Shown piece after piece: positions 1-64,000 of a DNA stretch of 64,000 bases. Every line of letters starts with the position of its first letter. Position 1 is the first letter of the stretch. Origin of the DNA: Hypericum androsaemum. Its lineage: Eukaryota; Streptophyta; Magnoliopsida; Malpighiales; Hypericaceae. The stretch covers positions 7,931,906 to 7,995,905 of the forward strand of contig OZ023199.1 of the NCBI GenBank assembly GCA_963995505.1, given 5' to 3'. The notes under the pieces are model-generated. The model did not search any database. It was not told the origin of the DNA and saw only the letters and a program-made list of their open reading frames with translations. A program made the translations under genes and the position numbers.

Positions 1-3000
1 TTTTCTTGCCTTATCTTGTCTTTTCATGCCTTTTTATTGCCTTTTCGTGCCTTTTCTTTCCATTTCTTACCTTTTCATTACTTTTCCTTCCATTAATTTG
101 GGTTTTCTTACCTTTTCTTGCCTTATCTTGCCTTTTCTAGCCTTTTCTAGTGTTTTCTTTCATTTTCTTGCCTTTTTCCTACCTTTTCTTGCATTTTCAT
201 GCCCTTTTGTTTCCTTTTCTTGCATTTTTTTTCTTCCGTTATCTTGCCCTTTCTTTCATTTTCATGCCTTTTTCTTTCCTTTTCTGGCCTTATCTTGCCA
301 TTTCTTGCCTTTTTCTTGCCTTTTGCCTTTTCTTGCCTTTTCTTACATTTTCTTGCCTTATCTTTCCTTATCTTCCCTTTTCATTTTTTTTCTTGCCTTT
401 TCATGCCTTTTCTATCTTTTTATGTATTTTACTTGACTTTTCTTATCTTTTCTTGCCTTTTCATTCCTTTTCGTGCCCCATCTTGCCTTTTCCTGCCTCT
501 TTCTTGACTTTTCTTGCATTTTCATGAATTTTTCTTGCCATATCTTTCCTTTTCTTGCTTTTTTTGTCCTTTTTCTTACCTTTTCCTGCCTTTTCTTTCT
601 TTTTTATGCCTTTTTCTTGCCTTTTCTTTTATTTTCTTGTGTTTTCTTGCACCTTGTTGTCTTTTTCTTGCATTTTCTTGCCTTTCAAGCCTTTTCCTTT
701 TCTTTTCTTCTATTTTCATGCCTTATCTTGCCTTCCCTTGCCTTTTCTTACATTTTCTTACCGTTTCTTGGCTCTTCTTGCCTTTTCGTGCCTTTTATTG
801 CCTTTTCATGCATTTTCTTTCCTTTTCTTGCCTTCTCCTACCTTTTTCTTTCCTTCTCGTGCCTTTTCTTGCCTTTTCATGCCTTTCTCTTGCCTTTCCA
901 TGCCCTTCTCCTGCCTTTTCTTTTCTTTTCTTTCCTTATCTTGCCTTTTCTTTCTTTTTTCTATCCCTTTCGTGCCTTATCATTCCTTTTCATGCCTTTT
1001 TCCTACTCTTTCATGTATTTTTCTTGGCTTTTCTTACATTTTCTTCTATTTTTGGGCCTTTTCATGCCTTTTTCTTATCTTTTCTTGCATTTTCTTACCT
1101 TTTCTTGCCTTTTCTTGCATTTTCTTGCCTTATCTTAACTTTTTATGCTTTTTTCTTGTATTTTTCTTGCCTTTTCATGCCTTTTTCTTGCATTTTCATG
1201 CCTTATCGTGTCTTTTCTTGCCTTTTCTCTCTTTTTTCTTGTCTATTCTTGCATCTTCTTGCCTTATCTTGAATTTTCATACCTTTTCTTGCCTTATCTT
1301 GAATTTTCATACCTTTTCTTGCCTTATCTTGGCTTTTCTTATTTTTTCTTTCCGTTTTCTTACCTTTTCTTTCATTCTTATGCCTTTTCTTTTTATTTTT
1401 GCCTTTTCTTTCCATTTTTTCCTTTCATTTCCTTGCCTTTTCTTGCCTTTGCTTGCTTTTTCATGCCTTTTTCTTAAAGTTTCTTGCATTTTCTTGTCTT
1501 TTCATTCATTTTCATGCCTTTTTATTGCCTTTTCGTGCCTTTTTTTTCCTTTTCTTGCCTTTCCTTTCCTTGCCTTCTTTTTTGTTTTTCTTCCCTTCTC
1601 TTGCATTTTCTTGCCTTTACTTGCCTTTTTTTTGCTTTTCTTGCCTTTTTATATACCTTTCATGCCTTATCTTTACTTTTCATGTCTTTTTCTTGCTTTT
1701 TCTTCTATTTTTATGCCCTTTCTTGCCATTTTCTTGTCTTTTCTGGCATTCTCTTGCATTTTCTTTCCTTTCATGCCTTTTGCTTGCCTTTTCTTTCCTT
1801 TTGATGCCTTTTTCTTACCTTATCTTTCATTTTCTTGCTTTTTGTTTCATTTTCTTGACTTTTTCATGCCTTTCTCTTGCCTTTTCTTACCTTTTCTTAG
1901 CTTTTCTTTCCTTTTCTTTCTTTCTTCTTCCCTTTTCTTGCTTTTTCATACCTTTTCTTGTATTTTCTTGAATTATCTTGTATTTTCTTGCGTTATCTTG
2001 CCTTTTTTGCCTTATGTTGCCTTTTCATACTTTTTCTTGCCTTTACTTTCCTTTTCATGCCTTTTCTATCTTTTTCGTGCATTTTACTTGACTCTTCTTT
2101 TGTCTTATCAGGCATTTTCATGCCTTTTCTTGCCCTATCTTGCCTTTTCTTGCCTCTTTCTTGACTTTTCTTGCATTTTGTTGTCTTTTCTTGAATTATG
2201 ATGTCCTGTCTTGCATTTTCTTGCATTTTCATTCATTTTCAAGCCTTTTTTTATGTTTGCATGCCTTATCTTTCCTTTTCTTGCCTTCCCTTAATTTTTT
2301 TCCTTTTCTAGCCAATTCAAGCTTTTCATGCCTTTCATTAATTTTTCTTGCCATTTCTTGCCTTTTCGTGCCTTTTCTTGCCATTTCCTGCCCTTTTCTT
2401 GCCTTTTCATGCTATTTTCTTCCATTTTCATGCATTTTTCTCTTTTTTTTCCTTTTCATGCCTTTCCATGCATTTTCATGCCTTATCTTCTCATTTCTTG
2501 CATTTTTCTTGCCTTTTCTTGTCTTTTCTTGTATTTTCTTGCCTGTTCTTGTAGTTTCTTAACTTTTTCTTGCCTTATCTTCAATTTTCATGCCTTTTCT
2601 CGCCTTATCTTGCCCTTTCTGGTTTTTTCTTGCCTTTTCTTTAATTTTTATGCCTTTTCTTTCTTTTTTTCCTTTTCTTGCCTTATCTTTCCTTTTTTGC
2701 CTTTCCTTGCCTTCTATTGCCTTTTCTTACTTTTTTTTGCCTTTTCATGCATTTTCTTGCCTTTTCATGCCATTTTCTTGCCTTTTCAAGCCTTATCTTG
2801 CCTTTTCTTGACTTTTTTTTGTCTTTTCTTGCTTTTCCATGCCTTTCTCTTGGCTTTTCTTGCCTTTTATTTCCTTTCCTTGCCTTCTCCTTCCTTTTTC
2901 TTCCCTTCTCTTGTATTTTCTTGTATTTTCTTGCCTTTTCTTGCCTTTTTCTATCCCTTTCATGCCTTTTCTTTCCTTTTATTTCTTTTTCTTGCCTTTT

Positions 3001-6000
3001 GTTTCATTTTCTTCTATTTTTGTGCATTTTCTAGCCTTTTTCTTTTCTTTTCTTGCATTTTCGTGCATTTTCTTTCCGTTAGTGCCTTTTCCTTGCCTTT
3101 TCTTGCATTTTGATACCTTTTTCTTACCTTATCTTGCCTTTTTTTAATTTTCTTGCCTTTTGATACCTTTTTCTTACCTTATCTTGCCTTTTCTTTAATT
3201 TTCTTGCCTTTTCTTTCCTTTCTATGACTTTTTCTTGCCTTTTCTTGCATCTTCTTGCCTTTTCTTTCTTTTTCATGCCTCTCTTTTGCCTTTTCTTACC
3301 TTTTCTTTCCTTTTCTTGCCTTCTCTTGCCTTTTTCTTCCCTTCTCTTTCCTTTTCATTCCTTTTTCTTGTATTTTCTTGAATTATCTTCTATTTTCTTG
3401 CCTTTTCTTTCCTTTTCTTGGCTTTTATATATTTTTTAGCTCATTTTACTTGACTTTTCTTGTCTTTTTATGCCTTTTCTTGCCCTATCTTGGCTTTTCT
3501 TTCTTTTTCTTGCCTTTTTCTTGACCTTACTTGCATTTTTTGGTCTTTTCTTGCCTTATCTTGCCCTGACTTGCTTTTTCTTGCATTTTTGTTTATTTTC
3601 AAGCCTTTTTCTTACCTTTTCGTGCCTTTTCTCGCCTTTTCATGCCTTTTCTTAACTTTTCATGCTATTATCTTCCATTTACTTGCCTTTTCATGCCTTT
3701 TTATTACCTTTTCATGCTTTTTCTTTCCTTTTCTTGCCTTTTCATGCCTTTTCCTTCCCTTAATTTGGGTTATCTTCCCTTTTTCAGCCTTTGCTTGCAT
3801 TTTCTAGTGATTTCTTACATTTTCTTGCGTATTTCCTACCTTTTCTTGCCTTTTCATGCCTTTTTCTTTCCTTTTCTTGGGTTTTCTTTCATTTTTGTTT
3901 TTCTTCTTCCCTTATCTTGGCCTTTCTTGCACTTTCATGCCTTTTTCTTTCCATTTCTTTTCTTTTCCTGCCTTTTCATGCCTTGTCTTGCCTTTTTCTT
4001 GCCTTTTCTTGCATTATCTTGCATTATCTTGCCTTATCTTCCCTTTTCATGCTTTTTTCTTCCCTTTTTCCTGCCTTTTCATGCCTTTTTCTTGCATTTT
4101 CATGCCTTATCTTGCCTTTTCTTTACTTTCTCTTGCCTTTTCTTACATTTTCTTGCATGTTCTTGCAGTTTTGTAACTTTTTCTTGCCTTATCTTGAATT
4201 TTCGTGCCTTTTCATACCTTATCTTCCCTTTTCCTTTTTTTTCTTGCCTTTTTTTACCTTTTCTTACTTTTTCTTTCATTTTTATGCCTTTTCTTACTTT
4301 TTTTCCCTTTTCTTGCCTTATCTTTCCTTTTTTACCTTTCCTTGCCTTTTTTTGCCTCATCTTGCCTTTCCTTCCATTTCTTTCATTTTCTTATATTTTC
4401 TTGGCTCTTCTTGGCTTTTCGTGTGTTTTTTTTTGCCTTTTCTTGCTTTTTCATGGCTTTCTCTTGCCTTTTTGTGCCTTTTTCTTACATTTTCTTCTAT
4501 TTTTGGGCCTTTTCCCACCTTTTTCTTGTCTTTTCTTGTATTTTCTAGCCTTTTCATCCCTTTCGTGCCTTTTCCTTGCCTTTTGATGCCTTTTCTTGCC
4601 ATTTCTTTTATTTTTTTCACTTTTCGTGCATTTTCTTGCTTTTTCATGTCTTTCTCTTGATTTTTCTTTCCTTTTCTTGCCTTTTACTTCCCTTAACTTG
4701 CCTTTTCTTGCCTTTTCCTACCTTTTTCTTGTATTTTCTTGAATTATCTTTTATTTTCTTACGTTATCTTTCCTTTTTTGCCTTTTCTTGCCTTTTCATG
4801 CCTTTTTCTTGCATTTTCTTGCCTTTTCTTTCCTTTTTATTCCTTTTCTTGCTTTTTCTTGCATGTTCTTGCTTTTTCTTATCATTTCTTGGCTTTTCAT
4901 GTTTTTTCTTGCCTTTTTCTTGACTTTTCTTGCATTTTCTAGTCGTTACTTGCCTTTTCATGCCCTTGCTTGCCTTTTCATGCCCTTTCTTACTTTTTCT
5001 TGCCTTTTCTTTCCTTTATTTTTCTTGCCTTTTCATTCATTTTTCTTGTCTTTGCCAGCCTTTTCTTGCCTTTTCGTGCCATTTCATGCACTTTTCTTAC
5101 CTTTTCTTGTCTGTTCATGCTATTTTCTTCCATTTTCTTGCCTTATCTTGTCTTTTCATGCCTTTTTATTGCCTTTTCGTGCCTTTTCTTTCCATTTCTT
5201 ACATTTTCATGCCTTTTCCTTCCATTAATTTGGGTTTTCTTACCTTTTCTTCCCTTATCTTGTCTTTTCTAACCTTTTCTTGCATTTTCTAGTGTTTTCT
5301 TTCATTTTCTTGCCTTTTTCCTACCTTTTCTTGCCTTTTCAGGCCCTTTTGTTTCCTTTTCTTGCATTTTCTTTTTTTTCTTCCGTTATCTTGCCCTTTC
5401 TTTCATTTTCATGCCTTTTTCATTCCTTTTCTAGCCTTATCTTGCCATTTCTTGCCTTTTTCTTGCCTTCTCATGCTTTTTCTTGCCTTTTTCTTGCCAT
5501 TTCTTGCCTTTTCTTTCTTTTTCTTGCCTTATCTTTCCTTTTCTTTCCTCATCTTCCCTTTTCATTTTTTTCTCGCCTTTTATTTCTTTTTCATGCCTTT
5601 TCTATCTTTTTATGCATTTTACTTTACTTTTCTTGTCTTTTCTTGCCTTTTCATGCTTTTTCGTGCCCTATCTTGCCTTTTCCTACCTCTTTCATCACTT
5701 TTGTTGCATTTTTATGAATTTTTCTTGCCTTATCTTTCTTTTTCTTGCTTTTTTTCTCCTTTTTTTAGCTTTTCTTTTCTTCCCTTTTCTTTCTTCTTCC
5801 CTTTTCTTGAATTATCTTGTATTTTCTTGCGTTATCTTGCCTTTTTTGCCTTATGTTGCCTTTTCATGCTTTTTCTTCCATTTTCTTGCCTTTACTTTCA
5901 TTTTCATGCCTTTTCCATCTTTTTCGTGCATTTTACTTGACTCTTCTTTTGTCATATCAGGCATTTTCATGCCTTTTCTTGCCCTATCTTGCCTTTTCTT

Positions 6001-9000
6001 GCCTCTTTCATAACTTTTCTTGCATTTTCATGTCTTTTCTTGATTATGATGTCCTGTCTTGCTTTTTCTTGCGTTTTCGTCCATTTTCAAGCCTTTTTTT
6101 TGCTTTTGCATGCCTTATCTTTCCATTTCTTGCCTTTCCTTAATTTGTTTTCCTTTTCTTGCCATTTCAAACTTTTCATGCCTTTCATTAATTTTTCTTG
6201 CTATTTCGTGCCTTTTTTTGCCATTTCATGCCCTTTTCTTGCCTTTTCATGCTATTTTCTTCTATTTTCTTGCCTTATCTTGCCTTTTCATGCCTTTTTA
6301 TTGCTTTTTCTTGCCTTTTTGTTCCTTTTCTTGCCTTTTCATGCCTTTTCATGTCTTTTTTGTCCCTTCATTTGGGTTATCTTGCCTTTTCTTCCTTTTC
6401 TAGCATTTTCTTGTGATTTCTAGCATTTTCTTGTCTATTTCCTTAGTTTTTTGGCCTTTTCATGCCCTTTTGTTTCCTTTTCTTAGGTTTTCTTTCATTT
6501 TTATTTTTTTTATTACCTTATCTTGCCCTTTTCTGGACTTTTCATGCCTTTTTCTTTCCTTTTCTTGCCTTTTCCTAGCCTTATCTTGACATTTCTTGCA
6601 TTATCTTGCCTTTTCATGCCATTTTCTTGCCTTTTCTAGCCTTTTCTTACTTTTTCATACCTTTTCTTGTCTTTTTCTTGCCTTTTTCTTGTCTTTTCTT
6701 GCATTTTCTTGCCATTTCTTGCCTTTTCTTGCCATATCTTTCCTTTTCTTGCATTTTTCTTGCATTTTCATGCCTTATCTTGTCTTTTCTTTCCTTTTTT
6801 TTTCCTTTTTCTTGCCCTTTTTTGCCTTTTCTTGCCTGCTCTTGCAATTTGGTAACTTCTCCTTGCCTTATCTTCAATTTTCTTGCCCCTTTTTCATTTT
6901 TTTTCTTGCCTTTTTTACCTTTTTTCATTTTCTTTCATTTTTATGCCTTTTCTAACTTTTTTTGCCTTTTCTTGCCTTATCTTTTCTTTTTTACGTTTCG
7001 TTGGCTTTTCTTGCTTTTTCATGAATTTTTCTTAATGTTTCTTGCTTTTTTCTTGCCTTTTCCATGCCTTTTCCTGCCCTATCTTTGCTTTTCTTGCCTT
7101 TCTTTGCATTTTCTTATATTTTCTTGTATTTTCTTATCTTTTTCTTGCCTTTAATTCCCTTCCTTCCATTTCCTTGCCTTTTCTTTCCTTTTCATGCCTT
7201 TTTCCTTCCTTTCCTTGCCTTTTCTTTCATTTTCTAGCCTTTTCTTAACTCTTCTTGCCTTTTCCTGCATTTTCTTGCTTTTTCATGCCTTTCTCTTGCC
7301 TTTTCGTGCCTTTTCTTTCTTTTTCTTGCCTTCTCTTGCCTTTTTCTTCCCTTCTCTTGCCTTTTCATGCCTTTTTCTTGCCTTTCTTGTATTTTCTTCC
7401 GTTAACTTGCCTTTTTTGCCTTCCTTTGCCTTTTCATGCTTTTTTCTTGTATTTTGTTGCCTTTTCTTACCTTTTTATGCCTTTTCATGCTTTTTCTTGC
7501 ATTTTTCTTGCCTTTTTGTATTTTTTCTTGCCTTTTCATGCATTTTCTTGGCCTATCTTGCCTTTTCTTGCTTTTTCTTTCCTTTTCATTCCTTTTTCTT
7601 GCCTTTCCTAGCCTTTTCTTGCCTTTTCATGAATTTTCTTACATTTTCGTGCCATTTCATGCTCTTTTCTTGCCTTTTCTTGTCTGTTCATGCTATTTTT
7701 TCCATTTTCTTGCCCTATCTTGTCTTTTCATGCCTTTTTTATTGCATTTTAGTGCCCTTTCTTGCCTTTTTCTTTCCATTTCTTTCCTTTTCATGCCTTT
7801 TCCTTCCCTTAATTTGGGTTATCTTACCTTTTCTTGCCTTGTCTTGCCTTTTCATGCCCTTTGGTTTCTTTTTCTTGCATTTTCTTTTTTTTTCTTGCGT
7901 TATCTTGCCCTTTCTTTCATTTTCATGCCCTTTCTTTCCTTTTCTTGCCTTATCTTGCAATTTCTTGCCTTTTTCTTGTCTTTTCTTGCCTATTCATGCC
8001 TTTTCTTGCCCTTTTCTTGCCTTTTCTTGCCTTTTCTTTCCATATCTTCCCTTTTCTTGCTTTTTTCTTGCATTTTTCTTGCCCTTTCGTGCCTTTTTCT
8101 TGCATTTTCATGCCATATCTTATCTTTTCTTTCCTTTTTCTTGCCTTTTTTGCATTTTCTTGCCTGTTCTTGCAGTTTCGTGACTTTTTCATGCCTTTTT
8201 CTTGCCTTATCATGCTTTTTCTGTGCTTTTTCTTACCTTTTCTTGGCTTTTCTTTCTTTTTATGCCTTTTCTTGCTTTTTTTTACTTTTCTTTCTTTATC
8301 TTTCCTTTTTTACCTTTCTTTTTTTTTCTTGCCTTTTCTTGCTTTTTCTTGCCTTTTCTTGCCTTTTTCTTGCCTTTTCATGCCTTTTCCTGCGATTTCC
8401 TGCCTTATCTTTCCTTTTCTTGCCTTTTCTTTCCTTTTCTTGCATTTTCTTGTGTTTTCTTGAACTTTCTTCTCTTTTTCTTGCATTTTCTTCCATTTTC
8501 ATGCCTTATCTTGCATTTCCTTGCCTTTTCTTTCATTTTCATACATTTTCTTGGCTGTTCTTGCCTTTTCGTGCATTTTCTTGCCTTTTCTTGCCTTTTC
8601 ATGCCTTTCTCTTGCCTTTTCTTTCATTTTCTTGCCTTCTCCTACCTTTTTCTTCCCTTCTCTTGCCTTTTCTTGCCTTTTCGTACATTTTTTTGCCTTT
8701 TCTTGCTTTTTATGCCTTTACTTTCCTTTTCTTTCCTATTCTTGCCTTTTTCTTTATCTTTCATGCCATATCTTACGTTTTCATGCCATTTTCTTGGCTT
8801 TTATTTCTTTTTCTTGCCTTTTATTGCATTTTCTTCTATTTTCGGGCCTTTTCTTACCTTTTTCTTCTCTTTTCTTATATTTTCTTGCCTTTTCTTTCCT
8901 TTCATGCCTTTTCCTTGCCTTTTGATGCCTTTTTCTTACCTTATCATGCCTTTTCTTACCTTTTATTTTATTTTCTTGCATTTTCTTTCCTTTTTATGAC

Positions 9001-11828
9001 TTTTTCTTGCCATTTCTTTCATTTTCATACCTTTCTCTTGCCTTTTCGTACCTTTTCTAAGCTTTTCTTTCCTTTTCTTGCCTTCTTCTTCCCTTTTCTT
9101 GCCTTTTCAATCCTTTTTCTTGCCTTTTCTTGCATTTTCTTAAATTATCTTGTATTTTCTTGTGTCATCTTGCCTTTTTTGCCGTATGTTGCCTTTTCAT
9201 GCTCTTTCTTGCATTTTCTTGCCTTTTCATGCTTTTTCTATCATTTTTGTGCATTTTAATTGATTTTTCTTGTCTTTTCTTTCCTTTTCATGCCTTTTCT
9301 TGACCTATCTCACCTTTTCTTGCCTCTATCTCGACTTTTCTTGCATTTTTCTGTCTTTTCTTGTGTCATCTTGCCCTGTCTTGCTTTTTCTTGCATTTTC
9401 TTCCATTTTTGTTCATTGTCAAGACTTTTTCTTGCTTTTTTATGCCTTATCTTTCCTTTTCTTGCCTTTCCGTAATTTTTATTCCTTTTCTTGCCATTTC
9501 TTGCTTTTCATGCCATTCCTTTAATTTTGTTGCCATTTCTTGCCTTTTCTTGCCATTTCGTGCCTTTTCCTTCCATTTCATGCCCTTTTCTTGATTTTTC
9601 ATGCAATTTTCTTCCATTTTCTTGCCTTATCTTGCCTTTTCATGCCTTTTTATTGCCTTTTTGTTCCTTTTCTTGCCTTTTTCTTGCATTTTTCATGCTT
9701 TTCTATCCCTTAATTTGGGTTATCTTGACTTTTCTTGCCTTTTGTAGCATTTTCTTGCATTTTCTAGTGTTTTCTTGCATTTTTTTGACTATTTCCGTCC
9801 TTTTCTTGCCTTTTCATGTCATTTTGTTTCCTTTTCTTAGGTTTTTTTTTCTTGCCTTATCTTGCCCTTTGTTGTATTTTCATTCCTTTTTCTTTCCTTT
9901 TCTTGCCTTTTCCTGACCTTATCTTGACATTTCTTGCCCTATCTTGCCTTTTCATGCCATTTTCTTGCCTCTTGCTGCCTTTTCCTGTCTTTTCATGCCT
10001 TTTCTTGCCCTTTCCTTTCCTTTTGCTTGCCTTTTCTTGCATTTTCTTGTCATATCTTGCCTTTTCTTGTTTTATATTTCCTTTTCGTGCTTTTTTCTCG
10101 CCTTTCCTTGCATTTTCATGCCTTTTTCTTTCCTTTTTCTTGCCTTTTCTTGCCTTTTCTTTTATTTTCATGCCTGTTCTTGAAGTTCTGTAACTTTTTC
10201 TTGCCTTATCTTTAATTTTTGTGGCAATTTCTTGCATTTTCTTACCTCATCTTCCCTTTTCATGTTTTTTTCTTACCTTTTTTTTACCTTTTCTTGATCT
10301 TTCTTTCATTTTAATGACTTTTTATTCTTTTTTTGCCTTTTCTTGGCTTATCTTTCCTTTTTTTCCTTTCCTTGGCTTTTCTTGCTTTTTCATAAAGTTT
10401 CTTGCCTTTCTCTTGCCTTTTCATGCCTTTTCCTTGCCTTTTCCTGCCCTATCTTTGCTTTTCTTTCCTTTCCTTACATTTTCTTGCACTTTCTTGTGTT
10501 TTCTTGCATTTTCTTACCATTTATTCCATTTCCTGCCTTTTCCTTGCCTTTTCTTTGATTTTCTAGCCTTTTCTTGACTCTTCTTGCTTTTTCGTGCATT
10601 TTCTTGCATTTACTTGCTTTTTCATGCCTTTCTCCTACCTTTTCGTGCCTTTACTTGCCTTTTCTCTCCTTCTCTTGCCTTCGCTTGCCTTTTTCTTCCC
10701 TTCTCTTGCCTTTTCTTACTTTTACTTGCCTTTTCTTTATTTTTCTTGCCTTTTTCTATCCCTTTCATGCCTTATCTTGCCTTTTCTTTCTTTTTTTACC
10801 TTTTCTTCCATTTTTGGGCCTTTTCTTGCATTTTTCTTGTCTTCTGTTGCATTTTCTCACATTTTCTTACCTTTTAATGCCTTTTTCTTGACTTATCCTA
10901 TCTTTTCTTGCCTTTTCTTTCATTGTCTTTCCATTTCGTGCATTTTATTGCTTTTTCATGTCTTTTTTTGCCTTCTCTGACCTTTTCATGGCTTTTTCTT
11001 GTATTTCCTTGCCTTTTCTTTCCTTTTTAGGCCTTTTCATGCTTTTTCTTGCATTTTTTCTTACATTTTCTTGTCTTTTCTTGCATTTTCATGCCTTTTC
11101 TTGCCTTATCTTGCCTTTTCTTACTTTTTCTTAACTTTTCTTGTATTTTATTACCTTTTCTTGTCTTATCTTGCCCTATCTTGCCTTATCTTTCGTTTTC
11201 CTTCATTTTCATTCATTTTTCTTGCTTTTTCTTGCCTTTTCTTTCCTTTTATTGCCTTTCCTTGCCTTTTCTTTACTTTTCTTGCCATTTCTTGTCTTTT
11301 CATGCCTTTCCATTATTTTTCTCCCTTTTCATTCCTTTTTTTTCCTTTTCCTGCCTTTTGTGACCTTTTCATGCCTTTTCGTGCCTTTTCAAGCTCTTTT
11401 TTTGCCATTTCTTATATTTTAATGCTATTTTTTTCCATTTTCTTGCCTTATCTGTCTTTTCATACCTTTTTATTATCTTTTCGTGCTTTTTCTTGCCTTT
11501 TTCTTTCCATTCCTTGCCTTATCTAGCCTTTTCTTGCCTTATCTTGCATTTTCATTACTTTTTATTTCCTTTTCTTGCCTTTTCCTTGTATTATCTAGCC
11601 ATTTCTTGCCTTATCTTGCCTTTTATTGCATTTTTCTCTCCTTTTCTTGCCTTTTCTTTCATTTTCATGCCATTTCTTGCCTTTTCTTACATTTTCTTGC
11701 CTTGTTCTTACCTTTTCTTGCATTTTCTTGCCTTATCATGCCTTTTCTTTCCTTTTCTTCCCTTTTCATGCTTTTTTTCTTGCATTTGTTTTGCCTTTTT
11801 CTTGCATTTTTATGCCTTATCTTAACTA
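1..11828 (+). repeat. Degenerate decamer satellite, left block
   Basis: This block is a tandem array with a 10-bp core close to TTTTCTTGCC or TTTTCATGCC. Most units differ from it by one or two bases, and many are 9 or 11 bp, so the phase slips often. Common variants are TTATCTTGCC and TTTTCTTTCC. The plus strand is almost only C and T with occasional A and G. Longer variant strings recur, such as a run containing AATTTGGGTTATC (near 3760, 7807 and 9711) and a string ending TTGAATTATCTTG (near 1966 and 5808), so older higher-order units of several kb once existed. No gene is visible. The long open frames here come from the decamer, which has no stop codon in any frame. Confidence 0.97.
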
Positions 11829-11874
11829 ATACTAATCTAATACTAATAGACTAATACTAATCTAATACTAATAG
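11825..11874. repeat. Two 25-bp tandem units at the satellite/insert junction
   Basis: An A/T/C-rich 25-bp unit built from CTAATA words occurs twice in a row (11825-11849 and 11850-11874) with no difference. It sits exactly where the decamer satellite ends and organelle-like DNA begins. It may be filler DNA made during repair, or part of the inserted plastid segment. Confidence 0.85.
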
Positions 11875-12320
11875 AATAGAAAAGAACGGTCTTGTCTGTA
11901 TACTTTCGCCGATTCCGCTGCTACCGCGTGCTTTACGCAATAGATCGGATCATATAGATATCCCTTCACACAACATAGGTCATCGAAAGGATCTCGGAGA
12001 CCGACCAAAGCACGATTATCCTATCAGACCGTTTTCGCGGTCGAATCCATTTTGAATTTGATAAATGCATTGCTTGTGAAGTATCTGTTCGTGTATGATA
12101 AAAATACATTACTCAGGATAGAAAGATTTGAAAAAACTCTACGTTTGTTGAAGGTGAAGTTTATAAAGAAATAAAACAATTCCTCCATCCTACTACCAAA
12201 CTAGGTTTGGTGGCGATATTTTGGTGGTATTGGCATTTTATATAATTGGTCTACAAGTAGTTTTAGAAAAAATTCGTACCTTAATGGAACGACTTCGTAA
12301 AATCTAGCTGGACAAGACCT

Positions 12321-12373
12321 TTTTCTTATTTTGTTTCACGAAATAAAAGATTTCGTGAAACAAAATAAGAAAA
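12321..12373. terminator. Perfect inverted repeat, 24-bp arms and 5-nt loop
   Basis: The arm at 12321-12344 is exactly reverse-complementary to 12350-12373, with loop AAAAG at 12345-12349. The arm contains TTGTTTCACGAAAT. The last 13 bases of the right arm are repeated directly at 12374-12386. In plastids, hairpins like this sit at 3' ends of genes and stabilise transcripts, so this may be a transferred plastid 3'-UTR element. Function at this location is unlikely. Confidence 0.8.
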
Positions 12374-12451
12374 CAAAATAAGAAAACATAATAATACTAA
12401 TTGATATAATTAAAAAAAGTGTATATACTGAATTCATTTTCATATAAAGAA

Positions 12452-12581
12452 ATAAAACCCCAACATTATTTGGTTCCAAATTCAGAGCAATGCCTATTGT
12501 ACCCTCTTCAAATTCGACTAATTCACCTGCCATTACGTCCTTCATACCAGAAATACGCGCAATTCCCAGGTATAATTGGTA
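12452..12581 (-). pseudogene. atpA: Fragment of plastid ATP synthase CF1 alpha subunit
   Basis: The minus strand encodes [20 protein letters not shown] followed by [19 protein letters not shown]. This matches the conserved N-terminal region of plastid AtpA, the nucleotide-binding alpha subunit of the thylakoid CF1 ATP synthase. Only about 40 of roughly 500 residues are present. Upstream the frame soon meets a stop. Downstream the protein match ends and A/T-rich sequence follows. Within the matched stretch I see a few differences from the usual plant sequence, including ISGMKD for IYGLDE. This is a short organelle-derived relic inside the satellite array, not an expressed gene. Confidence 0.85.
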
Positions 12582-12880
12582 TCATTGAAGCCCTATCATT
12601 TTTAAAATATAAAGAAAGCAAATCGATGCTCCAACCGCTTGCTGCGGTTACTTTAAGTATTTCTTGACTGAGAGCGGCCCAAGCCATGCTTGCCTTTTTT
12701 TTTCATGCCAGACGGCTGGATGGATGAACTTCCTTGCGCACACGGTCAATCAACCGGTTCCCCCGGCACACCAAAGGGAGAATTTTTGTAAACAAACTTT
12801 ACTAAGAGATGGAATAGAAAATAGATTCCAATAAGCTAAATGGATTTTATATATATTTCATATATTTCGGGGCCACTTGA

Positions 12881-15800
12881 TTGCCTTTTCTTTCCATTTT
12901 CTTGCCTTTTCTCACATTTTTCGTGACTGTTCTTGCAATTTCGTGACTTTTTCTTGCCTTATCTTATATTTTCATGCATTTTTCTTGCCTTTTCTTACCT
13001 TTTCTTTCTTTTTCTATCCTTTTTCTTACCTTATCTTGCCTTTCCTTGCCTTTTCATGCCTTTTCTTGCTTTTTCATGCCATTTCTTGCCTTTTTCTTGC
13101 CTTGTCATGCCTTTTCTTGCCTTTTGCTGCCTTATCTTTTCTTCTCTTCCATTTCTTTCCTTTTCTTGTCCTTTTCTTGCCTTTTCATGCCTTTTCATGC
13201 CTTTTTCTTGCCTTATCTTGCCTTGCCTTTTCTTTCATTTTCTTATCTTTTCTTGGCTCTTCTTGCCTTTTCGTGAATTTTCTTGCCTTTTATTGCTTTT
13301 TCATGCCTTTCTCTTGGCTTTTTGGGCCTTTTCTTGCCTGTTTCTTGGCTTTTCTTTCCTTTTCTTGCCTTTTCATCCCTTTCATGTCTTTTCCTTGCAT
13401 TTTGATGCCTTTTTCTTGCCTTATCATGCCTTTTCGTGCATTTGCTTGTGTTTTCTTGCCTTCTCTTGCCTTTCTCTTCCCTTCTCTTGACTTTTCTTGC
13501 CTTTTCATGCCTTTTTCTTGCCTTTTCTTGTATTTTCTTGAATTATCTTGTATTTTCTTGCGTTATCTTGCCTTTTTTGCCTTATCTTTCCTTTCCATTA
13601 CTTTTTCTTGGATTTTCTTGCCTTTTCTTTCCTTTTCATGCCTGTTCTTCCTTTTTCTTACATTTTTCTTGCCTTTTCTTATCTTTTCTTGCATTTTCAT
13701 ACATTTTCTTACCCTATCTTGCCTTTTCTTTCTTTTTCTTGACTTTTCTTGTATTTTCTTATCTTTTCTTGCCTTATCTTACCCTATCTTGCCTTTTCTT
13801 TCCTTTTCTTTCCTTTCCTTGCCTTTTCTTTCCTTTTCTGGCCTTTTCTTATCTTTTCATGCCCTTCCTTTATTTTTCTTGCCTTTTCATTCCTTTTTCT
13901 TGTCTTTTCTGCACTTTTCTCACCTTTTCATGCCTTTTCATGCTCTTTTCTTGCCTTTTCTTGTCTTTTCATGCTATTTTCTTCCATTTTCTTGCCTTAT
14001 CTTATCTTTTCTTGCCTTTTTATTGCCTCTTCGTGCCTTTTCTTACCTTTTTCTGTCCATTTCTATCCTTTTCATGCCTTTTCCTTCCCTGAATTTGGGT
14101 TATCTTGCCTTTTCTTGCCTTATCTTGCCTTTTCTTGCATTTTCTTTCATTTTCTTGTCTTTCTCCTACATTTACTTCCCTTTTCATGCCCTTTTCTTTT
14201 TTTTTCTTGCCATATCTTGCTGTTGCTTTCATTTTCATGCCTTTTTCTTTCCTTTTCTTGCCGTTTCCTTGGCTTCTCTTGCCATTTCTTGCCTTATCTT
14301 GGCTTTTCTTGCCTTTTTCTTGTCTTTTCTTGCCTTTTCTTTCCTTTTCATGCCTTTTTCTTTCCTTTTTCTTGCCTTATCTTGCCTTTTCTTTACTTAT
14401 CTTCCCTTTTCAAGCTTTTTTTTACTTTTCATGCCTTATTCTTGCATTTTCATGCCTTATCTTATTTTTTCTTGCCTTATCTTTCCTTTTTCTTTCCTTT
14501 TCTTGCCTGTTCTTGTAATTTCGTAACTTTTTCTTGCCTTATCTTAAATTTTCATGCTTTATCATGCTTTTTATGTTCTTTTTCTTACCTTTTCTTGCCT
14601 TTCTTTCTTTTTTATTCCTTTTCTTGCTTATCTTTCCTTTTCTTTCCTTATCTTTCCTTTTTTGCCTTTCCTTGCCTTTTCTTGCCTTTTTTTGCTTTTT
14701 CATGCCTTTTCTTGCATTTTTCTTGCTTTTTCATGCCTTTCCTTGCCTTTTCAAGTCTTTTCTTGCCTTTTCCTGCCTTATCTTTCCTCTTCTTTGCTTT
14801 CCTTGCCTTTTCTTGCCTTTTCTTGTCTTTTTCTTATATTTTCTTGCTTTTTCTTCCCTTTCATGCCTTTTCCTTACCTTTTCATGCCTTTTTCTTGCCT
14901 CAACTTGCCTTTCCTTACCTTTTCTTTTATATTCTTAATTTTTCTTGGCTCTTCTTGCTTTTTCATGCATTTTCTTTGCCTTTTCTTGGTTTTTCATGCC
15001 TTTATCTTACCTTTTCGTGCCTTTTTCTTACCTTTTCTTCTATTTTTGGGCCTTTTCTTACCTTTTTCTTATGTTTTCTTCCATTTTCTTGCCTTATCAT
15101 CCCTTTCATGCCTTTTCCTTGCCTTTTCTTGCCTTTTGATTGCTTTTTCTTGCCTTTTCTTTCATTTTCTTGCCTTTTTGTGTGTTTTCTTGCTTTTTCT
15201 TGCCTTTCTCTTGCCTTTTCTTTCCTTTTCTTGCCCTCTCTTCCCTTTTTCTTCCCTTCTCTTGCCTTCTCTTACCTTTTCATGGTTTTTTCTTTCCTTT
15301 TCTTGTATTTTCTTAAATTATCTTGCCTTTTTTTGCCTTATCTTGCCTTTTTTGCCTAATCTTGCCTTTTCATGACTTGTTCTTGCATTTTCTTGCCTTT
15401 TCTTTCCTTTTCATGCCTTTTTTTGCTTTTTCTTGTATTTTTCTGGCCTTTTCTTGTCTTTTCATGCCTTTTCTTGCTCTATCTTGCCTTTTCTTTCTTT
15501 TTCTTACCTTTTTCTTGACTTTTCTTGCATTTTATTGCCTTATCTTGCCATATCTTGCCTTTTCTTTTGTTTTCGTTCATTTTCAATATTGTTTCTTGCT
15601 TTTTCTTACCTTTTCTTTCCTTTTCTTGCCTTTCCTTTCCTTTTCTTTCATTTTCTTGCCATTTCTTGTCTTTTCTTGCCTTTCCTTTCCTTTCCTTTCC
15701 TTTTCTTTTATTTTTCTTGCCATATCATTCCTTTTTCTTGTCTATTCTGGCCTTTTCTTGCCTTTTCTTTCCTATTTCTTACCTTTTCATGCCTTTTTAT

Positions 15801-16548
15801 TGCCTTTTCGTGCCTTTTCTTGCTTTTTCTTGACTTTTCATCTTATTCTCTTCCATTTTCTTGCCTTATCTTGTCTTTTCATGCCTTTTTATTGCCTTTT
15901 CGTGCCTTTTCTTTTCATTTCTTGCCTTTCCATGCCTTTTCCTTCCCTTAATTTGGGTTACCTTGTTTTTTCTTGCCTTATCTTTCCTTTTCTAGCCTTT
16001 TCTTGCATTTTTTAGTGTTTTCTTTCATTTTTTTTGCCTTTTTCCTACCTTTTCTTGCCTTTTCATGCCCTTTGCTTTGCTTTTCTATTTTTTTCTTGCC
16101 TTATCTTGCCCTTTCTTTCATTTTCATGTCTTTTTATTTCCTTTTCTTGCCTTTTCCTTGCCATATCTTGTCATTTCTTGCCTTATCTTGCCTTGTCTTG
16201 GCTTTTTCTTCCATTTCTTGCCTTTTTGTTGCCTTTTCTTTCATTTTTCCTTTTCTTATCTTTTCTTGCATTTTTTTGCCTTATCTTACATTTTCTTTCC
16301 TTATCTTCCCTTTTCATTCCATTTCCTTGCATTTTCATGCCTTAACTTATCTTTTCTTTCCTTTTTCTTGCCTTTTCTTGCATTTTCTTGCTTGTTCATG
16401 CAGTTTGGTGACTTTTTCCTGCCGTATCTTGAATTTTCATGCTTTTTTCTTGCCTTTTCTTGCCTTATCTTTCCTTTTCTTACTTTTTCTGTTTTTTTTT
16501 CTATCTTTTCATGCCTTTTCTTTCTTTTTTGTGTCTTTTCTTACTTTT
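12881..16548 (+). repeat. Degenerate decamer satellite, second block
   Basis: The same 10-bp pyrimidine-rich satellite resumes after the plastid insert, in the same orientation and with the same degeneracy and variant strings as the first block. The insert therefore appears to have split one array. Near 13540 there is the TTGAATTATCTTG variant string also seen near 1966 and 5808. No gene is visible. Confidence 0.96.
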
Positions 16549-17055
16549 TGATATGAATCAGATCTGCAAGAAGCCATAATTATTTAATAATTCATTTTTG
16601 AGTTTCAAAGTCTATTTAGGAAGTTAATTATTTGTTAATTTCATTTTACATGAGTTCTATTCTGTTTAGGAAGTTACAAAAAAGATAATTTCGTTTTATT
16701 AGGAGTTCTAGTCTGTTTAGGAACTCAATTATGAGATAATCACGTTTTTGAGTATTCCTAGTAGGATTAGAGTTATTTTCTTTTTAATTTCCTATTTTTA
16801 AGTCATATTTATCTAGTTAGAAGTTATATTTAATTAGGAATCTCTTTGTAACAATCTGCCTATATATAAAGGCTTTATCAATGAGAATGAGGAGAATAAT
16901 TTGAGTACAAAAAACGTGGGCTTTGCTCTCTTGGTTCTTCGGAACTGTTCGAACACAGCGGAGGGATTCCGTTCGTTCACCTTCGACTTATCAAGCGGAT
17001 CTACATCACCGTTTGTGGCGTCTTCATCAAATCAAGGTTCTTGTTTCCCTACATA
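16549..17055 (+). mobile_element. Probable solo LTR (Ty3/gypsy type)
   Basis: A 507-bp non-satellite segment begins TGATATGAATCAG and ends CCCTACATA. It contains a good TATA box (CTATATATAAAGGC, 16860-16873) about 190 bp before its end, as in the U3/R region of an LTR. The bases CTTTT lie directly on both sides (16544-16548 and 17056-17060), as a 5-bp target duplication would, but CTTTT is part of the satellite, so this is weak support. The start shares TGATATGAATC with the LTR at 46859. No internal region or second LTR is present, so recombination between two LTRs probably removed the rest. Confidence 0.6.
16860..16873 (+). promoter_or_regulatory. TATA box of the solo LTR
   Basis: CTATATATAAAGGC is a close match to plant TATA boxes. 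It lies in the expected place for the LTR promoter, upstream of a less A/T-rich stretch that would be the R/U5 region. Confidence 0.5.
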
Positions 17056-17540
17056 CTTTTTTCTTGCCTTTTCTTGCCTTCCCTTGTCTTTTCTTTCATT
17101 TTCTAGCCTTTTCTTGACCCATCTTGCCTTTCCATGCCTTTCTCTTGCCTTTTCGTGCCTTTAATTACCTTTTGTTTCTTTTTCTTGACTTTTTCTATCT
17201 CTTTCATGCCTTATCTTGCCTTTTCATGCCTTTTTCTTGCCCTTTCTTGTCTTTTTCTTACATTTTCTTGCATTTTCTTACCTTTTCTTCTTTTTTTGGT
17301 CCTTTTTGTGGCTTCTTATAGTCTTTTCCTGCATTTTCTTGCCTTTTCATCCCTTTCATGTCGTTTCCTTTCCTTCTCTTGCCTCTTGATGCCTTTTTCT
17401 TGCCTTATCTTGCCTTTTCTTTCACTTTCTAGCCTTTTTGTGCATTTTCTAGCCTTTCTCTTGCCTTTACTTTCCTTTTCTTAACTTCTCTTACCTTTTT
17501 CTTCCCTTCTCTTGCCTTTTCTTCCCTTTTCATGCCTTTT

Positions 17541-20077
17541 TCTTCCATTTTCTTGTATTTTCTTGAATTATCTTGTATTTTCTTGCGTTATCTTGCCTTT
17601 TTTGACTTATCTTGCCTTTTCTTGCCATTTCTTTCCTTTTCATGCCCTTTCTTGCATTTTTCTTACCTTTTCTTATCCTTTCTTGCCTTTTCTTGTCTTT
17701 TCATGCATTTTCTTGCTCTATCTTGCCTTTTCTTGCTTTTTCTTGGCTTTTTCTTGACTTTTCTTGCATTTTCTTGTCTTTTCTTGCCTTATCTTGCCCT
17801 ATCTTTCCTTTTCTTGCCTTTCCTTGCCTTTTCTTTCCTTTTCTTTCCTTTTCTTGCCATTTCTTGTCTTTTCATGCCTTTCCTTTATTTTTCTTGCCAT
17901 TTCATTCCTTTTTCTTGTCTTTTCTTTCCTTTTCATGCCTTTTCTTGCCTTTTCATGCCTTTTCATGCCTTTCCTTGCCTTTTCTTTCCTTTTCTTACCT
18001 TTTCATGCCTTTTCTTGCCTTTTCATGCCTTTTCTTGCCTTTTCTTGCATTTTCATGCCTTTTCTTGCCTTTTCATGCCTTTTCATACTTTTTATGCCTT
18101 TTCATGCCTTTTCTTGCCTTTTCTTGCCTTTTCATGCCTTTTCATGACTTTTCTTGCCTTTTCTTGCCTTTTCATGCCTTTTCATGACTTTTCTTGCCTT
18201 TTCATGCATTTTCAGGCCTTTTCTTGCCTTTTCTTACGTTTTCTTGCCTTTTCTTGCCTTTTCATGCCTTTTCTTGCCTTTTCTTGCCTTTTCATACCTT
18301 TTCATGCCTTATCTCTCCTTTTCTTGCCTTTTAATGACTTTTCTTGCCTTTCCATGCATTTTCATGCCTTTTCTTGCCTTTTCATGCCTTTTCTTGACTT
18401 TTCTTGCCTTTTCTTGCCTTTTCTTACCTTTTCTTGCCTTTTCTTGCCTTTTCATGACTTTTCTTGCCTTTTCATGCATTTTCTTGCCTTTTCATGCCTT
18501 TTCTTTCCTTTTCTTGCCTTTTCATGACTTTTCTTGCCTTTTCATGCATTTTCATGCCTATTCTTGCATTTTCATGCCTTTTCTTGCCTTTTCATGCCTT
18601 TTCATGCCTTTTCATGCATTTTCGTGCCTTTTCTTGCCTTTTCTTGACTTTTCTTGCCTTTTCTTGCCTTTTCTTGCCTGTTCATTCCTTTTCTTGCCTT
18701 TTCTTACGTTTTCTTGCCTTTTCTTGCCTTTTCTTGCCTTTTGCCATTTCATGCCTTTTCTTGCCTTTTCTTGCCTTTTCTTGCCTTTTCATGCATTTTC
18801 ATGCCTTTTCTTGCCTTTTCATGCCTTTTCGAGCCTTTTCTTGCCTTTTCTTGCCTTTTCATGCCTTTTCATGACTCTTCTTACCTTTTCATGCATTTTC
18901 AAGCATTTTCTTGCCTTTTCTTGCCTTTTCATGCCATTACTTACCTTTTCATGCCTTTTCTTGCCTTTTCTTGCCTTTTCATGCGTTTTCTTGCCTTTTC
19001 TTGCCTTTTCATCACTTTTCTTGCCTTTTCATGCATTTTCATGCCTTTTCTTGACTTTTCATGCCTTTTCTTGCCTTTTCATGCATTTTGATGGCTTTTC
19101 TTGCCTTTTCATACATTTTCTTGCATTTTCATGCCTTTTCATTCCTTTTTATGCCTTTTCATGCATTTTCATGCCTTTTCTTGCCTTTTCATCTCTTTTC
19201 GTGAGTTTTCTTGCCTTTTCATGCCTTTTCATCCCATTTCATGCCTTTTCTTGCCTTTTTATGCCTTTTCTTACCTTTTCATGCCTTCTCATGCCTTTTC
19301 TTTCCTTTTCATGCCTTTTCTTACCTTTTCATGCCTTTTCATGACTTTTCATGCCTTTTCAGGCCTTTTCATGCCTTTCATGCTTTTTCATGCCTTTTCA
19401 TGCCTTTTCTTACCTTTTCATGCCTTTTCCTGCCTTTCATGCCTTTTCTTTCCTTTTCATGCCGTTTCTTGCCTTTTCTTGCCTTTTCGTGACTTTTCTT
19501 GCCTTTTCGTGACTTTTCTTGCCTTTTCATGCCTTTTCTTGCCTTTTCATGCCTTTTCATGCCTTTTCTTGCCTTTTCATGCCTTGTTTTGCCTTTTCAT
19601 GCCTTTTCTTTCCTTTTCTTGCCTTTTCTCGCCTTTTCTTGCCTTTTCTTGCCTTTTCATGCCTTTTCATGACTTTTCTTGCCTTTTCATGCATTTTCTT
19701 GCCTTTTCATGCCTTTCCTTTCCTTTTCTTCCCTTTTCATGCCTTTTCATGACTTTTCTTGCCTTTTCATGACTTTTCATGCATTTTCTTGCCTTTTCTT
19801 GCCTTTTCTTGCCTTTTCTTTCCTTTTCTTGCATTTTTATGCTTTTTCTTAGCTTTTCATGCCTTTTCTTGCCTTTTCATGCCTTTTCTTTCATTTTCTT
19901 GCCTTTTCATGCCTTTTCATGCCTTTTCAGGACTTTTCTTGCCTTTTCATACCTTTTCATGACTTTTCTTGCCTTTGCATGTCTTTTTTTGCCTTTTCAT
20001 GCCTTTTCATGCCTTTTCTTGCCTTTTCTTGCCTTTTCTTACCTTTTCTTGACTTTTCTTGCCTTTTCTTGCCTTTT
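17541..20077 (+). repeat. Large tandem duplication, copy 1 (2,537 bp)
   Basis: The string TCTTCCATTTTCTTGTATTT at 17541 recurs at 20078. Downstream landmarks also recur with the same 2,537-bp offset, for example the CCCTTTCTTGCATTTTTC string near 17643 and 20180. Each copy contains both degenerate units at its start and homogenised units later, so the duplication spans the old/new boundary. Confidence 0.85.
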
Positions 20078-22650
20078 TCTTCCATTTTCTTGTATTTTCT
20101 TGAATTATCTTGTATTTTCTTGCGTTATCTTGCCTTTTTTGACTTATCTTGCCTTTTCTTGCCATTTCTTTCCTTTTCATGCCCTTTCTTGCATTTTTCT
20201 TACCTTTTCTTATCCTTTCTTGCCTTTTCTTTTCTTTTCATGCATTTTCTTGCTCTATCTTGCCTTTTCTTGCTTTTTCTTGGCTTTTTCTTGACTTTTC
20301 TTGCATTTTCTTGTCTTTTCTTGCCTTATCTTGCCCTATCTTTCCTTTTCTTGCCTTTCCTTGCCTTTTCTTTCCTTTTCTTTCCTTTTCTTGCCATTTC
20401 TTGTCTTTTCATGCCTTTCCTTTATTTTTCTTGCCATTTCATTCCTTTTTCTTGTCTTTTCTTTCCTTTTCATGCCTTTTCTTGCCTTTTCATGCCTTTT
20501 CATGCCTTTCCTTGCCTTTTCTTTCCTTTTCTTACCTTTTCATGCCTTTTCTTGCCTTTTCATGCCTTTTCTTGCCTTTTCTTGCATTTTCATGCCTTTT
20601 CATGCCTTTTCATGCCTTTTCTTACTTTTTATGCATTTTCATGCCTTTTCTTGCCTTTTCTTGCCTTTTCATGCCTTTTCATGACTTTTCTTGCCTTTTC
20701 TTGCCTTTTCATGCCTTTTCATGACTTTTCTTGCCTTTTCATGCATTTTCAGGCCTTTTCTTGCCTTTTCTTACGTTTTCTTGCCTTTTCTTGCCTTTTC
20801 ATGCCTTTTCTTGCCTTTTCTTGCCTTTTCTTGCCTTTTCATGCCTTTTCATGCCTTATCTCTCCTTTTCTTGCCTTTTCATGACTTTTCTTGCCTTTCC
20901 ATGCATTTTCATGCCTTTTCTTGCCTTTTCATGCCTTTTCTTGACTTTTCTTGCCTTTTCTTACCTTTTCTTGCCTTTTCTTGCCTTTTCATGACTTTTC
21001 TTGCCTTTTCATGCATTTTCTTGCCTTTTCATGCCTTTTCTTTCCTTTTCTTGCCTTTTCATGACTTTTCTTGCCTTTTCATGCATTTTCATGCCTATTC
21101 TTGCATTTTCATGCCTTTTCTTGCCTTTTCATGCCTTTTCCTGCCTTTTCATGCATTTTCGTGCCTTTTCTTGCCTTTTCATGCCTTTTCTTGACTTTTC
21201 TTGCCTTTTCTTGCCTTTTCTTGCCTTTTCATTCCTTTTCTTGCCTTTTCTTACGTTTTCTTGCCTTTTCTTGCCTTTTCTTGCCTTTTCATGCCTTTTC
21301 ATGCCTTTTCTTGCCTTTTCTTGCCTTTTCATGCCTTTTCTTGCCTTTTCATGCATTTTCATGCCTTTTCTTGCCTTTTCATGCCTTTTCGAGCCTTTTC
21401 TTGCCTTTTCATGCCTTTTCATGACTCTTCTTACCTTTTCATGCATTTTCATGCATTTTCTTGCCTTTTCTTGCCTTTTCATGCCATTACTTACCTTTTC
21501 ATGCCTTTTCTTGCCTTTTCTTGCCTTTTCTTGCCTTTTCTTGCCTTTTCTTGACTTTTCTTGCCTTTTCATGCATTTTCATGCCTTTTCTTGACTTTTC
21601 ATGCCTTTTCTTGCCTTTTCATGCATTTTGATGCCTTTTCTTGCCTTTTCATACATTTTCTTGCATTTTCATGCCTTTTCATTCCTTTTTATACCTTTTC
21701 ATGCATTTTCATGCCTTTTCTTGCCTTTTCATGCCTTTTCGTGAGTTTTCTTGCCTTTTCATGCCTTTTCATCCCATTTCATGCCTTTTCTTGCCTTTTT
21801 ATGCCTTTTCTTACCTTTTCATGCCTTCTCATGCCTTTTCTTTCCTTTTCATGCCTTTTCTTACCTTTTCATGCCTTTTCATGACTTTTCATGCCTTTTC
21901 AGGCCTTTTCATGCCTTTCATGCTTTTTCATGCCTTTTCTTGCCTTTTCATGCCTTTCATGCCTTTTCGTGCCTTTTCTTGCCTTTCCTTGCCATTTCTT
22001 GCCTTTTCATGCCTTTTCTTGCCTTTTCATGCCTTTTCCTGCCTTTCATGCCTTTTCTTTCCTTTTCATGCCTTTTCTTGCCTTTTCTTGCCTTTTCGTG
22101 ACTTTTCTTGCCTTTTCATGCCTTTTCATGTCTTTTCTTGCCTTTTCATGCCTTTTCATGCCTTTTCTTGCCTTTTCATGCCTTGTTTTGCCTTTTCATG
22201 CCTTTTCTTTCCTTTTCTTGCCTTTTCTCGCCTTTTCTTGCCTTTTCTTGCCTTTTCATGCCTTTTCATGACTTTTCTTGCCTTTTCATGCATTTTCTTG
22301 CCTTTTCATGCCTTTCCTTTCCTTTTCTTCCCTTTTCATGCCTTTTCATGACTTTTCTTGCCTTTTCATGACTTTTCATGCATTTTCTTGCCTTCTAATG
22401 CCTTTTCTTGCCTTTTCTTGCCTTTTCTTTCCTTTTCTTGCATTTTTATGCTTTTTCTTAGCTTTTCATGCCTTTTCTTGCCTTTTCATGCCTTTTCTTT
22501 CCTTTTCTTGCCTTTTCATGCCTTTTCATGCCTTTTCAGGACTTTTCTTGCCTTTTCATACCTTTTCATGACTTTTCTTGCCTTTGCATGTCTTTTTTTG
22601 CCTTTTCATGCCTTTTCATGCCTTTTCTTGCCTTTTCTTACCTTTTCATG
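20078..22650 (+). repeat. Large tandem duplication, copy 2
   Basis: This follows copy 1 head to tail. Its offset grows from 2,537 to 2,610 bp by the end (compare the GCATGTCTTTTTTTGCC string near 19975 and 22585). Extra decamers were therefore gained in copy 2, mostly around 21.9-22.0 kb. After about 22650 the two copies can no longer be followed. Confidence 0.8.
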
Positions 22651-23386
22651 ACTTTTCTTGCCTTTTCTTGCCTTTTCATGCCTTTTCTTGCCTTTTCATG
22701 CCTTTTCATGACTTTTCTTGCCTTTTTATGCATTTTCATGCCTTTTCTTATCTTTTCTTGACTTTTCTTGCCTTTTCTTGCCTTTTCATGCCTTTTCTTG
22801 CCTTTTCATGCCTTTTCATGCCTTTTCTTGCCTTTTCATGCCTTTTCTTGCCTTTTCATGCCTTTTCATGACTTTTCTTGCCTTTTCATGCATTTTCTTA
22901 CTTTTTCATGCCTTTTCTTGCCTTTTCTTGCTTTTCATGCCTTTTCTTGCATTTTCATGCCTTTCCTTGCCTTTTCATGCCTTTTCATGCATTTTCATGC
23001 CTTTTCTTGCCTTTTCATGCCTTTTCTTTAGTTTTCTTGCCTTTTTTTGCCTTTTCATGCCTTTTCTTGCCTTTTCTTGCCTGTTCATGAATTTTCTTGC
23101 CTTTTCATGCATTTTCTTGCCTTTTCTTGCCTTTTCTTGCCTTTTCATGACTTTTCTTGCCTTTTCTTGCATTTTCTTGCCTTTTCTTGCCTTTTCATGC
23201 CATTTCTTGCCTTTTCATGCCTTTTCATGCCTTTTCTTACCTTTTCTTGCATTTTCATCCCTTTTCTTGCCTTTTCTTTCCTTTTCATGCCTTTTCATGA
23301 CTTTTCTTGCCTTTTCATGCATTTTCTTGCCTTTTCATGCCTTTTCATGCCTTTTCTTGCCTTTTCATGCTTTTTTATGCCTTTTC

Positions 23387-23898
23387 TGATGTAGCACAAT
23401 GGAAGCGTACTATTCTACACGTAAAGTAAACAAGGCTCCGAACAAACAGAAAGAAATAAAATAATAGACACTTCCACTTGAATCTTCCGAAATAAGATGG
23501 AAGGTGTGCTTGAGTCCACAAGCAGCCAACCAATGGCCAAGGTAGACCACTCTCACGCACGCAGCGCTCTCAACTCATTTACTCGTGTTTGTTTTTTGGA
23601 TAAAAATTGTCTGTCCATTATTTCCCTTCGCAAGATACAAATAGAAGGCGGGAGTTAAGGCGGGAGTTATGGCGAGCCTTCTCACACTCCTCCTGTCCGT
23701 AACCTCCTCTTTAACCTCCACTAATTGGCATTTAATTTGCCTTATTACAGCCACGAAATTAAACATGAAATTTAAACATGTTCTCGACAGAGATTGCAAT
23801 AATTGAAAACACAAAATCCATGCTCGCCATGCACACATCCAATGCACAAACAGGCTGGCCGAGGGAGTTCTTGCTTATTGTGATTCATCCTACGGCAC
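23387..23898 (-). mobile_element. Inverted LTR fragment, CRM-like family, first copy
   Basis: Read on the minus strand, this segment matches the 3' part of the LTR at 47891-48389: GTGCCGTAGGA, the region with GGAGGTTACGGACAGGAGGA, the GGCTGCTTGTGGACTCAAGC block, and the terminus TTGTGCTACATCA. The true LTR end lies at 23387 directly against satellite. The other side is cut inside the LTR. Minus-strand open frames of 61 and 90 codons here are not genes. Confidence 0.88.
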
Positions 23899-26800
23899 TT
23901 TTCATGCCTTTTCTTGCATTTTCATGCCTTTTCTTGCCTTTTCATGCCTTTTCACGCATTTTCATGCCTTTTCTTGCCTTTTCATGACTTTTCTTGCCTT
24001 TTCATGCATTTTCTTGCCTTTTCATGCCTTTTCTTGACTTTTCTTGCATTTTCTTGCCTTTTCTTGCCTTTTCATGCCTTTTCATGACTTTTCTTGCCTT
24101 TTCATGCATTTTCATGCCATTTCTTGCCTTTTCATGCGTTTTCTTGAATTTCCTTGCCATTTCTTACATTTTCATACATTTTCTCGCCTTTTCATGCCTT
24201 TTCTTGCCTTTTCATGCCTTTTCTTGCCTTTTCATACCTTTTCATACATTTTTTTGCCTTTTCATGCCTTTTCTTGCCTTTTCATGCCTTTTCTTGCCTT
24301 TTCATGCCTTTTTATGCCTTTTCATGATTTTTTATGCCTTTTCATGCCTTTTCATGACTTTTCTTGCCTTTTCATGCCTTCTCATGCCTTTTCTTGCCTT
24401 TTCATGCCTTTTCATGCTTTTTCTTGCCTTTTCATGCCTTTTCTTGCCTTTTCTTGCCTTTTCATGCCTTTTCATTGCCTTTTCATGCCTTTTCTTGCCT
24501 TTCCTTGCCATTTCTTGCCCCTTTATGCCTTTTCTTACCTTTTCTTGTCTTTTTATACCTTTTCATGCCTTTTCATGCCTTTTCTTGCCTTTTTCATGCC
24601 CTTTCTTGCCTTTCTTGCCTTTTCATGCCTTTTCTTGCCTTTCCTTGCCATTTCTTGCCTTTTTATGCCTTTTCTTGTCTTTTTATACTTTTTCTTGCCT
24701 TTTCTTGCCTTTTCATTGCTTTTCTTGCCTTTTCATGCCTTTTCTTGCCTTTTCGTGCTTTTTCTTACCTTTTCTTGCCTTTTCTTACCTTTTCTTGCCT
24801 TTTCTTGCCTTTTTTGCATTTTCATGCCTTTTCTTGCCTTTTCATGGCCTTTTCTTGCTTTTTCATTCCTTTTTCTTAAAGTTTTCATGCCTTTTGTTGC
24901 CTTTTTCTTGCATTTTCCTGCCCTATCTTTCCTTTTCTTGATTTCCTTCCATTTTCTTGCCTTTTCTTGTATTTTTCTTGCATTTTCTTGCCTTTTATAC
25001 CCTTTCATGCCTTTTCCTTGCCTTTTCTTGTCGTTTCATGCTTTTTGTTTTGCCTTTTCTTGCCTTTCCTTGTATTTTCTTTCATTTTCCAGCCTTTTCT
25101 TGACCCTTCTTTGCCTTTTCATGCTTTATCTTGCCTTTTCGTGCCTTTAATTACCTTTTTGTTTCTTTTTCTTGACTTTTTCTATCTCTTTTATGCCTTA
25201 TCTTGCCTTTTCATGCCTTTTTCTTGCCGTTTCTTGTCGTTTTCTTACATTTTCTTTCTTTTTCTTACCTTTTCTTCTTTTTTTGGTCCTTTTTGTGGCT
25301 TTTTATAGTCTTTTCCTGCATTTTCTTGCCTTTTCATCCCTTTCATGTCGTTTCCTTTCCTTCTCTAACCTCTTGATGCCTTTTTCTTGCCTTATCTTGC
25401 CTTTTCTTTCACTTTCTAGCCTTTTTGTGCATTTTCTAGCCTTTCTCTTGCCTTTACTTTCCTTTTCTTGACTTCTCTTACCTTTTTCTTCCCTTCTCTT
25501 TCCTTCTCTTCCCTTTTCATGCCTTTTTCTTCCATTTTCTTGTATTTTCTTGAATTATCTTGTATTTTCTTGCGTTATCTTGCCTCTTTTGACTTATCTT
25601 GCCTTTTCATGCCTTTTCTTGCATTTTCTTGCCTTTTCATGCCCTTTCTTGCATTTTTCTTACCTTTTCTTATCCTTTCTTGCTTTTCTTATCTTTTCAT
25701 GCATTTTCTTGCTCTATCTTTCCTTTTCTTACTTTTTCTTGGCTTTTTCTTGACTTTTCTTGCATTATCTTGTCTTTTCTTGCCTTATCTTGCCCTATCT
25801 TTCCTTTTCTTGCCTTTTCTTGCCTTTCTTTCCTTTTCTTTCCTTTTCTTGCCATTTCTTGTCTTTTCATGCCTTTCTTTTATTTTCTTTCCATTTCATT
25901 CCTTTTTCTTGTCCTTTTCTTTCCTTTTCATGCCTTTTCATGCCTTTCCTTGCCTTTTCTTTCCTTTTCTTACCTTTTCATGCCTTTTCTTGCCTTTTCA
26001 TGCCTTTTCTTGCCTTTTTATGCCTTTTCATGCCTTTTCTTGCCTTTTCATGCCTTTTCATGACTTTTCTTGCCTTTTCTTGCCTTTTCAAGACTTTTCT
26101 TGCCTTTTCTTGCCTTTTCATGCATTTTCATGCCTTTTCTTGCCTTTTCTTGCCTTTTCTTGCCTTTTCATGCCTTTTCTTGCCTTTTCTTGCCTTTTCA
26201 TGACTTTTCTTGCCTTTTCATGCATTTTCATGCCTTTTCTTGCCTTTTCATGCCTTTTCTTGACTTTTTCTTTCCTTTTCTTGCCTTTTCTTGCCTTTTC
26301 ATGACTTTTCTTGCCTTTTCATGCATTTTCTTGCCTTTTCATGCCTTTTCTTTTCTTTTCTTACCTTTTCATGACTTTTGTTGCCTTTTCATTCATTTTC
26401 ATGCCTTTTCTTGTATTTTCATGCCTTTTCATACTTTTCATGCATTTTCATGCCTTTTCTTGCCTTTTCATGCCTTTTCTTGACTTTTCTTGCCTTTTCT
26501 TGCCTTTTCATGCCTTTTCTTGCCTTTTCATGCCTTTTCATGACTTTTCTTGCCTTTTCATGCCTTTTCATGCCTTTTCTTGCCTTTTCATGCCTTTTCT
26601 TGCCTTTTCATCACTTTTCTTACCTTTTCATGCATTTTTTTTCCTTTTCTTGCATTTTCATGCCATTACTTACCTTTTCATGCCTTTTCTTGCCTTTTCT
26701 TGCCTTTCCATGCCTTTTCTTGCCTTTTCTTGCCTTTCATGACTTTCTTGCCTTTCATGCATTTTCATGCCTTTCTTGACTTTTCATGCCTTTTCTTGCC

Positions 26801-28767
26801 TTTTCATGCATTTTCATGCCTTTTCTTGCCTTTTCATTCCGTTTCTTGCATTTTTCATGCCTTTTCATTCCTTTTATGCCTTTTCATGCATTTTCATGCC
26901 TTTTCTTGCCTTTTCATGCCTTTTCGTGACTTTTCTTGCCTTTTCTTGCCTTTTCTTTCCTTTTCTTGCCTTTTCATGCCTTTTCTTGTCTTTCGTGCCT
27001 TTTCTTACATTTTCCTGCCTTCTCTTGCCTTTTCATGCCTTTTCTTTCCTTTCATGTGTTTTCTTTCCTTTTCTTGCCTTTTCATGACTTTTCATGCCTT
27101 TTCTTGCCTTTTCTTGCCTTTCCAAGCCATTTCTTGCCTTGTCATGCATTTTCTTGCCTTTTCATGACTTCTCATGCCGTTTCATATCTTTTCATGCATT
27201 TTTTTCCTTTTCATGCCTTTTCTTGCCATTTCATGCCTTTTCTTGCTTTTCATGCCTTTTCTTACCTTTTCATGAATTCTCATGACTTTTCTTTCCTTTT
27301 CATGCCTTTTCTTACCTTTTCATGCCTTTTCATTCCTTTTCATGACTTTTCAGCTTTTCATGACTTTCTTGCATTTTCATGCCTTTTCTTGCCTTTTCTT
27401 TCCTTTTCTTGCCTTTTCATGCCTTTTCTTGCCCTTTCATGCCTTTTCGTGCCTTTTCTTGCCTTTCCTTGCCATTTCTTATCTTTTCGTCCCTTTTCTT
27501 ATCTTTTCTTGCCTTTTCATGCCTTTCATGCCTTTTCTTTCCTTTTTATGCCTTTTCTTGCCTTTTCATGCCTTTTCATGACTTTTCTTGCCTTTTCATG
27601 CCTTTTCATGGACTTTTCTTGCCTTTTCATGCCTTTTTTTTGCCTTTTCTCGCCTTTTCTTGCCTTTTCAAGCCTTTTCTTGCCTTTTCTCGCCTTTTCT
27701 TGCCTTTCATGCCTTTTCTTGCCTTTTCATGCCTTTTCTTGCCTTTTCATGCCTTTTCATGACTTTTCTTGCCTTTTCATGCCTTTTCACGACTTTTCTT
27801 GCCTTTTCATGCATTTTCTTGCCTTTCATGCCTTTTCTTTCCTTTTCTTCCCTTTTCATGCCTTTTCTTGCCTTTTCATTGCTTTTCTTTCCTTTTCATG
27901 CCTTTTCTTTCCTTTTCATGCCTTTTCTTTCCTTTTCTTCCCTTTTCATGACTTTTCATGCATTTTCTTACCTTTTAATGCCTTTTCTTGCCTTTCATGC
28001 CTTTTCTTACCTTTTCTTGCCTTTTCTTGCATTTTTATCCTTTTTCTGCCTTTTCATGCCTTTTCTTGCCTTTTCATGCCTTTTCTTTCCTTTTCTTGCC
28101 TTTTCATACCTTTTCATGACTTTTCTTTCCTTTGGATGCCTTTTTTTGCCTTATCATGCCTTTTCTTACCTTTTCTTGTCTTTCTTGCATTTTCTTGCCA
28201 TTTCTTACCTTTCTTGCATTTTCTTCCCTTTCTTTCCCTTTCTTGCCTTTTCTTGCCTTTTCATGACTTTTCTTGCCTTTAATGCATTTTCATGCCTTTT
28301 CTGCCTTTTCATTCCTTTTCTTGCCTTTTCTTGCCTTTTCTTACCTTTTCTTGACTTTTCTTGCCTTTTCTTGTCTTTCTTGCATTTTCTTGCCTTTTCT
28401 TACCTTTTCTTGCCGTTTCTTCCCTTTTCTTCCCTTTTCTTGCCTTTTCTTGCCTTTTCATGCCTTTTCATGACTTTTCTTTCCTTTTCATGCATTTTCA
28501 TGCCTTTTCTTGCCTTTTCATGCCTTTTCTTGACTTTTCTTGCCTTTTCTTGCCTTTTCTTGCCTTTTCATGCCTTTTCTTGCCTTTTCTTGCCTTTTCA
28601 TGCCTTTTCTTGCCTTTTCATGCCTTTCATGACTTTTCTTGCCTTTTCATGCATTTTCTTGCTTTTTTATGCCTGTTCTTGCCTTTTCATGCCTTTTCTT
28701 GCATTTGTCAAGCCTTTCCTTGCCTTTTCATGCATTTCATGCCTTTTCTTGCCTTTCATGCCTTTTC
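23899..28767 (+). repeat. Homogenised decamer satellite
   Basis: The 10-bp satellite continues, mostly as TTTTCATGCC and TTTTCTTGCC. A degenerate island at about 24870-25860 resembles the block at 17060-17930: the string AATTACCTTTTGTTTC and the later TTGAATTATCTTG string occur in both. Pieces of the old array are therefore carried along inside the amplified core. The block ends at an assembly gap. No gene is visible. Confidence 0.97.
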
Positions 28768-28967
28768 NNNNNNNNNNNNNNNNNNNNNNNNNNNNNNNNN
28801 NNNNNNNNNNNNNNNNNNNNNNNNNNNNNNNNNNNNNNNNNNNNNNNNNNNNNNNNNNNNNNNNNNNNNNNNNNNNNNNNNNNNNNNNNNNNNNNNNNNN
28901 NNNNNNNNNNNNNNNNNNNNNNNNNNNNNNNNNNNNNNNNNNNNNNNNNNNNNNNNNNNNNNNNNNN
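28768..28967. other. Assembly gap of 200 N
   Basis: Exactly 200 undetermined bases lie inside the satellite. A round number suggests a placeholder of unknown true size. Open frames spanning it are meaningless. Confidence 0.99.
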
Positions 28968-31900
28968 TTTCCCTTTTCTTGCCTTTTCATGCTTTTCTTG
29001 CCTTTCCAAGCCATTTCTTGCCTTTTCATGCATTTTCTTGCCTTTTCATGAGTTCTCTTGCCTTTTCATACCTTTTCATGCATTTTTTTCCTTTTCATGC
29101 CTTTTCTTGCCATTTCATGCCTTTTCTTGCCTTTTCATGCCTTTTCTTACCTTTTCATGCCTTCTCATGACTTTTCTTGCCTTTTCATGCATTTTCATGC
29201 CTTTTTCATGCCATTTCTTGTCTTTTCATGCCTTTTCTTGAATTTCCTTGCCATTTCTTGCATTTTCATACATTTTCTTATCTTTTCATGCCTTTTCATG
29301 CCTTTTCATACATTTTTTTTGCCTTTTTATGCCTTTTCTTGCCTTTTCATGGCTTTTCTTGCCTTTTCATGCCTTTTTATGCCTTTTCTTACCTTTTCAT
29401 GCCTTTTCTTGCCTTTTCTTGCCTTTTCATGCCTTTTCTTGCCTTTCCTAGCCATTTCTTGCCTTTTATGCCTTTTCATGCCTTTTCTTGCATTTTCTTG
29501 CCTTTTCTTGCCTTTTCATGCCCTTTCTTGCCATTTCTTGCCTTTTCTTGCCTTTTCTTGCCTTTTCATGCCTTTTCATGACTTTTCTTGCCTTTTCTTA
29601 CCTTTTCATGCATTTTCATGCATTTTCTTGCCTTTTCATGCCATTACTTACCTTTTCATGCCTTTTCTTGTCTTTTCATGCCTTTTCTTGCCTTTTCATG
29701 CCTTTTCTTGCCTTTTCATGCCCTTTCTTGCCTTTTCTTGCCTTTTCATGCCTTTTCTTGCCTTTCCTTGCCACTTCTTGCCTTTTTATGCCTTTTTATG
29801 CCTTTCCTTACCTTTTCTTGCCTTTTCTTGTCTTTTCATGCCCTTTCTTGCCTTTTCTTGCCTTTTCTTGCCTTTTCTTGCCATTTCTTGCCTTTTCATG
29901 CCTTTTCATGACTTTTCTTGCCTTTTCTTACGTTTTCTTGCCTTTTCTTGCCTTTTCATGCCTTTTCATGCCTTTTCTTGCCTTTTCTTGCCTTTTCATG
30001 CCTTTTCATGATTTTTCTTGCCTTTTCATGCATTTTCATGCCTTTTCTTGCCTTTTCATGCCTTTTCATGACTTTTCTTACCTTTTCATGCATTTTCATG
30101 CATTTTCTTGCCTTTTCTTGCCTTTTCATGCCATTACTTACCTTTTCATGCCTTTTCTTGCCTTTTCATGCCTTTTCTTGCCTTTTCTTGCCTTTTCATG
30201 ACTTTTCTTGCCTTTTCATGCATTTTCATGCCTTTTCTTGGCTTTTCATGCCTTTTCTTGCCTTTTCATGCATTTTCATGCCTTTTCTTGCCTTTTCATG
30301 CCTTTTCTTGCATTTTCATGCCTTTTCATTCCTTTTTATGCCTTTTCATGCATTTTCATGCCTTTTCTTGCCTTTTCATGCCTTTTCGTGACTTTTCTTG
30401 CCTTTTCATGCCTTTTCTTGTCTTTTCGTGCCTTTTCTTACATTTTCCTGCCTTTTATTACCTTTTCATGCCTTTTCTTGCCTTTCATGCCTTTTCTTTC
30501 CTTTTCTTGCCATTTCATGCCTTTTCATGACTTTTCATGCCTTTTCTTGCCTTTTCATGCCTTTTCTTGCCTTTCCAAGCCATTTCTTGCCTTTTCATGC
30601 ATTTTCTGGCCTTCTCATGACTTCTCTTGCCTATTCATACCTTTTCATACATTTTTTTCCTTTTCATGCCTTTTCTTGCCATTTCATGCCTTTTCTTGCC
30701 TTTTCATGCCTTTTCTTACCTTTTCATGGCTTCTCATGACTTTTCTTTCCTTTTCATGCCTTTCATGACTTTCTTGCATTTTCATGCCTTTTCTTGCCTT
30801 TTCTTTCCTTTTCTTGCCTTTTCATGCCTTTTCTTGCCTTTTCATGCCTTTCATGCCTTTTCGTGCCTTTTCTTGCCTTTCCTTGCTATTTCTTGCATTT
30901 TCATGCCTTTTCTTGCCTTTTCATGCCTTTTCTTGCCTTTTTATGACTTTTCTTGCCTTTTCATGATTTTTCTTGCCTTTTCATGCCTTTTCATGCCTTT
31001 TTTTGCCTTTTCATGCCTTTTCTTTCCTTTTCTTGCCTTTTCAAGCCTTTTCTTGCCTTTTCTCGCCTTTTCTTACCTTTTCTTGCATTTTCATGCCTTT
31101 TCTTGCCTTTTCATGACTTTTCTTGCCTTTTCATGCCTTTTCATGAATTTTCTTGCCTTTTCATGCATTTTCTTGCCTTTTCTTCCTTTTCTTCCCTTTT
31201 CATGCCTTTTCATGACTTTTCTTGCCTTTTCATGACTTTTCATGCATTTTCTTACCTTTTAATGCCTTTTCTTTCCTTTTCTTGCCTTTTCATGCCTTTT
31301 CTTGCCTTTTCTTGCATTTTTATGCTTTTTCTTGCCTTTTCATGCCTTTTCTTGCCTTTTCATGCCTTTTCTTTCCTTTTCTTGCCTTTTCATGCCTTTT
31401 CTTGCCTTTCCAAGCATTTTCTTGCCTTTTCATGCATTTTCTTGCCTTTTCATGAGTTCTCTTGCCTTTTCATACCTTTTCATGCATTTTTTTCCTTTTC
31501 ATGCCTTTTCTTGCCATTTCATGCCTTTTCTTGCCTTTTCATGCCTTTTCATGCCTTCTCATGACTTTTCTTGCCTTTTCATGCATTTTCATGCCTTTTT
31601 CATGCCATTTCTTGTCTTTTCATGCCTTTTCTTGAATTTCCTTGCCATTTCTTGCATTTTCATACATTTTCTTATCTTTTCATGCCTTTTCATGCCTTTT
31701 CTTGCCTTTTCATACATTTTTTTGCCTTTTTATGCCTTTTCTTGCCTTTTCATGGCTTTTCTTGCCTTTTCATGCCTTTTTATGCCTTTTCTTACCTTTT
31801 AATGCCTTTTCTTGCCTTTTCTTGCCTTTTCATGCCTTTTCTTGCCTTTTCTTGCATTTTTATGCTTTTTCTTGCCTTTTCATGCATTTTCTTGCCTTTT

Positions 31901-34900
31901 CATGCCTTTTCTTTCCTTTTCTTGCCTTTTCATGCCTTTTCTTGCCTTTCCAAGCCATTTCTTGCCTTTTCATGCATTTTCTTGCCTTTTCATGAGTTCT
32001 CTTGCCTTTTCATACCTTTTCATGCATTTTTTTCCTTTTCATGCCTTTTCTTGCCATTTCATGCCTTTTCTTGCCTTTTCATGCCTTTTCTTACCTTTTC
32101 ATGCCTTCTCATGACTTTTCTTGCCTTTTCATGCATTTTCATGCCTTTTTCATGCCATTTCTTGTCTTTTCATGCCTTTTCTTGAATTTCCTTGCCATTT
32201 CTTGCATTTTCATTCATTTTCTTATCTTTTCATGCCTTTTCATGCCTTTTCTTGCCTTTTCATACATTTTTTTGCCTTTTTATGCCTTTTCTTGCCTTTT
32301 CATGGCTTTTCTTGCCTTTTCATGCCTTTTTATGCCTTTTCTTACCTTTTCATGCCTTTTCTTGCCTTTTCTTGCCTTTTCATGCCTTTTCTTGCCTTTC
32401 CTAGCCATTTCTTGCCTTTTTATGCCTTTTCATGCCTTTTCTTGCATTTTCTTGCCTTTTCTTGCCTTTTCATGCCCTTTCTTGCCATTTCTTGCCTTTT
32501 CTTGCCTTTTCTTGCCTTTTCTTGCCTTTTCATGCCTTTTCATGACTTTTCTTGCCTTTTCTTACATTTTCTTGCCTTTTCTTGCCTTTTCTTGCCATTT
32601 CATGCCTTTTCATGCCTTTTCTTGCCTTTTCTTAGTTTTCATGCCTTTTCTTGCCTTTTCTTGCCTTTCCATGCCTTTTCATGACTTTTCTTGCCTTTTC
32701 ATGCATTTTCATGACTTTTGTTGCCTTTTCATGCCTTTTCGTGACTTTTCTTGCCTTTTCTTGCCTTTTCATGCCTTTTCATGACTTTTCTTACCTTTTC
32801 ATGCATTTTCATGCATTTTCTTGCCTTTTCATGCCATTACTTACCTTTTCATGCCTTTTCTTGCCTTTTCTTGCCTTTTCTTCCCTTTTCATGCCTTTTC
32901 TTGCCTTTTCTTGCCTTTTCATGACTTTTCTTCCTTTTCATGCATTTTCATGCCTTTTCTTGACTTTTCATGCCTTTTCTTACCTTTTTATGCATTTTCA
33001 TGCCTTTTCTTGCCTTTTCATGCCGTTTCTTGCATTTTCATGCATTTTCATGCCTTTTCTTGCCTTTTCTTGCATTTTCATGCATTTTCATGCCTTTTAT
33101 GCCTTTTCATGCATTTTCATGCCTTTTCTTGCCTTTTCATTCCTTTTCGTGACTTTTCTTGCCTTTTCTTGCATTTTCATGCCTTTTCTTTCCTTTTCTT
33201 GCCTTTTCATGCCTTTTCTTGTCTTTTTGTTCCTTTTCTTAAATTTTCCTGCCTTTTCTTACCTTTTCTTGCCTTTCATGCCTTTTCTTTCCTTTTCTTG
33301 CCTTTTCATGCCTTTTCATGACTTTTCATGCCTTTTCTTGCCTTTTCATGCCTTTTCTTGCCTTTCCAAGCCATTTCATGCCTTTTCATGCATTTTCTTG
33401 CCTTTTCATGACTTCTCTTGCCTTTTCATACCTTTTCATGCATTTTTTTCCTTTTCATGCCTTTTCTTGCCATTTCATGCCTTTTCTTGCCTTTTCATGC
33501 CTTTTCTTACCTTTTCATGCCTTCTCATGACTTTTCTTGCTTTTCATGCATTTTCATACCTTTTCTTGCCTTTTTCATGCCATTTCTTGTCTTTTCATGC
33601 CTTTTCTTGAATTTCCTTGCCATTTCTTGCATTTTATACATTTTCTTATCTTTTCATGCCTTTTCATGCCTTTTCTTGCCTTTTCATATATTTTTTTGCC
33701 TTTTCATGCCTTTTCTTGCCTTTTCATGCCTTTTTATGCCTTTTCATGATTTTCATGCCTTTTCATGCCTTTTCATGACTTTTCATGCCTTTTCATGCCT
33801 TTTCATGCCTTTTCTTGCCTTTTCATGCCTTTTCATGCTTTTTCTTGCCTTTTCATGCCTTTTCTTGCCTTTTCTTGCCTTTTCATGCCTTTTCATTGCC
33901 TTTTCTTGCCTTTTCTTGCCATTTCTTGCCCCTTTATGCCTTTTCTTGCCTTTTCTTATCTTTTTATACCTTTTCATGCCTTTTCTTGTCTTTTCATGCC
34001 CTTTCTTGCCTTTTCATGCCTTTTCTTGCCTTTTCATGCCCTTTCTTGCCTTTTCTTGCCTTTTCATGCCTTTTCTTGCCTTTCCTTGCCACTTCTTGCC
34101 TTTTTATGCCTTTTTATGGCTTTCCTTACCTTTTCTTGCCTTTTCTTGTCTTTTCATGCCCTTTCTTGCCTTTTCTTGCCTTTTCTTGCCTTTTCTTGCC
34201 ATTTCTTGCCTTTTCATGCCTTTTCATGACTTTTCTTGCCTTTTCTTACGTTTTCTTGCCTTTTCTTGCCTTTTCATGCCTTTTCTTGCCTTTTCTTGCC
34301 TTTTCATGCCTTTTCATGATTTTTCTTGCCTTTTCATGCATTTTCATGCCTTTTCTTGCCTTTTCATGCCTTTTCATGACTTTTCTTACCTTTTCATGCA
34401 TTTTCATGCATTTTCTTGCCTTTTCTTGCCTTTTCATGCCATTACTTACCTTTTCATGCCTTTTCTTGCCTTTTCTTGCCTTTTCATGCCTTTTCTTGCC
34501 TTTTCTTGCCTTTTCATGACTTTTCTTGCCTTTTCATGCATTTTCATGCCTTTTCTTGACTTTTCATGCCTTTTCTTGCCTTTTCATGCATTTTCATGCC
34601 TTTTCTTGCCTTTTCATGCTTTTCTTGCATTTTCATGCCTTTTCATTCCTTTTTATGCCTTTTCATGCATTTTCATGCCTTTTCTTGCCTTTTCATGCCT
34701 TTTCGTGACCTTTCTTGCCTTTTCATGCCTTTTCATTCCTTTTTATGCCTTTTCATGCATTTTCATGCCTTTCTTGCCTTTTCATGCCTTTTCGTGACCT
34801 TTCTTGCCTTTTTATGCCTTTTCATGCATTTTCATGCCTTTTCTTGCCTTTTCATGCCTTTTCGTGACCTTTCTTGCCTTTTCATGCCTTTTCTTGCCTT

Positions 34901-37900
34901 TCATGCCTTTTCTTTCCTTTTCTTGCCATTTCATGCCTTTTCATGACTTTTCATGCCTTTTCTTGCCTTTTCATGCCTTTTCTTGCCTTTCCAAGCCATT
35001 TCTTGCCTTTTCATGCATTTTCTGGCCTTCTCATGACTTCTCTTGCCTATTCATACCTTTTCATACATTTTTTTCCTTTTCATGCCTTTTCTTGCCATTT
35101 CATGCCTTTTCTTGCCTTTTCATGCCTTTTCTTAGCTTTTCATGGCTTCTCATGACTTTTCTTTCCTTTTCATGCCTTTTCATGACTTTCTTGCATTTTC
35201 ATACCTTTTCTTGCCTTTTCTTTCCTTTTCTTGCCTTTTCATGCCTTTTCTTGCCTTTTCATGCCTTTCATGCCTTTTCGTGCCTTTTCTTGCCTTTCCT
35301 TGCTATTTCTTGCATTTTCATGCCTTTTCTTGCCTTTTCATGCCTTTTCTTGCCTTTTTATGACTTTTCTTGCCTTTTCATGATTTTTCTTGCCTTTTCA
35401 TGCCTTTTTTTGCCTTTTCATGCCTTTTCTTTCCTTTTCTTGCCTTTTCAAGCCTTTTCTTGCCTTTTCTCGCCTTTTCTTACCTTTTCTTGCATTTTCA
35501 TGCCTTTTCTTGCCTTTTCATGACTTTTCTTGCCTTTTCATGCCTTTTCATGAATTTTCTTGCCTTTTCATGCATTTTCTTGCCTTTTCTTTCCTTTTCT
35601 TCCCTTTTCATGCCTTTTCATGACTTTTCTTGCCTTTTCATGACTTTTCATGCATTTTCTTACCTTTTAATGCCTTTTCTTTCCTTTTCTTGCCTTTTCA
35701 TGCCTTTTCTTGCCTTTTCTTGCATTTTTATGCTTTTTCTTGCCTTTTCATGCCTTTTCTTGCCTTTTCATGCCTTTTCTTTCCTTTTCTTGCCTTTTCA
35801 TGCCTTTCCAAGCATTTTCTTGCCTTTTCATGCATTTTCTTGCCTTTTCATGAGTTCTCTTGCCTTTTCATACCTTTTCATGCATTTTTTTCCTTTTCAT
35901 GCCTTTTCTTGCCATTTCATGCCTTTTCTTGCCTTTTCATGCCTTTTCTTACCTTTTCATGCCTTCTCATGACTTTTCTTGCCTTTTCATGCATTTTCAT
36001 GCCTTTTTCAAGCCATTTCTTGTCTTTTCATGCCTTTTCTTGAATTTCCTTGCCATTTCTTGCATTTTCATACATTTTCTTATCTTTTCATGCCTTTTCA
36101 TGCCTTTTCTTGCCTTTTCATACATTTTTTTGCCTTTTTATGCCTTTTCTTGCCTTTTCATGCCTTTTTATGCCTTTTCTTGTCTTTTCATGGCTTTTCT
36201 TGCCTTTTCATGCCTTTTTATGCCTTTTCTTACCTTTTAATGCCTTTTCTTGCCTTTTCTTGCCTTTTCATGCTTTTTCTTGCCTTTTCTTGCATTTTTA
36301 TGCTTTTTCTTGCCTTTTCATGCCTTTTCTTGCCTTTTCATGCCTTTTCTTTCCTTTTCTTGCCTTTTCATGCCTTTTCTTGCCTTTCCAAGCCATTTCT
36401 TGCCTTTTCATGCATTTTCTTGCCTTTTCATGAGTTCTCTTGCCTTTTCATACCTTTTCATGCATTTTTTTCCTTTTCATGCCTTTTCTTGCCATTTCAT
36501 GCCTTTTCTTGCCTTTTCATGCCTTTTCTTACCTTTTCATGCCTTCTCATGACTTTTCTTGCCTTTTCATGCATTTTCATGCCTTTTTCATGCCATTTCT
36601 TGTCTTTTCATGCCTTTTCTTGAATTTCCTTGCCATTTCTTGCATTTTCATACATTTTCTTATCTTTTCATGCCTTTTCATGCCTTTTCTTGCCTTTTCA
36701 TACATTTTTTTGCCTTTTTATGCCTTTTCTTGCCTTTTCATGGCTTTTCTTGCCTTTTCATGCCTTTTTATGCCTTTTCTTACCTTTTAATGCCTTTTCT
36801 TGCCTTTTCTTGCCTTTTCATGCCTTTTCTTGCATTTTTATGCTTTTTCTTGCCTTTTCATGCCTTTTCTTGCCTTTTCATGCCTTTTCTTTCCTTTTCT
36901 TGCCTTTTCATGCCTTTTCTTGCCTTTCCAAGCCATTTCTTGCCTTTTCATGCATTTTCTTGCCTTTTCATGAGTTCTCTTGCCTTTTCATACCTTTTCA
37001 TGCATTTTTTTCCTTTTCATGCCTTTTCTTGCCATTTCATGCCTTTTCTTACCTTTTCATGCCTTTTCTTACCTTTTCATGCCTTCTCATGACTTTTCTT
37101 GCCTTTTCATGCATTTTCATGCCTTTTTCATGCCATTTCTTATCTTTTCATGCCTTTTCTTGAATTTCCTTGCCATTTCTTGCATTTTCATACATTTTCT
37201 TATCTTTTCATGCCTTTTCATGCCTTTTCTTGCCTTTTCATACATTTTTTTGCCTTTTTATGCCTTTTCTTGCCTTTTCATGCCTTTTCTTGCCTTTTCA
37301 TGCCTTTTTATGCCTTTTTATGCCTTTTCATGATTTTTCATGCCTTTTCATGATTTTTCATGCCTTTTCATGCCTTTTCATGACTTTTCATGCCTTTTCA
37401 TGCCTTTTCTTGCCTTTTCATGCCTTTTCAAGCTTTTTCTTGCCTTTTCATGCCTTTTCTTGCCTTTTCTTGCCTTTTCATGCCTTTTCATTGCCTTTTT
37501 ATGCCTTTTCTTGCCATTTCTTGCCCCTTTATGCCTTTTCTTGCCTTTTCTTGCCATTTCTTGCCTTTTCATGTCCTTTCTTGCCTTTTCTTGCCTTTTC
37601 ATGCCTTTTCTTGCCTTTCCTTTCCATTTCTTGCCTTTTTATGCCTTTTCATGCCTTTTCTTGCCTTTTCATGCCCTTTCTTGCCTTTTCTTGCCTTTTC
37701 ATGCATTTTCATGCCTTTTCTTGACTTTTCTTGCCTTTTCATGCCTTTTCATGCCTTTTCTTGCCTTTTCATGCCTTTTCTTGCATTTTCATGCCTTTTC
37801 TTGCCATTTCTTGCCCCTTAATGCCTTTTCTTGCCTTTTCTTATCTTTTTATACCTTTTCATGCCTTTTCTTGTCTTTTCATGCCTTTTCTTGCCTTTTC

Positions 37901-40900
37901 ATGCCCTTTCTTGCCTTTTCTTGCCTTTTCTTACCTTTTCATGCCTTTTCTTGCCTTTCCTTGCCATTTCTTGCCTTTTTATGCCTTTTCATGCCTTTTC
38001 TTGCCTTTTCATGCCCTTTCTTGCCATTTCTTGCCTTTTCTTGCCTTTTCTTGCCTTTTCTTGACTTTTCATGCCTTTTCTTGCCTTTTCATGCTCTTTC
38101 TTGCCTTTTCTTGCCTTTTCATGCATTTTCATGCCTTTTCTTGACTTTTCTTGCCTTTTCATGCCTTTTCATGCATTTTCATGCCTTTTCTTGCCTTTTC
38201 TTGCATTTTCATGCCTTTTCATTCCTTTTTATGCCTTTTCATGCATTTTCATGCCTTTTCTTGCCTTTTCATGCCTTTTCGTGACTTTTCTTGCCTTTTC
38301 ATGCCTTTTCTTTCCTTTTCTTGCCTTTTCATGCCTTTTCTTGTCTTTTCGTGCCTTTTCTTACATTTTCCTGCCTTTTCTTTTCTTTTCATGCCTTTTC
38401 TTGCCTTTTCATTACCTTTTCATGCGTTTTCATGCCATTTCTTGCCCCTTTATGCCTTTTCTTGCCTTTTTATACCTTTTCATGCCTTTTCTTGTCTTTT
38501 CATGCCTTTTCTTGCCTTTTCATGCCTTTTCTTGCCTTTTCATGCATTTTCTTGCCTTTTCATGACTTCTCTTGCCTTTTCATACCTTTTCATGCATTTT
38601 CTTGCCTTTTCTTGCCTTTTTATACCTTTTCATGCCTTTTCTTGTCTTTTCATGCCTTTTCTTGCCTTTTCATGCCTTTTCTTGCCTTTTCATGCATTTT
38701 CTTGCCTTTTCATGACTTCTCTTGCCTTTTCATACCTTTTCATGCATTTTCTTGCCTTTTTCATGCCATTTCTTGTCTTTTCATGCCTTTTCTTGAATTT
38801 CCTTGCCATTTCTTGCATTTTCATACATTTTCTTATCTTTTCATGCCTTTTCTTTCCTTTTCATACATTTTTTTGCCTTTTCATGCCTTTTCTTGCCTTT
38901 TCATGCCTTTTTATGCCTTTTCATGATTTTTCATGCCTTTTCATGACTTTTCTTGCCTTTTCATGCCTTTTCATGCTTTTTCTTGCCTTTTCATGCCTTT
39001 TCTTGCCTTTTCATGCCTTTTCATTGCCTTTTCATGCCTTTTCTTGCCTTTTCTTGCCATTTCTTGCCCCTTTATGCCTTTTCTTGCCTTTTCTTATCTT
39101 TTTATACCTTTTCATGCCTTTTCTTGTCTTTTCATGCCTTTTCTTGCCTTTTCATGCCCTTTCTTGCCTTTTCTTGCCTTTTCATGCCTTTTCTTGCCTT
39201 TCCTTGCCATTTCTTGCCTTTTTATGCCTTTTCATGCCTTTTCTTGCCTTTTCATGCCCTTTCTTGCCTTTTCTTGCCTTTTCTTGCCTTTTCTTGCCAT
39301 TTCTTCCCTTTTCATGCCTTTTCATGACTTTTCTTGCCTTTTCTTACGTTTTCTTGACTTTTCTTGCCTTTTCATGCCTTTTCTTGCCTTTTCTTGCCTT
39401 TTCATGTCTTTTCATGACTTTTCTTGCCTTTTCATGCATTTTCATGCCTTTTCTTTCCTTTTCATGCCTTTTCATGACTTTTCTTCCCTTTTCATGCATT
39501 TTCATGCATTTTCTTACCTTTTCAGGCCTTTTCTTGCCATTTCTTGCCTTTTCATGCCTTTTCTTGCCTTTTCTTGCCTTTTTATGCCTTTTCATGCATT
39601 TTCATGCCTTTCTTGCCTTTTCATGCCTTTTCTTTCCTTTTCTTGCCTTTTCATGCCTTTTCTTGCCTTTCATGACTTTTCTTTCCTTTTCTTGCCATTT
39701 CATGCCTTTTCTTGCCTTTCCAAGCCATTTCTTGCCTTTTCATGCATTTTCTTTCCTTTTCATGACTTCTCTTGCCTTTTCATACCTTTTCATGCATTTT
39801 TTTCCTTTTCATGCCTTTTCTTGCCATTTCATGCCTTTTCTTGCCTTTTCATGCCTTTTCTTACCTTTTCATGCCTTCTCATGACTTTTCTTGCCTTTTC
39901 ATGCATTTTCATGCCTTTTCTTGCCTTTTTCATGCCATTTCTTATCTTTTCATGCCTTTTCTTGAATTTCCTTGCCATTTCTTGCATTTTCATACATTTT
40001 CTTATCTTTTCATGCCTTTTCATGCCTTTTCTTGCCTTTTCATACATTTTTTTGCCTTTTCATGCCTTTTCTTGCCTTTTCATGCCTTTTCTTGCCTTTT
40101 CATGCCTTTTTATGCCTTTTCATGATTTTTCATGCCTTTTCATGCCTTTTCATGACTTTTCTTGCCTTTTCATGCCTTTTCATGCCTTTTCTTGCCTTTT
40201 CATGCCTTTTCATGCCTTTTCTTGCCTTTTCATGCCTTTTCTTGACTTTTCATGCCTTTTCTTACCTTTTTATGCATTTTCATGCCTTTTCTTGCCTTTT
40301 CATGCCGTTTCTTGCATTTTCATGCCTTTTCATTCCTTTTTATGCCTTTTCATGCTTTTTAATGCCTTTTCTTGCCTTTTCATGCCTTTTCGTGACTTTT
40401 CTTGCCTTTTCTTACATTTTCCTGCCTTTTCTTACCTTTTCATGCCTTTTCTTGCCTTTCATGCCTTTTCATTCCTTTTCTTGCCTTTTCATGCCTTTTC
40501 ATGACTTTTCATGCCTTTTCTTGCCTTTTCATGCCTTTTCTTGCCTTTCAAAGCCATTTATTGCCTTTTCATGCATTTTCTTGCCTTTTCATGACTTCTC
40601 TTGCCTTTTCATACCTTTTCTTGCATTTTTTTCCTTTTCATGCCTTTTCTTGCCATTTCATGCCTTTTCTTGCCTTTTCATGCCTTTTCTTACCTTTTCA
40701 TGCCTTCTCATGACTTTTCTTGCCTTTTCATGCATTTTCATGCTTTTTCTTGCCTTTTTCATGCCATTTCTTGTCTTTTCATGCCTTTTCTTGAATTTCC
40801 TTGCCTTTTCTTGCCTTTTCATACATTTTTTTGCCTTTTCATGCCTTTTCTTGCCTTTTCATGCCTTTTTATGCCTTTTCATGATTTTACATGCCTTTTC

Positions 40901-41741
40901 ATGCCTTTTCATGACTTTTCTTGCCTTTTCTTGCCTTTTCATGCCTTTTCTTGCCTTTTCATGCATTTTCATGTTTTTTCTTGCCTTTTCATGCCTTTTC
41001 TTGCCTTTTCATGCCTTTTCATTGCCTTTTCATGCCTTTTCTTGCCTTTTCTTGCCATTTCTTGCCCCTTTATGCCTTTTCTTGCCTTTTCTTATCTTTT
41101 TATACCTTTTCATGCCTTTTCTTGTCTTTTCATGCCTTTTCATGCCTTTTCTTGCCTTTTCATGCCCTTTCTTGCCTTTTCTTGCCTTTTCATGCCTTTT
41201 TTTGCCTTTCCTTGCCATTTCTTGCCTTTTTATGCCTTTTCATGCCCTTTCTTGCCTTTTCTTGCAATTTCTTGCCTTTTCATGCCTTTTCATGACTTTT
41301 CTTGCCTTTTCTTACATTTTCTTGCCTTTTCTTGCCTTTTCATGCCTTTTCTTGCCTTTTCTTGCCTTTTCATGCCTTTTCTTGCCTTTTCTTGCCTTTT
41401 CATGCCTTTTCATGACTTTTCTTGCCTTTTCATGCATTTTCATGCCTTTTCTTGCCTTTTCATGTCTTTTCATGACTTTTCTTACCTTTTCATGCCTTTT
41501 CATGCCTTTTCTTGCCTTTTTATGCCTTTTCTTGCCTTTTCATGCATTTTCTTGCCTTTTCATGCCTTTTCTTACATTTTCTTGCATTTTCATGCCTTTT
41601 CAAGCCTTTTCTTGCCTTTTCTTTCCTTTTCATGCCTTTTCATGACTTTTCTTGCCTTTTCATGCATTTTCTTGCCTTTTCATGCATTTTCATGCCTTTT
41701 CATGCCTTTTCATGCTTTTTCATGCCTTTTCTTGCCTTTTC
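28968..41741 (+). repeat. Homogenised decamer satellite with about 540-bp higher-order units
   Basis: This is the most regular part of the array. Marker strings recur in order, such as CCTTTCCAAGC (near 31405, 31945, 35810, 36385, 36925) followed by CTTGAATTTCCTTGCC. Several intervals are 540 bp (54 decamers) and one is 575 bp. The units therefore form a higher-order repeat with local gains and losses. Marker variants include CATTTTTTTCC, ATGAGTTCTC and ATGCCATTACTTACC. The many predicted proteins of up to 577 residues here are all readings of the same decapeptide cycle and are not genes. Confidence 0.97.
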
Positions 41742-42058
41742 TAATGTAGCACAATGGAAGCGTGCTATTCTACACGTAAAGTAAACAAGGCTCCGAACAA
41801 ACAGAAAGAAATAAAACAATAGACACTTCCACTCGAATCTTCCGAAACAAGATGGAAGGTGTGCTTGAGTCCACAAGCAGCCAACCAATGGCCAAGCTAG
41901 ACCACTCTCACGCACGCAGCGCTCTCAACTCATTTACTCGTGTTTGTTTTTTGGATAAAAATTGTCTGTCCATTATTTCCCTTTGCAAGATACAAATAGA
42001 AGTCGGGAGTTAAGGCGGGAATTATGGCGAGCCTTCTCACACTCCTCCTGTTCGTAAC
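41742..42058 (-). mobile_element. Inverted LTR fragment, CRM-like family, second copy
   Basis: This is a shorter copy of the fragment at 23387-23898, in the same orientation and with the same satellite/LTR junction (CTTTTCT then AATGTAGCAC). I count about ten differences over the shared 317 bp, eight of them transitions. It stops after CTCCTGTTCGTAAC, about 195 bp earlier than the first copy. It is followed by a short string TCATTTACTCATGTTTC that resembles LTR sequence about 125 bp upstream, and then satellite. The shared junction means both copies descend from one insertion that was amplified with the array. Confidence 0.88.
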
Positions 42059-44243
42059 TCATTTACTCATGTTTCTTGCATTTTCATGCCTTTTCATGCT
42101 TTTTCTTTCCTTTTCATGCCTTTTCATGCATTTTCTTGCCTTTTCATGCATTTTCATGCCTTTTCTTGCCTTTTCAAGCTTTTTCATGCCTTTTCTTGAC
42201 TTTTCTTGCCTTTTCTTGCCATTTCTTTCCTTTTCATGCTTTTTCATGACTTTTTTTGCCTTTTCATGCATTTTCATGCCTTTTCTTGCCTTTTTCATGC
42301 CTTTTCTTGCCTTTTTCATTCCATTTCTTATCTTTTCATGCCTTTTCTTGAATTTCCTTGCCATTTCTTGCATTTTCATACATTTTCTTATCTTTTCATG
42401 CCTTTTCATGCCTTTTCTTGCCTTTTCATACCTTTTCATACATTTTTTGCCTTTTCATGCCTTTTCTTGCCTTTTCATGCCTTTTCATGCCTTTTTATGC
42501 CTTTTCATGATTTGTCATGCCTTTTCATGCCTTTTCATGACTTTTCTTGCCTTTTCATGCCTTTTCTTGCCTTTTCATGCCTTTTCATGCTTTTTCTTAC
42601 CTTTTCATGCCTTTTCTTGCCTTTTCTTGCCTTTTCATTGCCTTTTCATGCCTTTCCTTGCCATTTCTTGCCCATTTATGCCTTTTCTTGCCTTTTCATG
42701 CCTTTTCTTGAATTTTCATGCCTTTTCTTGCCTTTTCTTGCCTTTTCATGCCCTTTCTTGCCTTTTCTTGCCTTTTCATGCCTTTTCTTGCCTTTCCTTG
42801 CCATTTCTTGCCTTTTTATGCCTTTTATGCCTTTTCTTGCATTTTCTTGCCTTTTCATGCCCTTTCTTGCCTTTTCTTGCCTTTTCTTGCCTTTTCATGC
42901 CTTTTCTTGCCTTTTCTTGCCATTTCTTGCCTTTTCATGCCTTTTCATGACTTTTCTTTCCTTTTCTTGCATTTTCTTGCGTTTTCATGCCTTTTCTTGC
43001 CATTTCATGCCTTTTCATGCCTTTTCTTGCCTTTTCTTGCCTTTTCTTGCCTTTTCATGCCTTTTCATGACTTTTCTTGCCTTTTCATGCATTTTCATGA
43101 CTTTTCTTGCCTTTTCATGCCTTTTCGTGACTTTTCTTGCCTTTTCTTTCCTTTTCATGCCTTTTCATGACTTTTCTTACCTTTTCATGCATTTTCTTGC
43201 GTTTTCTTGCCTTTTCATGCCATTTCATGCCTTTTCATGCCTTTTCATGCCTTTTCTTGCTTTTTCATGACTTTTCTTCCTTTTCATGCATTTTCATGCC
43301 TTTTCTTGACTTTTCATGCCTTTTTTTACCTTTTTATGCATTTTCATGCCTTTTCTTGCCTTTTCATGCCGTTTCTTGCATTTTCATGCCTTTTCATTCC
43401 TTTTTACGCCTTTTCATGCATTTTAATGCCTTTTCTTGCCTTTTCATGCCTTTTCGTGACTTTTCTTGCCTTTTCTTACATTTTCCTGCCTTTTCTTATC
43501 TTTTCATGCCTTTTCTTGCCTTTCATGCCTTTTCTTTCCTTTTCTTGCCTTTTCATGCCTTTTCATGACTCTTCATGCCTTTTCTTGCCTTTTCATGCCT
43601 TTTCTTGCCTTTCCAAGCCATTTCTTGCCTTTTCATGCATTTTCTTGCCTTTTCATGACTTCTCTTGCCTTTTCATACCTTTTCATGTATTTTTCTCCTT
43701 TTCATGCCTTTTCTTGCCATTTCATGCCTTTTCTTGCCATTTCATGCCTTTTCTTGCCTTTTCATGCCTTTTCTTACCTTTTCATGCCTTCTCATGACTT
43801 TTCTTGCCTTTTCATGCATTTTCATGCCTTTTCTTGCCTTTTTCATGCCATTTCTTATCTTTTCATGCCTTTTCTTGAATTTCCTTGCCATTTCTTGCAT
43901 TTTCATACATTTTCTTATCTTTTCATGCCTTTTCATGCCTTTTCTTGCCTTTTTATACATTTTTTTGCCTTTTCATGCCTTTTCTTGCCTTTTCATGCCT
44001 TTTTATGCCTTTTCATGATTTTTCATGCCTTTTCATGCCTTTTCATGACTTTTCTTGCCTTTTCATGCCTTTTCTTGCCTTTTCATGCATTTTCATGCTT
44101 TTTCTTGCCTTTTCATGCCTTTTCTTGCCTTTTCTTACCTTTTCATGCCTTTTCATTGCCTTTTCATGCCTTTTCTTGCCTTTTCTGGCCATTTCTTGCC
44201 CCTTTATGCCTTTTCTTGCCTTTTCTTATCTTTTTATACCTTT
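42059..44243 (+). repeat. Homogenised decamer satellite, right end
   Basis: The last satellite block carries the same higher-order markers (CTTGAATTTCCTTGCC near 42345 and 43873, CCTTTCCAAGCC near 43608). It ends at about 44243, where ordinary mixed sequence starts. The edge is sharp, with intact decamers up to the break, unlike the decayed left side. Confidence 0.96.
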
Positions 44244-44873
44244 AATTTTTGAATTATGGGTTCATGTGTCAAATTATGTGACCGTATCAAACATTGCGTT
44301 GTTTGCTCATATTTCTGTACCTTTGTGATTATATGTTTTTTTTTTAATCTGGTAAGTATAACTTTATGATAATGTACATGTCCACATGATTCAATTGCCA
44401 TGTTAGTCATTTGCATATGTTAGGTATGTTTGTGCATCGAGTAGCTAAATAAATTGCAGTGCATATCTTATTTGTTTACTGGATGTTCCAAAACACTCAT
44501 TCCCCCTCTCACCAGTTTTGCAGGAACTCGAATACGAGTTGTATTGGATCGGAGATCTACTCTGATCTCACCAAGTCCGCTTTATTCTCCGGGACTGGTC
44601 TGGAGGTCTCCAGTTTATATTTTTTTTCACTGATCTAGAAGCTCCGAAGTTACAGGATTTGTTTTGATCTTGGGAGTATGTATTAAAAAGGAAAAGTTTG
44701 TCTAATATTTTGTAAACTTGGAATACGAAACTAAAGATTATTAAGTTTTAATTTTACGTTTAAAGGCTTATGATTATAAATTTTAAATACATTTGAGGCT
44801 GGCTAGATTTCAGATTTGAGTAAAGGAGTCGAAGTTTAGCGCCGGTCACCGGTCTCAGATTCGGGTCGTGACA
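44244..44873 (+). mobile_element. LTR (3' part) of a second Ty3/gypsy-like element
   Basis: The segment ends CGGGTCGTGACA at 44873. After four bases a tRNA-Met primer-binding site follows, which defines it as the end of a 5' LTR. The left limit is set only by the end of the satellite, so the LTR is probably truncated there. It has no coding capacity. The GGGTCGTGACA ending is common in plant Ty3/gypsy elements and differs from the CTACATCA ending of the CRM-like family. Confidence 0.6.
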
Positions 44874-44877
44874 GACG

Positions 44878-44889
44878 TGGTATCAGAGC
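44878..44889 (+). other. Primer-binding site for tRNA-Met
   Basis: TGGTATCAGAGC is complementary to the 3' end of plant initiator tRNA-Met and lies four bases after the LTR end. Reverse transcription of the element would start here. Confidence 0.8.
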
Positions 44890-46858
44890 TCTAAGTTAGA
44901 GCCTTGTTTGAATTATTAGGTGTCGAGTATCTTAAGTTGTGCTACGGAGCATAGGATTCCTAATAGCTCTGTGTCTCTTCCATCTGTGTCATTTTCTCGT
45001 GCCGTAATTATTTTTCTGTGTCAACGAATATTTATTTCTGTTTGAACATGATGGTATGATGAATATGAAAGTTGGGCAAATATGTTTTGCTTAAGATGTG
45101 GGATGTTTGTGTTTGGGATTCTTATGTGAAAAACTTTTGTGATGCTTTCTTGTTATCACTAGACATTCACTCTACATTATGGTGAGAATTCTTGTACCAT
45201 TTGTATATATTTTCCTTTGAAGAGCCCATTTTGAGTATATATATTTTTATATATGAAAATCTTTCCTTTGATGAGATTTTGATGAAGTGACTGATCACCA
45301 CTTTGTCAAAATTATGTAGATACCTTATATATTTGATTTCTTCCTATATATATTGGGCCATTGGTTTGAGTCTCACCAAATGTCTGAGTTATGTCTGTGT
45401 GAACTCTTCTAGATTGTTTATCTTTGCATTGAGAATCTGCTTTTGTGTTAAACATGTTTGAAAAGAGAAAGTTATGAACATTATTATGTGGAAGGAGTAT
45501 ATATGAGAAATTAAGCCGTAAGTTATGTTGGGAAAGTAAAATGTGATTATTATGCGTGGATTAAATATGAGATTAAGCTATATGGAATAATTTTTGAATA
45601 TTTTGAGGGAGATAAGATTAAGTTTGACATTTGGTTATTTATCTTGGTTTACATTATGGTTATGGATTTTGGCAAAGAGAACTTTTGATAAGATAATTTG
45701 CACAATAGGTATGGACAAGATACTCTTACAACATAAAGCATAAATGGTCAATAGTTTTGACCAAACTACAAAGGTTGCCATTGGTTAGACAAAAAAATTT
45801 CAGAGGATAGAAGCCTTCTGAATTTGAGTAAAGATTCTCTTTGTAATCAGACAATGATCTGATGTATATAATCTAAGTCTTGAAGAATGTGAGGTGGAGT
45901 CATGAGATAAAAATTTGATAATCTACAAATCATTTAGCTCTTAGCTACAATAAGCACCACAATATTGAGATGGTGTTGTGCAAGCTCAATAAGAGAGCGG
46001 AAGAAAATGCTATTTGCATAAGAGAAAATTTAAGATAAATTATTTGCTAGACAATGACCCAAAGAGAGGAATGAACGAAAAGATTTGACTTATAAACCAT
46101 TAATTTAAGACAACTTAAAGTTAGTAAAGAAAATAATTTAAAGCAAATTTCTCTCAAAATAAGAAGTAAAGAAATATGAGAATAGGAGTACACATGGTAT
46201 GTAGACTTTGGAACCTATGTTCAAGTGTGCAAAATTTTTGAGATGTGAATTGATAAGGTTTGAGTGATTTAATAGTCACAGAAGATGCGTTAGTATGAAG
46301 ACAAATGTATATTTAGGTTCAAACTTCAGAAATGTCATGAAGATGAAAACTACAGAACCATTGAGAAATCTTTGGCACAAGCAATGATAAATCATTTGCC
46401 TTTTTAAGATTTAAGATTTTGACAGACGATATTTGAGGATACAATAGATATTTGCTAAGGTCCGAGATTTTGGTATGAAGTTTGGTGCAACTTATACAAT
46501 GTATACTGAATAAGTAAAAAAGGTAAATTATGGACATGTGAAAGGGGAATAAGACTTAAGTTGGGAAAGAAAATTATTAAGAAGTTTGGTGGATGATGAA
46601 CTAATTTGTTATGGGAAGCAAGATTGGGTAGCATGATGTCTTCGCAACGAGAAAAGTGTAAACATTTGTATCACTATAAAGTATGACTTCATTTATGAGA
46701 AAGAGTCAAACAAACTTAATGGAAAAGGATTCTCGTAGGTTAGCAAATACTTTAAGCTATATTCATTTAATTGTAAAATGAATGAGATAAGGTCACGATG
46801 TTAATGGAAGAGGAAACAGTCAATAAAAGCTTTGAAACTTCGTATATGTGCTACGAGG
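44890..46858 (+). mobile_element. Decayed interior of the second LTR element, non-coding
   Basis: About 2 kb of A/T-rich sequence lies between the primer-binding site and the next LTR. I see no gag, protease, RT or integrase motif in any frame. The only open frame of note (46319-46537, minus, 72 codons) has no recognisable feature. It is either a strongly mutated retrotransposon interior or unrelated spacer. Confidence 0.45.
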
Positions 46859-47523
46859 TGATATGAATCCCGTCAGGAACTCGCACCAACTCGGACCGTC
46901 TACTCTAGGATGATGGTTGATCTTGACCCGTCGCTTTGCGCCTTGCACCGAACCTTAGTGTTGGTTAACTTTGACCCGTAGTAATGGTGAGAACACGAAC
47001 CTTGATCTTAAATCGAATACGCCACAAACGGAGATGGGAATTCCGTTTGATAAGTACAAACGCCCTAGCTAAGCAATCCAGCCCGCAAGAACAACCAGAG
47101 TACCAAAACTCATGAATTTTCTTATGCCAAAAAGTGATCCTTTATTGAATTCGTGGCCCTCCTTATATAGAGGTTAAAACTTACTTGGATTGATATGAAT
47201 CCCGTCAGGAACTCGCACCAACTCGGACCGTCTACTCTAGGATGATGGTTGATCTTGACCCGTCGCTTTGCGCCTTGCACCGAACCTTAGTGTTGGTTAA
47301 CTTTGACCCGTAGCAATGGTGAGAACGCGAACCTTGATCTTGAATCGAATACGCCACAAACGGAGATGGAAATTCCGTTTGATAAGTACAAACGCCCTAG
47401 TTAAGCAATCCAGCCCACAAGGACAACCAGAGTATCAAATCTCACGAATTTTCTTATGCCAAAAAGTGATGCCTTTATTGAATTCGTGGCCCTCCTTATA
47501 TAGAGGTTAAAACTGACCTGGAT
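46859..47523 (+). repeat. 332-bp tandem duplication at the LTR start
   Basis: TGATATGAATCCCGTCAGGA begins at 46859 and again at 47191. The two units (46859-47190 and 47191-47523) differ at only a few positions, for example GTAGTAATGG versus GTAGCAATGG. Each unit contains TTATATAGAGG, a possible TATA element, near its end. TGAT is a suitable 5' LTR terminus for this family, so the first third of the LTR appears to have been duplicated. An older LTR nested next to a younger one is the alternative. Confidence 0.8.
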
Positions 47524-48389
47524 AGACTCCAAAGTCAACAAGATAAGTTCTGAAGAGCTCCAAACTTATCATACTACTTAAACTAGTTCTAAAAACGAAT
47601 GTTTATCCTAAGAATTGAAAAACACAATCATTATCCAACATTATCCACTATTGGATAACTCTTATTCCTAAAAAGTTATAAAAAGTTTGGATAACTCTTA
47701 TTCCTAAAAAGTAGGAATCTTGATGCTACTCCTTTAGGCTTCCAAAACAACTCCAATCACGTGCATGGGCTTTGCATGGACGTCCACGGGCTTACACGAA
47801 CTGGTTGTAGTCCAAATCCCTTGAATTAATCTGTTGAGCTCAGCTTGAAGCGTCTTTGCTCTTGCTCTTGTGATTGGTCCAAGTGGAACTCGAACTGGTT
47901 GTGGGTGCCGTAGGACGAATGTGCATTGGCCAACATGCTTGTGCATTGGACGTGTGCATGGAAAGCGTGGAGTTTGTGATTTCAATTATTGCACTTAATT
48001 CAGCGTTTAATTTCGTGGTTGTAATAAGGCACATTTAAATGCCAATTAGTGGGGGTTAAAGGGGAGGTTACGGACAGGAGGAGTGTGAAGAGGCTTGCCA
48101 TAATTCTCGCCTTAACTCCTGCCTTAACTCCCGCCTTCTATTTGTATCTGGCGGAGAGGAAATAATGGACAGAATCGATTTGAATCCAAAAATGTGCAAG
48201 TGAGTTGAGTGCGCTTCGTGCGCGAGAATTTCCTACCTTGGCCGTTGGTTGGCTGCTTGTGGACTCAAGCAAACCTTCCATCTTGTTTCGGAAGATTCAA
48301 GTGGAATTGTCCATCGTTTTGTTTCTTTCAATTGTTCGAGCCTTGTTCGTTTGAAGTGTTGATTCGCACGCCTCCGTTGTGCTACATCA
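46859..48389 (+). mobile_element. 5' LTR of a CRM-like Ty3/gypsy retrotransposon
   Basis: The LTR ends GTGCTACATCA at 48389, two bases before a tRNA-Met primer site. With a start at TGATATGAATCC it would be 1,199 bp (from 47191) or 1,531 bp with the duplicated unit (from 46859). A TGAT...ATCA pair of ends fits the CRM clade, whose LTRs characteristically run TGATG to CATCA. A direct repeat of 25 bp containing GGATAACTCTTATTCC occurs at 47651 and 47687. The 3' part is related to the two inverted fragments in the satellite at 23387 and 41742, but clearly diverged from them. No matching 3' LTR is in the window. Confidence 0.72.
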
Positions 48390-48391
48390 AG

Positions 48392-48404
48392 TGGTATCAG
48401 AGCC
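48392..48404 (+). other. Primer-binding site for tRNA-Met, CRM-like element
   Basis: TGGTATCAGAGCC follows the LTR end after two bases (AG). It is complementary to the 3' end of initiator tRNA-Met and fixes the LTR boundary and the element's orientation. Confidence 0.9.
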
Positions 48405-48562
48405 TGAATACGATCAGATCAATTCCCATATTGATCGAGAGTGAATGCTATCACCTAGTGAGTTTGAGGGAGCCCCATCTACGAGCCGATCCACAAGACT
48501 TTGTGATCTCCTGATCCAAGTCTCATTTTTACCCACCTAGCACCACCAAAATCCGTTGCACT

Positions 48563-51500
48563 ATGGCCGATCCTAATGACACTCCAAGACCCGATATGAA
48601 CCAGAGATTCACTCAAATGGAGGCGGCAATTCAGGCCATCCTTACCCGCCTGGACAACCTCGCGGTGCAACCCCCTCCAGCTGAGGTACGTAATGAACAA
48701 AGAGAGGAAGAGGAGGATGTAGATTCTGATGCTACCCTTAATGTGAGAAGGGGAGGGAGAGTGTTGAGGGGACGAGGTAGAGGAGGTGGTAGACACGGTG
48801 ATCTAGGACGTGCTCCTGGAAGAGAAGTCTATAGGGAGGAATATGAGCGTGGAGGAGAATATAGAAGGGTGGATCGTCCATTCAAAATGAACATAGAGAA
48901 ATTCTATGGTGATGCGGACGTGGAAGGCTTTCTCAACTGGTTGGACTCGGTGGAAAAATATTTTGATTGCATGCAACTCACGGAAGAACAGAAGGTGAGC
49001 TACGTAGCCTTCAAGCTTGAGTCCGGAGCTGCCGTGTGGTGGAGGAAGGAACAAGAGTCTCGTAGGAGAAGAGGAGATCTACCAATCAGAGACTGGCCGA
49101 CCATGGAGCAAGCCTTGAGGGAGAGGTTTTTGCCAGTGGACTACCATCAGACCCTCTACAGTCAATTCCTTACGTGCACTCAAGGAAATCGTTCGGTGGA
49201 AGAGTACATGACTGAATTCATGAGGTTGGCGTCGAGGAACGATGTAGAAGAGAATGAGGATCAGATGATTGCATGGTTTGTTGAGGGCCTCAGTTATGAG
49301 ATCAAGAGCAAGATGGAGTTTGACACGTTTTTGTTTTTCAACGATGCGTGTGCCAAAGCCAGAAAGATCGGGGCTGCCTTGAAGAGGAAGAAAGCGCCCT
49401 CTATCCGTTTTTCAGGGCCTGGTCAGGCTTCCACCTATGAAAGGGGAGGTGTGGAAAGGAGCACACCCCAAGCTTCCGAGCCTAAACCCCCTCCTAGCAA
49501 GCCTGCCCCTGTGATTGCACAAAGAAAGGAAAAAGAGGTAGCCACAACCTCATCAATCCGATGTTTCAAATGCAATGAAATGGGCCACAAGTCTAGTGAT
49601 TGCCCTAAACGCAAGTTTACACAACTTTGCGAGAAGGAAGATTCGGATGAGGAGGAGGAAGGGGCGTATTTGTGTGCACCCGTGGACGAGGGTGATGAAG
49701 AGGAGGAGACCTCTGAAGGAGAAGAGTATTGCGGGGTCATACAGAAGGTAGCATTGACCGCAACCAAGAGAGATGATTCCCAACGTAATAACTTGTTTCG
49801 CACGAGTTGTCATGTTGGGAAAGTGGTGTGTGAAGTGATAATAGATGGAGGCAGCCAGGAGAACTTTGTGAGTAGCAAGACAGTGGAAAAGCTTGGCTTG
49901 AAGACCTCACCTCACCCCACTCCATATTCCATTGGATGGGTCAGATCCGGAGGTGGAATCAAGGTCAACTCGAGGTGCACTGTCCCAATCACAATTGGGA
50001 AGTATTCTGACCAAGTTGTATGTGATGTCCTTGAGATGGATGCATGCAACATTCTGTTAGGCAGACCTTGGGAGTTTGATAATAAGGTCGTGCATCGAGG
50101 CGAAGAGAACACGTACGAGGTCAGAAAAGGAGGAGAGAAGTTTACTTTGTTGCCGAAGAAGCCTAAGCACGTGAAGGGGCAAACCAATGCCATGCAGCTC
50201 GTATCTATGGTGACCTCTGTGCACGAGATGGTGAACTACACGCGAGAAGCAGGCTGTTTCCATGTGCTTATTATGACAAATCCTCCAGCCAAGGAAGATG
50301 AAGGCGTGGAGTCTCTCCCTGAAGTGGTGCTGGAGTTATTTGAGCTCTTTCCAGAGCTCGTGGATGAAAGCTTGCAAAAGGGGCTACCACCCTTGCGTGA
50401 CATCCAGCACCAAATTGACCTTATACCTGGCGCAACCCTTCCAAACTTGCCGCACTACCGGATGAGTCCGAAGGAGAACCAAATTATCCGAGAGCAAGTG
50501 CAAGAGTTACTGGACAAGGGCTATGTGCAAGAGAGCCTAAGTCCTTGTGGCGTGCCAGCTTTGCTCGTGCCAAAGAAAGATGGCACTTGGAGAATGTGCA
50601 TCGACAGCAGGGCGATCAACAAGATCACAATCGGGTACAGATTTCCCATCCCTCGCCTCGATGATATGCTGGACAACCTGAGTGGAGCCACCATATTCTC
50701 CAAGATTGATCTACGAAGCGGGTATCATCAGATCAGAATTCAGCCTGGTGATGAATGGAAGACCGCGTTTAAAACGCGAGATGGTTTGTATGAGTGGCTC
50801 GTGATGCCTTTCGGGCTCACTAATGCCCCAATCACGTTCATGAGGCTAATGCACCAAGTCCTGAAGCCTTTCCTAGACAAGTACGTGGTGGTTTATTTTG
50901 ATGACATCTTGGTGTATAGCAAGACCAAAGAAGACCACATGGTGCATTTGAAGGAAGTGTTCTCAACCTTGCGAGCAAATCAATTGTACGTGAACCTGAA
51001 GAAGTGTAGTTTTTGGAAGAGCCAACTTCTGTTTTTGGGGTTCCGGGTTGGAAAGGAAGGAGTCCATGTTGATCAGGCCAAGATAGAAGCAATACGCTCC
51101 TGGCCATCTCCTTTAAATGTGAGCCAGACCCGTAGCTTTCTTGGCTTGGCATCCTTCTACCGCCGGTTCATTCGGGATTTTAGCATGATTGCTGCCCCTC
51201 TCACGGCCCTATTGAAGAAGCAGACCCCCTTCGTTTAAGGAGAAGAAGCTGAGCATGCCTTTCAGACATTGAAGGAGAAGCTTAGCACCGCACCTGTGCT
51301 CGCACTCCCTGACTTTGCCAAGCTATTTGAAGTTGAGGTGGATGCATCCGGGCTTGGCATTGGGGCCGTGCTCTCGCAAGAGAAGAAACCTGTGGCTTTC
51401 TTCAGTGAGAAGCTTAGTGAAGCAAGATTGAAGTGGACGACGTACGAGAAAGAATTCTACGCTGTTTTCCGAGCTCTCAAGACGTGGGAGCACTACCTTG

Positions 51501-51570
51501 TTGGTAAGGAGTTCATTCTCTACTCAGATCACAAGGCTTTGAAGTTCTTGCATGACCAGTCTAGGCTAAA
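48563..51570 (+). pseudogene. Truncated gag-pol polyprotein, Ty3/gypsy, CRM-like
   Basis: From an ATG 159 bp after the primer site, one frame encodes in order: a gag capsid domain (about residues 105-275, with FLNWLDSVEKYF and AAVWW), a CCHC zinc knuckle (CFKCNEMGHKSSDC, about 334-347), an aspartic protease (IIDGGS, Asp about 428), and reverse transcriptase (PKKDGTWRMCID; active site YFDD at 778-781). A TAA at 51236-51238 replaces the tryptophan usual in the FxWGEE linker. The same frame then continues into RNase H ([31 protein letters not shown]) and is cut at 51570. Late RNase H, integrase and the 3' LTR are missing. The RT and linker resemble CRM chromoviruses. Gag and pol are fused in one frame. 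The copy cannot move on its own. Confidence 0.9.
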
Positions 51571-51601
51571 GGGTTGCCCGGGACTCGACCCCGGAACTAG
51601 T
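51571..51601 (-). pseudogene. trnK-UUU: 3' end of plastid trnK-UUU
   Basis: On the minus strand the 31 bases run from ACTAGTTCCGGGG to CCCGGGCAACCC. This is the T-arm and 3' acceptor strand of plastid tRNA-Lys(UUU), with one T-loop change (GTCGAGT for TTCGAGT). Nothing else of the tRNA, its intron or matK follows. It directly abuts the broken retrotransposon, so it marks the junction between nuclear repeat DNA and plastid-derived DNA. The bases GGG at the joint could be shared by both sides. Confidence 0.75.
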
Positions 51602-51984
51602 ATATCAATATGAAGATCTAAAAAAATCCAAATCGAAATCTTCATATCGAATAGGAATATGTTAAGATATTAACAACTTAATTAAAAAGTTAACAGTATT
51701 TAAGACTCTTTTCAGAGTCTAATGAGAATTACGATTGAGAATGACTATTAGAATGAATATTCGCTAGAATTAATATTAGAATCGTCTAGAATTCGAGTTT
51801 ATATGATTCAAAAAAGTTGACTATTCATTTATTATATTAATAATAATCAATAATGAGAATATTCATAATCAAGACTGATAAGTAGGCTCTTTAATCACCC
51901 CATTTGACTATTTGCCATTATTTCAATCAACTCAAATGAGATTCAAAATGACAAAAAAAGTAAGTGGACCTAACCCACGGGCTC
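51602..51984. other. A/T-rich spacer downstream of the accD-like frame
   Basis: This stretch is very A/T-rich, with repeated GAATATT and AGAATT words and no open frame of note. It corresponds to the 3' flank of the minus-strand accD-like gene. I do not recognise psaI or another plastid gene in it. Confidence 0.6.
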
Positions 51985-54900
51985 TCACTCTCCTTCGTCT
52001 TCTGAATCACTTGCTTTATGGAAAGGGATTTCCTCTTTATCTACATAAATGCAGATCCCTAGATCTCGACAATATGAATCAGCGACGGCCTCTAACTCCG
52101 CCTCCTTGTCAATGGGATCTTCCTTGTCAATGGGATCTTCAATGGCATCTTTAATGACATCTTTAATGACATACCAGAATTTTGTAATGTCTGCAATGCG
52201 AACGTCAAGGGGATCGTTAATGGAAACTAAAATGGTCTCTTTAAAGGCATGTTTAAGGACATCTAAGGAATCTTGACCGGGATCTTCAATGGCAGCTTTA
52301 AAGGCATCTTTAATGATATACCATAAATCTACAAGGTCTCCAATGGGATAGTGAATGGCAGCTTTAAGGGCATCTTCAACGCCATCTAAGGAATCTTGAC
52401 TGGGATCTTCAATGGCAGCTTTAACGGCAGCTTTAACGACATCCCAGGAATCTTCACTGCGAGCTTTAATGGCAGCTTTAAGGGTATCTTTAAGAGCATC
52501 TAAGGAATCTTGACCGGGATCTTCACTGAAAGCTTTAAGGGCTGCTTTAACGGGATCTGCAATGGGATCTTCAATGGCATCTTTTAAGCCATCCCCAGAA
52601 TCTTCACTGCGAGCTTTAATGGCAGCTTTAAGGGTATCTTTAAGAGCATCTAAGGAATCTTGACCGGGATCTTCACTGAAAGCTTTAAGGGCTGCTTTAA
52701 CGGGATCTGCAATGGGATCTTCAATGGCATCTTTTAAGCCATCCCCAGAATCTTCACTGCGAGCTTTAATGGCAGCTTTAAGGGTATCTTTAAGAGCATC
52801 TAAGGAATCTTGACCGGGATCTTCACTGAAAGCTTTAAGGGCTGCTTTAACGGGATCTGCAATGGGATCTTCAATGGCATCTTTTAAGCCATCCCCAGAA
52901 TCTTCACTGCGAGCTTTAATGGTAGCTTTAATGACATCTTTAATGACATACCAGAATTTTGTAATGTCTGCAATGCGAACGTCAAGGGGATCGTTAATGG
53001 AAACTAAAATGGTCTCTTTAAAGACATGTTTAAGGACATCTAAGGAATCTTGACCGGGATCTTCAATGGCAGCTTTAAAGGCATCTTTAATGATATACCA
53101 TAAATCTACAAGGTCTCCAATGGGATAGTGAATGGCAGCTTTAAGGGCATCTTCAACGCCATCTAAGGAATCTTGACTGGGATCTTCAATGGCAGCTTTA
53201 ACGGCAGCTTTAACGACATCCCAGGAATCTTCACTGCGAGCTTTAATGGCAGCTTTAAGGATATTTTTAAGAGCATCTAAGGAATCTTGACCGGGATCTT
53301 CACTGAAAGCTTTAAGGGCTGCTTTAACGGGATCTGCAATGGGATCTTCAATGGCAGCTTTAAAGGCATCTTTAATGAAATGCCAGAAATCTACAATGTC
53401 TTTAATGTCTTCAAAGGGATCGACAACGGGAAGGTCAATGGCATATTTAATGGCAAATTTAATGGCCAATTTCATTTTCTCTTTATTTTGAAGGACATAT
53501 AAGTAATCTGAACCGGGATCTTCAATGGCATTTATATCTTCAATGGCATCTATAACGGCATCTTGAATGACATACCAGAACTGTACATCTACATCGTAGG
53601 GAACGCGGTAAATGGCATCTGCAAAGGCAGCTTCAACGCGATCTAAGGAATCTTGGCCGGGATCTTCAATGGCAGCTTTAACGGCAGCTTTAACGACATC
53701 CCAGGAATATTCACTGCGAGCTTTAAAGGCAGCTTGAATGGCGTCTTTAAGGGCCTCTAAGGACTCTAGATCGAGATCTTCACGGAAAGCTTTAAAGGCT
53801 GCTTTAACGGGATCTGCAAAGGGATCTTCAATGGCAGCTTCAATGGCATCTTTAAGGACATCCAGGGGATCTGGAACGGGATTTTTAATGGCATCTAGTA
53901 AGCCATCCCAGGAATCTTCAATGCGAGCTGTAAAGGTACCTTTAAGGGTAAGGGCATTATCGAAGAAATCTTGATCGGGATCTTCACTGAAAGCTTTAAG
54001 GTCTGCTTTAACGGGATCTGCAAAGGGATCTTCAATGGCAGCTTCAATGGCATCTTTAATGAAATGCCAGAAATCTACAATGTCTTTAATGTCTTCAAAG
54101 GGATCGACAACGGGAAGGTCAATGACATATTTAATGGCCAATTTCATTTTCTCTTGAAGGACATATAAGTAATCTGAACCGGGATCTTCAATGGCATCTA
54201 TAACGGCATCTTGAATGACATACCAGAACTGTACATCTACATCGTAGGGAACGCGGTAAATGGCATCTGCAAAGGCAGCTTCAACGCGCTTTAAAGAATC
54301 TTGACCGGGATCTTCAATGGCAGCTTTAACGGCAGCTTTAACGACATCCCAGGGATCTTGAACGGGATTTTCAATGGCATCTTTTAAGCCATCCCCAGAA
54401 TCTTCACTGCGAGCTTTAATGGCAGCTTTAAGGGTATCTTTAAGAGCATCTAAGGAATCTTGACCGGGATCTTCACTGAAAGCTTTAAGGGCTGCTTTAA
54501 CGGGATCTGCAATGGGATCTTCAATGGCATCTTTTAAGCCATTCCCAGAATCTTCACTGCGAGCTTTAATGGCATCTTTAAGGGTATCTTTAAGAGCATC
54601 TAAGGAATCTTGACCGGGATCTTCACTGAAAGCTTTAAGGGCTGCTTTAACGGGATCTGCAATGGGATCTTCAATGGCATCTTTTAAGCCATCCCCAGAA
54701 TCTTCACTGCGAGCTTTAATGGCAGCTTTAAGGGTATCTTTAAGGGGATCTAAGGAATCTCGACCGGGATCTTCACTGAAAGCTTTAAGGTCTGCTTTAA
54801 CGGGATTTCCAATGAGATTTTCAATGGCAGCTTTAAAGGCATCTTTAATGAAATACCAGAAATCTACAATGTCTTCAAAGAGATCGACAACGGGAAGGTC

Positions 54901-57900
54901 AATGGTATATTTAATGGCAAATTTAATGGCCACTTTAATTTTATCTTGATTTAGAAGGACATATAAGGAATCTTCAATGGGATCTTCAATGGCATTTATA
55001 TCTTCAATGGCATCTATAACGGCATCGTGAATGGCATACCAGAACTGTACATCTACATTGTAGGGAACGCGGTAAATGGCATCTGCAAAGGCAGCTTCAA
55101 CGCGATCTAAGGAATCTTGGCCGGGATCTTCAATGGCAGCTTTAACGGCATCTTTAAGGACATCCCTGCGATGTTGAACGGATTTTTCGTAATCTGTAAA
55201 AACTTTTTTTGCGAGTTCCCAGGAAGCTACTGTGTCAATGCAATCTTCAAGGACAGCTTTAATGGCATAGTTAAAGCCATCTAAGGAATTTGGACCGGGA
55301 TTTTTAATGGCAGCTTTAAGGGTATCTTTAAGGGCATCTTTAAGGATATCCCTGCGATGTTGACCAGGATCTTTTTGGGGATCTTCAAAGTCATCGGGAT
55401 CTTCAAAGTCATCGGGATCTTCAAAGTCATCGGGATCTTCAAAGTCATCGGAATCTTCAATGGGAGCTTTAAGGGCATCTTTAACGACATACCAGAATTT
55501 TCCAATGTCTTTAATGGAAAGGGCAATGGTAGTATCGTCAATGCAATATTCCATGGCTTTTTTAATGTCATCTTTAAGGACATCTAAGGACTCTTGATCG
55601 AGATCTTTAATGACAGCTTTAAAGGCATTTTTAATGAAATGCCAGAAATCTACAATGTCTTCAAAGGGAGCGTCAAGGGCAGCTTTAAGGGCATCTTCAA
55701 CGCCATCGAAGGAATCTTCAATGGGAACATCAATGGCAACATTAACGGCCTTTTTAAGGCGATCCCAGGGATCTTCAATGGCATCTTTTAAGACATCTAA
55801 GGGATTTTCACTGCGAGCTTTAACGACATCCCGGGGATCTTTAGGGTCCTCTAACTCCGCCTCATTGTCACTGAGATCTTCAAGGAGAGCTTTAAGGGCA
55901 GCTTTAACGACATCCCGGGGATCTTTAGGGTCCTCTAACTCCGCCTTATTGTTACTGAGATCTTCACGGACAGCTTTAACGGCGTCTTTAAAGACATGTT
56001 TAACGACCTCTTTAACGACATCCTGGGGATCTTTAGGGTCCTCCTCTAACTCCGCCTCATTGTCACTGAGATCTTCAATGGCAGCTTCAATGGCAACTAT
56101 AAGGGCATCTTTAACGACATCGCAGGGATGTTTAGGGTCCTCTAACTCCGCCTCCTTGTCACTGAGATCTTCAAGGACAGCTTTAACGGCGTCTTTAAAG
56201 ACATGTTTAACGACCTCTTTTTTAACGCCATTTACGAAATCTGGATCGGGATCTTCATCTTCAATGGCAGCTTTAAGGGGATCTTTCAAGACAACTTTAA
56301 GGATATCTATACTGGCATTGAGAACGGCATCGAGGGAATGGGAATCTTTTATGTGACCATGTTCCAAGTCAGCTCTTTTAGCGACAGCGTTAAAGACAGC
56401 TGATAAATATGACAAGGGAGCATCGCTGACAGCTTTAAAGGCATTGTCAACATCGAAGGACTCTTGACCGGTATCTTCAATGGCAGCTTTAAGGGCATCT
56501 TTAAGGACATCCCAGCGATGTTGAACAGCTTTTTGGTAAAGATCTTTAAGGGCAGCTTTAACGAAATCCCAGCGATATTGAACGAATTCTTCGGAATCGG
56601 AATATGTCAAGTTAGCTTTAAGGATATTTATAACGACATTGACAACGGCATCGGTGGAAGGGGCAGATTCAATGGGACCATTTTCGAAGACAGCTTGTTG
56701 AAAGGCATTAGAAAGGACATCTGCGACAGTTTCGGAAGAAAATGAAGAGGGAATGAAATCTTTAGCTTTAAGGGCATCTGCAACGCGCTTTAAAGAATCT
56801 TGATCGGGATCTTCAAGGGCAGCTTTAAGGGCAGCTTTAACGCCATTCCAGGGACCTTTATAGCCACCGAAGCGATATTGAAAAACTTTTAGCCAGCCTT
56901 CGTCAATAGCTTTTTGGGCATGAGCTTCAAAGGCAGCTTTAAGGATATCTATAATGGCATCGAGAACAGCATCGGGGGAATGGAAATCTTTAATGAAACC
57001 TTTTTCCAAGACAACTTTTTGAACGGCACCATAAAGAACAGCTAAGGAATATGAAAAGGAAGCATCGCTGACAGCTTTAAAGGCCTCTCTCATGACATTC
57101 AAGGAATCTGGACCATGATCTTGAATGGCAGCTATAAGGGCACCTTTAACGCCATCCCAGGGATCTTTTTTGGCTGCTTTTTTAATGGCATCTTTAATGA
57201 AATGCCAGAAATCTACAAAGTCTTCAACGTTGTCTTCAAAGGGAGCGAAACTGGGAATGTCCATGCCCTCTTTAATGGCATCTTTAATGGCATCTTTAAG
57301 GACATCTAAGGAATCTGGACCGGGATCTTCAATGGCAGCTTTAACGGCATCTTTAATGATATACCCTAACTCGATATAGACCTTGTCGGGAGCATCTACA
57401 AAGGCATCTTCAACGCGATCTAAGGAATCTTGGCCGGGATCTTCAATGGCAGCTTTAACGGCAGCTTTAACGACATCCCAGCGATGTTGAACGGATTTTT
57501 TGAAATCTGTAGACTGTTTATTGAAGTCTTTTTGGTAGGCAATCATATCTGCAAGAACAGATTTAATGGCATCTTTTAAGCCAGCTAAGGAATCTGGACC
57601 GGGATCTTTAATGGCAGCTTTAAGGGTATCTTTAAGGGCATCTTTAAGGATATCCCTGCGATGTTGACCGGGATTTTTTTGGGAATCTTTAACTTTAAAG
57701 TAACCTACATTTAAAAAGTTCTTTAAGGAATACATGTAAGGGGGGTCAAAGTGAGGGACCTCGGAAAAGTAATCGTCAATGCGATTTTGAACGGTATCTG
57801 AAACGAAATACGAAACGCCATCCCAGAATTTTCCAATGTCTTTAATGAAAAGGGCACTGGTAGTAGGGTCAATGCAATATTTCATGGTATTATTCATGGG

Positions 57901-59187
57901 AGTAGCGTCAATGCAATATTCCATGGCTTTTTTAAAGGTATGTTTAAGGAGATTTAAGGAATCTTGACCGGGATCTTCAATCAAATCTATAAAGTCATCT
58001 TTAATGAAATCCCAGAAATCTACAGCAATGTCTTCAAAGGGAGCGTCAATGGCAGCTTTAAAGGCATCTTCAACGCCATCTAAGGAATCTTGACAGGGCT
58101 CTTTATCTTGAATGGCATCCTTAAGGACCTGAAAAAGGCGATTCCAGGGATCTTGACCGGGATTTTCAATGGCATCTTTAACGCCATTTACGAAATCTGG
58201 ACCGGGATCTTCAGGGTCCTCTAACTCCGCCTCCTTGTCACTGAGATTTTCAAGGAGAGCTTTAACGGCATCTTTAACGACCTCTTTAACGACATCCCGG
58301 GGATGTTTAGGGTCCTCTAACTCTGCCTCATTGTCACTGAGATCTGCAATGGCAGCTATAAGGGCATCTTTAACGACATCCCAGGGATGTTTAGGGTCCT
58401 CTAACTGCGCCTCATTGTCACTGAGATCTGCAATGGCAGCTTGAATGGCGTCTTCAAGGAGAATTATAAGGGCAGTTTTAACGACACCGACATCCCGGGG
58501 ATCTTTAGGGTCCTCTAACTCCGCCTCATTGTCACTGAGATCTGCAATGGCAGCTATAAGGGCATCTTTAACGACATCCCGGGGATCTTTAGGGTCCTCT
58601 AACTCCGCCTCATTGTCACTGAGATCTTCAAGGACAGCTTTAACGGCGTCTTTAAGGACATGTTTAACGACATCTTTAAAGACATCTAAGGGATCTTCAA
58701 TGGGATCTTCAGGGTCCTCTAACTCCACCTCATTGTCAATGGGATCTGCAATGGGATCAAGAATAGGATCTAAGGAATTAAAGTGAATGGGATCTGAGGA
58801 ATCAAAGTGAATGGGATCCAAGGAACGCATTTGTTGATCCATAGGCTTCCAAGTATCTGAATCAAGCAAAAAGTCAATGCGCTCCGAACTCTTCATTTTT
58901 ATGTAAGAATCACAATATTCACAAATATACATTTTTTCCTTAGCAATTTTGTGATAGGTCATTCCGTCGCAAAAGTCGCACACAACCCAGAGATGGCTAA
59001 AATCTTTTGGTCTGATGAGACCGGTACAATTTTCATTTGTAGTTAAAATTGTACTCTCAATTTCATCAGGATTTGCCCCTTCACTCATTTCACTCATATT
59101 TTCCTTTTCACTCATTTTTTCCTTGTCACTGATTTTTTCAGTGTCACTGATTTTTTCCTTGTCACTCATATTTTCCTTGTCACTCAT
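51985..59187 (-). CDS. accD: Giant accD-like frame: zinc ribbon plus helical repeats, no catalytic domain
   Basis: The 2400-codon frame is uninterrupted. Residues 1-30 are five hexapeptide repeats (MSDKEN type). Residues 65-128 match plastid AccD: HLWVVCDFCDG, CEYC, SSERIDFLLD, DTWKPMD, SLDPIHF. The cysteines (70, 73, 89, 92) keep the C-X2-C-X15-C-X2-C spacing of AccD zinc ribbons. AccD is the beta carboxyltransferase subunit of plastid acetyl-CoA carboxylase (malonyl-CoA for fatty acid synthesis) and is usually about 500 residues long. The carboxyltransferase domain that should follow is absent. About 2,200 residues of repeats replace it, rich in Asp, Glu, Lys and Ala, such as DALKDTLKAAIKARSED and ADPVKAALKAFSEDPGQDSL. 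The end is a unique tail (SYCRDLGICIYVDKEEIPFH). The start is fixed by a Shine-Dalgarno site. It is either a copy of an extreme plastid allele or a NUPT with later repeat growth. Carboxyltransferase activity from this frame alone is not credible. Confidence 0.8.
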   Translation of the reverse strand: MSDKENMSDKEKISDTEKISDKEKMSEKENMSEMSEGANPDEIESTILTTNENCTGLIRPKDFSHLWVVCDFCDGMTYHKIAKEKMYICEYCDSYIKMKSSERIDFLLDSDTWKPMDQQMRSLDPIHFDSSDPIHFNSLDPILDPIADPIDNEVELEDPEDPIEDPLDVFKDVVKHVLKDAVKAVLEDLSDNEAELEDPKDPRDVVKDALIAAIADLSDNEAELEDPKDPRDVGVVKTALIILLEDAIQAAIADLSDNEAQLEDPKHPWDVVKDALIAAIADLSDNEAELEDPKHPRDVVKEVVKDAVKALLENLSDKEAELEDPEDPGPDFVNGVKDAIENPGQDPWNRLFQVLKDAIQDKEPCQDSLDGVEDAFKAAIDAPFEDIAVDFWDFIKDDFIDLIEDPGQDSLNLLKHTFKKAMEYCIDATPMNNTMKYCIDPTTSALFIKDIGKFWDGVSYFVSDTVQNRIDDYFSEVPHFDPPYMYSLKNFLNVGYFKVKDSQKNPGQHRRDILKDALKDTLKAAIKDPGPDSLAGLKDAIKSVLADMIAYQKDFNKQSTDFKKSVQHRWDVVKAAVKAAIEDPGQDSLDRVEDAFVDAPDKVYIELGYIIKDAVKAAIEDPGPDSLDVLKDAIKDAIKEGMDIPSFAPFEDNVEDFVDFWHFIKDAIKKAAKKDPWDGVKGALIAAIQDHGPDSLNVMREAFKAVSDASFSYSLAVLYGAVQKVVLEKGFIKDFHSPDAVLDAIIDILKAAFEAHAQKAIDEGWLKVFQYRFGGYKGPWNGVKAALKAALEDPDQDSLKRVADALKAKDFIPSSFSSETVADVLSNAFQQAVFENGPIESAPSTDAVVNVVINILKANLTYSDSEEFVQYRWDFVKAALKDLYQKAVQHRWDVLKDALKAAIEDTGQESFDVDNAFKAVSDAPLSYLSAVFNAVAKRADLEHGHIKDSHSLDAVLNASIDILKVVLKDPLKAAIEDEDPDPDFVNGVKKEVVKHVFKDAVKAVLEDLSDKEAELEDPKHPCDVVKDALIVAIEAAIEDLSDNEAELEEDPKDPQDVVKEVVKHVFKDAVKAVREDLSNNKAELEDPKDPRDVVKAALKALLEDLSDNEAELEDPKDPRDVVKARSENPLDVLKDAIEDPWDRLKKAVNVAIDVPIEDSFDGVEDALKAALDAPFEDIVDFWHFIKNAFKAVIKDLDQESLDVLKDDIKKAMEYCIDDTTIALSIKDIGKFWYVVKDALKAPIEDSDDFEDPDDFEDPDDFEDPDDFEDPQKDPGQHRRDILKDALKDTLKAAIKNPGPNSLDGFNYAIKAVLEDCIDTVASWELAKKVFTDYEKSVQHRRDVLKDAVKAAIEDPGQDSLDRVEAAFADAIYRVPYNVDVQFWYAIHDAVIDAIEDINAIEDPIEDSLYVLLNQDKIKVAIKFAIKYTIDLPVVDLFEDIVDFWYFIKDAFKAAIENLIGNPVKADLKAFSEDPGRDSLDPLKDTLKAAIKARSEDSGDGLKDAIEDPIADPVKAALKAFSEDPGQDSLDALKDTLKDAIKARSEDSGNGLKDAIEDPIADPVKAALKAFSEDPGQDSLDALKDTLKAAIKARSEDSGDGLKDAIENPVQDPWDVVKAAVKAAIEDPGQDSLKRVEAAFADAIYRVPYDVDVQFWYVIQDAVIDAIEDPGSDYLYVLQEKMKLAIKYVIDLPVVDPFEDIKDIVDFWHFIKDAIEAAIEDPFADPVKADLKAFSEDPDQDFFDNALTLKGTFTARIEDSWDGLLDAIKNPVPDPLDVLKDAIEAAIEDPFADPVKAAFKAFREDLDLESLEALKDAIQAAFKARSEYSWDVVKAAVKAAIEDPGQDSLDRVEAAFADAIYRVPYDVDVQFWYVIQDAVIDAIEDINAIEDPGSDYLYVLQNKEKMKLAIKFAIKYAIDLPVVDPFEDIKDIVDFWHFIKDAFKAAIEDPIADPVKAALKAFSEDPGQDSLDALKNILKAAIKARSEDSWDVVKAAVKAAIEDPSQDSLDGVEDALKAAIHYPIGDLVDLWYIIKDAFKAAIEDPGQDSLDVLKHVFKETILVSINDPLDVRIADITKFWYVIKDVIKATIKARSEDSGDGLKDAIEDPIADPVKAALKAFSEDPGQDSLDALKDTLKAAIKARSEDSGDGLKDAIEDPIADPVKAALKAFSEDPGQDSLDALKDTLKAAIKARSEDSGDGLKDAIEDPIADPVKAALKAFSEDPGQDSLDALKDTLKAAIKARSEDSWDVVKAAVKAAIEDPSQDSLDGVEDALKAAIHYPIGDLVDLWYIIKDAFKAAIEDPGQDSLDVLKHAFKETILVSINDPLDVRIADITKFWYVIKDVIKDAIEDPIDKEDPIDKEAELEAVADSYCRDLGICIYVDKEEIPFHKASDSEDEGE
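52451..52900 (-). repeat. 150-bp tandem repeat, three units, in the accD-like frame
   Basis: TCTTCACTGCGAGC recurs at 52451, 52601, 52751 and 52901, giving three nearly identical 150-bp units. Each encodes 50 residues with two predicted amphipathic helices (DALKDTLKAAIKARSED and ADPVKAALKAFSED) joined by Asp/Pro/Gly turns. The same unit recurs at 54401-54700 and in the second copy of the region. Confidence 0.92.
54401..54700 (-). repeat. 150-bp tandem repeat, second array
   Basis: The 150-bp unit described at 52451 occurs again here as two full units (starts 54401, 54551 and 54701), with a few substitutions, for example CATTCCC for CATCCCC at 54540. The array continues into a partial third unit. 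Confidence 0.9.
55381..55452 (-). repeat. Four 18-bp repeats encoding DDFEDP
   Basis: Four exact or nearly exact 18-bp units (ATCTTCAAAGTCATCGGG) encode the acidic hexapeptide DDFEDP four times. The same array is present at 61411-61482 in the second copy. The unit length is again a multiple of three. Confidence 0.92.
58804..58995 (-). other. accD: AccD zinc-ribbon domain, residues 65-128
   Basis: This is the only part of the giant frame with clear homology. It has the four zinc-binding cysteines with AccD spacing, followed by the conserved AccD linker (RIDFLLDSDTWKPMDQQM, then LDPIHF). In bacteria this domain helps bind nucleic acid and shape the enzyme. Homology stops just after SLDPIHF, where the first short repeat (SDPIHFNSLDPI) starts, so expansion appears to begin from that motif. 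Confidence 0.88.
59098..59187 (-). repeat. Five 18-bp repeats encoding the N-terminal hexapeptides
   Basis: Five 18-bp units encode MSDKEN, MSDKEK, ISDTEK, ISDKEK and MSEKEN. They may have moved the start codon upstream, since four of the five units could carry or once carried ATG. The unit length is a multiple of three. Confidence 0.85.
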
Positions 59188-59192
59188 TTTTT

Positions 59193-59197
59193 CCTCC
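59193..59197 (-). promoter_or_regulatory. Shine-Dalgarno site of the accD-like frame
   Basis: On the minus strand GGAGG lies five bases before the ATG (GGAGGAAAAAATG). This is an ideal bacterial or plastid ribosome-binding site and not a feature of nuclear genes. It supports both the plastid origin and this start codon. Confidence 0.8.
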
Positions 59198-59905
59198 TAT
59201 AACCTATAAGGGGTTTAATACCAAATTAGTCCTGAAACTGGTTTAGAATCATCCTAACCAAGAACTGAAAAATGTTTTGGATCGTTCTACTTTGTTTTTT
59301 GTTTATTTAATACTCAATAACTCAATACTAAAAAAAAAGGGTCTAGTGTCGAACAGAACAAATGATGTCGAGCCGCCAGCACCTTACATTTTCTATATAT
59401 AATGAGCTAGGTTATACTGAATAGGTCGGTTGGGTATAGAAATCCCCAGTCGATCATGTCCTTCAAGTCGCACATTGTTTTTTAGCACATCGCCTCAAAT
59501 CAAGTTTTACCATAACATTTAGGGAATTTTGGAATTGTGAACCGGTATAGACTCGATTACATTATGTAATTTTGTATTCTCGAACACACAGTATCCTCTT
59601 TTAGTATTATCGCGATACAGTGGACGCGGAAGAAGTTGAACCCCCGCTATTACAGATTTGATCTGCAAATAACCGGGTTGGGGGTTGCTTGTCTCTTGTC
59701 TATAGCCAGGACCTCCGCCTGCCAAGAAGCCCAGCCCCACCCCAAGTTGAACCCTTGACTTCGGGAATCTATTTTAACCCCGAGCTTTCCTGGGCTTGGG
59801 CTATCGCTGGGCTATAGATAGAGCAAATACCTTCTCAACGGGGCTCTTCGGGTTTTATCACTCAACCCAACCTGGCATCCGAAAAGCCTCCCCCTCGCCG
59901 CGCGT
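59198..59905. other. Rearranged plastid-like spacer upstream of the accD-like frame
   Basis: No credible gene is visible. On the minus strand near 59440-59495 the string GTGCGACTTGAAGGACATGA resembles the 5' end of plastid group II introns (GTGYG start). This is a tentative reading without an exon or domain V to back it. Positions 59640-59840 are G/C-richer and unassigned. Open frames of 60-75 codons here show no features. Confidence 0.45.
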
Positions 59906-60078
59906 CCCGTTCGGTTGTTCAAGACTCATTCTAGGTAGGCAATGGGGCGAAAGCAGTCGCCCCTTCGAGACATGCAGGTAAAACAAACACCCACGGTATC
60001 CTAGTTTTCTTTTCTTATTCTCGAAAAGAAAAATCTGCACCCATCCATCCTATTTTAGGATTCTAGGGATGGATGCAG
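59906..60078. repeat. 173-bp direct repeat, copy A
   Basis: The segment from CCCGTTCGGTTG to GGATGCAG is repeated at 60148-60320 with about two differences. It contains a perfect 7-bp stem hairpin (GGGGCGA 59944-59950, loop AAGCAG, TCGCCCC 59957-59963). The two copies flank the tRNA-like gene. Rearranged plastomes often carry such repeats around tRNA genes. Confidence 0.9.
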
Positions 60079-60150
60079 AGGGCGCGAGAGGATTCAAACC
60101 TCCGACGGCGGGTAAAACACCCGATGCCTTATCACTCGGCCACGCGCCCC
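60079..60150 (-). tRNA. tRNA-like gene, 72 nt, possibly tRNA-Lys(UUU), unusual loops
   Basis: On the minus strand the 72 bases fold as a tRNA. The acceptor stem is GGGGCGC with GCGCCCT (first pair G-U). The D-arm is GCC-GAGTGATAA-GGC. The anticodon stem is TCGGG/CCCGC with loop TGTTTTA. The T-arm is GGAGG-TTTGAAT-CCTCT. In the standard register the anticodon is TTT (Lys). Two invariant positions are broken: G instead of U at 33, and T instead of C at 56. Acceptor and D-arm resemble plastid trnQ, so a diverged trnQ is the main alternative. The odd loops suggest a pseudogene or a very divergent plastid tRNA. Confidence 0.55.
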
Positions 60151-60320
60151 GTTCGGTTGTTCAAGATTCATTCTAGGTAGGCAATGGGGCGAAAGCAGTC
60201 GCCCCTTCGAGACATGCAGGTAAAACAAACACCCACGGTATCCTAGTTGTCTTTTCTTATTCTCGAAAAGAAAAATCTGCACCCATCCATCCTATTTTAG
60301 GATTCTAGGGATGGATGCAG
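60148..60320. repeat. 173-bp direct repeat, copy B
   Basis: This is the second copy of the repeat at 59906, including the hairpin (GGGGCGA from 60186). It ends GGATGCAG and joins directly to accD-like sequence (GCAGCTTCAACGCG). The four bases GCAG are shared by both sides, which indicates a join by microhomology. Confidence 0.9.
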
Positions 60321-63300
60321 CTTCAACGCGCTTTAAAGAATCTTGACCGGGATCTTCAATGGCAGCTTTAACGACATCCCAGGGATCTTGAACGGGATTT
60401 TCAATGGCATCTTTTTAGCCATCCCCAGAATCTTCACTGCGAGCTTTAATGGCAGCTTTAAGGGTATCTTTAAGAGCATCTAAGGAATCTTGACCGGGAT
60501 CTTCACTGAAAGCTTTAAGGGCTGCTTTAACGGGATCTGCAATGGGATCTTCAATGGCATCTTTTAAGCCATCCCCAGAATCTTCACTGCGAGCTTTAAT
60601 GGCAACTTTAAGGGTTTCTTTAAGAGCATCTAAGGAATCTTGACCGGGATCTTCACTGAAAGCTTTAAGGGCTGCTTTAACGGGATCTGCAATGGGATCT
60701 TCAATGGCATCTTTTAAGCCATCCCCAGAATCTTCACTGCGAGCTTTAATGGCAGCTTTAAGGGTATCTTTAAGGGGATCTAAGGAATCTCGACCGGGAT
60801 ATTCACTGAAAGCTTTAAGGTCTGCTTTAACGGGATTTCCAATGAGATTTTCAATGGCAGCTTTAAAGGCATCTTTAATGAAATACCAGAAATCTACAAT
60901 GTCTTCAAAGAGATCGACAACGGGAAGGTCAATGGTATATTTAATGGCAAATTTAATGGCCACTTTAATTTTATCTTGATTTAGAAGGACATATAAGGAA
61001 TCTTCAATGGGATCTTCAATGGCATTTATATCTTCAATGGCATCTATAACGGCATCGTGAATGGCATACCAGAACTGTACATCTACATTGTAGGGAACGC
61101 GGTAAATGGCATCTGCAAAGGCAGCTTCAACGCGATCTAAGGAATCTTGGCCGGGATCTTCAATGGCAGCTTTAACGGCATCTTTAAGGACATCCCTGCG
61201 ATGTTGAACAGATTTTTCGTAATCTGTAAAAACTTTTTTTGCGAGTTCCCAGGAAGCTACTGTGTCAATGCAATCTTCAAGGACAGCTTTAATGGCATAG
61301 TTAAAGCCATATAAGGAATTTGGACCGGGATTTTTAATGGCAGCTTTAAGGGTATCTTTAAGGGCATCTTTAAGGATATCCCTGCGATGTTGACCAGGAT
61401 CTTTTTGGGGATCTTCAAAGTCATCGGGATCTTCAAAGTCATCGGGATCTTCAAAGTCATCGGGATCTTCAAAGTCATCGGAATCTTCAATGGGAGCTTT
61501 AAGGGCATTTTTAACGACATACCAGAATTTTCCAATGTCTTTAATGGAAAGGGCAATGGTAGTATCGTCAATGCAATATTCCATGGCTTTTTTAATGTCA
61601 TCTTTAAGGACATCTAAGGACTCTTGATCGAGATCTTTAATGACAGCTTTAAAGGCATTTTTAATGAAATGCCAGAAATCTACAATGTCTTCAAAGGGAG
61701 CGTCAAGGGCAGCTTTAAGGGCATCTTCAACGCCATTGAAGGAATCTTCAATGGGAACATCAATGGCAACATTAACGGCCTTTTTAAGGCGATCCCAGGG
61801 ATCTTCAATGGCAGCTTTAAAGGCATCTTTAATGATATACCATAAATCTACAAGGTCTCCAATGGGATAGTGAATGGCAGCTTTAAGGGCATCTTCAACG
61901 CCATCTAAGGAATCTTGACTGGGATCTTCAATGGCAGCTTTAACGGCAGCTTTAACGACATCCCAGGAATCTTCACTGCGAGCTTTAATGGCAGTTTTAA
62001 GGATATTTTTAAGAGCATCTAAGGAATCTTGACCGGGATCTTCACTGAAAGCTTTAAGGGCTGCTTTAACGGGATCTTCAATGGGATCTTCAATGGCAGC
62101 TTTAAAGGCATCTTTAATGAAATGCCAGAAATCTACAATGTCTTTAATGTCTTCAAAGGGATCGACAACGGGAAGGTCAATGGCATATTTAATGGCAAAT
62201 TTAATGGCCAATTTCATTTTCTCTTTATTTTGAAGGACATATAAGTAATCTGAACCGGGATCTTCAATGGCATTTATATCTTCAATGGCATCTATAACGG
62301 CATCTTGAATGACATACCAGAACTGTACATCTACATCGTAGGGAACGCGGTAAATGGCATCTGCAAAGGCAGCTTCAACGCGATCTAAGGAATCTTGGCC
62401 GGGATCTTCAATGGCAGCTTTAACGGCAGCTTTAACGACATCCCAGGAATATTCACTGCGAGCTTTAATGGCAGCTTGAATGGCGTCTTTAAGGGCCTCT
62501 AAGGACTCTAGATCGAGATCTTCACAGAAAGCATTAAAGGCTGCTTTAACGGGATCTGCAAAGGGATCTTCAATGGCAGCTTCAATGGCATCTTTAAGGA
62601 CATCCAGGGGATCTGGAACGGGATTTTTAATGGCATCTAGTAAGCCATCCCAGGAATCTTCAATGCGAGCTGTAAAGGTACCTTTAAGGGTAAGGGCATT
62701 ATCGAAGAAATCTTGATCGGGATCTTCACTGAAAGCTTTAAGGTCTGCTTTAACGGGATCTGCAAAGAGATCTTCAATGGCAGCTTCAATGGCATCTTTA
62801 ATGAAATGCCAGAAATCTACAATGTCTTTAATGTCTTCAAAGGGATCGACAACGGGAAGGTCAATGACATATTTAATGGCAAATTTAATGGCCAATTTCA
62901 TTTTCTCTTGAAGGACATATAAGTAATCTGAACCGGGATCTTCAATGGCATCTATAACGGCATCTTGAATGACATACCAGAACTGTACATCTACATCGTA
63001 GGGAACGCGGTAAATGGCATCTGCAAAGGCAGCTTCAACGCGCTTTAAAGAATCTTGACCGGGATCTTCAATGGCAGCTTTAACGGCAGCTTTAACGACA
63101 TCCCAGGGATCTTGAACGGGATTTTCAATGGCATCTTTTAAGCCATCCCCAGAATCTTCACTGCGAGCTTTAATGGCAGCTTTAAGGGTATCTTTAAGAG
63201 CATCTAAGGAATCTTGACCGGGATCTTCACTAAAGCTTTAAGGGCTGCTTTAACGGGATCTGCAATGGGATCTTCAATGGCATCTTTTAAGCCATCCCCA

Positions 63301-64000
63301 GAATCTTCACTGCGAGCTTTAATGGCAGCTTTAAGGGTATCTTTAAGAGCATCTAAGGAATCTTGACCGGGATCTTCACTGAAAGCTTTAAGGGCTGCTT
63401 TAACGGGATCTGCAATGGGATCTTCAATGGCATCTTTTAAGCCATCCCCAGAATCTTCACTGCGAGCTTTAATGGCAGCTTTAAGGGTATCTTTAAGGGG
63501 ATCTAAGGAATCTCGACCGGGATCTTCACTGAAAGCTTTAAGGTCTGCTTTAACGGGATTTCCAATGAGATTTTCAGTGGCAGCTTTAAAGGCATCTTTA
63601 ATGAAATACCAGAAATCTACAATGTCTTCAAAGAGATCGACAACGGGAAGGTCAATGGTATATTTAATGGCAAATTTAATGGCCACTTTAATTTTATCTT
63701 GATTTAGAAGGACATATAAGGAATCTTCAATGGGATCTTCAATGGCATTTATATCTTCAATGGCATCTATAACGGCATCGTGAATGGCATACCAGAACTG
63801 TACATCTACATTGTAGGGAACGCGGTAAATGGCATCTGCAAAGGCAGCTTCAACGCGATCTAAGGAATCTTGGCCGGGATCTTCAATGGCAGCTTTAACG
63901 GCATCTTTAAGGACATCCCTGCGATGTTGAACGGATTTTTCGTAATCTGTAAAAACTTTTTTTGCGAGTTCCCAGGAAGCTACTGTGTCAATGCAATCTT
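60321..64000 (-). pseudogene. accD: Second, broken mosaic copy of the accD-like repeat region
   Basis: Positions 60321 to about 61807 match 54279-55777 (offset 6,030 bp after a 12-bp deletion). At about 61808 the copy switches to sequence like 53070-54370. After about 63120 it matches the 54380 region again, and it leaves the window unfinished. It therefore has a different module order from the first copy. It is interrupted by an in-frame stop near 60415 (CTTTTTAGCC for CTTTTAAGCC in the first copy) and a one-base deletion near 63232. Between them an 828-codon frame (60415-62901) stays open. No zinc ribbon is present in the window. It may be a duplicated and decaying segment, or the interior of another full copy. 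Confidence 0.8.

Follow-up and report, generated by a model that had tools for sequence, protein, structure and literature searches.

Growth of the plastid gene accD by in-frame repeats, in Hypericum among other plants, is already known from the published accounts considered here. In H. ascyron, accD is a 3,204 bp ORF that its authors call intact, in which a 736-aa insertion of irregular repeats divides the conserved domain in two; the same plastome has four partial accD copies and is without rps16 and trnK-UUU (PMC8941745). Five Hypericum plastomes, H. perforatum included, are likewise described as being without trnK-UUU and rps16 and as having long repeats in accD (PMC10671389), and accD is reported to rank with the most variable plastid genes of the Hypericaceae (PMC11719816). 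Expanded accD genes are also described in cupressophytes (Cephalotaxus hainanensis, 1070 codons, the longest of those sampled; PMC5920036), in Medicago truncatula (650-796 aa, frame kept; PMC4131835), in Lamprocapnos (with RT-PCR support; PMC6134119) and in cacti, where repeats abound in the upstream part while the catalytic motifs are kept (PMC9993602). Functional transfer of accD to the nucleus is described for Trifolium and Trachelium (PMC4131835). Neither an accD frame of 2400 codons nor a nuclear copy of a Hypericum accD was found described in those parts of the open-licence literature that were consulted.

The locus reported here is an open frame of 2400 codons, running from ATG to TGA on the minus strand of the window (the whole stretch of DNA analysed, 64,000 nucleotides; Table 1), as established by ORF calling and translation. 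The coordinates and length given in the original prediction of an accD-like frame were exact, and the strand is the minus one: the three plus-strand frames across the same interval contain 73 to 252 stops each. The frame is very probably a young pseudogene in nuclear plastid DNA (NUPT), derived from a giant accD of the Hypericaceae, broken and with its catalytic end cut off; the fragment corresponds to about nine tenths of an accD gene, counted from the 5' end. With H. ascyron accD it shares the long repeat insertion, and the plastome of that species too has partial copies, whereas the gene itself is an ORF of 3,204 bp described as intact and the present frame has 2400 codons without the carboxyltransferase end (PMC8941745). 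In-frame repeat growth is also common to the frame and to the described accD genes of cupressophytes, Medicago and Lamprocapnos, but these have kept the catalytic part, carry independent repeats and are shorter (up to 1070 codons; 650-796 aa).

Table 1. Positions of the features in the window (strand as read; basis of each assignment in the last column).
Feature	Position	Strand	Basis
Pyrimidine-rich decamer satellite TTTTCTTGCC	1..44227	+	TRF, 4386.7 copies, 73% matches
Ty3/gypsy gag-protease-RT-RNase H, cut off at about 51570	48563..51570	+	Pfam RVT_1 3.2e-43, Retrotrans_gag 5e-15, RT_RNaseH 2.4e-28
AT-rich stretch, presumably plastid-derived, where the carboxyltransferase part would be expected	51571..51975	-	read from sequence; GC 0.27 over 51600-51984
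Conserved accD linker, broken by TGA 51985-51987; homology end about 51976	51976..52110	-	36/45 identity with P0002, E 1e-19
accD-derived open frame of 2400 codons (P0001)	51985..59187	-	ORF and translation
In-frame repeat array (insertion)	52111..58782	-	tandem repeats; offsets multiples of three
accD zinc ribbon and conserved stretch after it, residues about 45-135	58783..59055	-	TIGR00515, P0002 match
AGGAGG ribosome-binding-like motif, 5 bases before ATG	59193..59198	-	read from sequence
tRNA-like gene	60079..60149	-	Rfam tRNA 47.0 bits, E 1.2e-08, stretch searched alone
Partial second array copy, carrying a nonsense change (stop 60415-60417) and a 1-base deletion; leaves the window	60317..64000	-	alignment to copy 1

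Judged from its sequence, the frame certainly carries the accD zinc ribbon: frame residues 65-130 match positions 24-89 of the 285 in TIGR00515 (E 2.8e-13; the frame scores 49.9 bits, where the cut-off for the full length is 317.45), and weak matches to this stretch came from four PDB AccD chains (E 0.0033 to 0.024). All four cysteines are in place (VVCDFC...YICEYC), as had been predicted. The predicted absence of the carboxyltransferase core from the frame was confirmed as well: PF01039 was not found there by Pfam search, and the carboxyltransferase end of a related protein (218 residues of P0002, described below) had no match in the window by tblastn (best E 2.1). Set against a functional plastid accD, the frame has the four-cysteine ribbon and is without PF01039, and an AccD without the carboxyltransferase domain cannot do the transfer.

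Among the nine matches listed for the frame, from 30 candidates scored, the closest was a chloroplast accD protein (P0002, 868 aa, E 3.4e-55) labelled 'Tax=Hyperi', which was read as Hypericum; PF01039 is present in it, and it is 84% identical to the frame over residues 45-150. A Cratoxylum accD (P0003) came second, and the remaining seven were six proteins labelled Terniopsis (of the Podostemaceae) or 'Ternio' and one that was nameless. Cratoxylum belongs to the Hypericaceae (PMC9637187). On the strength of these matches, the window was assigned to a Hypericum-like plant. A conifer (cupressophyte) origin, which published accounts of expanded accD genes had first suggested, was dropped, the closest protein being labelled 'Hyperi...'. 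P0002 and the frame have in common the start MSD, the zinc ribbon, a DPI-rich start of the insertion and the linker; P0002 differs in its repeat units, which are of the DPKDSNPQDSDPS type, and in having kept the carboxyltransferase domain. When residues 500-1000 of the last 1000 of the frame were used as the query, P0002 alone was recovered (the match covers 9% of the query, which is as long as the tail), and frame residues 1-700 gave no match, the 7993 or 7983 candidates with most shared words being scored in these searches. No relatives of the frame were found among the viral contigs searched.

The last residues of the frame, DKEAELEAVADSYCRDLGICIYVDKEEIPFHKASDSEDEGE, fall within a 45-residue alignment with P0002 (36/45 identical, 80%, E 1e-19), and this alignment crosses the TGA for three codons more (EGE*EPV vs EGKGDPV), so that homology ends at about 51976, 9 bases behind the stop; the Cratoxylum protein P0003 has DEPVVVDPEDDE here. 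The homology behind the stop comprises only these three codons. In P0002 the linker leads into the carboxyltransferase domain, and 293 residues follow the linker match; the lineage-specific linker that stands before this domain in accD of the Hypericum type is present in the frame. The frame thus ends by a stop within the old linker, and a break about 9 bases beyond that stop, not replacement, has removed its catalytic end, because the tail is the P0002 linker and the match passes the stop. The C-terminus is consequently not the unique tail that it had been taken for. Nor did the proposal hold that the catalytic domain has been replaced by helical repeats, since the repeats sit at a known insertion site: in Hypericum accD the insertion lies between the zinc ribbon and the carboxyltransferase domain, and the repeats of the frame, which are this same insertion, lie at the same place.

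For the analysis of the array, repeat copies within the frame were compared in ungapped 60-base windows (identity at least 85%): all 220 distinct offsets (10,246 window pairs) were divisible by three. As controls, satellite stretches similar in length to the frame were used, three in number, and their distinct offsets were spread over the remainders 0, 1 and 2 as 90, 85, 87; 1267, 1256, 1261; and 1336, 1332, 1333 (counted by pairs, the first control was somewhat uneven: 1561, 1254, 1033). Ungapped 120-base windows (identity at least 80%) gave three identity bands with 23,631 aligned bases in total, and here too every offset was divisible by three. Gapped BLAST with lax gap costs, which is noisy, placed 3 of 38 alignments off frame and gave gap lengths in all classes; with a second gapped setting, all 12 alignment offsets and 12 of the 16 gap lengths were divisible by three. 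In the second array copy, 3242 pairs had remainder 0 and 2655 had remainder 2, the pattern that its 1-base deletion would make. Offsets within an array are not independent events. A non-coding array would not give such offsets: because 220 of 220 are divisible by three, the array grew under coding constraint, with the frame under selection, which bears out the in-frame expansion of length that had been proposed. This growth presumably took place in the plastid.

Differences among the array units were more often nonsynonymous than synonymous (pS 0.013-0.030, pN 0.039-0.103, from dependent comparisons), also for pairs at 88-95% identity (pS 0.021, pN 0.081, from comparisons that reuse the same changes). 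AlphaFold, run as a single sequence on the last 500 residues of the frame, predicted helices with a mean pLDDT of 45.1. The predicted 'helical repeats' may therefore stand as a weak statement on secondary structure in that part and do not extend to a fold. A Pfam match to NBAS_11th within the array (E 3e-13, 50.3 bits, cut-off 27) was taken as a probable compositional match of short repeats, as were the matches to DUF2433, DUF7605, Complex1_LYR_1 and Matrix_Borna, which lay below their cut-offs.

Within the frame itself (unspliced), N-terminal room for a transit peptide appears to be absent, because an in-frame TAG (59197-59199, minus strand) stands 9 bases before the accD ATG. A functional nuclear transfer would have a targeting sequence before the carboxyltransferase domain; here the TAG, an acidic N-terminus and the missing domain were found in its stead. 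No working AccD comes from the 2400-codon copy, because the catalytic domain is gone and the frame has no transit peptide. These observations bear on a split AccD, in which the frame would supply the zinc ribbon and the repeats (helix), and another gene the carboxyltransferase domain, the two being joined in trans in the complex. The open frame of 2400 codons, the intact ribbon and array growth under frame constraint would all suit such a protein, but the stop lies within a conserved linker with homology continuing past it, no transit peptide is present in the frame, and the accD of H. ascyron is described as one intact ORF (PMC8941745), which makes a split enzyme very unlikely. Nothing in the analysis supports the split or neofunctional protein that had also been suggested: the frame has no room for a transit peptide, the second array copy is broken, and the contig carries repeats of a nuclear type.

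Alignment of the second array copy with the first covers 3703 bases and falls into two blocks, which overlap by 31 bases in copy 2; a stretch of copy 1 (54275-55247, 973 bases) is used in both, and changes there are doubly counted. Read on the minus strand, copy 2 consists of a block matching 53056-55247 followed by a block matching 54275-55798, so that a unit of about 2.7 kb is partly duplicated in it; beyond the end of the window the array may be longer. The copies diverge by 0.57%. Of their 21 substitutions, 1 is synonymous, and the 20 nonsynonymous ones include TTA to TAA; two indels of 12 bases and one 1-base deletion were also found. Without selection, 4.5 synonymous changes would be expected at 21% synonymous sites (P(<=1) = 0.044), so that nothing in the comparison of the copies points to purifying selection at the amino-acid level. 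The ratio of 20 to 1 cannot by itself show that copy 1 is dead, because the changes are unpolarised and the same excess occurs among the units within the frame. The clear signals of decay are the nonsense change and the deletion alone, and both concern copy 2; before its terminal stop, the frame has no decay.

How much the openness of the frame can tell was estimated from the single changes that create a stop in it (809 of 21,600 possible). A divergence of 0.3% is about half of that between the copies and may differ from the age of the transfer; with equal rates it gives an expectation of 0.81 stops and a probability of 0.445 that none occurs, which falls to 0.067 at 1% and to 0.0046 at 2% divergence. 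The openness of copy 1 is equally compatible with a dead copy that is young and with a copy under constraint, and would not fit an old dead copy. If the copy is that young, its openness is no sign of function, given the probability of 0.445. Of the options that had been offered, 'pseudogene' emerges as the best reading, from the stop in the linker, the lost catalytic end and the broken copy 2.

The sequence is plastid-derived by its P0002 match and linker, and its flanks on the same contig, a Ty3/gypsy element and a satellite, are nuclear in kind. Plastomes are not known to hold such a satellite or Ty3/gypsy elements. A nuclear location is suggested because both occur on the contig that carries the frame; it depends on flanks within one contig, which might itself be chimeric. 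NUPTs in general resemble the locus in being plastid-derived stretches among nuclear repeats, and the unusual length of the open frame would be due to a source gene that was repeat-expanded. It is highly improbable that the fragment lies in the mitochondrial genome (as an MTPT) instead of the nucleus: plant mitochondria do acquire plastid DNA and pieces of retrotransposons, but a 44 kb decamer satellite is present on the same contig.

A further reading is that the accD part is present-day plastid DNA misassembled with nuclear repeats, from a plastome whose accD is rearranged or partly duplicated. The wholly open frame, its plastid-like start with AGGAGG and the high similarity of the two array copies would be expected of such DNA, and partial accD copies are described in the H. 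ascyron plastome, which is without trnK-UUU and rps16 (PMC8941745). Against this, the satellite and the gypsy element adjoin accD on one contig, and copy 2 contains a nonsense change and a frameshift, which would be unusual in an essential plastid gene but could occur in a partial duplicate; misassembly is, on balance, unlikely.

The young NUPT pseudogene would most probably have arisen as follows. The plastid accD of the lineage would have grown a very long in-frame insertion between the zinc ribbon and the carboxyltransferase domain, by unequal recombination among the repeats, and only frame-keeping changes would have survived, because the enzyme was needed. A fragment would have broken in the linker ahead of the carboxyltransferase domain and would then have reached the nucleus, with a Ty3/gypsy element and a satellite as its neighbours, where the frame would still be open because the copy is young. 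The locus serves as a warning: since a repeat array that originates inside a coding gene preserves the frame, even 2400 open codons together with an intact domain may belong to a dead copy. The living plastome of the species may perhaps hold an accD that is intact and some 2,700 codons long (the 2400 of the frame and the 293 residues after the linker match in P0002), which we put forward as a possibility rather than an expectation, though a likelier one than a split enzyme; a plastid accD of about 2,700 codons, if real, would exceed the expanded genes described in the literature cited here. The frame suggests that plastid accD of the Hypericaceae may reach sizes well above the published expanded genes compared here, and that its repeats multiply solely in multiples of three bases.

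The surroundings of the frame contain several smaller features. The satellite has a 10-base unit, strong strand asymmetry and a CpG observed/expected ratio of 0.21 over 1-44000. A 332-base tandem duplication (46859-47523, 96% matches) precedes the gypsy element and could be part of an LTR. The element has a stop between reverse transcriptase and RNase H and is cut within RNase H, to which the ORF at 51269-51613 corresponds. The ORF at 59519-59740 and four of the five other small ORFs had no Pfam match near the cut-off. The end of the AT-rich stretch (51571-51601, minus strand) is presumably like the trnK-UUU 3' exon; Rfam found no tRNA there and only a sub-threshold match to YrlA. Upstream of the frame, 59474..59513 (minus strand) resembles what we take to be the start of rps16 exon 1, followed at 59473 (minus strand) by GTGCG..., which reads like the 5' end of a group II intron; Rfam found no group II intron in this stretch.

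The whole-window Rfam scan, which uses faster filters, gave nothing at gathering; the tRNA-like gene was absent from it and from the ARAGORN output, and exceeds the gathering threshold when its stretch is searched alone. We take this gene to resemble trnQ-UUG. Its anticodon loop, UGUUUUA, was taken to contain the anticodon UUU (lysine), and a G occupies the position of the invariant U33; the gene is possibly a decayed remnant or a remoulded tRNA. Around it lies a 186-base direct repeat (59894-60078 and 60135-60320, 97.3% identity), the upper copy of which (60135-60320) joins the broken array copy directly.
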